From Zanthoxylum bungeanum (lineage: Eukaryota; Streptophyta; Magnoliopsida; Sapindales; Rutaceae), in contig SKCR01036791.1 in the NCBI GenBank assembly GCA_019454045.1, forward strand, positions 62,001 through 126,000: a stretch of DNA of 64,000 bases, written 5' to 3'. The notes beneath the pieces are model-generated. The model did no database searches. It was given only the letters and a program-made list of their open reading frames with translations, and was not told the DNA's origin. How positions within the stretch are numbered: the first letter of the stretch is position 1; the number at the start of each line of letters is the position of its first letter. Below are positions 1 through 64,000 of this stretch, in pieces. The position numbers were made by a program, and so were the translations under genes.

Positions 1-11
1 CATCTTCAGAA

Positions 12-1224
12 TCACCTTTCATTGACCTTCAATCTCAGATGTTGCTGAATTTCCCATGTATATTTTTTCCCCCCACCAGCAGGCTCAAATGAATAAAACA
101 TGCTCTTGTCCGAGCACACATGTCGAGTGGCACCAGTGTCAATCCACCACTCTTTTGGGTTAGAACCCACCAGATTCACCTCAGAAACCACAGCAGAAAG
201 GTTAATGTCTGAAACATCTTGAGTCATGTTTTCCAGCACATTAGCCTCTTGTTTCTTTTTCTTCTTCGGCAGTCTGCACTCAGAAGACTTGTGACCCATT
301 TTGTCACATTGAAGCATCTTCCTTGAAATTTGGATTTCTTGGAAACTCCTCCTTTAGGACCCATCTTTGACCCTTTGTTCTTGAGGTTCTTGTTCTTATG
401 GCCATGTTCGACAACATTTGCTTTGGCCTCATGAGTCATTCCTCTCTTGTCAGAAACTCGGTTATCTTCCTCAATTCTCAGCTTAAGAACCAAGTCTTCA
501 ATGCTCATTTCTTTTCGCTTATGCTTTAGATAATTCTTGAAATCTTTCCAACCAGGTGGTAGTTTCTCAATTATCGAGGCTACTTGGAAGGTTTCACTTA
601 AACTCATCCCCTCAGCATGAATTTTGCTAGAATAATCTGCAGTTCTTGTACTTGGCTTATCACAGTTTTAGAATCAATCATCTTAAAATCTAGGAAACGG
701 CCTACGACAAATTTCTTAGTACCGGCATCCTCAGTTTTATATTTTCGATCTAAATATTCCCAAAGCCCTTTAACTGTTTTCATTCCGGCGTACACACTGT
801 ACAAGGAATCACTTAGCCCATTTAGCACATAATTCCGACATAGGAATTCAGAATGTTTCCAAGCATCGATGGCACTGATGACTTGGATATCAATCTCACC
901 CTCTTTGGGTACATGAGCATCTTCCTTTAGAAACCTCGCAAGGTTCAACGTGGTCAAGTAGAAAAACATCTTCTGTTGCCACCTTTTGAAATTCTGACCA
1001 CTGAATTTCTCAGGTTTTTCCGCAGCAGGATTGACATGGCTCATATGTCCAACAGGTTGACTAGCCATAGAGGCAGCAACACCTTGGCCAGCCCCAGAGG
1101 CTGCCAGATTAAGCCCAGAGGCTGAAACATGTTGGCCAGCCGAAGAGGCTGCCACAACACTTTGGCCAGCCGAAGAGGCTGCCACATTTGGATCAACTGT
1201 GTTTGGACTGATTTCCATATCCAC
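12..1224 (-). pseudogene. Copia element R: gag and start of protease, broken
   Basis: Reads leftward. The gag begins with ATG at 1224. Its N-terminus has a degenerate repeat around A-A-S-S-A-G-Q, followed by a UBN2-type copia gag core (EKFSGQNFKRWQQKMFFYL, then LWEYLDRKYKTEDAGTKKF). One frameshift near 605 moves the frame on to the segment with [21 protein letters not shown] second shift near 317 falls inside the CCHC zinc knuckle and separates its first cysteine from [11 protein letters not shown]. The protease starts with WWIDTGATRHVCS, so the DTGA active site is present. Integrase and reverse transcriptase would lie beyond the left window edge. Coding strand and order match plant Ty1/copia elements. 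At least two frameshifts make it non-functional. Product class is certain; lineage within copia is not assigned. Confidence 0.92.
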
Positions 1225-1319
1225 AGAACGAAATTTGTTTTAAGACTGTAGTACAAGTATTATCAAACGGTAGTTACAAGGAAATCCGAATTAGGCTTTA
1301 TTTCAGCCCCTGATGCTCA

Positions 1320-2125
1320 AAATAGACCCAGACGATGCGTCTGCCTCTGAAATAAGCCTCTGCCTCTGACGTCTTTAAAAATCGAGCCTCTGACGAGAAA
1401 GAAAGCGTCTGCCTCTGAATGCGATGAAAGTATCTCTGTCTCTGAAAGAATTGATGAGCTGAACTACTTCTTCTTTCCGAGGCTTGTTGAAGTCAACAAT
1501 CTCCTTAAAACAAATTCGTCCCCTACCGAAGGTGCAGTAGAACGTGAGACGATTGTTTCCCAGGATGCAACGGAAAACGAACGAGCAAGGGCACCACCGA
1601 ACTCGTATCCAACGAACCACAAAAGTGTTTGAACTCTTTTGAAACCGAAAACAAAGAGAAACTCAAGCAAAAATGCCAAGTTTTTTTTTGTGTGTTTTCT
1701 TTCTATTTTTTTATATATATTAAAAACGAAAACAATGCTATCTATATATAGAAGAAGAGAAAAAACAAATTAAGTATGACATTTATTATTTATTAATGAG
1801 ACATCTCGTTTGAAGTACTAAATTAATTAATTCTAAATTAATTAATGAAATTAATTAACTTTTATAGAACACTAAATAAGTATGCCATTTATCATTCATT
1901 AACGAGACCTTTACCAAATTAATTAATGAAGTTAATTAACTTTTATGGAACACTAACTAAGTATGCCATTTATTATGCATGAAATTAATTAACTTTTATG
2001 GAACACTAAATAAGTATGCCATTTATTATGCCATTTATCATTCATTAATGAAACATTTCGTTTGAAGTACCAAATTAATTACTGGAATTAATTAATTTTT
2101 AGGAAACTTCAAAAGGTTTTCAACA
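1320..2125 (-). repeat. 5' LTR of copia element R
   Basis: This lies immediately upstream of the minus-strand gag. Read on the minus strand it begins TGTTGAAAACC at 2125, a common plant copia LTR start. A TATA-like box (plus strand TCTATATATAG) lies at 1741-1751, so transcription would run leftward from about 1710. A degenerate initiator-tRNA-Met primer site (minus strand GAGCATCAGGGGC) lies near 1305-1318, which fixes the inner edge only roughly. The part at 1300-1445 is rich in the short motif CCTCTGA. The partner LTR is outside the window, so length and age cannot be checked. Confidence 0.65.
1772..2110. repeat. Tandem repeat in U3 of LTR R
   Basis: Four tandem units of unequal length start at 1772, 1878, 1959 and 2012. 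Each begins AAGTATGCCATTTAT and ends with TTAATTAACTTTTATGGAACAC or a variant. They lie upstream of the TATA box, where LTR enhancer repeats are often found. Confidence 0.75.
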
Positions 2126-3162
2126 TGCCAATCTATATCAGCTGGTATATGAATCTCTGACGCTGAATCATCCTCGGCCGCACGTAAACTCATTTTCACC
2201 ACTTTTAAACACCAACTCCCAAACTAAACAAACCCTTTTATTCCCATAATAGATTTCTTCAAACAAATCAAAAGATTAACCTCCTCTCCTTTCTTAGCTT
2301 AAAACTCAACCTAATAGAACCATAAATTTAAATTAACAATTAGTCTCTGTCTATCTATAACGCGCTATAGTATTACAAGCTGCGTGATTAGTATTGAAAG
2401 CAAATACAAAATAAAAAAATTTGATGAAAAGGGTAAAAAGAAGGAAATTTAAAAAAAGGGTATTGCGGGATCTTAATCTTTTTCTTTTTGCGCAACCAGA
2501 TTTGAGAGCCAACGTGGATTAACAAAAAAAAAAGCTCGAACATTAATCAAATTTGTCAAAACAAAAAAACTTTCAAGTGAAAATATAAGGAATTCCTTTT
2601 ATTACCAGACATCTTGGTGATCATCAGTTCATGTCTGAAAGGGAGAGCTCAAGTGGAAAGACAATCTTGAGATTTGGGAAAAGAAGAGTACATGGATATC
2701 ACAGAAAGCGAAGTGGATTATATAATTTAAGAGTGTGGAATGTGGGCTTTTGATTGCGAGGGTTTTTAGTACCGAGGGAAGTGGACACGTGTCGGTTATC
2801 ACTTCGATCACTTTTGGAGATATTCGCTTTTTTTTGAAAAGATGGAAACCCACCCCAAACCACCTATTCTGGCTTGTTGATGGCTTTTGTCTGCAACAGT
2901 GTCTGAGCCTCTGCATTTGAACTGTGGGTGGGATGATCAAAAATGAACATGAAACGCCTTTGGATTGGCCTCAGCTCATGGTATTGGCACCGAACCACTT
3001 GCTCTCCATTCATGGGGCTGCTTGCTCTTTGGTGTCGGCGTCCCAGTCTATGCACCAAGAATTAATTAAATGTATTTTAAAATTGTCAGATTTACTGTTT
3101 ATAAACTCAAATGATTTTTAATGCAATAATATATTCCAAGTATGATGCCTACACGAGGTGAT
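2126..3162. other. Intergenic, no gene recognised
   Basis: No coding region or transposon domain recognised. The stretch 2735-3058 is less AT-rich than its surroundings and contains a palindromic ACACGTGT G-box core near 2786 and CCAAT-like sequence near 2965-2990, which could be remnants of a promoter. Short open frames here show no recognisable family. Confidence 0.4.
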
Positions 3163-3272
3163 ATATCATGTTTTAGGTGTATATGTCATCTCTCTTATAA
3201 TAGTTGGGTCTCACATAGTTGTGGGACTCAACTGTTGTGAGAGAGATGACATATACATCCGAAACATGATAT
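3163..3272. mobile_element. MITE-like foldback hairpin
   Basis: A 110-bp segment that is almost entirely one inverted repeat. The outer arms are ATATCATG...GTATATGTCATCTCTC and its complement. The inner arms are AGTTGGGTCTCACA and TGTGGGACTCAACT. Only a handful of mismatches are seen. Flanking TA dinucleotides could be a target duplication. This structure fits a miniature inverted-repeat transposable element; superfamily not assigned. Confidence 0.7.
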
Positions 3273-4030
3273 AATTTTTCCACTGCGATTTTAGAGGAAT
3301 AAAAAAATTACTTAACACCCGGTCATCCAACGGCCCGCCTGCTGCCACTTGATGGTATTGAATCAAATCTGGGACGTTGAATTTTGATCAAATGGCTCAG
3401 ATTTAGAGAGAGGAAAAAAATTTCTATTTCTAATTTTTTAATTTTGAAATCTAGATCGTTGTATCAAAATCCAACGATCCGAATTTTACATGCTGGAGCT
3501 CCATTATTAGAGTCCTCGATCCAGTTTAAAACATAGACATTACATGTGTTTAAATTTTCAGATCAACTACCGACTCGACTCGCTCGGGTCTGAAAGAAAT
3601 TAATTCATGTTCGGGTTAACTCAATACAATCCGCAAATATCTAGTTGGGTCACAGGTTTGATTTTCAAACCCAACCCACATTTCTTACAATAAATTTTTT
3701 ACTATTTTTCTAAATTTTATTTTTAAAAGTTTTTACTACTATTTCAATTGTTTACTACTTTTATTGTCTTTAAACTTTATATATATGACATTTTTAAGGG
3801 ATATTAAATATATATTATTTATATCTCAAAATAATTAATACATCAAAGAAAAAATTTCTTTTTTGGCGACCCGACCCGACCCTCTCGGGTTTAATAATAC
3901 AAATTTCGGATTTCAGGTTTGCTTATTCTCTTGACTCGACCAGCTCAGGTTTAATAAATTCGACCTGAACTTGATACAATTTTATCCGTGAACACCCATA
4001 ATCGACTTGATAAGTAAACAAAAACAAAAA
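3273..4030. other. Intergenic repeat-like DNA, no gene
   Basis: No coding potential recognised. From 3313 to 3500 there are paired motifs (GATCGTTG / CAACGATC and AAATCT / AGATTT) that suggest a decayed inverted repeat. From 3560 to 3985 short CGACCCGAC and CTCGGGT motifs recur on both strands, a composition often seen in decayed plant non-autonomous DNA transposons. No clear ends were found. Confidence 0.35.
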
Positions 4031-4149
4031 GGGGACTAAATTTTTATCCTTTTATATATTAATTTAATAAAAAATATATAATGATTTCAATTCTTTTCTA
4101 AAAAAATAAAAATATTATTAAAAACACAAAAAGACGAAATTTAGTCCCC
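4031..4149. mobile_element. Candidate AT-rich MITE with 13-bp TIRs
   Basis: GGGGACTAAATTT at 4031-4043 is perfectly inverted as AAATTTAGTCCCC at 4137-4149, enclosing about 90 bp of very AT-rich DNA. Size and terminal inverted repeats fit a MITE, but no convincing target duplication was found. Confidence 0.5.
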
Positions 4150-4546
4150 TCGTTGACGTTACTTTGTCTACGTATCATTTCTCTTAGAAATATAGAGTCA
4201 TTTTTTTAATTTCAAAATTTTTTGATAGCATTTGGAGTTGAGTTTTTGAGAATTAAAAAAAATTATTTTCCATATTGAAAAGTTTTTCTAAAAAATTACA
4301 CTGTCTAGATTATCTTTTTTTTTTTTACAAGATTATTTCATTATTTCCTAACACAATTTTAATATTTTTCTATTAAAATAATGTTATAAATTATAACTGA
4401 TTTTCAATAATAAGAATCTAACTATTTAGAAAGTTATGGAGACGGAATATACTTTAACCGGCTTAGGGATTATTTTTTGTTTTATTCTACACTATTATTA
4501 TCCGATTATCACTATAGTCTATCGCCTAGGCTTCACCAAAAAAAAG
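4150..4546. other. AT-rich intergenic DNA
   Basis: Nothing recognisable; long A and T runs. It ends at the SINE target site. Confidence 0.4.
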
Positions 4547-4557
4547 CATTTATCACT

Positions 4558-4588
<31 letters not shown>

Positions 4589-4770
4589 GAAATCGTTGGA
4601 AACCCCGCCACCAAACCACCCATTCTGGGCCGCGGCGCAGGTAAAACCCCCGGCTGCCCCAGGCTCTTACAAGAAGTTGCACCCCCTGGATTCGAACCCA
4701 GAACCTCAAGGTGAGATTCTGGACCCTTCACCACCAAGCCACACCCCTTGGGGGCCATTTATCACTAAAC
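4547..4770 (-). mobile_element. tRNA-derived SINE with 15-bp target duplication
   Basis: The element body is 4562-4755 and reads on the minus strand. It starts with GCCCCCAAGGGG, has an RNA polymerase III A box (GTGGCTTGGTGG) and B box (GGTTCGAATCC) spaced as in tRNAs, then an unrelated body and a 3' poly(A) tail seen as a T run at 4562-4589. It is bounded by a perfect 15-bp direct repeat, CATTTATCACTAAAC, at 4547-4561 and 4756-4770. Intact boxes, long A tail and unmutated TSD suggest a fairly recent insertion by LINE-type reverse transcriptase acting in trans. Confidence 0.93.
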
Positions 4771-5159
4771 GTCTAAATATAAGTGTGAAATGTTTATTTT
4801 TTCCTAAATGAAAAACAAATGAAATATGATATTTATGTCCTTAAAAAAAAGTATGACATGTAATCATACAAATTTTATAAATTAAATTATTAGAAAGTAA
4901 AATGTTAATATATAAACACACATATTTATTGATAATAATACCCTAACACTTTAATAAAAAAGATTATAACATATTTGCTTTATTTGACATATAAAAAAAA
5001 TTTGATACATGTGTTTTTTAAGAAATTTATTAAAAAAATATATTTTATCACTTACTATTAAAAAAAAAAAAAAAAAAATCATATCTCTAAACTTATTTCA
5101 GCACTAGGATTTTAAATTTTATTTATCTATATATATTACTAATAAGAGGTGTTGGTTAA
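4771..5159. other. AT-rich intergenic DNA
   Basis: No gene or element recognised. There are A-rich tracts near 5060-5079 and AT-rich simple sequence. Confidence 0.4.
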
Positions 5160-5373
5160 AAAAATACAGTCACAATGTGATTGAGATCACAAATGTAATT
5201 GTTATCAATATGCCTGAGGGTCAGTAATATGACAGATGGTCAATAATGTGATCGATGGTCGATAGTATGACTAATGTCACAATTGTGATCGTACTCAATG
5301 TGATCGAGGGTCAATAATGTGACTAATGTAACTAATGTGACCGATGTTTGACAATGTGACTGATGTAATAATT
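5160..5373. repeat. Degenerate short satellite (GTGACTGA type), left block
   Basis: About ten diverged units of roughly 20 bp around AATGTGACTGATGGTC / AATGTGATCGAGGGTC. The same family resumes at 8947-9083, so the array was interrupted by the LTR at 5374-8946. Confidence 0.7.
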
Positions 5374-5595
5374 TGTTAGATGGTGGTTTTCAGCTCTCAA
5401 GAAGTCAGAATCCCTAAGAGGGGTAGAATGGGGATTGCAGTTAATGAGTAAAAGTCCAAGGACATTGTGAAGAGAAAAGGTCAGCAGAGGGGCCTGAGCC
5501 AGGGTGCACGTTGGGACATCTAGGTGGTCATGTACGAGGTGGTTAGGTCCGACAGCTCTAGGACGTTTGTGAAGACTTACCTGATGTGGTTGGGT

Positions 5596-5680
5596 CAGCC
5601 TCGACATCAGACTATCGGGACAACATCGACATCAGACTCTCGGGACAGCCTCGACATCACACTCTCTGGGCAGCCTCGAC
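5596..5680. repeat. 25-bp tandem repeat in LTR V
   Basis: Three to four copies of a unit of about 25 bp, CAGCCTCGACATCAGACT plus CTCGGGA. A second degenerate run of GAGTAATGGGCAATAACG-like units follows at 5890-6000. Confidence 0.7.
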
Positions 5681-6063
5681 AGATTAGACCTGGTCGAGGA
5701 AATCAGGCCAAGCACCTAGAGTCTCGGCACACCTACCTGATCTGTTAGTAGACACAATGAAAGATGTTACATATTTCGACATCAGACCCGATCACCTAGG
5801 TCGGGGGTGCTGAATCTTATGCGTATGTATGAATGACATAAGCCCTACATGAAACATATAACCGCCAGATGGTTGGATGAACGTAACGTACGATTAATGA
5901 GTAATAACGTATGAGTAATAAGCAGTAACGTCCGAGTAATGGGCAATAACGACAAGGAAACGTGGCCAACGTACTGAATGGCCATAACATGTGAGTAATG
6001 GGCAGTTCACGTGGTTGACGTCATAAGCAGTTGTAACATTAGAACTTATCATAGTATATAAAG

Positions 6064-8589
6064 TGTTAGGGTTGATGCTCCGAGTGCCAATCCGAATTGT
6101 ATTTATGTCCGATTCATAAATACGAGCGATTCAATTTTTCATAATATTACTAATTTTAACGGTAACACGCTTGTCTTTTATACACTTATTCGATCTAATT
6201 GTGATTAGATATCTGATTACGATTAGATCGAAACTGAATCTGGTTAAGTGATACATGTATATTAGACAAAGACCCTAGGATTTATAATATAGTGCGCATT
6301 TACAACGTAGTTTGTAATTGACATTGTGAATCACGCTATTAGTTGTATATCATTAAATAAAGTTCATAGTCAAGATTTACTAACACGGGTCGGTTAGTAA
6401 AATCCGCTGAGACCAGTACATGTCGTATATCGTGACTTGATCTGATGGTTTATCCCAATGAACCATGAGTCTTGGGAGACTCGTATATACATGTAGGTGT
6501 TTATTTGATAAGACACTGAACGACTCACTGAAGGTTTCCTAATAGATGGTACACCAACGTCAATATGAATATTCTCAAGTTGAGCGAGCATAATGGTCCT
6601 CTGACTTGAGATACCACAGTGGGATATATGAGTTATCCTCCACACTTTGATGGCAGTCACGTCAACGATCTATCCATGATCAGACATCCGGCTGTTCGTT
6701 GGGTGTGGACTGATGCTCATGATATCCAGTGCGTATCAAGATAGGATCCGTCAGTCCTGTGTACAGGGCATATGGGTTTTACGTGTTTACGATCTAGTAA
6801 ATCCATGGCCGTGGTATAACGTCGGAAATCAGTTCCGAATGTTATTTCGTGATTGTAAATGAAATGTCGTCTATATTATACCGAACGAGTTTGACATTTT
6901 TATTTATACCCCAGGTATAATATGGATAGCCTGTGACGGATGGATTATACGTATGCTATGACCTCGACTTGCATAGTTTAGCGAGATTATCCCTGGTCGT
7001 CATAATCCATGAGTGGGTGGATTATGGACACGAAATTAGATTTCGTGACGGATAACCCTAAACTTAGAGAGTCCCACAATATGAAGTGTATTCGTTGAGC
7101 ACTTGGGCAACTCGATATGAATAATACAAATTATTCATAATACTTCATCGGATTAAGTGAGTTAATTCGAATTGTTTAATCGGTTAAACGATGACACGTG
7201 CTTTTAGGGATTTTGGTAATTTAATAATTATTGTGTATTTGTATTTGATACATAATTTGATTAGATACACATTAATTATTTGTCAAATGAGATTTAGACA
7301 TATGCCATAAATATATGTATTTGTTATTTAATGTAAATAAAAATACATATATGTATGTTAATTAATTATTTAGTTATTTAATTGTTAAATAATTAGAAAT
7401 TAAATATCTTATATATTTATTATAATTAGTATGATAAATGGTGCGATATTATTGGTCACATGTGGCATAATTATAATTAAACTTTAAGTGTCCAAATATG
7501 ATTTGCAGACATAAAGTTTAATTATATTTAATTGATTAAAATTGCAAAATGACCAAACTATCATTGCCAAAGTCGGTTTCTATCCTTTTTAAAAGTAAAA
7601 TTTTTTCATTTTCTTATATTAGAAGCACCATGGCCGAACCTTAGACAGAAAAGAGCCCTAATATTTGTTTGATCAAACCATGAAGATGACAAAGGAAAAT
7701 TCAAGAAAAAAGACTTAGGAAATTGGAGATTAAAGGTAATCCTAAATCTTCTTGAGCTTAGAAATTTGTTTCATGTTTTCTTGAGTTGCTAGAATAGTTC
7801 TAGGGTTCCTTTTTTTGTTAAAATTTGGGGCTTTTGGTTATGGTGAATGAATTGGAAGTGATTAGGCATGTGTGAAGTAGATTTGGATGAAATTAGTGTA
7901 ATTTACATCCAATTTTGTTCAAATTATTGGTGGACAATAAGTTGCCATTATAGAGTGATATAACCACTCTTGTAACATCTAGAATTGTTCTTGGGTGCTT
8001 CATGTGTGGTGACTTTGGTTGGTGATATGATTAATTTGATTAATCTTGAATTTGTTAGATTAAAGCATGAAATTTGGCGAATTTTTGTTCTGGATCAGAT
8101 CTGATGAAACTGGAAATTATGTGATGATTTTGACGTCATATGAATGTAATGGATGTGTTTTGGGAGTTGTCACAATTTCCGGAATGTGTTTCAGAGTTGA
8201 AATAAGCGAAAACGGCGTTACCGGGTGGATTTTGAGCCAACCGGGTGACGACTGCCCAAACAGTGAATCCGTCACTGTTCGGGCGGCCCATGAACTGCCC
8301 TAATACTATCGGGGCTGACCTGGGCAGTCCCCGTATGTGTTGGGTGGTCGGTTCAGTCAAAAACGCGATTTAGACCATTTTGCGGAAAAACGGTTTTCGT
8401 AAAAGTTTCGCGACGTTTCAACATTATTTATGTCAATACTTGATATTGAATAAATAAGTTTAGGTGAAATATGAATAAATGATTCATATAAGATATTGAA
8501 TAATTTATTTGGTATTTTGAAAAAGTTTTAAAATATGATTTCGCTCGGACCCGCGCTTCCGTTGCGCCCCATCGCCCAAAACCCTTACA
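6064..8589 (+). mobile_element. X copy A: LTR-like unit of 2.5 kb
   Basis: Begins TGTTAGGGTTG at 6064, ends CCCTTACA at 8589, and is flanked by a perfect TAAAG duplication (6059-6063, 8590-8594). TG...CA ends and a 5-bp TSD identify an LTR-retroelement unit. With no internal coding region it is best read as a long solo LTR. A diverged second copy runs on the minus strand from 62109 to 30735 and aligns over its whole length. That defines the family and independently confirms both ends. No protein of note is encoded; short open frames are not conserved between copies. Confidence 0.85.
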
Positions 8590-8946
8590 TAAAGGAATTG
8601 AGAACTCATTGTAAGAGGTTGGCTAATTTATTTCTTCACTTGTAAAAGAGAGTAAAAAGCCTATTGTAAGTAGGAGCTAGTAAGAGGCCGGTCAGCCGAG
8701 TTAGAGTTAGAGAGAGGTTGGTTCGACCCGAGGTGGAAATAAAAATCTTTCTTCTATTTGTGTCCGTAGACGTAGGTTGGATCTATTCCGCTGAACCACA
8801 TTTAACCTTATGTTTTGTCTGTGTGTTTTCTCATCTTTTGCTAAGTTTGCATTTGGTCCCCAACCAAATAAATTCACAATTGAGGGAGATTTGTTCGAGG
8901 AGTGATTTTCCGAAATTACCCCTGGAACAAAAATCAGTCGTAAATA

Positions 8947-9083
8947 TAATTATAACCGTGCTCAATGTGACTGAGATTCGACAATATGACTGATGGTCAG
9001 CAATGTGACTGAGGTAACTAATGTGATTGAAGTCATAAATATGACTGATGATCGACAATGTGACATATATGATTAAGGTCACT
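8947..9083. repeat. Degenerate short satellite, right block
   Basis: Same family as 5160-5373: CAATGTGACTGAGATTCGAC, CAATATGACTGATGGTC, TAACTAATGTGATTGAAGTC and so on. Confidence 0.7.
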
Positions 9084-9811
9084 GTTGGAATGCTTTAAAT
9101 ACATATCGATACTATACACAACGCCTAAATATTAGATCCAAATATGCATTTTTATTAATTATTACACATTATTTATAGTTATATGGTTACTAAAGAATGT
9201 CAATTTATGCATGAGAGATTTAATTTATTAAATAGATGCATTAATTGATAGAGACTTAGAGATATAGTTACAAAATATTGTAATGGCCATTGGGAAATAT
9301 TTCTATGCAGTCTATTTTCAAAACATTTTCCAGTCAAGATCTTCTTATAAATCAATTTTTGGACCCAATGAGACCAGTGGTATATATTGTATATCGAAAT
9401 ATGACTTCTATGGCTATATTATAATGAAAATGAGTCATTTACGAAATGGCTAAAAGTCATTTTTTTTGAAAAAGTAAAATGGCCAGTTTACCATTGGCCA
9501 TTTTAAATTGAAAATGGCTACTTCCATGAAATGAAGAATGGCCTTCGGCCATTAATTAACAAAAATGGCTATGGCCATTTGATCAAAAAAAATGAAGAAG
9601 AGGATCTTCATTCACACTGGTCATAATATAAAGAGAGGGTGATGGTGGAAGGGTTTCATTACACATGGGTCGTAATTGGTAAGCTACTAATTCTGCTTTT
9701 GCATTTATTTTCCATTTGATTCAATAGGATTGAGTTGACATAGGATGTTATTTTATATGGTCTTAGTGTCCCAAATGTTAGGATAAAATAATTGTTATTT
9801 GATGTGTTTTA
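9084..9811. other. Unassigned DNA with ATGGCC clusters
   Basis: Begins TGTTGGAATGC at 9082-9092, which could be an LTR start, but no end or TSD was found. Between 9280 and 9580 the motif ATGGCCA and variants recur many times on both strands. No coding region recognised. Confidence 0.35.
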
Positions 9812-9814
9812 GGC

Positions 9815-10551
9815 AAAGGTGAGATGATTGGGCCATAATCCTTCTTGATAATCTCTGCAACCTGCATTTTTTCAAGAAAAATTGACAGTCTAAATAAAAG
9901 AAAGAACAATGCCTAACATGCGGAAAGAATTTCTACATTCAAACTGCACACACACAAATAGAACTTACCTCATCTTGGATACCATCAATAGTATCACTGA
10001 ACCAAGTAAAGAAGCTGCATTCAATTTCAAAAATCAGATGCTAGGCACCCAGATGAATTTATGCTAGATACCGTGTATGGCCTTTAATAAGTTTTAGATG
10101 AAACTAATATCCCCAACTTCACTTTTAGATGAAACTAATTTCAGATAATCATGAATAATCTATGATAATCATGAATCAACATATTTTAGATTGTTGTTTA
10201 AGTCTGGAATCTGAATCAAATCCTCACATAAAAGGAGAAAATGCATCACGGTAGAGCAAACTATTCTGGCCACTAACTTCAACTAAAAACAGCTAACAGG
10301 ATTTAAAAAAACCAACCTTTCTTCAGCAATCGGCCGCTTATTTCCCTTTTCTTTTCCCTCATGATTGACTCCATTTGGTATGCCTTTCATATGTAAGGAA
10401 ATTAATTAGATCAAAATCAAGCAGAATATGAAGGATAGCAGTCACTGAATGTAGCAAAATAGGCAAGCCCTTACCATGCCCTCTTCCCCCTTGATTGATG
10501 TAGCAGTAATTTTCACTGAACCCTCATCATCAAGGAAGGTAAAAGTCTTGG
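9815..10551 (-). pseudogene. NAP1-related protein (NRP/SET) gene fragment, four exons
   Basis: Four minus-strand exons with GT-AG borders: 10475-10551 (ITKTFTFLDDEGSVKITA, TSIKGEEGM), 10317-10383 (GIPNGVNHEGKEKGNKRPIA), 9969-10014 (SFFTWFSDTIDGIQDE) and 9815-9861 (VAEIIKKD). The order and motifs KTFTFLD, PNGV, KGNKR, SFFTWFSD and VAEIIK are those of the C-terminal half of the plant NRP histone-chaperone NAP domain. The normal WPN motif after VAEIIK is displaced by a one-base loss in the last exon. The N-terminal half of NRP is absent: upstream (at higher coordinates) the same strand carries an FRS-like gene instead. The fragment is separated from that gene by solo LTR T. Retained introns mean it arose by DNA-level duplication, not from an mRNA. 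It is probably not functional. Confidence 0.82.
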
Positions 10552-10555
10552 TGAT

Positions 10556-11253
10556 TGTAGACGCTGGTTTTCACCCGAAGTTCACAATCGAGAATTCGTA
10601 GAGAGGAGGCACTAGCGATCCTGCAAAACAAAAGTAAAATGAACGTGAAGAGTCTACCCACCAGTGTGGTGGGTGCCGTATGTACTCCGACGCTCAAGTC
10701 AGTTATGGAAATGAGCGATAAATTATGATAGAAGGAGGAGCAAGGCCTGAGGCTACCTTGATCCTTGTAGGCTGCTGTGGAGTATGGAGGTTCCGGGGGG
10801 TTCCGGTGAGAATGATTAAGCTCAGATTTGTATTGCTTAAGTTGGAATAAGGACGTTTAAGCTTATTAGTATTAGAATTGTGGGGGTTATCTCTGAATGT
10901 CTTCATTACCAAATATTTTTCCTTTTTATAGATCTAAAAAGGGGAGTTCTAACCCGTGCAATTAATGAGGATGGCCCCTACTAACATGCTAACTCATATT
11001 TTCAACGTTGTGGTAGTCGATTGTTCGGAGGACAATCAATTGCATGATCTGACCTCATCTTTTGGTGGGAAAGATGAGGTTTGACTTGGAACTGGGCTTG
11101 CCAAGTCATCGGCCCAAACTTAATACTGGTATTGCAATGTTTCGGCCTTACCCTTATATAATCATGTGAACTGCTGGGGATGTAGGGCAGTTTCAAGTGT
11201 GGGGCTAAAGGTGAAAAGACGAAAATACCCTTTGCCTAAATTTGGCCCGTACA
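10556..11253 (-). repeat. 3' LTR of W
   Basis: 698 bp. Reads on the minus strand from TGTACGGGCCAAATTT (ending at 11253) to ...CGTCTACA at 10556. It matches 28976-29670 along its whole length with scattered substitutions. Minus-strand TATA box CTATAAAAAGG lies at 10921-10931. The start TGTACGGGCCAAATTT is shared with element Y and the solo LTR at 62495, so all are one family. Confidence 0.93.
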
Positions 11254-11285
11254 ATTTGTCCCATACTCTCTAAGTCGAGGAGTCC
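11254..11285 (-). promoter_or_regulatory. Polypurine tract region of W
   Basis: On the minus strand, AGAGAGTATGGGACAAAT directly precedes the 3' LTR. The equivalent AGAGAGTATGAGACAAAC precedes the 3' LTR of element Y at 38456-38471. It would prime plus-strand cDNA synthesis. Confidence 0.65.
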
Positions 11286-11789
11286 TTGACTTGGAGAGTA
11301 TCCGTCGAATGTGCCATCTGGAACAAAGCTTGTATGAGTGTCTGATTATTGACTTCGTTCGGGCCCATCAAAGGCCATGCTATGTTCGATGAGGCTGTTC
11401 AATCATTGTAAAAGTGAGGGTCAGTCGACCTGAGATGCCGTTTGGACCTACCAAGATTCATGCAAAACAAAAGTAAAGTGAATACCCAAGATGATGCTTT
11501 TTCAATCTAGCTTATGGTTGAATAATCTTGGACATTTGTGAGTTGACCATGCAAAGAGCTGATGTCGTCTGGACATATCAATGGTGAATATGGATTAAGG
11601 GGATCTCCCAATCCCCAAAGGTAATCCTCAGTCGACCAATCTTGGGCGTGCTCTGTCGTCTGAACCTTTAAGTGATTCTTCGGGACCTGGATGTTGGCTG
11701 TCGAGTCGTCTCGACTTTTCATGGGTTCATGACCGATACTCATTCTACCCAAGAGTGGGTGATCACGTGATCTGATAGGAGAATTAGCT

Positions 11790-12530
11790 AGGTGGAGTCT
11801 AGATGTCGGCTGGACCAGATAAAGGTCTAGGTCTTGAACTGGGCTCGACATGAGCCAATTGAAGAATGTTCCCTTCGACTAAACCAAATGAAGGCCAGGA
11901 AATTCTCCAGCCAAGTCCTGAAAAGGCACAAAGTGGAGTCTTCATGTCGTCTGGACCAGATGAAGGTCCAGATCTTGAATTTGACTCGACATGAGCCAAT
12001 TGGGAATGTTCCCGTCGAGTGGACCAAATGAAAGCCAAGAAATTCTCCAGCCGATTGGTCTTGAAAATGCACCAGATGGAGTCCTCATGTCGTCTGGACC
12101 AGATGAAGGTCCATGTCTTGAACTGGACTTGACATGAGCCAATTGGGGAATATTCCTGTCGACTTGACCAAATGAAGGCCAGGAAATTCTCCAGCTGACT
12201 GGTCCTGAAAAAGCACCAGGTGGAGTCTTTATGTCGTCTGGACCAGATGAAGGTCCAGATCTTGAACTTGACTCGACATGGGCTAATTGAGGAATGTTTC
12301 CATCGACTGGACCAAATGAAGGTCCGTCCTGAAAAGGCACCAGGTGGAGTCTTTATGTCGTCCAGACCAGATGAAGGTCCAGGTCTTGAACTTGACTCGA
12401 TATGCACCAATTGGGGAATGTTTCGTCGACTGGACCAGATGAAGCCCAATAAATTCTCCAGCCGACCGGTCCTGAAAAGGCACCAGGTAGAGTCTTCATG
12501 TCGTCTGGACCAAATGAAGTCCAGGTCTTG
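11790..12530. repeat. 143-bp tandem array in the 3' region of W
   Basis: About five units start at (GAGTC of) 11936, 12079, 12223, 12347 and 12490, with a partial unit before. Spacing is 143, 144, 124 and 143 bp. Each unit has CATGTCGTCTGGACCAGATG, AAGGTCCAG and GAAATTCTCCAGCC. Because the sequence avoids stops in several frames, long open frames run through it on both strands, but 143 is not a multiple of three and no protein is implied. Related blocks occur in Y (37758-38360). Confidence 0.92.
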
Positions 12531-13068
12531 AATGATGTTGCTTGGCTTTGCATGCTCTATTCAAAACCAATGAAAATGGTTGGCAAACAAAGAGAACATT
12601 AGTACCTGTCATTTGGACGTCTCGTCGATTGAGTTAAGACAACAATATTATGATGTTTAAGTTGTATAGTCGTTAATGACACGATAATGCTTCAAATAAT
12701 CGCGGTTCTATGTCGACTGGACTCATGGTTGGTCCAATGTTTCTTTTGTTGACGTTGTCGAGTCGATTATATGTTTCATTCGGGTGTCTAGTAAGGTCTG
12801 AGGCAATGTGTTAGTGTATGAGGGTAATATCATACCATTTTATCGAGTGGATCAAGTGATGAAACCCTCGTATGTCGTTTGGACATAGTGTTCTTCATGA
12901 CAGTCTGTCTCTTAACGAGAATTCGTTTGAGTCAAACGAGTTTTGAAGTATTGAAGGAGATTCCACAATGGTCGAATGGACATGAAAGAAGCAATCTAAC
13001 TTTGAAAAAGATCCTTAGCCAACAGTATTCTTATTGGGCTTCCATTGGGCCTTGCGTTCCTCGATTGC
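12531..13068. other. Spacer between tandem array and antisense ORF of W
   Basis: Non-coding part of W. It contains scattered GTCGACTGGAC / CGAGTCGATT motifs like those of the tandem arrays. Confidence 0.5.
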
Positions 13069-13080
13069 AATAAATATAGC
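13069..13080 (+). promoter_or_regulatory. TATA-like box for the antisense ORF
   Basis: ATAAATATAGC on the plus strand, about 340 bp before the presumed start codon of the antisense ORF. This would give it its own promoter, independent of the LTR. Confidence 0.4.
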
Positions 13081-13417
13081 ACCAATTCCGAGGCATTTTT
13101 GGCGGGAAAATGAGACGCCAAAATGAAGAAGAGTATAAGAATTCTTGAGGGGTTCATTTTCTTCATTACAAAAGTTATTCTCAAGTCGCAAGGTAGGAGC
13201 GCTCTTCTTGAATTCAAGGTATTCTTCGCATCTTTCCTCGCGTTCTTCAGTTCTTCAAGTTGTTCGTAAGATAGATTCAACTTGTTTTTTGCTAGAATAA
13301 GAGTTTTGATTCTTAGATAGTTTGTGGGAATTTTGGGATTGTGTTTGTGTGAGGTTGTAGTTTGATCTCATAGGGCATCTATTTTAGGCACAATTGTTGT
13401 TTGTAAAGTGAATTTGT

Positions 13418-15658
13418 ATGTCGACTCAGAGTCGTAAGAGCTCGAGTGGTACACCATAGACATGTACATAGACTCGTCTCTGCATGTTGCCTCGTCTATT
13501 AGGATGTTTGATGGTGGTGAGTCGAGTGGTGGCTGTATTGATGTCTTCACTTCACACCAGTAGAACTCTGTTAGGTATCCCAAAAGATGTGCCTCCACTC
13601 CAGGTAGTACCAGTAGAGTCGGGTGGGGAACCTAGTACTAGTGAGAGGATAAACATATTAACGAAGAATCCACATAGTCGAGTGACAAAAAAGACACTGA
13701 TATAGATGAAGATAAAATACTGATTCCCCGAGTCGGTTCAAGTACGGTTAGCGTCGTCGAGTGAACGAATCGACTGTAAGATTCCTGGGTGGATTGGGTT
13801 TTATGAGTGCCCTTTTACAGATGCGTTGAGGTTCCCAATTCCTAATTTGGCGTGGGAGATATTAGACCATTATGGTATAGCTTTGTCCCAGCTAATGCCA
13901 AACATGTGGATGATATTGATATCAGTTGAGGTTCTGACGTTTGAGCTGGGGGTCAGATTCAGGGTGAAGGATATTCTTTATACATATTATTTAAAGGAGC
14001 ATGTAGTCGAGAAAGAGAGATACCATCTGTTCCTTCAACAAAAGAGGGGGAATATGATATCGGGTTTGACCACAAACGATCGAGGAGAGTGGAAAAGATA
14101 TATTTTTTGTGAACAGAGAGGATGTATTTGGGTCGACTGGGTCTGGTCTAATCCCTAAGTGTTGGGGGATAACGAGTGAGTGTTATTTTCCCATGAATTT
14201 TTATTTCGTAGATAAGTCACTTGACTAATATTCTTCTAATATCTCATTTGTAGGTTCGGCTCGGAATTGTAATTTCGATGTTACATTTTGGGTCGTTGCG
14301 AATACCAATTATCTATTGAGTATTCCTCCGCCAGAGAGAAATTGGAGAGTGTTTTAGTGGAAAGAAGGCTAAGGTTGACTCCATTGTGGAAGAAGGTTTT
14401 CTACTATGAAGGTATCCTTTTGTCTCTGACCAAACATATATTGGCTGTTCTTCTCATAACTTGGGCGTGTCGGCTCATTTTCGAGGATTCTTACCTCACG
14501 CGGACTTTAACTATTGAGAAAAATTTGTGCACAGTAGAGAGGATGTTGAGTCAATTCAAAATTTCGTCGGTGGAAGAAATGCTAAAAAAGAAGAGGAAGA
14601 AGAAGATATAAAGGAAGGAGATTGAAGTGGTCACTGAGCCTTCACAACCAAAGAAGGATGTTCCTGAGATTTTCCCCATGGAAGCTACTCAAAAGGCGTC
14701 GACTAAGGGAGGGCTTTCTTCAAAGAAAAATGAAGCAGTTAGTTGACCCGGAGGAGGACTTGGAGAACGTGGTTATCAAGATTCCAAGAAGTGCGACTGT
14801 GATGTCGGATCCTTCCAGTCTGTCCGAGTTGCTGAAGGATTGTTGCTAGAGGAGCATGAATGTTGGCTCTTGACATTGAGGCCACTCGAGGCAGTAAAGA
14901 GGGCCGTCGCTCGAAGTTAGGAGGTAATTGCTACTTAGGTGTCTTTGTAATTACCTTGATTTTTACTGACACTTTATTTTTATATTGTAGACTCTGGAGT
15001 GTGCCATTTTTCAGAAAAAGTATGTGGAGGCCGATCTGAGGAGGTCAAGGGACTTGGAGAAGTTGAACACAACTTTATGAAAGGAATTAGCTGAGACTAA
15101 GGCAGCGATGGAAGACGTAAAGAAGAAGGCGAATAAGGCTGGGAATGAATCCAAAGCGTTGAAGGCAACCTTGAAGCTGGAGAGGGAAAGGACATCGATT
15201 CAACTTGAGGCGTATAAGAAGAGCGTTGAGGTGTTGAAGGAGCAGAAGGTTGAATTGCTTGATCGACTTAGGGAGTGCTATGGAAGCTGTGGTGAAAGAT
15301 AGGAGTACCCTAATGAGACAGTATCTTGATGGGGAGCACAACACTTGGGATCCACAGAAATGGATCAAGTTAGGTGAGAGGTTGTATGCTGGTCTATCTT
15401 TGTCAATTGAGAGGGCATATGCTGAGGTGGGGCAAGAGGCCAGCTCGAAGGAGGTTGCTATTGAAGAGGTTACTGAGGCAGGAGTTGTTGAAGCAATTGA
15501 GGAGGCTCCGATTGTTGGTGCTACTGTAGGTGAATGGGAAGCTGCTGAAGTTGCTGTGAGAAAGTCGGGTCAGAGAAACCTTTGGAGTTTGGTACTGTCG
15601 TAGATGTTCCAGAACCTTACTCGGCTGCTCCAGTTCCTGCTGTCGAAGGTCTTGAAGA
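13418..15658 (+). pseudogene. Antisense ORF of Tat element W (gypsy-type 'Transposase_28' family)
   Basis: Plus-strand gene, opposite to W gag-pol and located between integrase and 3' LTR. The core at 13826-14158 (FPIPNLAWEILDHYGIALSQ, then PNMWMILISVEVLTFELGV, RVKDILYTYYL) resembles the plant family annotated as putative gypsy-type transposon (PF04195). Likely introns are about 14173-14253 and 14923-14990 (GT...TAG before GTTCGG and before ACTCTGG). The downstream exons give a basic region (KKKRKKK near 14600) and a charged coiled-coil-like segment at 15108-15300 (LKLERERTSIQLEAYKKS). The first candidate ATG (13418) soon meets a stop, and more stops follow, so this copy is dead. Its function in Tat elements is not known. 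Assignment of family and orientation is firm; exon limits are approximate. Confidence 0.75.
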
Positions 15659-15914
15659 TTGAAAAACTTATGTTTTGAATTTTTTCATTTGTAGTGTAAT
15701 ATTTGGCTAAAAGGCCTTGATGTAAGAACAATATTTTCCTTTTTAATACATATTTTTATTATCGTGGATGAAATTCAACTATCTTAGCCAAAATAAAAAA
15801 AAACTTTTCATTCTAGTTAGTACTTGGTGGAAATACAACATTGCAAGGTAGTCACCTCGTCCCCTAGCATAGAGTAGCAATTAGTTGAGTGGCTAGTTTA
15901 TGAAAATTTGAAAA

Positions 15915-17529
15915 ACTACCTGTAGAATCGCTTGAGATGTATGACATTCCAATTATTTTGGATGTGTTTGTCGTCTTCTGCTTTCAGTTTGTAGGCTTTT
16001 TGTCCAACAACTTTCGTGATGATGTATAGGCCTTCCCATGTAGGACCGAGTTCTCATCTTTAGCTTCCTTTATGTTCTGAAAAACTTTTGAGGACCCAAT
16101 CTCATTCTTTAAACGTTCTACTCCTCACATTTTTGTTGAAGTATCTAGACATCCTCCGCTGGTGGGCAGCAAGTCATATGGAAGCGTTTTCTCTGAACTC
16201 TTCAATGGTGTCGAGATTATTGTTTAGAAGTTGTCTGTTGGTATCTTCCTCGAGCCACTGGTAACATGGTGATGGAATATTACACTCTGTTGGAATGACC
16301 GATTCAGTTCCAAAGGCCATGGAGAATGGGGTTTCTCCAGTCGAAGATGTAATGGTCGTCCTATATGACCACAAGACTCCTGGGAGTTCATCTGTCGATG
16401 CTCATTTCACCTTCTCCAACCTTTTCTTCATGGTGTTAATTATTGTCTTGTTGGAATACTCGACTTGATTGTTGGCTTGTGGGTAGCGTAGGGTCGAGAA
16501 ACTTAGTTTGATTCCCCAACTTTTGCAAAAATCTTGGAAACGATGACTGATGAACTGGGAACCATTGTCAGTAACACTCTCTTTGGGTAGACCGAAACAA
16601 CATATGATGTTCTTCAACACAAAGGTTTATACTTCCTTATCTCTTATCTTGGCGAAGATTTCCGCTTCAACCATTTGGAGTAGTAGTTTGTCAAGGCAAG
16701 CATGTAGACTCGCTGCCAAGGGGATAATATAGGATTGAGTCTCTCTGGTGGAATGTGAGAGCCTGGGGCAATAATGCGCCAATAATATCCTGCAGTATGT
16801 GCTCGAAATGCAAGGCTTCTCCCTCTTGAATGATTCCCACACTCACCCTCATGTAATTCGGCCAACACATAGTGTGCTTCTTTGGGAGTGAGGCACTTGA
16901 GGTAGGGTCCAAAGAAAGATCTTTTAAGAAGTTGGTTATTGTAGAGAGTTAACCTTGTAGCTTGACATTGAATCTTATGCGCCTCTAATTTTTCTGTTGG
17001 CAGCGTGATGTCACGCAAGTATCTAATCAATGGTATGGTCCACGAGTCGACTGGGTCGATATGGGCGACAACTTTAGTTTCTTCTTTACAAATAGCGGGC
17101 CATTATAGATATATTAGAGGGATAAAATTGGGTTTATCTCCTTGCATCGTAGACCCGAGAGTGGCCAGAGCATCCGCGTGAGTGTTTTCAGTCCTCGTAA
17201 CTTGCGAGATTATGAATGATTCAAATGTCAACTGAATTTCTTTAACCATCAGCAAATAGGCTTCTATTTGGGACCCGCATGCTTGGTATGATCCTTGGAG
17301 TTGCTTGAAAATTAATTGTGAATTCGACATCACCTCAACTCTTCTAGCCCCTAACTTCTTAGCCAGAATAAATCCGGCTATCAAAGATTCGTATTATGTT
17401 TCATTGTTGGTGACTTTGAAACCACACTTGACTACTTGTTGTATAGTGTCGCCCGCTGGGCTAGTAATCACAATTCCCAAACCACAGCCACGTTTTTTGT
17501 TGGATCCGTCGACTGTGAGTCTCCATGTT
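15915..17529 (-). pseudogene. W pol: RNase H and integrase, broken
   Basis: Minus strand. The RNase H starts at the copia insertion (TVDGSNKKRGCGLGIVITSP, near 17500) and runs through 17103 with EVMSNSQL and HADALATLGS. A stop replaces the usual glutamate position in NNET*YESLIAG. Integrase follows: LTPKEAHYVLAELHEGECGN and the zinc-binding H-H region at 16830-16890. A deletion then fuses HIPPERLNPI to NYYSKWL and removes the first catalytic Asp. The remaining core is VTDNGSQF near 16550 and [14 protein letters not shown] near 16470 (second Asp and Glu). The C-terminal integrase segment (LGP.WEGPY-like, in a shifted frame) ends near 15915. The protein is clearly Ty3/gypsy and non-functional. 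Confidence 0.9.
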
Positions 17530-19464
17530 TGTTAGGGATATGCCTTATACCCAACTTATGGATGAGATATATGTACTGTATTTGTAATATTTTTCATTAA
17601 TTAATAAAATGGCAATCTTTATTATACGTGTCTTACATAAATTATATGAATCATCAAAACATTGTAATAAAGCCCTTGGAGTAATAAGATGATGGCTTCC
17701 ACGCATTTTGAGAATCATTACTCTCAAACGTTCCTAGTCATAGTTTTGTGAATAATCTGGGCGTTCACAAAGCGGAGAGACTAGCATGATGATATGATCT
17801 GCCCTTAAGGGGGTAGCCGATCTCATAGGCTACTAGCAGAGATCTGTCCGCTTGGTGTATCACATGGATGCATGCGTTGCTCGTGTCTATCGAACCGACC
17901 GCCGAAAGTTTTCACATGGAGTGTTTATCCATGTATCTGTGAGAACTTTCATGTATCGACTACATGACTAGTCCTTAGACTTGATGTCTTTACAATCTTA
18001 TGTGTGGATCAAATAACTTTGACATTCTCCTTCCCCGGTTCAAAATATCCAATCATAAGGGTATGATTGGGTCATTTGTTTAAACACATGAAGTTGTAAA
18101 GATACAACAGAGAATCGCCACTCTCTCGGATAATATTTTCTTATAATAGTAGTATTCCAGTTCGCGGGTTGATATGTGTGATCAGTGCTTGAGACTGTGG
18201 TCGCAGCAGAAGAATCATGTGAGATTCTTGGGTTAGCACGATTCCTGACACTATCAACATCATACCTTTGACCATATGGGTAGACACTTTCCGTAACCCT
18301 AGGTCAAAAGGTGGGGATACAGTGAAGCGAGGGACCGTATCATATGTAAATCGCATACATAATGGGTATATATTTTCATTCTCATTTGGGGGCCTTGGCA
18401 TGTTGCTAGATGTCAACCTTGGTCATTGAAATCGAACGACCATCTGATCGGAGGATAATTTATGTTCGATTAAATTATCACGATTCATTTCATGTCCAAC
18501 TTGAGGGGAACCCAAAAGGTCACACACAACAAAGTCGAAATCAATGGTTAACAGTGCACAATACAAATTTAACAGCATATATGATTACTATAGGAATTGT
18601 TCATAAATAGTTCAATGTGTTAAATTATTGAATATATCATTTATGAGGTTCCATAGTGGCTTAGGGATTGGTGAATGACGATATAGGTAATTTGGGAATT
18701 GGATAAAAAATAAATAAAAGCGCAAATGCTTAGCTTTTTTTTATTTGTTATTTATTTTGAATTCCAATTCGACCCAAACTCTTATTAAGGTTTTATAATA
18801 TCATTAAAACACTAAATTAAGATCCAATGGCTAAGATTAAATTAACATTTATCCCACATCGGATTTTTAATTAATTTTGTTGTCTTTGGAGCACCTATAT
18901 AAACCCAAAGAATTCTTTACAAATTTTTACACCAAAACCTTTCATATCTTAGGTTTATATAAGTGAGCAACTCTAAAGTTTAAGAGTAAGCTACTGATTT
19001 TGAGGATCCTTAAGTCTAATTGACTAGAGGAATCTCAAGTTAAAAGTTTTGAGGTATTTGTCTAGGCTAGCACCAAGGGCAAAATACCCGTGCACTCAAG
19101 GCGTAGTCTTGCCGTTGAGTTTTGGCTTTGGTGTGTGCATCTTTGGAGGCCACACACTTGGGTGGCTCTTTAGAACATGGAAAAGCTTGCTGAGTTCGAG
19201 AAAAGCTTGTAGATTGGAGGGAGGACTGGAGGGGTCTTCAGTTCAAATAAGTCTTTTTTTCTTTCTTTATTTTAATTAGAGTTCTTATGATAGTTAGCAT
19301 GTTTATGTTTATGTTCTTTGCATGTTTTATGAGTTTTTTATGCTTAGAATATATTGTAACATGCCTAGGCTTGTAGAATAATCAAAACAAATGGGTCTTG
19401 GGCAAAGGGATAGCGGCATCATAATTTTAATTTTCCGCTGCGCACTCGCGGCCGCTTCCCAACA
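17530..19464 (+). repeat. 5' LTR of S
   Basis: 1935 bp, from TGTTAGGG to CCCAACA. TATA box CTATATAAAC at 18895-18904. A PBS follows directly. Its first 1.17 kb is matched by 24694-25861. Confidence 0.93.
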
Positions 19465-19465
19465 G

Positions 19466-19480
19466 TGGTATCGATGCGCC
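19466..19480 (+). promoter_or_regulatory. Primer-binding site of S (initiator tRNA-Met)
   Basis: TGGTATCGATGCGCC directly after the LTR, close to the usual copia TGGTATCAGAGCC. Confidence 0.85.
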
Positions 19481-20835
19481 ATTTTTGTTTTGATTAGTTC
19501 TCTCTCATTTGAACTCGAAATTGGGTGTGTAAAAGCTCGTTGGAAAGCTAAACCCTGAACTTACTTTTAGGCACACGTTTTGCATGATTTGATTAAGATT
19601 TGAATTGTGAAATTGCATTTAAATTTCACGCATCTGTAAAAAATGTGAATAGTAAATTTATTTGATTAAATAAAATGCAATATCATAATTAATATTAATC
19701 AAAGTTATTTAATGCCTAAATAATTCCAACATATTAAAACTCATATGCTTGATGATTTCTATGTATGATTAGAATTGACATGATTATTTTAAGGTGCAAG
19801 AGACTTTCTAAGGAATATAAAGTATATTGCTTTTCCATTAGCTAAGTAATTATTCCGTGATAAACTTAGAGATTTATTATCTTTAAGGCTAATAAATATA
19901 AATCACTTGTTTATAATAAAAGACATTATAAAAGATACAAGTGGGGTGGGAGACCAAGGCGTTAATAAAACTTTCCAAACTAAAGTTAATTAACCAAAGG
20001 TATTACTAGGTTAGAAATGATTTGGTTGTTTTTCTTCACTCAATACCTTTTTATGGCCAAAAGAAAAGATGTGAAGACATCTAGATAATCATTTACTCAA
20101 AGCTTACCTTAAAGCATATTTAAAGTGTTTGGACTAATTTGGACGATCTATTGTTTATTCCTGTCACCAAGGCAATAAGAGCCTAAGAGGTAAGGTATTT
20201 AAGAGAGTTGGCTCCACCCTCCCTCTGGGGAATTTTCAATGGAGGAATCCATTTGACAGTTATTCACTTAAACTTGCTAAAATCCTCAATAATAATTTAA
20301 GTCTAAAATTTGCCTCCCATTGTAAAGTATAGACCCAAATGGGCTTAACCGTATTGGCAGGACTAGACTTTACCAGACTGACCAATACCAATTTGTCCCT
20401 AAATCATACTATTGACAATGGTTTGACTTTTCTGAGTCATAAGACGCAGCGACCCTTAGGCGTGGTCTTATAAACTTAGTGGCAAAGATTGAGTGTCCAC
20501 AAGACTAGCATAAGCTATAAACATGTTTGATTGTCCAACCCAATGATCAAGGAATTGTGATTTATATCATAAATTGGTTGGGAACCTACCTATTATCATA
20601 TTTTATAACGACCGGCCCTAGTCGGAGTTATGAAATGATGATAATGGGATCCTTGCCCACAAGAAATCCATCATATTGGGGTTGATGCGATTTGCTTAAA
20701 ATTTTAAAAACAATTGAGTGGGAGCAACTTCATAATATTAAAAGCCCATGTTATTATGAAACATTAATGAAAATATATTCATAATTTTAACATTCTCTCT
20801 TAACATGTGGGTTAAAATATTTCACAAACATTCAA
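19481..20835 (+). other. Untranslated leader of S
   Basis: 1.35 kb between PBS and gag with no coding potential; typical of long-leader copia elements. It contains a short AT-rich part (19600-19900). Confidence 0.7.
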
Positions 20836-21697
20836 ATGGCAAACAGAGTATCACTTCGTTCCATCCTTGATGAGCATAAGCTCAAAGGGGACAACTACAA
20901 TGACTGGTTTAGAAACCTTAAAATTGTCTTTCGACAAGAAAAGATTTTCTATGTTCTTGAAATACCATTTCCCCTGAACCCGCAGAACACATCGATGATG
21001 ATGAGCAAGCAGTTTTTATAATGCTTGGCTCTATGTCGGACGAACTTCAGAAAGCTCACGAAGATATGGATGCTCAAACCATCATCTTTCACTTGAAAGA
21101 GTTTTATGCAACTTCCGTTCATACTGTGAGATTTCAAGTGTCATGTGCCTTATTCCAAACACGGTATAAGGAAGGATCTATTAGTGGACATGTGCTTAAG
21201 ATGATTGGCCACATTGAAAAATTGGCCAACCTCGGGTTCATCATGGATCATGAGATAGGTCACGATCTAATTCTTCTGTCCTTACCAAAAGACTTCTCGA
21301 ACTTTATTAAGCAGTTTCATCTGTCTAATAAAGCAAACAGAGAAGGACTTGAAACCGGAGCTTAAAACCTTCGTCATGCTTACGGGTACGGATCTGAAGC
21401 CACGAGGCAATAAGGCCAAGGCCAAGGCTCCAGATCACCTAAAGCCCAATGGTAAGGTGTAGAAGAAAAAGGGAAAAGGGGAAGGAATGTTTATTTTGTG
21501 GAAAGAATGGTCATTGGAAGAAAGACTGCAGATCCTTGAAGGCCAAAGAAGCTAGGGAAGCCCAAGAGGCCAAGAAGCCCAATGCTTCAGGTATGTTGTA
21601 TATGATTGAAATATATTCTCAAAACTCTGAACCTTCTACTTGGGTGCTTGACACCGGTTGTGGGACTCACTTGTGTAACAATATGCAGGGCCTGTGA
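20836..21697 (+). pseudogene. S gag with zinc knuckle, and protease start
   Basis: ATG at 20836 opens a UBN2-type gag: LKGDNYNDWFRNLKIVFRQE. A frameshift near 20985 moves to MLGSMSDELQKAHEDMDAQT and continues to 21365. After another shift, 21449-21697 has the CCHC knuckle CLFCGKNGHWKKDC, a K/E-A-rich linker and the protease start WVLDTGCGTHLCNNM. DTG is intact, but the frame breaks soon after. Confidence 0.9.
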
Positions 21698-22887
21698 AAT
21701 AGTAGGAGACTCCATCATGGGGAGGTTGACTTACGCATGGGTAATGGAGAAAAACTGGCTGCATTGTGCGTGGGGGCTTATTCATTAGTTTTACCGAATG
21801 GTTTAGTTTTAGACTTAGAAGATTGTGTTTATGTACCTTCTCTAGTAAAGAATATCATTTCAATTTCTTCTTTATGTAATAAAGGCTTTTCATGCCTAAT
21901 AAGTTGTAATGAATGTTCTATTTATTTCAATGAAATAAAATATGGAGATGGTATTTTGAATAATGGTATATAGTCTTACAAACTAACAAAGAATGTTCAA
22001 CCTCTAATATATACAATGTTAATCGAATAATATCAATGAATCACTTCTATGGCACAGTCACTTAGGTCATATCAATGAAATAAGATTAACTAAGCTACAT
22101 AAGGATGGGTATTTCAGACCCTTCAAATATGAACCTTATGGAACTTGTGAGTCTTGGTTACTTGGTAAAATGACCAAATTACCCTTCAAAGGTAAATGAC
22201 AGCGTGCAGCGGAGACATTAGAACTCATATACTCTGATGTATGCGGACCAATGTCAGTCACCGCTAGAGGTGGATTCTCCTACTTCATTACCTTTATCGA
22301 AGATCACTCACGATATGGGTATGTGTACCTTATGCGGTACAAATCTGAAGCCTTTGAGAAATTCAAAGACTTCAAAGCTGAAGTAGAAAACCAGCTTAAT
22401 AAAAGTATTAAGTCAATAAGGTCTGACCGATGTGGTGAATACTTAAGCGACGAATTTCAAGATTACTTGAGAGAAAATGGCATTGTTTCCCAGTGGACTC
22501 CTCCAGGAACTCCACAGCATAATGGGGTCTCCGAAAGGAGAAATCGGACATTATTAGATATGGTCCGATCAATGATGCCAGACACGGATCTACCTATTTC
22601 ATTTTAGGGTCTTGCTTTAGAAACTGCAACACTACTACTAAACCAAGTTCCTTCCAAGACTGTTAGTCAAACACCATATGAGTTATGGTCTGGGAAACGT
22701 CCTAGTCTTAGTTATCTAAGAGTTTGGGGATGTGATGCATATATTAAGCTCACACAAACTAACAAATTAGATTATAGGGCAGTTAAATGTAAGTTTATAG
22801 GATATGCCTTGAACTCAAGAGCATACGTGTTCTACGTCCCAAATGAACAAAGAACATTTGTCTCACGAAATGCTAAATTTCTAGAGA
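21698..22887 (+). pseudogene. S protease end, GAG-pre-integrase and integrase
   Basis: 21737-21973 is the remainder of protease (LEDCVYVPSLVKNIISISSL). Near 22050 is the pre-integrase zinc motif (LWHSHLGHINEIRL). The integrase core at 22215-22607 reads LELIYSDVCGPM, then IRSDRCGEYLS, then QHNGVSERRNRTLLDMVRSM. The three acidic residues (D, D, E) are recognisable, but the usual RGGE is RCGE, and a stop truncates the domain at 22606. The C-terminal part continues in pieces to 22887. Confidence 0.9.
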
Positions 22888-24360
22888 ATGAATTCCTTCT
22901 CAAGAAATATAGTGGGAGTAGACTTGGCCTCGATGAGGTACGAGAAGAACAAACTAAATAGAAAACTAAATCCCAGGGCCCTCAAAAGGGCAGCGACAGA
23001 ACAACCACAAGGTTATGAACTTAGAAGGTATGGTAGGGAAAGATATGAGCCTGAAAGATATGGTTTCCATATTGATGAGGAACATGATCATGTCATTGAT
23101 AATGACGATCCCACCAGTTATGACGAAGCAATGCGTGACATTGATTCAGTCAAGTGGCTTGAGGCCATGAAATCTGAAATAGACTCTATGTATCAGAATC
23201 AAGTCTGGGACTTGGTAGATGCACCTGAAGGGATAAAACCCATAGACTGCAAGTGGATTTACAAGCGTAAAACTGATGCAGAAGGCAACATCCAAACCTA
23301 TAAGGCTAGGTTGGTGGCGAAAGGTTATAGACAAATCCAAGAAATTGACTATGACAAAACCTTCTCGCCTGTCGCAATGATAAAGTCCATTCGAATTTTA
23401 CTGGCACTAGCTGCAAACTTTGATTATGAGATTTGGCAGATGGATGTCAAAACAGATTCCTTAATAGGAACCTCGTAGAGGAAGTCTATATGACACAACC
23501 TGAGGGGTTTGCATCGAAGGATGATCATAATAAAGTATGCAAGCTTAAACGATCCATTTATAGACTCAAGCAAGCCTCCAGAAGTTGGAATATATGATTT
23601 GATGAGATAATCAAAGAATTTGACTTCATCAAAAATGTAGACGAGCCTTATGTTTACAGGAAAAGTAGTGGGGGTGTATTATGTGTTGTATGTCTATGTC
23701 ATATATAATCACCGGGAATGATATTCCCATGATGCAAGCCACCAAGCAATGGTTATCTCAAAATTTCTCCATGAAAGATTTGGAGAAGCAGCCTACATCC
23801 TCGGCATTAAGATCTACTGTAATAGATCTAAAAGGTTGTTAGGACTTTCTCAATCTACATACATAGATAAAGTTTTGAAAAGATTCAAAATGGAAGATTC
23901 CAAAAGAGGTAATTTACCTACTTGTCATAGAATAAAATTATCTAAGGAGCAATATCCACATACTCCTTCAGATAGAGAGCGTATGAGTATGATCCCTTAT
24001 GCTTCAGTAATAGGATCGATCATGTACACCATGCTATGTACAAGACCTGATGTCTCTTATGCTCTTAGCATAACGAGCAGGTATCAGAAAAATCCTGGTG
24101 AGCAACATTGGGCAGCTGTCAAAACAATCCTCAAGTATCTGAGAAGAACTAAGGATGTGTTTTTGACATACAGAGATTGTTATGAGATGAAAGTCATTGG
24201 TTACTGTGATGCGAGCTTTCAGATCGATAGGGATGACAACAGATCACAAACTGAATATCTGTTTACTTTGAATGGCAGTGCTGTTAGTTGGAAAAGCTTA
24301 AAGTAGTCAACTACATCGGACTCCACCACTGAAGCCGAGTATATTGCAGGCATCTGAGGC
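22888..24360 (+). pseudogene. S reverse transcriptase and RNase H
   Basis: Copia RT (RVT_2 type): VKWLEAMKSEIDSMYQNQVW, then CKWIYKRKTDAEGN, ARLVAKGYRQ and IWQMDVKT up to 23478. A frameshift follows, then [19 protein letters not shown] at 23540-23590. The catalytic Y-V-D-D box expected near 23680 is scrambled. The frame recovers at 23749 with AAYILGIKI, SQSTYIDKVLKRFKMED, RPDVSYALSI and the RNase H segment VIGYCDASFQ, ending at a stop at 24304. The tail (TTEAEY-like) persists to about 24360. No active polymerase is possible. Confidence 0.92.
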
Positions 24361-24679
24361 AGCTAAAGAGACAATATGGATAAAGAAGTTCATCACGGAG
24401 CTGGAAGTACTTCATGTGATAAAGAATGGCGTCACGATGTACTTTGACAACACGGGCGCCATTGCTCAATCAAAGGAACCAAGGTCCAAACTGAAATCTA
24501 AGCATGTACTCAGGTGATTTCATCTCATCAGGGAGATTGTTGAGAGAAAAAAAGTTATTATAGAGAAAATACCCACATAAGATAATCTTGCAGATTCTCT
24601 GACTAAAGGGTTGACTCAACAAAAGCATGATAGACACACCCGAGAGTATGGTGTCCAGATTCATACTAGTTGGCTATAG

Positions 24680-24693
24680 TGCAAGTGGGAGAT
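24680..24693 (+). promoter_or_regulatory. Polypurine tract of S
   Basis: GTGCAAGTGGGAGAT abuts the 3' LTR TGTTAGGG; this is the usual plant copia PPT form. Confidence 0.88.
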
Positions 24694-25861
24694 TGTTAGG
24701 GATATTCCCTATACCCAACTTGTGGATGGGCTATATGTACATGTATTTGTAATATTTTTCATTAATTAATAAAATGGCAATCTTTATTATACGTGTCTTA
24801 CATAAATTATATGAATCATCAAACACTGTAATAAAGCCCTTGGAGTAATAAGATGATGGCTTCCACGCATTTTGAGAATCATTACTCTCAAATGTTCCTA
24901 GTCATAGTTTTGTGAATAATCTGGGCGTTCACAAAGCGGAGAGACTAGCATGATGATATGATCCGCCCTAAGTGAGGTAGCCGATCTCATAGGCTACTAG
25001 CGGAGATCCGTCCGCTTGGTGTATCACATGGATGCATAATTTGCTCGTGTCTATCGAACTGACCACCGAAAGTTTTCACATGGAGTGTTTATCCCATGTG
25101 TCTGTGAGAACTTTCATGTATCGACTGTATGACTAGTCCTTAGACTTGAGGTCTTTACAATCTTATGTGTGGATCAAATAACTTTGATATTCTCCTTCCC
25201 CGGTTCAAAAGATCCAGTCATAAGGGTATGATTGGGTCATTGTTTAAACACATGAAGTTTTTAAAGATACAATAGAGAATCGCCACTCTCTCGGATAATA
25301 TTTTCTTATAAAAGTAATATTCATATTCGCGGGTTGATATGTGTGATCAGTGCTTGAGACCGTGGTTGTAGTGGAAGAATCATGTGAGATTCTTGGGTTA
25401 GTACGATTCATGACATTATCAACATCATACCTTTGACCATATGGGTAGACACTTTCCGTACCCTAGGTCAAAAGGTGGGGATACAGTGAGCCGATGGACC
25501 GTATCATATGTAAATCGCATACAGAATGGGTATATATCTTCCTTCTCATTTTGGGGTCTTGGCATGTTGCTAGATGTCAACCTTGGTCATTGAAATCGAA
25601 TGACCATCTGATCGGAGGATAATTTATGTTCGATTAAATTATCATGATTCATTTCATGTCCAACTTGAGGGGAACCCAAAAGGTCACACACAACAAAGTC
25701 GAAATCAATGGTTAACAGTACACAGTACAAATTTAACAACATATATGATTGCTGTAGGAATTGTTCATAAATGGTTCAATGTGTTTAAATTATTGAACAG
25801 ATCATTTATGAGGTTCCATAGTGGCTTAGGGATTGGTGAATGACGATAGGGGCAATTAGGG
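24694..25861 (+). repeat. Truncated 3' LTR of S
   Basis: Matches 17530-18680 with small differences and stops abruptly about 770 bp short of the LTR end. It passes straight into antisense W reverse transcriptase (RT thumb) at 25862. The TATA box and R/U5 are missing. Confidence 0.9.
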
Positions 25862-27640
25862 CAGCGATCTTTCATGCAAGTCGCATGACGTCATTTGGGG
25901 TCGAAAGAGAAGGAATATTGAGGATGAACTTAATTTGTTCTAGGTTGACTTCTATACCACGTCGAGTGACTAGGTAATCGAGAAATTTCTCAGAGGCTAC
26001 ACCGAAGGTGCACTTGGTGGGATTCAGTTTCATACCGTATTTATTCATTACGTCAAACGCCTCTTTCAAGTGCTATAAGTGTTGCTCGACTTGTAATGAC
26101 TTTACTAGCATGTCATCGATGTAGACTTCCATGGTTTTTCCAATTTGGTGGGAGAACATTTTGTTGACGAGGCGTTGGTAGGTGGCTCCAGTATTCTTAA
26201 GTCTGAATGATATCACCTCATAGCAGTAGATCCCTCTATTTGTGACAAAAGCCATTTTCTCTTGGTCTTCTGGGTGCATGAGGATTTGATTGTAGTCAGA
26301 ATATGCATCCATGAAACTTAGCAACTCATGCGCAGCCGTAGCGTCGACCATCGAATCGATATGAGGTAGGGGAAATGAATTTTTCGAGCAAGCCTTGTTT
26401 AAGTCAGTGAAGTCGATGCAGACTCGCCATTTTCCATTCTTCTTTCGAACTACCATAACATTTGCAAGCTACTCCGGGTACTGGACTTCCTTGATGGCTC
26501 CGTTTTCCAACAGCTTCTGAACTTCTTCATCGATGACTCGGTTCCTTTTCAAAGTGAACTTCCTCATTTTCTGTCTAACGAGAGTGTAGTCTGGATCCAC
26601 CTGTAGTTCGTGGGTTATCGTCTCTGGATTTATACATGTCATGTCTTCATGAGATCAGGAAAAATAGTTGTGTTGTTCTTTGGGGAAGTCAATCAAATTC
26701 GCGAGTATCTTGGGTTCAAGATGGGCTCCAATCTGGGTTTTGTGGTATGGGAAGAGTGGGTGGATTTGGACCTCGTCGAGTTCCTCAACTTTGGGAGAAT
26801 TGAGGTTGACTCGATAAGATCCCTTCTGTAATTGCTATGCCGACTGGGTTTTTGCCTTGATGGTCGTTTGGTCACAACTCCTGTAAGCAAGTTAACCCCC
26901 TTTGATTTCTTGGACACCCCATTTGGTGGGGAACTTCAAAACTTGATGGTAGGTGGATGAGATTGCTCTCATATCGTGAATCCAAGGTCGACCCACTATC
27001 AAGTTGTAGGCTGAAGGGCAATCCAAGGCCAAAAATGTAGTGATCTTGTTGACTCCACTCGCGTATACTGGGAGTGAAATCTCACCCAATGTAAATTTTT
27101 TCTCCCCACTGAAGCCTATTAAGGCTATCGATTGATGATTTATCTTCTTCATCTTTCCTCCTATGTCAGCGAGAGCACTAGTGGAGATGATGTTGGCTGA
27201 GGATCATGTGTCAATCAACACTCTATTGATCATAAAATTAGCCACATGTAGAGAGATTACCAGTGCGTTGTGATGAGGATTCATATGACTGGAGTTCTTA
27301 TCGTCAGTGAATTCAATTGCCAGGTTATTATAGTCTCATTCTATCATCATCGTAGAATGGGATGTAACCGTAGTTACAATTCTGGTGTGTTGTTTCGCAG
27401 AAGAATATGAGACTCCACTGACTTCTGATCCCCTTGAAATGAAGTTAACAGTGTTGTTTATTGGTGGGGGAGGTTGCAGACCATTTATTTGTTCAACCCT
27501 GTCATCCCGTCTTGCTATGGTAGCTTTCCCCTTCTCCGTGAGCAGGTCATACACAATCGGTTGTCGTATGACCCTAGTCTCGATGGAATTCACATCATCT
27601 ACTCTTATCTTTCCTCGCATAGCATTCTTTGGAGCATAGA
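25862..27640 (-). pseudogene. W protease and reverse transcriptase
   Basis: Minus strand. The protease active site near 27210 reads VLIDT followed by a stop where Gly is expected, then SSANIIS. The protease body at 26892-27152 has LPVYASGV and YNLIVGRPWIHDMRAISSTY. The RT starts near 26610 (LVRQKMRKFTLKRNRVIDEE, in pieces). It continues at 26073-26456 with KKNGKWRVCIDFTDLNKAC, MDAYSDYNQI, an altered FRLKNTGATYQRLV block and an intact YIDDMLVKS. Then 25872-26069 has MNKYGMKLNPTKCTFGV and FLDYLVTRRGIE. It ends at DVMRLA at the copia junction. Region 27336-27640 is the linker between gag and protease. Confidence 0.9.
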
Positions 27641-27799
27641 TGCCATCTTACTTCATTGCCCATCTTCTTGAGGACTGGGACTAGTTCCCTCGGAGAGACA
27701 GTGAAGTTGTAGTCTGGGAGTCTGGGGATGTCGTAAGGAGCTTTATCTCTACTGCTATATGGTAGTGGTCGTCGTTCGAAACTTTTATTGAGAAGGCGA

Positions 27800-28894
27800 T
27801 GGTCCCTCATTTGATGGACTTTTCGATCGGCTGACTGTTAGCCTTTTCTATTAAATTCTTTGGGTCGTTTGGGAGGATTATTGTCTTTCCCCCTTGTAGA
27901 TTGAAGGATTTTTCTCTCTTCTTATTTCTTTTATCCTCCTCCCATCTAATTTTTATTTGAGCTTGGGCCATTGCTTGATCCATGGTGTAGCTTCGGACTT
28001 TCGTTAACCTCTTATAGAGCCCGCTGTCTGCTAGTAATCCGTTCCTGAAGGCTTCAATTGTAGTCGGCTGGTGGAGGTCTGGAATAGTTATCATTTTCTT
28101 GTTGAAGCGCGCCACATAGCTTCACAGAGATTCTCCCATGCGCTGTTGTATGGCGTTGAGGTCTTTTATGGTCTTTTCAAGTTTGCAGGAACTTGCGAAA
28201 TGCTCCAAGAATTTGTCGGATAACTCTTGGTAGGATCCAATCGACCGATACGATAGATTGATAAACCAGGTGAGGGCTGGGCCTGCCAACGATTCGCCAA
28301 AATCTCTACACATGCCAGCCTCCCACTGGTGTGGAGCCAGACCTGTGGACATCATCTTGTATTTATAATTAATTACGTGTCTGGGTCAGTGGATCCATCG
28401 TATAACTTCATATCAGAAATGCTGAATTTCCTCAGGAGTTCGATAGAAGCAATGGCCTCTAGGAAAATAGTATCTAAGATCGTATCTATTCTTTCTTTCC
28501 TCACAGATAGTCTAACACCCGGTAGGCTGGAAAGAATTGCCTCCTTGAACTCTTGCATCTCCCAATGCATTGAGGAAGTGATATGTTGTGTCTGGTTGAT
28601 CGGAAAAGTGCGCTGATTCCTTTCTTGATTTGGTGGATGATTGTCTGATGGTGGATCATCGTCTGCTTCATTATTAAATGCCTCCAATAAGTTGGATCGA
28701 AGAGTATGATGATTCGGGAGGTCTGGAGCTCCTCGTCGTTGAAAAGTAGAGGAAATTTGTTCCAACTGCTTCTGGAGATCCGTGTTGGAGCTTCACATGG
28801 CTGAGTTTTCCTCCTCCAACACTCGTAGTCGTTCTTGGAGGATGGCCAACTGAGTGGCCATAGGATTTGGTGTCTACTCTCCATTTGAAGCCAT
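27800..28894 (-). pseudogene. W gag
   Basis: ATG at 28894 (minus) is followed shortly by a stop. The gag core reads MKLYDGSTDPDT, ALTWFINLSYRSIGSYQELS, FLEHFASSCKLEKTIKDLNA and QAMAQAQIKIRWEEDKRNKK, as in plant Tat gypsy capsid proteins. The same protein is encoded by Y at 33105-34150 on the other strand. At least three stops or shifts are present. Confidence 0.9.
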
Positions 28895-28954
28895 GGATTG
28901 TTCTATTGTAAGAGTTGTAGACTGAGATGTGTTCGCTTGTAATAAATCGCTAAG

Positions 28955-28975
28955 GCCCCACAGTGGGCGCCAAAT
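28955..28975 (-). promoter_or_regulatory. Primer-binding site of W
   Basis: Minus strand TTTGGCGCCCACTGTGGGGC directly follows the 5' LTR. The Y element has the near-identical TTTGGCGCCCACCGTGAGGC at the same place. Confidence 0.85.
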
Positions 28976-29670
28976 TATAGACGTTGGTTTTCACCTGAGG
29001 TCCATAATCGAGAATTCGTAGAGAGGTGGGGCACTAGCGATCCTGTAAAACAAAAGTAAAGTGAACGTGAAGAGTCTACCTACCGGTGTGGTGGGTGCCA
29101 TAGGCACTCTGACGCTCAATTCAGTAATGGAAATGAACGATAAATATGATAAAAGAATGAGCAAGGTCTGAGGATAATTTGATCCCTGTAGGCTTTTGTG
29201 GAGTATGGAGGTTCCGGGGGGTTCCGATGAGAATGATTAAGCTCATAGTTGTATTGCTTAAGTTGGAATCAAGACGTTTAAGCTTGTTAGTATTAGAATT
29301 ATGGGGGTTATCTCTGAGTGTCTTCATTACCAAATATGTTTTTTATAGATCTAAAAAATAAAGTTCTAATGCGTGCATTTAATGAGGATGGCCCTCACTA
29401 ACATGCTACCTCCTATTTTCAACGTTGTGGCAGTTGATTGTTCGGAGGACAATTAATTGCATGATCTGACCTCATCTCTCGGTAGGAAAGATGAGGTTTG
29501 ACTTGGAACTGGGATTGCCAAGTAATCGACCCAAACTCAATACTGGTATTGCAAAGTTTCGGCCTTACTCTTATGTAATCATGTGAACTGCTGAGGATGC
29601 AGGGCAGTTTCAAGTATTGGGCTAAAGGTGAAAAGATGAAAATACTCTTGGCCCAAATTTGGCCCGTACA
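28976..29670 (-). repeat. 5' LTR of W
   Basis: 695 bp, pair of 10556-11253. The outer end is TGTACGGGCC (minus) at 29670. The inner end reads TATA instead of TACA, consistent with one C-to-T change. Confidence 0.92.
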
Positions 29671-30446
29671 GTGATATGATCCAAAATTGGCCTGGTCAGA
29701 TTGGTATATTTGGATCATTTTGGTGGATTTGGAAGATTCCTTATGTTCCGGAGCTTAGGCCATGCATGCGACTTTATATAAAAGTTTTATTATGTATAAA
29801 GCATGTATGAATGAGTCTTGGACGTGCATGGACAGCCTTGATTGATTTTGGGCTTAATTTCTAAATGATGTATTTTAACGGTAAATTTATCATATGATGC
29901 ATGATTTTGGTGAATCAAGTTGCGTTGAAAAGAAGACTCGGAGATCTACAACTTTCTTGTTCACGTCAAAGTCAAATTCGGAAAATGCAAACTCAAGTTA
30001 TCCCTACAGTTTTTTATGTTTTATGTTCTTAAGATTATATTATGTTTAGGTATTGGGCTGACCTTTAATTAAATTAAAAAACCCATGCATAAAATTTTAT
30101 GTGTTATTGGGTTTATTTTACTAGAGTTTTATTATGTATGAGTAGAATTAGGGTTAGCCACCTATTTAAAGGGGCATTATTCATTGTAATTGATAATTAA
30201 TTAACAACCTATCTTTTAATAAAAATAATAATTATTTTCGTGAGACTTGAGTAACCTTAAACTTGTCCTCATTGCATTTGGCTTATCAAAGGTTTGTTAA
30301 CCCTTTGTGGCGTGCCCCTTAGCACTCTACGTTTATGTTGCTAGTTCTTCAGAGGTTTAGAGTTTGAATACGAACTGACTTGGCTTTCTTGGGAATGATC
30401 TCAATCTCGTGAGTGTTTTTGGCTTGTTCCAGATAAGTTTTCATCA

Positions 30447-30734
30447 CTTGGTAATTGGCTTTCTCCATCTTATATTCTACTACACATGAAAGTTGCTGTG
30501 AAAGTGACTTCACATATTCTCTTACTTCGTTTTCAACTTTACTCCGCAAAGCATGGTTATATTGCTCAACAAATGTTTCAATGTTCTTTTTGAATTAACA
30601 TACCCATCAAAGAAGGCGTTCATACTTTCACTACGTTGAGTTATTAATATGTCTGTCAGGCACTGACTATTCTTTAGAAAACATGAAACGTAATGATGTC
30701 TCTCCTGATATAACCCACTAAGCCATTCATTAAC
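30447..30734 (-). pseudogene. FAR1-related (FRS) gene, downstream segment
   Basis: Continues the minus-strand FRS coding sequence of 62115-63849 after the 31-kb insertion. It reads NEWLSGLYQERHHYVSCFL, TQRSESMNAFFDGYVNSK and, after a one-base shift, FVEQYNHALRSKVENE and ending near YKMEK at about 30470. RSESMN.FFDGYVN is a signature of the MULE-derived transposase domain of FRS proteins. The SWIM zinc finger expected further on is absent. The sequence instead meets the T LTR and, behind it, NRP exons on the same strand. Confidence 0.85.
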
Positions 30735-31083
30735 TGTTGGGGTTTTAATATCATCACGGCGGCGCAGCGGAAGAAGCGCTGTTCAAGCGAAATCTTAGTT
30801 TAAAATTTTTAAAATTACGAATAAACTATTTAATATCCAACATTAATAATTCATTCATATTTCACCTAAACATATTTATTCGATATCAAATAATGATATA
30901 AATAATAAAGAAACACATCAAAACTTTTACGAAAACATTTTTTTTTTCCCCTAAAATAGCATAAAATGCGTTTCCGACCGAACCGACCGACCATTGCATA
31001 TGGGGACTGCCCATGTCAGCCCCAAAAACATTTGAACAGTTCATGTATTGTCCGAGCAGTGACCATTTAACTATTTGGGCAGC

Positions 31084-31131
31084 CGTTACCCGGTAACGCC
31101 GTTACCCGGTAACACCGTTACCCGGTAACGC
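31084..31131. repeat. Three 16-bp near-palindromic tandem units
   Basis: CGTTACCCGGTAACGC repeated three times with one or two differences. Each unit is itself almost self-complementary. X copy A has only a single diverged version (near 8214-8250), so the array expanded in copy B. Confidence 0.85.
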
Positions 31132-32431
31132 CTTTTTTTACCGTTTTCACGTAATTTCACTCCGAAATAATTTTCGATAATTATTTTTCTTAGGCAATTA
31201 AAATAAACCAATTTATTTTAATTACACAATACTCAAAAACATATTTTTATCACAAAAATCAGATTTTTCTCATAATTACCGTGAGACCCCAATGATTTTT
31301 ATTTTGATCATTTTAGTCCTAATTTGTCAAATACAAATTTGGATGATTCCAAATCAGTTCTAAAATGATTTTCAACGTGTCTAACACATCAAAATACAAA
31401 TTTCAACAAAAACCCCACTAAATTCCAAAATTGCCGAGAACACTCTAAAGGTTTCCAAATTTTACAATTTAGTCCAATCTTGTTCAAAATAAGTCAAGAT
31501 CAAATCCAATCAATCCCAAATTTAATACACATCATATATAAATCATAATACATCACATATATGAAAAGCCCCAAAATTGGAATAGGTTAAGAATACTAAT
31601 TTCTCAAATTACTCCAATTGATCAATTTACACTAAATTGAATAAATTCAACACTTTAATCAATTCTTTAACACACCAAACAAGTCTCACAACTTTGAAAC
31701 AACTCAAGAATAATTCTAGGTCATCAATAAGTGGCCTAACAACTCTAGAATGACAACAAGATCATCAAATAATCAAAGTGTGCTTATATACCATTTATAA
31801 GCATACTTTGTTAAACACACATGCATACATCTTTCATTCATGCTTCCAACCATCAAAACACAAACAAGAAAGAGTAGAAAAACTTAAAAACTACACATGT
31901 TGTAGCCAAGAACAAAAGGAACAAGTTTCCCTCTAATGGAAAGTTGGAAATACTTACTAAATTCCAAGCTTTCTTTGATTTGCTTCTTGTTTCTTCCCCT
32001 TTTCTCTCAACTTTGTTTTTGTTTATATTTTGGAGGCTTGAACTTGTGAAGCAAATGAAAAAAAATAAAACCTTTAAATACCTTAGGTCATGGCCAAAAT
32101 TTGGTGGAAAAACAAAACAATTTTTTTTCAAAATTTCCAAACAAATATCTAAGAAGATATTTTATTTTTTAACAATTAAAGAAGCAAAGATCATTTTGAT
32201 AACCATCACCTTTAATGTAAAGTCAAACTTATACACTTTAATCATTTCCTAACTTTATCATAATGGTAGATATTTATATTTTAAATACTTTAATCATTTA
32301 ACAATTAAACAATTAAATAATTAATTAAATACAAATATCTCAAATATATGTATTATATTTACTTTAAATATCTCAAATGCATATATTAACGATATATGTC
32401 AAATATCAGAATTTGACATTTAATTAATATG

Positions 32432-33023
32432 TGTACGGGCCAAATTTGGGCCAAAGGCATTTCCAACATTTTCACTTCAGGCCCTATGTCAGGTACAACC
32501 CAAATCCCTCCTCCAAATAGTACCCAAACAAGGCTTGGGCCAAGAACCCAATTACCTTATCAGGCCCTTACACAAGGAGAGGCCAACCTCTTGACTTACC
32601 AGCCACCTAATAAAAAAAAACGTCTTCTACGTGATTTTTGTGACTAAACCGTTACAACATCAAAATGACTATAATTTAATACATTAATGAGACCTACATT
32701 TGATACCCTATAAAAGGAGCCATAATTCAGAATGAGGAGAGGCAGGTCTGAGCTCTCATACTTGATCTCTTTAAGCTTCTTACTCTCTAAACACCGGCCA
32801 CCGCCCTCACGGCAGTCAACAAAAGTCAAGGTAACATCAAACCTTACTCTTCCATTATTTACAGCTCATCTTCACTACTGACTTGAGCGACAGAGTGCCT
32901 ACGACACCCACCACACCGGTGGGCAGTACTCCCCGCTCTTTCTACCTTTGTTTTACAGGATCGTTAGTGCTATCATACTATAAATTCTCGATTGTAGACC
33001 TCGGGTGAAAACCAGCATCCACA
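32432..33023 (+). repeat. 5' LTR of Y
   Basis: TGTACGGGCC...CATCCACA; TATA box CTATAAAAGG at 32709-32718. Paired with 38472-39062. Confidence 0.93.
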
Positions 33024-33024
33024 A

Positions 33025-33045
33025 TTTGGCGCCCACCGTGAGGCC
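33025..33045 (+). promoter_or_regulatory. Primer-binding site of Y
   Basis: TTTGGCGCCCACCGTGAGGCC directly after the LTR. Confidence 0.85.
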
Positions 33046-33104
33046 TTAACGATTCATAGCAGGCAAAGGCCTTTCAGTATACGGTTCCTAAAACACAACC
33101 AACC

Positions 33105-34150
33105 ATGGCTTCAAGCAGTGAGAAAACACTAGATCCTGTGACCACGCAGCTGGCCATTCTCCAAGAATGGTTACTCGTCTTAGAAGAAGAGAACTAAGCC
33201 ATGCAAAGCTCCAATATAACCCTCCAGAAGCAACTGGAGCAAATCTCCCCAACTTCCCAACGACGTGATACTTCGGACAATCCCAATAATCATACAATCT
33301 CATCTAATCTCTTGGGGGCATTCAATGATGTGGCAAACGCTGATCCGCCCTCAGACGACCATCCCTGGAACGATCCAAGAAATGAACCAATTTCCCCAGT
33401 CGACCAAGCGCAACAAGTTGTATCCAACATGCACAAATAAATGTTAGAATTCAAAGAAGAAATTTTATCCAGCCTACCCGGTGTCAGGCTACAATGTGGA
33501 AAAGTCAAGCTGGTATAATTTCTGACACTCCATTTTTGGAGACCATCACTTCCATCAAACTACCAAGAAAGTTCAGTCCTCAAGATATGAAGATGTATGA
33601 TGGATCAACTGACCTAGATGACCATGTTGTCCATTACAAATACAAGATGATGTCAACAGGTCTGGCCTCTCACCAATGAGTGGCTGAAATGTACAGAGGA
33701 TTTGGAGAAACATTAGCTGGTCATGCCCTCACCTGGTTCATCAATCTCCCATACAGATCCATCGAGTCTTACCAATAGCTAGCAGATAAATTTTTGGAGC
33801 ATTTTGAAAGTTCTTGCAAGCTTGAAAAGACCACCAATGACCTCAATGCCATCCAGCAACGGAGAGGGGAGTCCTTGCGAAGCTACGTGGCTCACTTCAA
33901 TAAAGAGAGGATAACAATCCCAGATCACCATCAGCCTACTGCAGTGGAAGCATTCAGAAATGGATTACTTTCAGAAAGTGGACTCTACAAAAAGCTCATT
34001 AAATTTCGATGCTACACAATGGATCAAGCCATGACTCTGGCTCACATTGAGATCAGATAGGAGGAGGATAAGAGGAACAATAAGAGAAGAAGCTCCACCA
34101 ACCATCACAATGAAAGAATCTTGAATCCTCCCAAACGACCTAATAAATGA
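33105..34150 (+). pseudogene. Y gag
   Basis: ATG at 33105 (MASSSEKTLDPVTTQLAILQ). Stops fall at 33196-33198 and later. Conserved blocks are MKMYDGSTDLDDHVVHYKYK (near 33590), LTWFINLPYRSIESYQ (33730) and a frame at 33794-34060 with FLEHFESSCKLEKT-type sequence and FRNGLLSESGLYKKL. The matching part of W gag confirms identity. At least four stops or shifts. Confidence 0.88.
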
Positions 34151-34446
34151 TGTGCTGGCAATATATCTCAATAAGGTGTCACTTGATGCGATTAGACCAC
34201 CAAAAAGAGCCATAGGCCACCCATTGTCACCTTGGGGACATCATAGCTTCCCAAATAAGTATTCATTGGTTACTTTAAAAAAATAAAAAAAAAATTATCC
34301 TTCACAAAACTCCAACTTATGGAGAAATCCATTTGCTCCAAACGACAACATAAACCATCATTCGGCCCAATCGACGTACTTCTCTCAGTTGACTGAGAAA
34401 GGAACAAAATGCTTCCCTCAAGTAGAACCACTTTTTCTACCACTCA

Positions 34447-35110
34447 TCCCATAAGATGAAGTAATATATCTGGCTTGAGGTGGACATCCCAGTCGACACT
34501 ACGTGTATGAAGGTTTGGCATAAGGAGGATGTCCCAGTTGACACTACGTGTATGGATGCTTGGCATGGGGAAGATGTCACAGTCGACACTACGTGTATGA
34601 AGGCTTGACATAAAGAGGATATCCCAATCGACACTATGTGTATGAAGAGTTGGCATGAGGAATATGTCCTAGTCGACACTACGTGTATGAAGAGTTGGCA
34701 TGAGGAGGATGTCATGATGGACAACACTCTAATGAAGACTTGGTGTGAAGACATTCCAGTTGATATACATGTAAGAAGACTTGGCAAAGACATCCCACTT
34801 GACACTACATGAGGATTTGGTGTGAAGACGTTCCAATCGACATGCATAACTTGGCAATGACCTCTCACTCGACAATACATGGGGATTTGGTGCGAATACG
34901 ATCCATTCGACATGCATGTATAGAGACTTTACAGGGACATTCCAGTCGACACTACCTTAATGGGGACTAGGTGTGAAGACATTCTAGTCGACATACATAA
35001 ATGCAGACTTTGAATGAAGCATATATCCCATTCAACATCTGCAAGCGTGTAGCTTGAGACATGTTGTGGATCCCATACGTGTGTACAACTTGAGGCAAAT
35101 GTGCCATTTG
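34447..35110. repeat. 45-bp tandem array in Y
   Basis: Units start at 34492, 34537, 34582, 34627, 34672 and 34717, an exact 45-bp period, then become degenerate to about 35110. Core: GTCGACACTACGTGTATGAA then GGCTTGGCATGAGGAGGATG. As 45 is a multiple of three, the minus strand holds an open 15-residue repeat (FIHVVSTGTSSLCQT and variants). No start or family supports a real protein. Confidence 0.9.
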
Positions 35111-35239
35111 ACATGGCATGGATGAAGGCTTAGTATTTGGCTGAGGTTCCACTCAACCCTACATGGAAGGATTGCCATCTCTTCCATACTACATGGATGG
35201 ATTGTCATCAACTATAGACTCCATTCGACCAAAGACCCT

Positions 35240-35395
35240 CATTGACCTTTGTCAGGTCTTGTAGAGTGAGGATAGTAGAATGACTAATGAAGAACCCCAT
35301 TGACCTTTGTCAGGTCTTGTAGAGTGAGGATTGTAGAATGAAGAACCTCACTGGCCTTTGTCAGGTCTTGTAGAGTGAGGATTTTAGAGTGAGAA
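35240..35395. repeat. Three units of a ~55-bp tandem repeat in Y
   Basis: TTGACCTTTGTCAGGTCTTG followed by TAGAGTGAGGAT occurs three times. It leads into the block with GACCTTCATCAGGTCCAGTC that resembles the W array. Confidence 0.8.
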
Positions 35396-35583
35396 GAGAA
35401 GACCCTCCTAGACATTCATCAGGTCCAGTCGACCATAGCCTCCCTTGGACCTTCATCAGGACTAGTGGAGTGGAGACCTTCATAGACTTTCATCAAGTCC
35501 AGACGACATTGAGGACCCCTGGTCCTTTGACCCGTAGTATGGGGATGATCCTGACCTTCATCTGGTTCAGCCGACTGGGGACA

Positions 35584-37757
35584 TGATCGGTGCTTACACA
35601 CACGTGTATAACGCAAGCGCACGTATCGTTCAAGTAGTATAAAAAATATCGATCCCACGAGGACTTAATACCTAATCTATTAATTTTATGAGGTCAAATG
35701 ATTACTAGTATCTAACATGTTGTTTGATTGATTTGAAATAGTGATGATTCTAAATTTTAAAAACAAGTAAATAAAATTGCATGAAAGTAGGTTTAAGAAA
35801 ATTCAATATTAGGAAACTATCTACGGTTGTAAATCTTTCTAATATCTTTTAAAAGATGAAGTGGTTATTTCATGTTTGTTGTAATAAATCGGTTTACTAA
35901 CCTGGAACACTAAATTATGTAAAAGCCTATGTCGATGGTCAGACGCAAATACCCAGTATAACCCAATTGAACCATATGTCTATGTCAACCAAATTACCTG
36001 GATTCATTAAGTTTAAGTTCCAATTATGGCTACCCCCGTCCGACATGTATATGTCTATCCTGTAAGGAAATCTATTAAAGGGTTATCTATCCTCAAGGAA
36101 GATCGTGGGCTATTAAGTCTAAGGCTTGAAACCTAAAATTCCTTTGTCAAGTTTATTTTAGATTTACCAGATCAATCTTATTAGTGGCCAATTAACAAGA
36201 CACATTAAGCTTAAGACTTAATAAGTAAACCTTTAAATTACCCAAACTATAAAATAACCCCTTATAACCGGTGATATTAGAAGTCATCACAACCCCAGAT
36301 AACTAACTTAGTTACGACACATAACTAGGACTAGTAAAAACTTAAATAAAATAAAAGACATAAAGTAAAATGTTGAAAAGTAAATTACTGAAAAGTAAAT
36401 GACGGAAAGTAAATGCTGAAATTAAATACTGAAAATAAATGCTGAAAAGTAAAGCTGAAAGTAAATTACTGAAAAGTAAATGCTGAAAGTAAATGCTGAA
36501 AGTAAATTGCTGAAAGTAAATGCTGAAAAGTAAATGCTGAAAGTAAATTGCTGAAAGTAAATAAAGTAAAAGTACAATAAAAGAAAATGCTGAGGTAAAA
36601 TGATCCACTTTTATTACTTCTATTTTAGATATCTCCCTTAATATAATATATAAACTTTGCATGATAATTACCAACCAGCCATATAGGCGGTATCCGGATT
36701 AAGTCAAATTAATAATTAATTACCAACCGACCAATCAGGTGGTATCCAGTTTAGTCAGGTTAAAATCGATTTAAATAATTACCAACCGACCAATATGGTG
36801 GTATCCTCGTTAAGTCAGGTTTTAACTAGTTTATATATTATAATTAAGAGAGATTAATCTAAATATTAGTAATAAAAGTTTTACCTTTTACCCCAGCAAA
36901 TGGGAGTTACCTCCTCATTACTGAAAAGTAAAAACTGAAAATTAAAGAAAGAAAAGTAATGTGCGCAAAAGTAAATTGCGGAAAGTAAAAACTGAAAAGT
37001 AAAGAAAAGAAAGTGCGAAAGCGAAAATTAATTACTGAAAGCTGTAAATAAACAAACAAGATACAATCTTCTTAGTATTCTTAAGGAATTCATTAGAAGA
37101 AAGTATGAATTTACAAATGAAATGGCTTGGTATTTATAGGCAAAATTTTGCCTCCATCAAATCATCCACCAAATCCATTATTAATTGCTCCACTAATTGC
37201 TCCACTAATTGCTCCACCAAATCCATTATTAATTGCTCCACTAATTTCTTATCATATTTGGTGGTGATTTGATAATTTATATTATTTATTTATTTATTTA
37301 TTTATTTTTTGCTTTGAAAATGACTTTAATAATTACACACAACACACTTCTGGATGGTTCATCAATTTCGGGCATGAAATCTTCAGAATTAGAAATTATT
37401 TTGTCTTTAAAAGTTGTAGATATTTGAGTCTTATTTAATCTGGAACTTGAATCATCTCAATCCGATATCGGAGTAAAAATTTATGCCTAAAATACGACAG
37501 ATGCGCAAAACTGGAATTTCCAAAACTGCACTTCGTTGAAACGCCCTTTCAAGTTTCCAATCTCCAAAATTAATATGTCAAGTCCAATTTTTGCCCTTAT
37601 TTGACCCACATTTCGTCCTAAATGATTTTATTATGTCCCAATATTATTTTATCTGCAAAATAAACTAAAACACATCAAAACATTCATCAAACTCGAGAAA
37701 CTAAACAAAATATTAAGTAAAATGGGCGGTAAATGTTGATATATTTTCCGTTCATCA
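35584..37757 (-). mobile_element. Solo LTR of the Athila family in Y
   Basis: 2174 bp, minus strand. It begins TGATGAACGGAAAATATATC (ending at 37757) and ends CACCGATCA at 35584, with a perfect GGACA duplication at 35579-35583 and 37758-37762. The sequence matches the A1/A2 LTRs, including the ACCGCC..ATATGGTCGG repeats (36675-36800). It has an expanded CTGAAAAGTAAATG-type array at 36365-36600 and ATTGCTCCACTA repeats at 37180-37240. No internal sequence, so it arose by LTR-LTR recombination. Confidence 0.93.
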
Positions 37758-38365
37758 GGACATTCCCCTTGACTCATGTAGAGTCAAGTTCAAGACCTTA
37801 CCTTCATCTGGTCCAGAAGACAATGAAGACTCCACTGGTCATTTGATCAATAAATTCCTGACCTTCAAACAGGTTCAGTCGACTGGGTACATCCCCAATG
37901 GCTCATGTAGAGTCATGTTCATGATCCTGACCTCCATCGGTTCAGTCGACTGGAGATATTCCCTTTGAATCATGTAAAGTGAAGTTCAAGACCCGACCTT
38001 CATCTGGTCCAGACGATATTGAAGACTTCACTGGTCATTTGATTAATAAAATTGAGATTATCTTGACCTTCAAACAGGTTCAGTCGACTAGGAACACTCC
38101 TAATGGCTCATGTAGAGTCAAGTTCATGATCCTGACCTTCATCTGGTTCATTCGACTGGGAACACTCCTCATGGCTTATGTAGAGTCAAGTTCAAGACCC
38201 GGCCTTCATCTGGTCCAGACGACATTGAAGACCCCTGGTCCTTTGACCCGTAGTATGGAGATGATCCTGAGCTTTATCTGGTTTAGTCGACTGGGTACAT
38301 CCCCAATGGCTAATGTAGAGTCAAGTTTACAACCTGTCATTCGTTTGGTTCAATCGATAGACAAC
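37758..38365. repeat. Tandem-derived block of Y, W-array family
   Basis: Repeated CATGTAGAGTCAAGTTCA, GACCTTCATCTGGTCCAGAC and GTTCAGTCGACTGG in a loose period of 90-180 bp. It is the complement-orientation counterpart of the 143-bp array in W. Confidence 0.8.
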
Positions 38366-38455
38366 ATCAACACTCAGGTACACCAACATCATATGGTCTC
38401 GCCTCAGGCAACACACGCATCAAGTACTCTCCAAGCCAAAGACTCATTGACTTAG

Positions 38456-38471
38456 AGAGTATGAGACAAAC
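38456..38471 (+). promoter_or_regulatory. Polypurine tract of Y
   Basis: AGAGAGTATGAGACAAAC directly before the 3' LTR; same form as in W. Confidence 0.65.
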
Positions 38472-39062
38472 TGTACGGGCCAAATTTGGGCCAAGGGCAT
38501 TTCCGACATTTCACTTCAGGCCCTATGTCAAGTACAACCCAAATCCCTCCTCCAAATAGTACCCAAACAAGACTTGGGACAAGAACCCAATTACATTATC
38601 AGGCCCTTACACAAGGAAAGGCCAACCTCTTGACTTACCAGCCACCTAACAAAAAAAAACATCTTATACGTGATTTATGTGACTAAACCGTTACAGCACC
38701 AAAACGTCTATCATTTAATACATTAATGAGACCTACCTTTGATAGCCTATAAAATGAGCCATAATTCAGAATGGGGAGAGGCATGTTTGATTTTTCATAC
38801 TTGAGCTCTTTAAGCTTATTACTCTATAAACACCGACCACCGCCCTCACGGCAGTCAACATAAGTCAAGGTAACATCAAGCCTTGCTCTTCCATTATTTA
38901 CAGCTCGTCTTCACTACTGACTTGAGCATTGGAGTGCCTACGGCACCCACCATATCGGTGGGCAGTACTCCCCGCTCATTCTATCTTTGTTTTGCAGGAT
39001 TGCTAGTGCTCTCATACTATAAATTCTCGATTGTGGACCTCGGGCGAAAACCAGCATCCATA
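38472..39062 (+). repeat. 3' LTR of Y
   Basis: Pair of 32432-33023. The terminus reads CCATA where the 5' LTR has CCACA. Confidence 0.92.
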
Positions 39063-39218
39063 ATATATATTTAAGAAAATAAAATATTAAATATAAAGAC
39101 ACATTAATTAAGAAATAACCAAAAGGTCTATTTGCATGTATCTTTCGTTTAACCCTTAAACGATTTATAAATAATCAGTATTATTCATAAAAGTTGTCCT
39201 AGTGCTCTACAAGTATAT

Positions 39219-41025
39219 TGTTGGACAATTATGACCCATAACATCACTATTTGTAAAAGACATTGTGTTTTTTTGTACAAATTAACTATGTGACAAAGGA
39301 AATTACTATTTTATCATTTTGTAATTAGATTACTTGGATATATATAAATGATAAAAGTCCTTATGATTAGTTCCAGATTAATAAGATATGAGACAATATT
39401 AATCCACGAACGGTTTAATCATTAAATATCTCTAGTCGTAGTATTATCGAGACTGGACATCGATAATGCGGAATAGACTAGTATTACACTTGTGCGCGTT
39501 ATGGAAGCTTAACGTCATAGTTCTCATATATTTAAGTATTGGATACTTATGCAAGTGTGATATGAGGTTCTATTAGCCGTTGGACTGGGAACAACTTCAC
39601 TCTGGATAGACCCCTCGGAATCCTATTGGTAGTATGACTATGTGTCTATGGGAATCCGAATCAGGGTAGGTGTATGTGGTCTTAACCTGAGACTTGCATC
39701 GCTAATACTTGCGACAATCAATACACTTTGGTTTTGGTCGTCCGAAGCTTTAATATGTTCTGTGTATGCCTCTTCTAGGTATAGTGAGAATCATAGTGTA
39801 TTGGGTGTGATGTCAAGATGAAAGTATCACTTCAGTCATATAAAGATGATGATCAAGCAGAGACATGGAACTAATACTCTTAAATGTTGTAGCTATTGGG
39901 ATAGTATGACTATGTCATGATTATCCGATTACAGAGACTAGTTGCTAGTGATCCGATATATGCTTCGTACGGGGCAGCCACAATTCCAGCCCTAGGCCTA
40001 ACATGTGACATCCGATACTGGGTCGTATTATGCAATACATAGTATATTATGCACGATACAGATTATATATTCTTCGTTGAATATTTCTGGAGAATTGGGT
40101 AGGCACAATGTTTTTCTAGAAGCCAACCATGTCTTGTAAATCGGTAAGAATGTGGTACGGGGTACGCACGTGTTCGGATAGTCCGATGACCGTATTTACT
40201 ACCAACATATCCAGGGATCTCTTGGGTCGCTTTCCAAAGATTCACCGATGATATTTGACTCGAACAAAATTAATCTGGGATTAATTATGAAAGAGGAAAT
40301 TAATCTGGGATTAATTACAGCGAGAATTTATCTGGGATAAAATTAGAATAGAAGAGAGAACACGATTAATTTTGAATTAATTGATTAAATAATATATTGG
40401 ATATATTAATTGAAATCAGATTTCAATGCGGAATTAAAGTTGGATTTTAATTCGGGCGAACGAATTAATTTGGAATTTTGCTATGCATTATTATTTAAAT
40501 TAAATTGGATTTAATTACGTCACAACGAAAAATTCGTTTAATCGGATTAAACGAACCCGAGCCCAAAGTGTGTTGTATAAGCCAACTTGAATTTTGAATT
40601 CAAAGTGGTGAGACCCACTAACTTACATCAACTTGTCACAAGTGTGATGGAAGTGGTTGGTTGCATTTAATGATATCTTACACACATCTAAAGCTTCTTG
40701 CACAAGCTTTGAAAAACATAACACACCAACTTTTGAAAGTGAAAAACTCTCTCCTCTATTCCCTCTCCTTGGCCGAGAGTTGCTTCTTCTCCATAGACAA
40801 ATTTTGATTCAAAATTTGTTAAAAGCTAGCACTTAAAGAGTAAATCAAGGTGATAGTGAAACTCACCCTTGAGTTTTGAATTCAACCTAAAGCTTGAAGC
40901 TTCCATCATACAAAGAAATACTTGAAATTCCAAGCCGATCAATGTAAGTTATTCCGTAAAATTCCCGTTAAACTCACACACTAAATCAATGTTTAGAGAT
41001 TCTTGACATGTCTCGGACACTAACA
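39219..41025 (+). repeat. 5' LTR of Z
   Basis: 1807 bp, TGTTGGACAATTATG to CGGACACTAACA. The last 173 bp match 60969-61141 closely. Confidence 0.9.
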
Positions 41026-41026
41026 A

Positions 41027-41039
41027 TGGTGTCAGGGCC
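41027..41039 (+). promoter_or_regulatory. Primer-binding site of Z
   Basis: TGGTGTCAGGGCC, two bases after the LTR; close to the initiator tRNA-Met site TGGTATCAGAGCC. Confidence 0.8.
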
Positions 41040-42969
41040 ACCTAAACTTGATTTAATTTCTAGGGTGTATATACTTTAATTTTGGGATTTTGCTTGGAGT
41101 ATGAATTTTCCTAAAATTGATTGTTTGGTTATGCTTAGATTATGATAACTTAGAGTTATGCATGATAGGATTTGAGAAAATTGATTAGATTAATTTTCCC
41201 CAAAAACCTAGCATGGCCGAATACATGAACCTTGGAACACTCATGGTAATTTTTGATTTAGAATATTGGATGAGTTTAAGGTAAGAAATGAATATTGATT
41301 GTTGATTTAATTAGATTGAATCAAAATTGGATATTATTTTTGCCATTTTGCCGTGAGTATAGCATGTTGGAATGGATTGATTTTGCTTGAATTTGTGTTT
41401 GACGTGAATTGAATTGGAAAGCATGATTAATTAGTTTAATTGATGTTTTGGAAATATTAGATTAATTAATTAATTGTGGAAATTGCACTTTAATTAGATT
41501 AATATGTAATTTGGAATAATGTGTTAATTTAATTTGTTATATTTGGGCATAATGGGCTTGGTTGGGCCAAGTATGGTTTTGGACAATTGGATTGGATCCA
41601 AATTGGACCTAAAACCATTTCCATAAAGTCCAAATATGACTTTTGGGCATTTTAAAATTTAATTAGGCCTAATGGGCCAAAATTGATTTTTTGGCAAATG
41701 GTGATTCCTACTTGGGCCTTGGCTTTTGGGTTGGATCCATAATAGCCAAAGCCCATGCCTAAAGAATTAATTGAAAGCCCATTGGACTTTAATTAAATTG
41801 GCATTGGATGCTAATTGGGCCTTTGAGACCCATTTAGATTGGATTTGGAATCCAAGTCTAAAAGACACTATTAAAAGTGTAATGATTTAATTTGGAATTA
41901 AATATAAATTAGTATTGGATACAATTTAAATAGGATTTAAAATTGTAGTTCGATATAATTCAAGAATACGTACTTTGAGTATTTATTCTTAAACGAGTTA
42001 GACTCGCGCAAATCAAATCGTTGTATGAACATTGGATAGTCATTAATTAAAGATTAATTAATTGGATTAGATTGATTGACATCATGCTTTGTGTGAATAC
42101 TTGGATGTATTTGTATGAATAATGTATATCAGATGGATATTAGAAGTGTGGGGGCAATTTTGGAAATTGTTGTAAATTTGGAATTTATTAAATTGGACCT
42201 GCGTGTCCAGCCTTTCACCTCATATTCTCTTTGTATTTCTCTTCTCACCAATTCCCCTCAATATAAATGAGGTTTCTTTAATGTATTATGTAATTGGGTA
42301 GAAGTATGTACAATGCTAACGGGAGAGAGGAAATTGAGAGATTTGTTATAGGAACAAATTATGTTATATATCCATCCGTATATCATTATTAATTTATCCG
42401 CGCCTTATTATGCTTTTAGAATGCATGTTTAAGGGTGTATGATGAGACCTAATCAAAGGTAATAAATTAGATGTCAATTTACGCGAAAAACCCTCACTTT
42501 AATATTAAGTGTTTTCCTTCCATTGAGTGGTTCTTTCTCAAGATCCAAGATTGGCTTTGATTTATTGGCCAAAGTCAAGATCATTGTCCATCGCGGATGT
42601 GTTTGAACCATGAAGGCTTTATTATATATCGCATGTCTTGGGAAGTTGTGACTTGTTGGCCAAAGTCAAGGTCACTTCTTGTTCATCGACGTGGATTACG
42701 AAGCTTTCCCACTGTCAATGGGTCACACTTAACTGGAATTATTAAGCTTGTTGAGCCAAAGCCAATGCTTAGTTGATTCATAGGAAAATATTAAGACATA
42801 TATATATGATATATATTTTGGACTTGGAGGTCCACCTACCGGATCTAGGAATTGGATGAGATCCAATTGATCTTAGAGATCTACCTAGTTGAGTTTCATA
42901 CAACTTGTTGGCCAAAGTCAAAGTTGTATGTTATTTAACGGGATCCTAGCACACTATTTAACGGGATCC
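41040..42969 (+). other. Non-coding internal region of Z
   Basis: No open frame resembles gag or pol. The motif TTGGCCAAAGTCAA recurs (near 42566, 42659 and 42908, with a variant near 42752). A TATAAATGAG box near 42262 may mark a remnant promoter. At the right end a 15-bp direct repeat, TATTTAACGGGATCC (42932-42946 and 42955-42969), lies at the breakpoint with A1. Confidence 0.55.
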
Positions 42970-43860
42970 CTGTCATATTTCAGCGTTGCATGATGGCTAT
43001 CTTCTCAGACATGCTGGAGCAGAGTATGAAGGTGTTTATGGATGACTTCTCTATGTTTGGAGACTCTTTCGACCATTGCTTGCAAAATCTGGAACATGTG
43101 TTATAAAAGTGCGAAGATACAAACCTGGTACTCAATTGGGAGAAATTCCACTTCATGGTATAGGAAGGTATCGTTCTTGGACACCGGATCTCACAAAAAG
43201 GAATTGAGGTAGACAAGCAAAGATTGAGACAATTGAAAAACTACCTCCACCAACATCTGTCAAAGGGATTCTGAGCTTTCTCGGACATGCAGGTTTTTAC
43301 AGGAGATTTATCAAATACTTTTCCAAGATTGCTAAACCTATGTGCAATCTTTTGGAGAAGGATGTGCATTTCAACTTCACCAAAGAATGCCAGGAAGCTT
43401 TTGAGATCTTAAAACATAATCTGATTTCTGCTCCCATCATTGTAGCACCAGACTGGACCCTTCCATTTGAGGTGATGTGCGATGCTAGTGATTTTGCTGT
43501 AGGTGCGGTTTTGGGACAACGCAAAACAAAGATTTTCTACACCATTTATTACTCCAGCAGAACTCTAAATGAAGCTCAACTCAACTATACAACCACTGAA
43601 AAGGAGTTGCTTGCAGTTGTGTTCGCTTTTGACAAATTTCACTCTTATCTGTTGGGTCCCAAAGTGGTGGTCTACACAGATCATTCAGCAATCAAATAGC
43701 TGATCGCGAAGAAAGATGCCAAACCCAGATTGATCCGTTGGATACTTCTTCTGCAAGAATTCGATGTGGTGATTCGAGATAGGAAAGTGATAGAAAATCA
43801 AGTGGCATATCATTTATCGAGGCTCGAGAATGGAGAAACAGCTGGCAAAGAATTGACAAT
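42970..43860 (+). pseudogene. A1 reverse transcriptase (C-terminal half) and RNase H
   Basis: The RT resumes at RCMMAIFSDM with an intact polymerase box VFMDDFSMFG. Stops or shifts follow near 43101, 43160 and 43270. The RNase H at 43340-43699 reads [38 protein letters not shown] and [11 protein letters not shown], then a stop. It continues in frame as [16 protein letters not shown]. The Athila-lineage assignment rests on the gag and PBS of sister copy A2 and on block order. Confidence 0.9.
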
Positions 43861-45202
43861 CAAAGAAACTTTTCCTTATGAACAGCTGTTTTCCATGAAA
43901 CAACAGGAAATCCCTTGGTATGATGACTATGTCAACTACATAGTGTCAGGAAAATGGCCGTTGGAATGGACAACTCAACAACGGAAGAAGTTCTTCAAAG
44001 AAGTCAAACACTATGTTTGGGATGAGCCGTATCTGTTCAAACGTTGTGCTGATCAATTACTGAGGTGTTGTGTTCCACATGAGGAGGTCAACAGTGTTCT
44101 GCAACATTGTCATTCATCACCATATGGCGGACACTTTAGCGGGAATAAAACTGCAACCAAAGTCCTTCAATCAGGTTTGTTCTGGCTCACTCTTTTTAAA
44201 AATGCTTATCTTTTTGCTCTTCAATGTGACAGGTGCCAAAGAACGGGGAATATTTCAAGGAGAAATGAAGGACCTTTGCAAAATATTCTAGAAGTGGAGA
44301 TATTCGATGTGTGAGGTATTGATTTTATGGGACCCTTTGTTCCATCATTCGGAAACCTGTACATCCTGGTTGCAGTAGACTACGTCTCCAAATGGTTTGA
44401 AGTAATTGCACTGTCATCCAATGATTCAAAAGTGGTGATCAAGTTCCTTAAAAAGAATATTTTCACTCACTTTGGAACACCTCGTGCAATTATCAGTGAT
44501 TGTGGCTCATATTTATACAAATGATACTTCGATGCACTCATATCCAAATACAGAGTTACTCATAAGGTTGCCACTGCCTACCATCCACAGTCAAATGGAC
44601 AGGTTGGGGTTTCAAATAAGGAAATCAAAAGAATCTTTGAAAGAACTGTTGGATCAATAATGAGGGACTGGTCTACAAAACTGGATGATGCATTATGGGC
44701 CTACCGGATAGCTTACAAGACACCCATTGGTATGTCCCCATTTTGAATGGTGTTTGGGAAAGCGTGCCATCTGCCAGTTGAGCTTGAACACATGACATAC
44801 TAGGCACTGAAGAAGTTGAATCTTGATCCACAAGCTGTAGGAAAGAAAAGACTTCACCAACTCAATGAATTGGAGGAATTTCGCCTACAGGCTTATGAGA
44901 ATGCCAGATTATACAAGGAAAAGACCAAGAAATGGCATGACTGAAAAATAGTGCACAAACAGTTGTAACCAAGGCAACAGATTTTGTTGTACAACTCGAG
45001 GTTGAAATTTTTCCCTGGAAAGTTGAAATCAATGTGGTCAGGTCCATTTATGATCACTCATATTTTACCATATGGAGCTGTTGAGTTACTAGATCCCAAC
45101 ACCAACGAAACATTCAAGGTTAATAGTCAGCGTGTCAAGCACTATTGGGGAGAATCAATTGAGCGACAAAAAGAAAGTGTCACACTTTCAGATCCAGCAT
45201 AA
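43861..45202 (+). pseudogene. A1 integrase
   Basis: The zinc-binding domain at 44080-44250 has [20 protein letters not shown] and [12 protein letters not shown]. The core reads DFMGPFVPSFGN near 44325 after a stop at 44312, IISDCGSYLYK near 44500 (canonical second Asp, but altered neighbours and then a stop), and [17 protein letters not shown] near 44590, where Gly replaces the catalytic Glu. The C-terminal part (GPFMITHILPYGAVELLDPN) ends with TAA at about 45202. Inactive. Confidence 0.9.
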
Positions 45203-45340
45203 CGTTCGGGCAGTCACGTCTAGCTGACGACGTTAAACTTAGCGCTAGCTGGGAGGCAACCCATGCAATTTGTGTATATATTGTGATTTGGTGTGATTTC
45301 ATTTTGTGTGTTTAGTTTTCACAGATTAAGTCATTTCAGG

Positions 45341-45889
45341 ATGGAAGAAGCTCTCGTAAATCTTCACAAGCAATTTCCTTCTCTCCCTCAAAAATCTCTG
45401 ATAAAAGTTTACAAAGCTCGCTTAGAACGAATGAGACTACTGATGATCAAATATATTCGTACTGACATTCGTTGGATTATTGAAGCACGGGTCTGATTGG
45501 CAGGTGAGTTTTCTGACTCTTTTATTTCACATCTGATTGGTTTAGAAAGAAGCACATATGCTAAAAAGAGAAGAGCCAAAAGAATGTGTGTTTGCTATAA
45601 ATATGCTCGTATGTTTTGTGATACTCATTGTCATTCGTTAGGAATGGTGTCTGATAACCGTGAAGATAAGATTAATTTCATTAGGGATGGCTTGAGTAAA
45701 GAGTTTTTAGATGACATATCTAAAACTCTTGAGACGCATCCCAGTGGATATGTGTATCACGAAATTCGCATGTTATATGCACAATTCCAAAAAGAAAGAC
45801 AACAGTTAAGTCTCATGAATTTGACTCAAAAAGACTCTGTTTGCCAATTTATAAGAAAATTGGATGGGAAGCTTGTCTCTGACGCATAG
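45341..45889 (+). pseudogene. ORF3a of A1: basic, cysteine-containing protein
   Basis: One frame of 183 codons from ATG at 45341, broken only by a TGA at 45494-45496 that is CGA in A2. It lies after pol, behind a pyrimidine-rich stretch and a CAG near 45323 that looks like a splice acceptor. A charged N-terminal part is followed near 45560-45630 by a basic run (AKKRRAKRM) and then cysteines (CYKYARMFCDTHC). That basic-then-Cys layout recalls the small nucleic-acid-binding proteins of carlaviruses, but only by eye. The C-terminal part is helical-looking and charged. It is not a known Athila envelope-like protein as far as I can tell. The same ORF exists in A2. Function unknown; the viral link is inference. 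Confidence 0.6.
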
Positions 45890-46130
45890 ACGTCAATCAA
45901 GCCGTAAATTATTGTAAATATTATATCTCTTTGTCATTTCCTAATAATTGTGATTTGTTTTGTTATTTTCTCCGACATGATCCAAACCTTTTTGACCTAT
46001 CACGATTTATTTTACTGTTTAACTAATAATTGTCATTTGGCAAGTACTAGTGCTATTATTTTTACTCACCCTTTTTAGGTGTTATAAATTCAACTCATCA
46101 TTGCACTTTTTAAGGCATATAGAGTAAAAC

Positions 46131-46784
46131 ATGGAAGCCACTTCAAGAAGACGAGTTGAAAATATCTGTGTGTTTTGTGGAACTAGTGTTGGTACTAAGC
46201 CACAATACGTAGCAGCAGCATAGGAATTGGGTCGAGTCTTAGCTGCAAGGAATATGCACTTAGTATATGGCGGTGGCAATCTTGGACTTATGGGGATCGT
46301 TTCAAAAGCCGTACAAGAAAGAGGCAGTCAACTCTTGGGAATCATCCCAAAACCCTTGGCGGAGGCAAATCTTATTGGACCATCAAACAGAGTGGAACTA
46401 ATCGTGCCAGGTATGTCTGAATGACTGGTAGAAATGATTAACCATGCTGATGCTTTTATTGCTTTGCCAGGTGGCTTGGGCACAATGGAGGAAATTTTTA
46501 TAGTACTATCTTGGGCGAACTTGAACATACACCAGAAACCACTTGGATTGTACAACGTTGATGGATTTTATGATTTTCTTTGTGTGTTTCTTGATGATGC
46601 CCGGAGAAATGGGTTCGTGTCAAAACCTGTAAAAGAACTCTTCTTCACTGCCAGAACTGCCCCATATTTAATTAACCAAATCTTAGCTTTTGAACCACAA
46701 ATTGACCCTATTATTTCAAAGATAAATTGGTCCGAGAATGATCGTGGTAAGAGGCGTAAGATAAATCTGGATCTTAACCTTTAA
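46131..46784 (+). pseudogene. LOG-like cytokinin riboside phosphoribohydrolase inside A1, C-terminal EAR-type tail
   Basis: Intact LOG enzymes release active cytokinin bases from riboside monophosphates in the cytosol and nucleus. The frame runs from ATG 46131 for 217 codons, with two in-frame stops at 46221-46223 and 46422-46424. Family motifs: ENICVFCGTSVG (N-terminal Rossmann strand), HLVYGGGNLGLMGIVSKAV, GIIPKPLAEANLIG, and DAFIALPGGLGTMEEIF, which contains the PGGxGTxxE signature, then LGLYNVDGFYDFL. Plant LOGs usually end soon after this. Here there is a basic patch, GKRRK, and the last residues INLDLNL, fitting LxLxL. No introns, unlike host LOG genes, suggesting capture from RNA. An AG-rich acceptor-like CAG lies before the ORF (near 46078). 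Inactive now. Confidence 0.88.
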
Positions 46785-47687
46785 TTTCATGTAGAATTTC
46801 AGCTAACCAGGTACTATCTTCTAAACTCTTCTTCTACTGTTTAAGACATTGGGGACAATGTCTCATTTAGGTTTGGGGAGGGGAATAATTAATAGTATCT
46901 TGTTTTTTTTCTTGTTATTTTTATTCCAAAATTTTTCGAAAAATACAAAAAAATTGAAAATTTTTAGAAAATTTACAAAAATATATTGTTTTTTTTTTTT
47001 TTATGTTTTTAATTTGATTAATCAAATGAAATTGGTGAGAGATAGTTGTGTAATGAGTTTCCACTCCTGAGACGTATCTCAAACCTATTTCGGAACAAGT
47101 TATTTTTGTTTATTTCCTTTTAAATTATTTAATTTGTGAATTCTCCATTAAACTGACTAAAATTGTCTTCATATGCTCAGTTGACATGTATTATCAACAT
47201 GTATGGTAACATACAGACATGAGAAGTAATTGACGAGTTTGTAATATTCAGTGCTCTAGTTTAATTGGAGGAAGCATCTAAAAAAATGATGGGATAAAAA
47301 AAGAAAAAAGAAAAAAAAATGAAAAAAAAACGTCTGAGATCCGAGTTATTAAGTCTGTAAGGGTGTCTTAACACCTAGTGCCCTAAAGCCAATTGGTTTG
47401 GGAGTCACTGGCCCAAAGCTCGTTACATGGATCGAAGATGTCGTCAATATATATATATATATATATCTGAAGTCTGAGTAATTAAGTCCGTAGGGGTATC
47501 TTAAGACCTAGTGCCCTAAAGTCAATTGGTTTGGGAGTTACTTACCCAAAGCTCGCTACATAGATGGAAGATATTGTATATAAATAAAAAAAAATCAAGA
47601 AAAAATCAAGAAAAAAAATCAGAAAAATTATTCCATTGCTTAAAAAAGGTGTGACTTCTGATATAACTTTAGGACAAAAATATTACT
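46785..47687 (+). other. 3' untranslated region of A1
   Basis: No coding region. It contains A- and T-rich runs and a tandem duplication of about 135 bp (from 47332 and again from 47467), each copy with CACCTAGTGCCCTAAAG and GGTTTGGGAG, separated by a (TA)n microsatellite at 47446-47466. The same arrangement is in A2. At 47688 the sequence jumps into the middle of the LTR through a short CTC microhomology. Confidence 0.7.
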
Positions 47688-48161
47688 CTCCCTTATTTTA
47701 ATATAATAAATTAGTTTCCTTTTTTTTAATTAGTTTCCTTTATATTAGGTAAGACTTTTTATATAATAAATTAGATTAATCTCCCTTATTTTAATTAAAA
47801 TTTGGATTAATTAGTTTCCGCCTATATGGCCATTTAGATGACAACCTTATTTACCGCCTATATGGCTGGTTTTACATTATTGGACTTAGTTTCCGCCTAT
47901 ATGGTCGGTTTATGTGCTAACCTTATTACCCTATATATGGTCAGTTTATATGATTTTGTTACCTTATATATGGTCGGTTAGACTTTGGACAAATGATATC
48001 ACCGCCTATATGGTCGGTTTAAATATAATTAATCGGGAAATTTGACAATAAGAGAGATTTTTAATTTGAAATATTAAAAGTGGATCCTCTAACCCCCAAC
48101 ATTTTCTTTTATTATACTTTTACATTTTTTTTTAATTTTCAGCATTTACTTTATTAATTTC
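47688..48161 (+). repeat. A1 3' LTR, left piece
   Basis: Corresponds to the middle of the A2 LTR (from about 48950). The first 770 bp are missing. It has several TTACCGCCTATATGGTCGGTT units of about 50 bp. Interrupted at 48161 by A2. Confidence 0.85.
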
Positions 48162-50054
48162 TGATGAGCGGAAAATATATCAATATTTACCGCCCATTTT
48201 ACCTAATAATTTGTTTAGTTTCTCAGGTTTGATGAACTTTTTGATGTGTTTTGTAGATAAATAAAGTATCGGGACTTAATGGAATCAACTCGGGGCTAAA
48301 ACGATGAAATCCAAAGAAAAAAATGGCGAAAACAGAAATTTACTATACGCGTCACGAAGTGCAGTCCTAAATTCCAATTTTGCCCAAGTTTCGTATTTTG
48401 ACCATAACTTTTTCATATGATATCTGATTGAGCTGATTCAAGTTGGAGATTTAAGAACACACAAAGATCTACAACTTTGAAGATTTAAATATTTTCGAAT
48501 TCTGAAGTTTGGAAGGCCAAAATTGATGAATAATCTTGTATATTTTGTGTAATTACTATAGTCATTTTCAAAATATAAAATAAAATTAATAAAATAAAAA
48601 AGTAAAAATTGTCAAAATTCCACCAAACATGCTTGCATGTTTGGTGCCATATTTGGTGCCATGTTTGGTGCCATGTTTGGTGCCATGTTTGGTGGAGCAA
48701 TTGGTGGAGAAATTGGTGGAAGCCTTTAGATTTTCCTATAAATATCAAGCTTAACTTTGTAAATTTTTCATACTTTCTTTGGAGGAGTTTCTCTATGAAA
48801 ACCTAAAGGAAAGTGTTTTGTATATTATTAAGTTTTCTTGTATTTTCTTTTTATTTATTTATAAAATTTTGTGTGTTTTCTTTTACAGCATGAGTAGGTA
48901 ATCTCATTCTGTTGGGGTGAAAAGGTGAGACTTTTAATATAATGAATTAGATTAATCTTCCTTATTTTAATTAAAATTTGGATTAATCAGTTACCGCTTA
49001 TATGGACGGTTTAGGTGACAACCTTATTTACCGCTTATATGGTCGGTTTTTCATTTCAGACGTAGTTTCCGCCTATATGGTCGGTTTAGGTAATAACCTT
49101 GTTACCGCCTATATGGTCGGTTAGATTTAATTGAGACAAATGAAATTACTGCCTTTATGGTCTGGTTAATTAATCGGTAAACATTTAGAATAAGGGAGAT
49201 TTCTAATTTTGAAATATTAAAAGTGGATCCTCTAACCCCCAGCATTTTCTTTTATTGTACTTTTAATTTCCAGCATTTACTTTATGTCTTTTATTTTATT
49301 TAAGCTTTTATTGGCCTTAGATATGTGTCGTAACTAAGTCTGTTATCCGGGGTTGTGATGAATTCCAATATCATCGGGTTATAATAGGTTATTTTATAGT
49401 TTGGGTAATATAAAGATTTACTTATTAAGTCTTAAGCTTAATGCGTCTTGTTATTTGACCACTAATAAGATTGATCTGGTAAACTTAAAATAAACTTGAC
49501 AAAAGAATTTTAGGTTTCAGCCTTAGACTTAATAGCCCACGATCTTCCTTGAGGATATATAACCCTTTAATAGATTTCCTTACAGGATAGACATATACCT
49601 GTCGGGCGGGGGTAACCACAATTGGAACTTGATCTTAATGAATCCAGGTAATTTGGTTAACATAGACATATGGTTTAATTGGATTACACTGGGTATGTGC
49701 AGCTGACCATCGACATATGCTTTTGCATAATTTGGTGTTCTAGGTTAGTAAACCAATATATTACACAAACATAAAATAACCACTTCATCTTTTTAAAAGA
49801 TATTTGAAGGATTCACAACCATGGATAGTTTTATAAATTTGAATTTTCCTCAACTTCTTTTCGTGTCATTTTTATTTACTTATTTTAAGTTTAAAAATCA
49901 CCACCCAATCAATCAATAAATCCATTAGATACTCGTAAAAAATTGACTTTATAAATAATAGCTTAGGTATTAAGTTCTCGTGGGATCAATGTTTTTTATA
50001 CTACTTGAACGATACGTACGCTTGCGTTATACGCGTGTGATTACGCCCCGGTCA
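48162..50054 (+). repeat. 5' LTR of A2
   Basis: 1893 bp, TGATGAGCGG to CCCCGGTCA. TATA box CCTATAAATAT at 48735-48745. It contains five GCCATGTTTGGT units (48628-48700) and the ACCGCCTATATGGTCGGTT array (48980-49150). Confidence 0.95.
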
Positions 50055-50059
50055 AGTTG

Positions 50060-50077
50060 TTGGCGTCGTTGCCAGGG
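50060..50077 (+). promoter_or_regulatory. Primer-binding site of A2 (Athila type, tRNA-Asp)
   Basis: TTGGCGTCGTTGCCAGGG just after the LTR. It differs at two positions from the usual Athila site TGGCGCCGTTGCCGGGG. Confidence 0.85.
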
Positions 50078-50185
50078 ACTTATTTATCTTTTACTATTAG
50101 TTTTGGGGTTGGATACGTTACTTGTATCTAATTTCTTTTTACTTATTGTTTTTGTTTTCTTGTGTTTCAGGTTCTCAGACACTAC

Positions 50186-51552
50186 ATGAGACGAACTAGA
50201 AGCTTTGAACTCTGACCGTTTGACCCAGAGATTGAAAGAACCATTAGACAATTGAGAATGGAAAGGCGAGAAGGGTATGAAGTAATTGTTAACATGGAAC
50301 CTGAACCTTTAGAAGTTGCACCACCAATTCCCATTCGATACAGAACCATTCCGGTGGTTGACGGCCTCATTTCCTGTATTGTACTTCCTCTTTGACCAGT
50401 AAATGCGTGTGACATCAAAACATGCATTCAGATGATTCAGCAGTTAGTTCAGTTTGGGGGAAATGCAACTGAAGATCCTAATGCCCACATCAGCAACTTC
50501 CTGGAAGTTTACAGCACTTTCAATTACAACCGAGGAGCTGGAAGAAGCAATGAGACTGCGTGTTTTCCCATATTCCTTAAAAGACAAAGCAAAAGCTTGG
50601 CTACATTCGCTACCAGCAGGTTCCATCACAACTTGGAACACTCTAGCCACCAAATTCCTTGCAACGTACTTTCTACCAGCCAGAACAACAAAAATGAGGA
50701 ATGACATCACATCTTTTGTACAACTTGACTCAGAAACTCTCTACGAAGCTTGGGAAAGGTACAAAGATTTACTCCGGAAATGTCCCCACCATGAGATTCC
50801 AAAATGGTTTCAAGTCCAAACATTCTATAATGGACTTTCTGGACTGATGAGAACCACAATTGATGTTGCTGCTGGAGGAGCTTTAATGGCAATGAGAAGA
50901 TCAAGCATGGGACCTAATCGAAGAAATGGCCAACAACAATTCCTTGTGGCCAACAGAAAGGAGCATGATCCAAAGAATTACAGGAATTTATAAAGTTGGA
51001 GCAAATACAGTAGTCAACGCCAAGCTGGATCATATATGCAAATTCATGGAGACTCTCAGCATACAAAATAACATTGGATCCACTGGTTCACAATATGGAG
51101 GAGCACCAGAACCAAACCAACTTGAAGAGACATTGAATTATGTCAACAATTTCAACAAACAGGGGAACAATCCATATTCCAACACCTTTAACCCATGTTG
51201 GAGGAATCATCCCAATTTCTCATGGAGCAACAATTCAGGGCAAAAGAACTATCCACCACCTGGATTCCAACAGCCGAATAAAGGCCAGGAGCAGGCAACT
51301 GAACCAGGAATAGCAGAAGTGATGGCTCAGTTAAAAAAGTATGATGCTATATTTCAAAGTCAATCTGCTTCCATCAAAGCATTGGAGAATCAGATTGGAC
51401 AACTAGCCAATGCTCAGAGTTACAGACCGTCAGGAAATCTTCCCAGCAATACAGAACCAAATCCAAGGAACCGAGGAAAGAAGCAATGTCAAGCCATTAC
51501 TTTGAAAAGCGGTATGAAATCAACAAAAATATTGGAATCAATGCATCCATAG
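50186..51552 (+). pseudogene. A2 gag
   Basis: ATG at 50186 (MRRTRSFEL, then a stop). Further stops near 50393 and shifts near 50520 and 50935. Athila gag blocks: LVQFGGNATEDPNAHISNFL, LRVFPYSLKDKAKAWLHSLP, GSITTWNTLATKFLATYFLP, LYEAWERYKDLLRKCPHH, VQTFYNGLSG, then NNNSLWPTER and NTFNPCWRNHPNFSW. The C-terminal part has a Q/N-rich stretch. Non-functional. Confidence 0.92.
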
Positions 51553-52200
51553 AAGAAGTTCTAAAAGATGCAGTTCCACAGATTGAGGAAAAAGAAGCAA
51601 AGGAAAAAGAAAAAGATCAAATCACACCACCTCCATCTTTTCCTCAGCGTCTTCAGAAAAAAAAATTAGATAAGCAGTTTGCTCGATTTCTAGAGGTTTT
51701 CAAGAGACTGCACATCAACATTTCATTCGTAGAAGCGTTGGAAGAAATGCCCAGTTATGTCAAATTCATGAAAGACATTCTTTCACGAAAATGGAGATTG
51801 GGAGATTACGAGACAATTGCATTGACAAAAGAATTCAGTGCCATCATTCAGAGGAAACTACCCCCAAAGTTGAAAGATCCAGACAGTTTTACTGTCCCAT
51901 GCACCATTGGAGAACATTATATCGGTAAGGCTTTATGTGATTTGGGTGCAAGTGTTAACTTAATGCATTTTTCTATTTATAGGAAACTGTAAATTAAAGA
52001 AGCAATGCCCATCTTAGTCTCTCTACAACTTGCCAATCGAACACTCGCATTTCCGAGAGGAGTCGTTGAAGATGTGATGGTCAAAGTTGACAAACTCATT
52101 CTCCCATCAAATTTCATTATCATTGACATGGAAGAAGACAAAGATGCCTATCATTCTTGGGAGACCATTCTTGGCTACAGGTCGAACTATTATTGATGTA
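51486..52200 (+). pseudogene. A2 protease region
   Basis: Acidic/basic linker (KEAKEKEKDQITPPPSFPQR), then YETIALTKEFSAIIQRKLPP and the protease active site region ALCDLGASVNLMHFSIYRKL (D-L-G-A as usual in Athila), a stop at 51990, then VSLQLANRTLAFPRGVVEDV and LPSNFIIIDMEEDKDA. Confidence 0.88.
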
Positions 52201-53463
52201 TAAAAAAGAGAATTAACGATGAAAGTTCAAGACTAAGAAGTTACCTTTAATGTTTTCAAAGCCATGAAATTTCTGAGTGATGAAAATGAGGAAGAATGTT
52301 TCAGAATTGATGTTGTTGATAGTATCATCCAGGATACTGATATATTCATTTCCACGGACAAACTTGAAGCTTGCATCACCAATATGACTGACAGTGAGCT
52401 AGATGCTGAAATTCTTGAATGTATCAACTATCTTGACAAGCCATTTCGTTTCAAATCAACAACCACCAGTTGAAAGTGTGGAACTCCCAATGAAAGATCG
52501 AATCAAGCCCTCAATTGAAGAACCACCACAGCTGGAGCTAAAGTTACTTCCGAGCCATCTCAGGTATGCATTTCTTGGAAACTCTTCTGAATTACCTATA
52601 ATTATTTCTTCTTCGCTAACATTAGAGCAGAAAGAAAAGTTGATGAGAGTGTTACGAGAGCACAAGAAAGCTATTGGCTGGGCTATAGCAGACATTCGAG
52701 GCATTAGTCCATCATTTTGAATGCACAAGATTCTGATGAACGATTAGTACAAACCCACAGTGGAGTATCAACGGAGACTCAATCCAATCATGAAGGAAGT
52801 CGTGAAGAAAGAAATCATCAAATGGTTGGATGCTGGCATCATTTACCCCATCTCATACAGCAGTTGAGTGAGTCCTATGCAGTGTGTGTCGAAGAAATGA
52901 GGAATTAATGTAGTCACAAATGAAAAGAATGAGCTGATTCCAACAAGAACAGTGACTGGATGGAGAGTATGCATAGACTACCGCAAGCTGAACAAAGCAA
53001 AAAGGAAATACCATTTTATGCTGCCATTCATTGATCAGATGCTAGACAGACTGGCGAGACATGAGTTTTATTATTTTCTGGATGGATATTCAAGTTACAA
53101 TCAGATTTCTATCGCCTCAGAAGATCAGGAGAAAACCACCATTATATGTCCGCATGGTACTTTTGCTTTTCGTATGATGCCATTTGGACTATGTAATGCC
53201 TCTGCCACATTTCAACGTTGCATGATGGCCATCTTCTCAGATATGCTGGAACAGTGTATGGAGGTTTTCATGGATGTTCTCTGTGTTTGGAGACTCTTTC
53301 GACCACTGCTTGCAAAATCTGGAACATGTGTTACAAAGATGCGAAGATACCAACCTGGTACTAAACTAGGAGAAATGCCACTTCATAGTGCAGGAAGGCA
53401 TTGTTCTTGGACATCGGATCTCACAAAAAAGAATCGAGGTAGACAAAGCAAAGATCGAGACAA
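52201..53463 (+). pseudogene. A2 reverse transcriptase
   Basis: The linker 52264-52720 has LKLLPSHLRYAFLGNSSELP and AIGWAIADIRGISPSF. The RT reads TGWRVCIDYRKLNKA, YYFLDGYSSYNQISIASEDQ, FGLCNASATFQRCMMAIFSD at 52952-53270. A two-base loss at 53274 destroys the FMDD polymerase box (FMD then frameshift), which is intact in A1. The remaining RT continues in other frames to 53463. Confidence 0.9.
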
Positions 53464-55380
53464 TTGAAAAATTACCACCTCACCAACATCTCTGTAAAAG
53501 GGATTCAGAGCTTTCTTGGACATTTAGGTTTTTACATGAGATTTATCAAAGACTTTTCCAAGATTTCTAAACCTCTGTGCAATCTTCTGGAGAAAGATGT
53601 GTCTTTCAACTTCACCAAAGAATGCCAGGAAGCTTTTGAGATCCTTAAACAGAAGCTTGTTTCTGCTCCCATCATTGTAGCACCAGACTGGACCCTTCCA
53701 TTTGAAGTGATGTGCGATGCTAGTGATTTTGCTATAGGTGCAGTTTTGGGACAACACAAAGCAAAGATTTTCCACACCATTTATTATTCCAGCAGAACTC
53801 TAAATGAAGCTCAACTCAACTACACAACCACTGAAAAGGAGTTACTTGCAGTTGTGTTTGCTTTTGATAAATTCCGCTCTTTTCTGCTGGGTCCCAAAGT
53901 GGTGGTCTACACAGATCATTCAGCAATCAAATACTTAATCGCGAAGAAAGATGCCAAACCCATATTGATCCGTTGGATACTTCTACTGCAAGAATTTGAC
54001 GTGGAGATCAGAGACAGGAAATGGACAGAAAATCAAGTGGCAGATCATTTATCGAGGCTCGAGAATGGAGAAACAGTTGCAAAGAACTAACAATCAAAGA
54101 AACCTTTCAGATGAACAGCTATTGCCATGAAACAACATGATGTCCTTGGTATACTGACTATGTCAACTATATAGTGTCAGGAAAATGGTCGTTGGAATGG
54201 ACAACTCAGCAACGGAAGAAATTCTTTAAAAAGTCAAGCATTATATCTGGGATGAGCCGTACCTATTCAAACGTTGTGCATATCAATTACTGAGGCGTTG
54301 TGTTCCACATGAGGAAGTCAACAATGTTCTGCAGCATTGTCATTCATCACCATATGACAGACACTTCAGCGGGAATAAAACTAAGCCAAAGTCCTACAAT
54401 CAGGTTTGTTCTGGCCCACTCTTTTTAAAGATGCTTATCTGTTTGCTGTTCAATGTGACAGGTTCCAGAGAACATGAAATATTTCAAGGAGAAATGAAGG
54501 ACCGCTGTAAAATTTTCTGGAAGTGGAGATATTCCATGTGTGGGGTATTGATTGTATGAGACCCTTTGTTCCATCATTCGAAAACCTGTACATACTGGTT
54601 TCAGTAGACTACGTCTCCAAATGGGTTGAAGCAATTGCATTACCATCAAATGATTCAAAAGTGGTGATCAAGTTCCTTAAAAAGAATATTTTCACTCGCT
54701 TCGGAACACCTCGTGCAATTATCAGTGATGGTGGCTCACATTTCTGCAACAAATACTTTGATGTACTCCTATCCAAATACAGAGTTACTCATAAGGTTGC
54801 TACAGCCTACCATCCACAGTCAAATGGGCAAGTTGAAGTTTCAAACAGGGAGATCAAAAGAATCTTGGAGAGAACCGTTGGATCAACAATGAGAGACTGG
54901 TCTACAAAACTGGATGACGCATTATGGGCCTATAGGACATCTTACAAAACACCCATTGGTATGTCCCTATATCGAATGGTGTTTGGGAAAATGTGTCATC
55001 TGCCAGTGGAGCTTAAACATAAGACGTACTGGGCACTGAAGAAGTTGAATCTTGATCCACAAACTGCATGAGAGAAAAGACTCCACCAACTAAACGAATT
55101 GGATGAATTTCTCTTACAGGCTTATGAGAATGCCAGATTATAAGGAAAAGACCAAGAAATGACATGACCGAAAAATAGTGCACAAACAGTTGGAACCAAT
55201 GTAGTAGGTGTTGTTGTACAACTTGAGGACTTTTCCCTGGAAATTTACCATATGGAGCTATTGAGTTACTGGATCCCAACACCAACGAAACATTCAAGGT
55301 TAACAATCAACGTGTTAAGCACTATTGCGGAGAATCAATTGAGCGACAAAAAGAAAGTGTCACACTTTCAGATCCAGCAT
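53464..55380 (+). pseudogene. A2 RNase H and integrase
   Basis: The RNase H at 53464-54090 is unbroken ([53 protein letters not shown]). The integrase zinc domain (54290-54470) is frameshifted. The core at 54523-55071 reads [32 protein letters not shown] and [20 protein letters not shown], so D, D and E are all present, followed by [15 protein letters not shown] stop at 55069 and deletions follow in the C-terminal part. Confidence 0.92.
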
Positions 55381-55520
55381 AACGTTCGGGCAGTCACGTC
55401 TAGCTGACGATGTTAAACTTAGCGCTAGCTGGGAGGCAACCCATGCAATTTGTGTATATATTGTGATTTGGTGTGATTTCATTTTGTGTGTTTAGTTTTC
55501 GCAGGTTAAGTCATTTCAAC

Positions 55521-56060
55521 ATGGAAGAAGCTCTCGCAAATCTTCACAAGCAATTTCCTTCTCTCCCTTAAAACTCTCTAATGAAAGTCTACAAAACTCG
55601 CTTGGAACGGATGAGACTACTGACGATCCTTGGTGTTCCTAATGACATTCATTGGGTAATTGAAGCACGGGTCCGATTAGCAGGTGAGTATTCCGATTCT
55701 TGTAATTTTATTTGCCTGGTTTTGGAAGAAGCACATATGCAAAGAAACATAGAGCTAAACAAATGGATGTTTGTTACAAATGTGCATGCTAGAATTGCAA
55801 TACTCGTTGTCGTTCTCTAGGAATGTCTGATAATCGTGAAGATAAAATTAAATTCATTAAAAATGGCTTGAGTAAGGAGTCTTTAGATGATATATCTTCG
55901 ACTCTTGAGACGCATCCCAGTGGATATGTTCATATAGTCATTCGCAAATTACATACACAATTTCGAAAAGAAAGACAACAGTAAGTCTCGGAATCTAACT
56001 CAAAAATACCATATTTGCCAATTTATAAGAAAATTGGATGGGAAGCTTGTCTCTGACACA
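55521..56060 (+). pseudogene. ORF3a of A2
   Basis: Same start and position as in A1 (ATG 55521), preceded by TTTTCGCAG, a good splice-acceptor match. A stop occurs at 55568-55570, with frameshifts near 55710-55740 and 55985. The cysteine cluster reads CYKCAC, stop, NCNTRC in one frame, so more cysteines are present here than in A1. Lesions differ from those of A1 except for the general decay, which argues that the ORF was intact in a common ancestor. Confidence 0.6.
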
Positions 56061-56309
56061 TAGACATCAATCAAGCTGTTACTTTCCTGTAAATATTATA
56101 TCTCTTTGTCTTATCTAATAATTGTGATTTGATTTTTTATTTTCTTTTATTTTCTCCAACAGGATCCATACTTTTTAACCTTTCAGATTTATTTTACTGT
56201 TTAACTAATAATTGTCATTTGGCAGGTACTAGTGCTATTATTTTTACTCACCTTTTCAGGTGTTATAAATTCAATTCATCATTGCACTCTTGAAGGCATC
56301 CGGATAAAA

Positions 56310-56960
56310 ATGGAAGCCACTTCAAGAAGACGAGTTGAAAACATCTGTGTGTTTTGAGGTACTAGTGTTGGAGTTAAACTAGAATACGTAGCGGCAACAC
56401 AAGAATTGGGTTGAGTCTTAGCTTCAAGGAATATGCACTTAGTATATGGCGGTGGAAATCTTGGACTAATGGGGATCGTTTCAAAAGCTATACAGGAAGG
56501 AGGAAGTCAAGTCTTGGGAATCATTCCAAAACCCTTAGCGGAGGCGAATCTTATTGGACCATCAAACGAAGAGGAACTAATTGTGCCTGGTATGTCTGAA
56601 CGACTGATAGAAATGGTTAACCGTGTTGATGCTTTTATTGCTTTGCCAGGTGGCTTGGGCACATTGAAGGAAATATTTATAGTGTTATCTTGGGCGAACT
56701 TGAACATACAACAAAAAACCAATTGGGCTGTTTAACGTTGATGGATTTTATGATTTTCTTTGTGTGTTTCTTGATGATGCCCGGAGAAATGGGTTCGTGA
56801 CAAAACCTCTGAAAGAACTCCTCTCACTGCCAGAACTGCCCAGGATTTACTTGACCAAATCTTAGCTTATGAACCACAGATTGACCGTATCCTTTCCAAG
56901 ATAAAATGGTCCGAATATGATCGTGGTAAGAAGCGTCGGATAATCTGGATCTTAATCTAA
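56310..56960 (+). pseudogene. LOG-like gene of A2
   Basis: ATG at 56310. Stops at 56355-56357 and 56412-56414 precede an unbroken run at 56433-56735: LVYGGGNLGLMGIVSKAI, GSQVLGIIPKPLAEANLIG, MSERLIEMVNRVDAFIALPG and GLGTLKEIFIVLSWA. The Arg in MSERLIEM occupies the place of the catalytic Arg of LOG enzymes; in A1 this codon is a stop. A frameshift near 56720 follows. The C-terminus has GKKRR, and a one-base loss puts the LDLNL tail out of frame. Different lesions from A1, so decay was independent. Upstream CAG acceptor-like sites occur at 56223-56226 and 56258. Confidence 0.86.
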
Positions 56961-57890
56961 CTGTAATTTTCTTTCTAGACGTAGCATTTCAGCTAACCAT
57001 GTACAATTTTCTAAACTCTTCTTCTACTTTTAAGACATTGAGGACAATGTTTCTTTTTTATTTGTGGGGTGGGGAATAGTTAATAGTATCTTATTTTTAT
57101 TGTGTTATTTTAGCCCAAAATTTATCGAAAAATACAAAAAATTGAAAATATTTACAAAAATCAAAAAAATATTTTGTGTTTTTATTTTTATTTTTAAATT
57201 TGATTAATCGGGTGAAATTGGTGAGAGATAGCTGTGTAATGAGTTTCCATTCCTGAGACGTATCTCAACATATTTCGGAAAAAGTTAATTTTTGTTTATT
57301 TCCTTTTGAATTATTTAATTTGTGAATTCTCCATAAAATTGACTAAAATGGATCTTCATATGCTCAGTTGACAGGTATTATCAACATGCATGGTAAATTG
57401 AAAAGTTTGTAATATTCAGTTCTTTAGTTTAATTGGAGGAAGTTTCTAAAAAAGCAATGGGGTAAAAAAATGCGAAAAAAACGTCTGAGATCCGAGTCAT
57501 TAAGTCCGTAGGGGTGTTTTAACACCTAGTACCCTAAAACCAATTGGTTTGGGAGTCACTGGCCCAAAGATCGCTATATGGATCGAATATGTTGCAAATA
57601 TATATATATATATATATATCTGAAGTCTGAGTAATTAAGTCTGTAGGGGTGTCTTAACACCTAGTGCCCTAAAGCCAACTGGTTTGGGAGCCACTGGCCC
57701 AAAGCTCGCTACATAGACGGAAGATAATGTATATAAATAAATAAAAATCAATTAAAAATAAATAAAAAAAATCAGAAAAATCAGAAAAATTATTTCATTG
57801 CTTAAAAAATGTGTGAATTCTGATATAACTTTAGGACAAAAATAAAACTCTCTTTTCAATTACACTTGTGACTATTGTGGGCAAAATGAG
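56961..57890 (+). other. 3' untranslated region of A2
   Basis: As in A1: AT-rich, with a tandem duplication of about 135 bp (from 57484 and 57620) separated by a (TA)n run at 57599-57620. Confidence 0.7.
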
Positions 57891-58160
57891 TTGATTAATA
57901 TTTTGTTGGCTGTGTATATGGAGAATGGTAAAAATAATCGGAGAATTTACTTATTCGGTAATTTAGAAAGAATCAAAACAATTATTGACTTGGATAAGAA
58001 GTTTCATCTGTTTAGTCACAAACTTCTTTATTCTCTTTTCTCTTGTCTTTTTGCTTTTGTGTGCATTAGTTTTACAATCTTTTTACTTTTATTAAACATT
58101 TGTGGGTATCGCCGTTGTAAACCCTCACGAGACTACAACTCGTCCACTAGGGACACCTAG
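57891..58160 (+). CDS. Short ORF with one hydrophobic segment before the PPT of A2
   Basis: 89 codons. An N-terminal charged part is followed by a hydrophobic stretch (LFSCLFAFVCISFTIFLLLL, about residues 48-68) and a short basic tail. Position just upstream of the PPT is where a membrane anchor of an envelope-like protein could lie. The matching part of A1 is deleted, so conservation cannot be tested, and T-rich non-coding DNA can produce such a segment by chance. Confidence 0.2.
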   Translation: MINILLAVYMENGKNNRRIYLFGNLERIKTIIDLDKKFHLFSHKLLYSLFSCLFAFVCISFTIFLLLLNICGYRRCKPSRDYNSSTRDT

Positions 58161-58277
58161 GGGTTTAAAGGCTTGTTGCATACGCTAAATGCAACCGTGA
58201 TCCCTACAAAAGTGGCTTAGTTTAATTTTAATTGTTTTTTGCATTTTATTTTTCTGTTTTGCTCGAGGACTAGCAAA

Positions 58278-58295
58278 ATGTTAGGTTTGGGGGTG
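58278..58295 (+). promoter_or_regulatory. Polypurine tract of A2
   Basis: TGTTAGGTTTGGGGGTG directly before TGATGAGCGG. Confidence 0.8.
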
Positions 58296-60190
58296 TGATG
58301 AGCGGAAAATATATCAATATTTACCGCCCATTTTACCTAATATTTTGTTTAGTTTCTCGAATTTGATGAACATTTTGATTTGTTTTGATGTGTTTTGTAG
58401 ATAAATAAAGTATCAGACTTAATGGAATCAACTCGGGACTAAAATGATGAAATCCGGAGAAAAAATGGCGAAAATGGAAATTTACTATACGCGTCACGAA
58501 ATGCAGTCCTAAATTCCAATTTTACCCAAGTTTCGTATTTTGGCCATAACATTTTCATCTGCTATCCGATTGAGCTGATTCAAGTTGCAGATTAAAGAAG
58601 ACACAAAGATCTACAACTTTAAGATTTAAATATTTTCGAATTTGAAGTTTGGAAGGCCGAAATTGATGAATAATCTATAATATTTTGTGTAATTACTATA
58701 GTCATTTTCAAAATATAAAATGAAATTAAAAATAAAAAAGTAAAAATTGTCAAACTTCCACCAAATATGCAAGCATGTTTGGTGCCATGTTTGGTGGAGC
58801 AATTTGTGGAGCAATTGGTGGAGAAATTGGTGGAAGCCTTTAGATTTTCCTATAAATACCAAACTTAAATTTGTAAATTTTTCATGCTTTATTTGGAGGA
58901 GTTTCTCCATGAAAACCTAAAGGAAAGTGTCTTGTATATTATTTAAGTTTTCTTGTATTTTATTTTTATTTATTTAATAAAATTTTGTGTGTTTTCTTTT
59001 ACAGCATGAGTAGGTAATCTCATTATGCTGGGGTGAAAAGTGAGACTTTTAATATAATGAATTAATTAATCTCCCTTATTTTAATTAAAATTTGGATTAA
59101 TCAGTTACCGCATATATGGCCGGTTTAGGTGACAACCTTATTTACCGCCTATATGGTCGGTTTTTCATTTCAGACGTAGTTTCCGCCTATATGGTCAGTT
59201 TAGGTAATAACCTTGTTACCGCCTATATGGTCGGTTGGATTTAATTGAGACAAATGAAATTACCGCCTTTATGGTCTGGTTAATTAATCGGTAAACATTT
59301 ATAATAAGGGAGATTTTTAATTTTGAAATATTAAAAGTGGATCCTCTAACCCCAGCATTTTCTTTTATTGTACTTTTAATTTCCAGCATTTACTTTATTT
59401 AATTTTCAGCATTTACTTTATGTCTTTTATTTTATTTAAGTTTTTATTAGCCTTAAATATGTGTCGTAACTAAGTCTGTTATTTGGGGTTGTGATGAATT
59501 CCAATATCATCGGGTTATAAGGGGTTATTTTATAGTTTGGGTAATATAAAGATTTACTTATTAAGTCTTAAGATTAATGCGTCTTGTTAACTTGCCACTA
59601 ATAAGATTGATCTGGTAAACTTGAAATAAACTTGACAAAGGAATTTTAGGTTTCAGTCTTAGACTTAATAGCCCACGATCTTCCTTGAGGATAGATAACC
59701 CTTTAATAGATTTCCTTACAGGATAGACATATACCTGTCGGGCTGGGGTAACCACAATTGGAACTTGATCTTAATTAATCCAGGTAATTTGGTTAACATA
59801 GACATATGGTTTAATTGGATTACACTGGGTATGTGCAGCTGACCATCGACAGAGGCTTTTGCATAATTTCGTGTTCCAGGTTAGTAAACTAATATATTAC
59901 ACAAACATAAAATAACCACTTCATATTTTTAAAAGATATTTGAAGGATTCATAACCCTGGATAGTTTTATAAATTTGAATTTTCCTCAACTTCTTTTTGC
60001 GTCATTTTTATTTACTTATTTGAAGTTTAAAAATCACTACCCAATCAATCAATAAATCCATTAGATATCATAAAAATTTGACTTCATAAATTAATAGCTT
60101 AGGTATTAAGTTCTCGTGGGATCGATTCTTTTTATACTACTTGAACTATACGTGCGCTTGCGTTATACACGTGTGATTACGCACCGGTCA
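58296..60190 (+). repeat. 3' LTR of A2
   Basis: 1895 bp, pair of 48162-50054. It has only two GCCATGTTTGGT units, versus five in the 5' LTR, and an extra CAGCATTTACTTTA unit near 59400. Confidence 0.95.
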
Positions 60191-60968
60191 ATTTCCAGCA
60201 TTTACTTTATGTCTTTTATTTTATTTAAGCTTTTATTAGCCTTAGATATGTGTCGTAATTAAGTCTGTTATCTGAGGTTGTGATGAATTCCAATATCATC
60301 GGGTTATAAGGGATTATTTTATAGTTTGGGTAATATAAAAATTTACTTATTAAGTCTTAAGCTTAATGCGTCTGGTTAACTGGCCACTAATAAGATTGAT
60401 CTGGTAAACTTAAAATAAACTTGACAAATGAATTTTAGGTTTCAGCCTTAGACTTAATAGTCCACGATCTTCCTTGAGGATAGATAACATTTTAATAGAT
60501 TTCTTTACAGGATAGACATATACCTGTCGGGCGGGGTAACTACAATTGGAACTTAGTCTTAATGAATCCAGGTATTTGGTTGACATAGACATATGGTTTA
60601 ATTGGGTTACACTGGGTATGTGAACTGACCATCGACAGAGGCTTTTGCATAATTGTGTTCCAGGTTAGTAAACCAATATATTACACAAACATAAAATAGC
60701 CACTTCATCTTTTAAAAGATATTGAAAGAATTCGTAACCCTGGATAGTTTCTTAATATTGAATTTTCTTTAATCTATTTATGCGCAATTTTACTTGTTTT
60801 AAATTTATAGTCACCACCCAATCAAACAATCAATCAATTAGATACTTGTAATAATTTGGCTTCATAAACTAATAGCTTAGGTTTTAAGTCCTTGTGGGAT
60901 CAATACTTTTTATACTACTTAAACTATACGTGCGCTTGTGTTATACGCGTGTGATTACGCACCGGTCA
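60191..60968 (+). repeat. A1 3' LTR, right piece
   Basis: Continues 47688-48161 after A2. It begins with the ATTTC target duplication and ends ACCGGTCA at 60968, where the Z LTR resumes. Confidence 0.9.
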
Positions 60969-61141
60969 ATAGGGAAACTCACCCTTGAGTTTTTAATTCA
61001 ACATAAAGCTTGGAGCTTCCATCATACAAAGAAATACTTGAAATTCCAGCCGATCAATGTAAGTTATTCCGAAAAATTTCCCTTTAAATTCACACACTAA
61101 ATCAATGTTTAGAGATTCTTGGCATGTCTAGGACACTAACA
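60969..61141 (+). repeat. 3' LTR remnant of Z
   Basis: Last 173 bp of the Z LTR, matching 40853-41025, followed by the TATAT duplication. Confidence 0.9.
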
Positions 61142-62109
61142 TATATTTCTTTAGTGAGACTCTCTAAGTTCATGCATCCCACCCGTAAATTATGACGACC
61201 ACAGATAAACTCGCTGAACTATACAGGTCGAGGTCATCGCATACATATAATCTCTCTGTCACAGATATTCGAATTATTCCAAAGATATAGATATTAACAT
61301 CAAATCTCTATAGGTATAATCTCGTCGAAGATTCTATTAGAAATCTTATAAAATCACTTAGAACTCACTTCTACAGTGTACCACGGATCCATGGATTTAA
61401 CAGATTGCTAATTCCATAATGAATACATATGCTCTGTACACAGAACTGACAAATCATATTTTGATACACATAAGATATCATGAGCATGAGTCCACACCCA
61501 ACGAACAGGCGGAGGCCTAATCTTAATACACTGGTGAGGTGATTGTCATCTAAGTATGAAGGATAAATCATATATCCACAGTGGTATCTCAAGTCAAAGA
61601 ATCACTTATGCTACTAAACCCGAGAAGATTCCAATTGACGTTGGTGTACCATCTATTACGTAATCTTCGGTGAGTCGTTCAGTGTTTATCAAATAAACAC
61701 CTACACGTCTATAAGAGTCTCCCGAGACTCATGGTTCATTGGGATAAATCATCGGAGCAAGTCTGATATACAACATGTACTGGTCTCAGCGGATTTTACT
61801 AACCGACCCGTGTCAGTAAATCTTGACCAGGAACTTAATATGATAATATATTTCTAGTTGTGACACTTCCCAATATCAATTACAAGCTACATTGTAATTG
61901 CACACTACATTATATATTATCGGGTATTTGTCTAATATATATATCACTAAACATGATTTAGTTTCAATCTAAAGAATTAGATCAAATATATAACAAAAGA
62001 CAAGAGGTGTAACCATAAATAAGTAATATTATGGAAAAATGTATTGCTCGTATTCATAAATCGGACATAAATACGATCCGGATTGGCGCTCCGAGCACCA
62101 ACCCTAACA

Positions 62110-63849
62110 TTAACGCCCAAATCATATTGAACAAGCATATGATGCCAAATTTCATCAAAAATTATGCAACATTTTGTGAATCATAAACAACAGAATGTAA
62201 TAAATGAGTGATTGCATGATATTCCATATAGCCTCCTAATTTTTCTGACACTTTCTTCAGTATATACCACAAAAACCACTGATGTCGAGTATTAGGAAAA
62301 ACAATCTCAATTGCCATTTTCATTACACTGTCTTGGTCAGTAATGATTCCAATATGTGCAGAATTGGACATGCAAGATAGCCATGTCATAAATAACCATG
62401 TAAAAGTCTCAATGTCTTCATATAATATCAATCCATTTCCTATAATATAGAATGATTGTTATGATTAACTCCCACAAAGAGAACGAATGACATGTGTACG
62501 GGCCAAATTTGAGCCCAATGGTAAAATCATTTTTTCACTTCGAATCCAATGTCAAATGAGGCCCAAGATAGTAGTCTAGCCCGAAAGACTTAAAAAGCCC
62601 AAGACAAACCTCATATTTCCCCCTTAATCTCTCAACTGCTGTAACCCTCTTTTCCTAATAGAAATACCAACTCCATATGCAAATATTCTCCCCCAACCGA
62701 AAGCAAAGACATCAAACACGTTATGGGTCCCAACTCAATAAATGCAGCATTGTGCCAACTATAAAGGTAATACCTATCAACCTATATATAGAGGCATAAC
62801 TCAAAGTACAGATTCATTCAAGTATGAGCTCTCTTACTTGAGTTCTCTAAGCTTCTTACTCAATAAACACCAAATTACCGCCCTCATGGCTGTTAACGGA
62901 GGTCAAGGTAATCTCAGACCTTGCTCTTCCTTATTTACCTCTCGTCTTCACTACTGACTTAGGTGTCGGAGTGTCTACTGCACCCACCACACCGGTGGGT
63001 AGAGACTCCCCGCTTACTCTATCTTTGTTTTGCAGGATCGCTAGTATTCCCATATTACAAATTCTCGATTGTGGACCTCAGGTGAAATCCAGCGTCTACA
63101 ACATGTCATACTTATTTGTTAGATATGTAGTGTCAAATGTAACAACATCACTAAAATATTTGTAGGCGGCTCTACTCCTCATATTTGCCCAAAACCTATC
63201 ATCTTCTTCTTGCATTTTCATCAAGTAGTTTTGTAAAGCCAATGCATCTCATTCGCCAAGTCGTAATCTTTTTTGTTTACCAACATGATTTCTATAATCT
63301 CTTTCGTGAATGTAATATTTTCATGCCCACCAACCTTAATAACAATATAATTGCTACTTTGGGCAACTCTAATTTCAAGTCCATCATTTGTCTCAAGTTT
63401 CATTTTTGCATGTATAATGATGTTATGGTTACATCTGAAATACTTGGACTTCGATGGAGATAATAATTCATGGTTGTGCTTGAGAACTAAAATTCGAACC
63501 CTCAATTTTAGAATTTCATCTACACATCCACAAATTTTATCATTGCAACCAATTTTTGAATTAGGTTTGGGCCTTAAAATATTACTCAATGTCATTTTTG
63601 AAAAGCTGTTTCTCCCACAAGCAGATGTCACATATCTAACATTCCCATCACCCATTTTCTACTACTTCTACGCACTACTGGAAACCCCTTATATTTACCA
63701 TATTCTTTGTAATAACTAAACATATCATTAACATTATCAAAAACCATATCTGTCTTTGGTTCATCATCATCATTATCATCGATTTCATTAATATTTACAA
63801 CTACACCCTCATCCTCTTCAAATTCAGTGTTTATTTCTAAATTCTTCAT
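62110..63849 (-). pseudogene. FAR1-related (FRS) gene, upstream segment
   Basis: FRS proteins are MULE-transposase-derived plant transcription regulators. Minus-strand start ATG at 63849. An acidic N-terminus precedes the FAR1 DNA-binding domain: MFSYYKEYGKYKGFPVVRRS, then in the next frame KIGCNDKICG and ILVLKHNHELLSPSKSKYFR, whose Cys/His residues fit the FAR1 zinc finger. Then come the linker and MULE domain: (63110-63220) MKMQEEDDRFWANMRSRAAY and VVTFDTTYLTNKYDM. After the solo LTR there is ILYEDIETFTWLFMTWLSCM, IITDQDSVMKMAIEIVFPNT and HAITHLLHSVVYDSQNV. The reading ends at the TTAAC target site and resumes at 30734. There are several frameshifts, so it is a pseudogene. Confidence 0.9.
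62495..63100 (+). mobile_element. Solo LTR of the W/Y family in the FRS gene
   Basis: 606 bp, TGTACGGGCC to GCGTCTACA, with a perfect ACATG duplication (62490-62494, 63101-63105). TATA box CCTATATATAG near 62780. It matches the Y and W LTRs in the R/U5 part (CACCACACCGGTGGG, GCAGGATCGCTAGT). Confidence 0.94.
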
Positions 63850-64000
63850 TTTCTATCACCCTCAAATTATAGATGAAGCCTATATCAAATATTAGATATA
63901 CATAAAATTAATGATATCTACAATAGGACATGCAAGTAATTTCAAGTAATTAGAATACTTAGGCACAAAATTAACTAAAAAATCATTCAAAAATAATACA

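What the first reader, a model, noticed from the sequence alone, without database searches (positions are those of the whole stretch)
46131..56960. Athila retrotransposon lineage carrying a LONELY GUY-like cytokinin-activation gene
A1 (46131-46784) and A2 (56310-56960) each carry, at the same place after integrase and inside the element, an intronless ORF with the LOG signatures YGGGNLGLMG and PGGxGTxxE. A2 is bounded by LTRs and a perfect TSD, so the gene is inside the mobile unit. The two copies have different inactivating mutations, so the gene was intact in a shared ancestor and was amplified with the element. LOG enzymes are established cytokinin-activating phosphoribohydrolases. Why a retroelement keeps one is unknown; raising local cytokinin and cell division in meristem cells, where transposition is inherited, is one inference. 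I know of no described Athila element with this cargo.
Basis: partly seen in the sequence, partly recalled or inferred. Interest (0 to 1): 0.93.

Follow-up and report, generated by a model that had tools for sequence, protein, structure and literature searches.

The report
Retrotransposon carrying a plant hormone-enzyme gene
A very abundant jumping gene of a citrus-family plant carries, as a regular part, a gene derived from a plant hormone-activating enzyme, often beside a gene resembling a plant-virus defence-blocking protein, and natural selection has kept the enzyme gene working in the copies that spread.

Summary
Two Athila copies in the window carry broken LOG-like genes after integrase. 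A2 runs 48162-60190, with 1.9-kb LTRs and a 5-bp duplication (ATTTC). The genome holds 6,304 exact copies of a LOG 18-mer; LOG lies at its expected place in 16 of 20 elements sampled by LTR junction. Variants private to one copy fall evenly on codon positions (121/112/123); those shared by ten or more do not (22/9/43). So LOG decays neutrally after insertion but is under purifying selection in the replicating lineage.

The cargo is not new: LOG-type domains in Citrus gypsy elements are in print, and matK places this host in Rutaceae, nearest Zanthoxylum.

New here: 45 sampled element-type LOGs separate from host LOGs. Of 97, most keep the catalytic Arg/Glu but replaced residues assigned to the cytokinin side chain, and end in a basic, EAR-like LxLxL tail. 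A conserved ORF upstream in 21 of 40 copies resembles flexivirus nucleic-acid-binding silencing suppressors. Derivatives without detectable reverse transcriptase or integrase keep LOG. Cytokinin activation is plausible but unproven.

The parts
48157..48161 (.). Target-site duplication ATTTC, left of A2
   Evidence: repeated at 60191-60195
48162..50054 (+). 5' LTR of A2 (TGATGAGCGG ... GGTCA)
50060..50079 (+). Primer-binding site TTGGCGTCGTTGCCAGGGAC; tRNA-Asp type as in Athila (that assignment is recalled)
50454..50990 (+). A2 gag (Retrotrans_gag PF03732)
51486..51992 (+). A2 protease region (no Pfam hit; named by position)
52952..53467 (+). A2 reverse transcriptase piece (RVT_1)
53464..54090 (+). 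A2 RNase H (RT_RNaseH)
54523..55071 (+). A2 integrase core (rve)
55521..56057 (+). A2 upstream cargo ORF, broken: homologue of flexivirus nucleic-acid-binding / silencing-suppressor proteins
   Evidence: tblastn with the L008 ORF; family:
56310..56960 (+). A2 LOG-like gene, broken (2 early stops, frameshift)
58283..58295 (+). Polypurine tract AGGTTTGGGGGTG before the 3' LTR
   Evidence: exact tract-LTR junction found 6,507 times
58296..60190 (+). 3' LTR of A2
60191..60195 (.). Target-site duplication ATTTC, right of A2
42972..43849 (+). A1 RT/RNase H remnant (no gag or protease match found before it)
44294..44836 (+). A1 integrase remnant
45341..45889 (+). A1 upstream cargo ORF (open piece 45497-45889 hits Carla_C4 and Viral_NABP)
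46131..46784 (+). A1 LOG-like gene, broken (2 in-frame stops)
60191..60969 (+). Probable rest of A1's damaged 3' LTR, split off by the insertion of A2

Best explanation
This is a high-copy Athila-type lineage (Ty3/gypsy) in a Rutaceae genome in which a captured, intronless LOG gene has become a standard component before the 3' LTR; in about half of the sampled copies it stands next to a conserved ORF related to flexivirus nucleic-acid-binding silencing suppressors. SHOWN: position, copy number, neutral decay after insertion but purifying selection in the replicating lineage, LOG fold, catalytic pair kept in most members, changed prenyl-site residues, conserved basic + LxLxL tail, presence of LOG in derivatives without detectable RT/INT. 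INFERRED: the protein is made from a spliced RNA and enters the nucleus. There it works as a nucleoside-5'-monophosphate phosphoribohydrolase of changed base preference (a cytokinin or a related nucleotide) and docks to host co-repressors of the TOPLESS type through its EAR-like tail. With the upstream protein damping RNA silencing, it keeps the host cell permissive or dividing, which favours the copy that encodes it. My odds by step: captured and selected 0.95; upstream ORF homologous to viral NABP 0.85; LOG catalytic in most lineages 0.65; substrate range changed 0.55; tail binds co-repressor 0.5; benefit through host-cell state 0.45.
For: 6,304 exact LOG 18-mers, 0 for the pattern read backwards; 6,507 tract-LTR junctions; LOG in 16 of 20 junction-sampled copies. 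Codon-position test on 73 copies: private 121/112/123, shared by 10+ 22/9/43, N/S 3.40 to 0.82; Fisher p 3e-12 for private against shared by 4+. The 3' flank, read in an arbitrary frame, stays even (41/36/41 for 4+; 36 of 40 copies mapped). Upstream ORF, shared by 3+: 25/20/49 (20 of 21 copies mapped). The model of P0001, a protein of this type, matches Arabidopsis LOG 2a33 (TM 0.95 on target length, 0.76 on query length). Of 97 element-type LOGs: R98 86, E121 96, W128 96, but K99 7, E124 7, H96 23; strict C-terminal LxLxL 78 of 97 against 1.5% in shuffled tails. Three host LOG loci of the same genome keep MHQRK (2 of 2 where that site was read) and E124 (3 of 3), are intron-split and lack the tail. 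Tree: 45 element-type LOGs on one side, hosts and a bacterial LOG on the other, 96/91. Upstream ORF: 50 of 54 match Viral_NABP and 47 of 54 Carla_C4 at E <= 0.001. LOG stands in six fetched derivatives in which A2's RT and integrase find no match (L049-L053, L055).
Against: No expression, protein or enzyme data. Arg98 is not Arg in 11 of 97 (9 Gln, 1 Cys, 1 Leu) and is Gln in the intact copy L091 here, so catalysis is not needed everywhere. Wheat LOGs with conserved residues differ in activity (PMC11593424), so pocket residues do not settle the substrate. The derivatives were picked from LOG-bearing copies, so their rate of LOG retention was not measured. LOG distances between the two classes equal those within them (0.095 against 0.095 and 0.092), so constraint in derivatives may be inherited from autonomous sources by recombination. 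Shared variants are not independent events. The tree holds 42 of the 97 proteins, all found by likeness to the element LOG, and only four host LOGs, two of them partial. That LOGs of other species lie in retroelements is mostly inferred; two contig lengths over 2,000 bp (4,511 and 8,723) recur in both protein lists. The EAR/TOPLESS link is recalled and untested.
Confidence: 0.55

Rival explanations
1. Plain cytokinin activation: the element LOG makes free cytokinin like host LOGs, pushing cells to divide so that new insertions are inherited.
For: LOG fold and PGGxGTxxE kept, R98 86 of 97 and E121 96 of 97. The earliest branches (a group with two Xanthoceras proteins and two unnamed relatives, then P0040) keep the whole canonical pocket, so the captured ancestor probably was a normal LOG.
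Against: K99, E124 and H96, assigned to the prenyl-group site in PMC4979012 (passages), are replaced in 90, 90 and 74 of 97; host LOGs of the same genome keep them where read.
Confidence: 0.25
2. Pseudoenzyme: the LOG fold is kept as a nuclear adaptor (dimer plus EAR-like tail) that recruits co-repressors; catalysis is secondary or lost.
For: Tail conserved at long distance (78 of 97 strict, 87 of 97 relaxed); Gln for the catalytic Arg in 9 of 97, seven of them (P0008, P0011, P0012, P0014, P0020, P0025, P0028) in proteins close to one another in the hit list, and in the intact copy L091.
Against: E121 (96 of 97), PGGxGT and W128 (96 of 97) stay conserved, which a pure adaptor would not need. 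The group with Xanthoceras proteins has the basic patch without LxLxL.
Confidence: 0.15
3. Passenger: a captured host gene copied along without function.
For: In 63 of 74 LOG-bearing copies no intact frame was found, and private variants are neutral.
Against: Variants shared by 10+ copies show N/S 0.82 against 3.40 for private ones. Intact 217-codon frames and the tail recur in proteins of several plant genera.
Confidence: 0.04
4. Assembly or annotation artefact: host LOG genes misread as element cargo.
For: None found; the assembly is fragmented (51,709 contigs).
Against: With a 63-aa host query, 29 places match at 53-90%, 23 of them ending at residue 47 or 48 as an exon would, while the other 121 of the 150 scored rows match at 39-44% and run on to residue 62. 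LTRs, TSD and thousands of copies.
Confidence: 0.01

Closest known systems
Gypsy elements with a LOG/YgdH domain in Citrus (and Populus): Steinbauerova et al. 2011, seen only as cited in Alvarado-Marchena et al. 2022 (PMC9289625; abstract, passages and section 12 read)
   Same: Gypsy-type elements with a LOG-type domain; Citrus is in the same family (Rutaceae) as the host inferred here. I recall, but could not read here, that the 2011 abstract speaks of two Athila-like elements similar to LOGL4.
   Different: The passages read report domain presence only. Selection test, changed pocket, EAR-like tail, the viral-NABP-like neighbour and RT/INT-less derivatives are not in them; the 2011 paper itself was not seen.
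Phalaenopsis gypsy elements with an AlkB m6A demethylase (PMC9289625, abstract and section 12)
   Same: An enzyme domain of cellular type kept as an extra ORF in gypsy elements.
   Different: Another enzyme, with activity shown in vitro; its proposed role concerns RNA methylation; no viral-type neighbour in the parts read.
Carlavirus/allexivirus cysteine-rich proteins (PF01623, PF05515)
   Same: Basic stretch directly before a four-cysteine cluster; Pfam scores over cut-off; most of the best structural matches bear such names. Viral members act as silencing suppressors, and CVB p12 as a transcription factor linked to hyperplasia (passages).
   Different: Cysteine spacing is CX2CX4CX3C here against CX2CX12CX4C; about 182 aa; lies in a retroelement.
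Plant LOG proteins (AtLOG3 2a33, AtLOG8 1ydh; these LOG numbers are recalled)
   Same: Fold, PGGxGTxxE, catalytic Arg/Glu in most.
   Different: Intronless; prenyl-site residues replaced in most; basic + LxLxL tail.

Membership tests
Athila (Ty3/gypsy) LTR retrotransposon | gag then RT-RNaseH-integrase in gypsy order between LTRs | tested here: met
   A2:
Athila (Ty3/gypsy) LTR retrotransposon | LTRs with TG...CA ends and a 5-bp target-site duplication | tested here: met
   A2:
Athila (Ty3/gypsy) LTR retrotransposon | Primer-binding site of the tRNA-Asp type | tested here: inconclusive
   TGGCGCCGTTGCCGGGGA or a near form follows the LTR in A2 and six fetched copies; the link to tRNA-Asp is recalled, not matched to a tRNA here
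Athila (Ty3/gypsy) LTR retrotransposon | Extra ORF between integrase and the 3' LTR | tested here: met
Athila (Ty3/gypsy) LTR retrotransposon | Place of its RT among Athila RTs in a tree | not tested
   no reference RT set was fetched
LOG phosphoribohydrolase (cytokinin-activating) | LOG fold | tested here: met
   model of P0001 against 2a33_B, TM 0.95 on target length
LOG phosphoribohydrolase (cytokinin-activating) | PGGxGTxxE motif and catalytic Arg/Glu | tested here: met
   E121 96 of 97 and R98 86 of 97; not met in 11 of 97 at R98
LOG phosphoribohydrolase (cytokinin-activating) | Prenyl-group site residues His, Lys, Glu (positions as in PMC4979012) | tested here: not met
   K99 7 of 97, E124 7 of 97, H96 23 of 97
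LOG phosphoribohydrolase (cytokinin-activating) | NCBIfam equivalog cut-off for cytokinin LOG (NF058542) | tested here: inconclusive
   104.8-122.7 bits in three element-type LOGs against a cut-off of 300, but the two Arabidopsis LOGs reach only 133.5 and 116.5, so the cut-off does not discriminate; the broader TIGR00730 is met by all of these
LOG phosphoribohydrolase (cytokinin-activating) | Release of free cytokinin from its riboside monophosphate | not testable with these tools
   needs an enzyme assay
Flexivirus nucleic-acid-binding / cysteine-rich protein (upstream ORF) | Score over the Pfam cut-off for PF05515 or PF01623 | tested here: met
   PF05515 29.9 and 26.8 against 23 in two intact copies; PF01623 22.7 and 21.3 over 20.9 in two of three, 19 in the third; 50 of 54 and 47 of 54 at E <= 0.001
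Flexivirus nucleic-acid-binding / cysteine-rich protein (upstream ORF) | Zinc-finger spacing CX2CX12CX4C (as reported for one carlavirus) | tested here: not met
   CX2CX4CX3C here
Flexivirus nucleic-acid-binding / cysteine-rich protein (upstream ORF) | Silencing suppression | not testable with these tools
   needs an assay

The most novel reading that the evidence does not exclude
An ancient Athila lineage spread over several plant families carries a two-gene host-control module in place of env: a flexivirus-type silencing suppressor/zinc-finger protein, and a LOG enzyme whose pocket was rebuilt for another nucleotide and which gained a TOPLESS-docking tail. LOG is selected even in derivatives that have lost reverse transcriptase, so it acts in cis for the copy that bears it. 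It implies gene flow between retroelements and plant RNA viruses, in a direction still open.
Probability: 0.3. Interest if true: 0.88.

Novelty: new variant of a known kind. Interest (0 to 1): 0.67.

Why it matters
Extra ORFs of plant retrotransposons mostly have no known function. Here one can be tested directly: an enzyme with a known assay, thousands of copies, evidence of selection, a traceable change of active site and tail, and a viral-type neighbour. It makes 'why does a retroelement keep a hormone gene' an experiment, and suggests that Athila elements may act on silencing and host transcription in the way viruses do.

Tried and rejected
Viral contigs (IMG/VR) gave no relative of the element LOG with one query, P0001. 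ORFX of the second element class has no Pfam match over cut-off; a SpoIISA hit (18.9 bits, cut-off 27) and others are taken as chance. Host LOG genes could not be ranked with an 89-aa query because element copies fill the 150 scored rows; a 63-aa piece separated them. The AlphaFold model of the upstream ORF is weak (pLDDT 64, pTM 0.30). Its viral matches all have E over 0.03; I use only the fact that 22 of the top 27 rows bear silencing-suppressor, RNA/nucleic-acid-binding or 15-kDa protein names of viruses that I recall to be flexiviruses. In print, LOG cargo: (led to PMC9289625; one search found nothing). Upstream ORF within retrotransposons: one search found no paper with any two of its five terms; one search found 340 papers with two of three terms, of which the 10 listed do not hold 'viral nucleic acid binding' and the other 330 were not seen. 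Subscription journals are mostly not held. The acceptor-like CAG|GT before LOG (39 of 39 mapped copies) and before the upstream ORF (18 of 18) is conserved, but so is much of the region (mean 0.88 and 0.90); it suggests splicing, no more. A control showed that the NCBIfam cytokinin-LOG cut-off is missed by Arabidopsis LOGs too, so I dropped it as evidence. Places passed over when taking the lists in order: C275 and C416 (18-mer list) and C9 (junction list), all near contig ends. Rows dropped: two duplicate loci (L078, L089), four junction loci without LOG, and one of 74 copies for low coverage; frames cut by the ends of short pieces would count as not intact. My notes of 'about 9' integrase hits and of 0% K99 were wrong; searches show 7 of 40 and 7 of 97.
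Full report
What is there. The window is part of a 3.96-Gb plant assembly. Two Athila-type elements lie in its last third. A2 (48162-60190) has LTRs of about 1.9 kb, TGATGAGCGG...GGTCA, 91.5% alike where aligned, a TTGGCGTCGTTGCC primer site, a polypurine tract and a perfect ATTTC duplication. Between its LTRs stand gag, a protease region, RT, RNase H, integrase, an upstream cargo ORF and a LOG-like gene. A2 appears to lie in the damaged 3' LTR of A1. Both LOG genes of the window are broken, in different ways.

How common. An 18-mer of the LOG motif occurs 6,304 times exactly (3,152 on each strand), the same pattern read backwards never. A 23-mer over polypurine tract and LTR start occurs 6,507 times. 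Of 20 such junctions taken in list order (one at a contig end passed over), 16 have LOG at the expected distance. In 40 LOG copies taken in list order from the 18-mer, 21 have the upstream ORF and 19 another ORF (ORFX) before LOG; an integrase match within the stretch fetched was seen in 7. Seven stretches of 9.9 kb, all picked for LOG, show more than one build: L054 has RNase H, integrase, upstream ORF and LOG; L052, L053 and L055 have gag, protease, upstream ORF and LOG but no match to A2's RT, RNase H or integrase; L049-L051 have ORFX and LOG and no match to A2's gag-pol. The full order is shown by A2 alone. L049 has LTRs 97.8% alike over the 1,309 columns compared and an intact LOG frame.

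Selection. Of 74 LOG-bearing copies not chosen for intactness, 11 have an intact frame. On 73 of them, variants seen in one copy only fall 121/112/123 on the codon positions (N/S 3.40), as expected of dead copies. Variants in 10 or more copies fall 22/9/43 (N/S 0.82). Private against 4+ copies gives Fisher p 3e-12. The 3' flank read in an arbitrary frame stays even (41/36/41 for 4+). For variants shared by three or more, LOG shows the third-position excess both in the upstream-ORF class (33/15/52) and in the ORFX class (29/11/61); the upstream ORF shows it (25/20/49), though not for variants shared by just two (21/19/18); ORFX hardly does (28/26/33). Caution: LOG distance between classes equals that within them, so LOG probably moves between classes by recombination and constraint in derivatives may be inherited.

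What the protein is. The model of an element-type LOG, P0001 (pLDDT 86.5), matches Arabidopsis LOG 2a33. Positions named in PMC4979012 (passages) as catalytic (Arg, Glu) are kept in 86 and 96 of 97 related proteins. Of those named for the prenyl group, Lys is kept in 7, Glu in 7, His in 23, Met in 80 and Trp in 96 of 97. Three host LOG loci of the same genome keep the host residues where these were read, are split by introns and lack the tail. Element-type proteins end in a basic patch and LxLxL (78 of 97 strict, 87 relaxed; 1.5% in shuffled tails); of 15 intact copies of this genome, 9 end in INLDLNL and 14 in it or in a one-residue variant. LxLxL as a co-repressor (EAR) motif is recalled. 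Gln stands for the catalytic Arg in 9 of 97 and in L091 here. That residues need not predict activity is shown for wheat LOGs (PMC11593424 passages), so 'changed substrate' is a lead, not a result; I lowered that step slightly, from 0.6 to 0.55, on rereading it.

History. The 97 are the full-length ones (208-260 aa) among the 120 listed of 7,852 relatives. In a tree of 50 proteins, 42 of these and three own copies lie on one side, and two Arabidopsis LOGs, two partial host loci and a bacterial LOG on the other (96/91). First branches inside are a group of four (P0081 and P0117 of Xanthoceras, P0033 and P0037 unnamed; 94/66) with canonical pocket and no LxLxL, and P0040 with canonical pocket and LxLxL; the 40 others have a changed pocket. 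This fits one capture of a normal LOG, then gain of the tail and rebuilding of the pocket. Named sources in the list include Populus, Paulownia, Reevesia, Diplodiscus and Xanthoceras, but their genomic context was not seen. Two contig lengths over 2,000 bp are common to the LOG and upstream-ORF lists, which suggests co-occurrence.

The upstream ORF. About 182 aa, 334 relatives at E <= 0.001; the 120 listed all carry PF01623, many PF05515 too. In a scan of 54, 50 match Viral_NABP and 47 Carla_C4. Fold matches point the same way but are individually weak. Viral proteins of this kind are silencing suppressors, and one acts as a transcription factor linked to hyperplasia (passages in PMC8839810 and PMC12172455). 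The zinc-finger spacing differs, so membership is not claimed, only homology.

Host. A chloroplast-derived matK stretch is nearest to Zanthoxylum (86% over 63% of the query), then mostly other plants that I recall to be Rutaceae; Zanthoxylum is in Rutaceae. Citrus belongs to the same family (recalled), so the known Citrus elements may be the same lineage; not tested.

Mechanism. Committed reading: after insertion most copies die; active ones make, perhaps from spliced RNAs (acceptor-like CAG|GT sites before both ORFs, 39 of 39 and 18 of 18 mapped copies), a silencing-suppressor-like protein and a nuclear LOG-type hydrolase with an EAR-like tail, which hold the host cell in a permissive or dividing state. 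Selection, fold, motifs and architecture are shown; expression, location, substrate and partners are inferred.

Verdict. Observation confirmed; cargo already known in kind; the changed pocket, tail, viral-type neighbour and selection evidence make it a new variant worth testing.

Noticed in passing
window 45341-45889 and 55521-56057: Second conserved cargo ORF related to flexivirus nucleic-acid-binding silencing suppressors; named relatives in Xanthoceras, Populus, Acer, Orobanche and Rhamnella.
   Followed up: yes
window 35581-37758 (minus strand): Another LTR of the same family on the opposite strand, possibly a solo LTR.
   Followed up: no
window 40853-41025 and 60969-61141: A stretch of about 173 bp, 93.7% alike, flanks the A1/A2 complex on both sides; not a simple target-site duplication.
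   Followed up: no
L049-L051: Derivative elements with ORFX-LOG and no match to A2's gag-pol; ORFX has no Pfam match over cut-off and shows little codon-position bias.
   Followed up: partly
window 11790-12532 and 37760-38357: Tandem-repeat blocks related to each other.
   Followed up: no
window 62162-63655: Minus-strand ORFs that look like pieces of a FAR1/MULE-type transposase (recognised by eye, not searched).
   Followed up: no
L091: Intact, divergent element LOG of this genome with Gln in place of the catalytic Arg.
   Followed up: partly
G000:C2730:2237-2425 (L098) and G000:C42560:159005-159193: Host-type LOG places (59% to the query) that run on past the exon end seen in most host LOGs, with GGFGT instead of GGYGT in L098.
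   Followed up: partly
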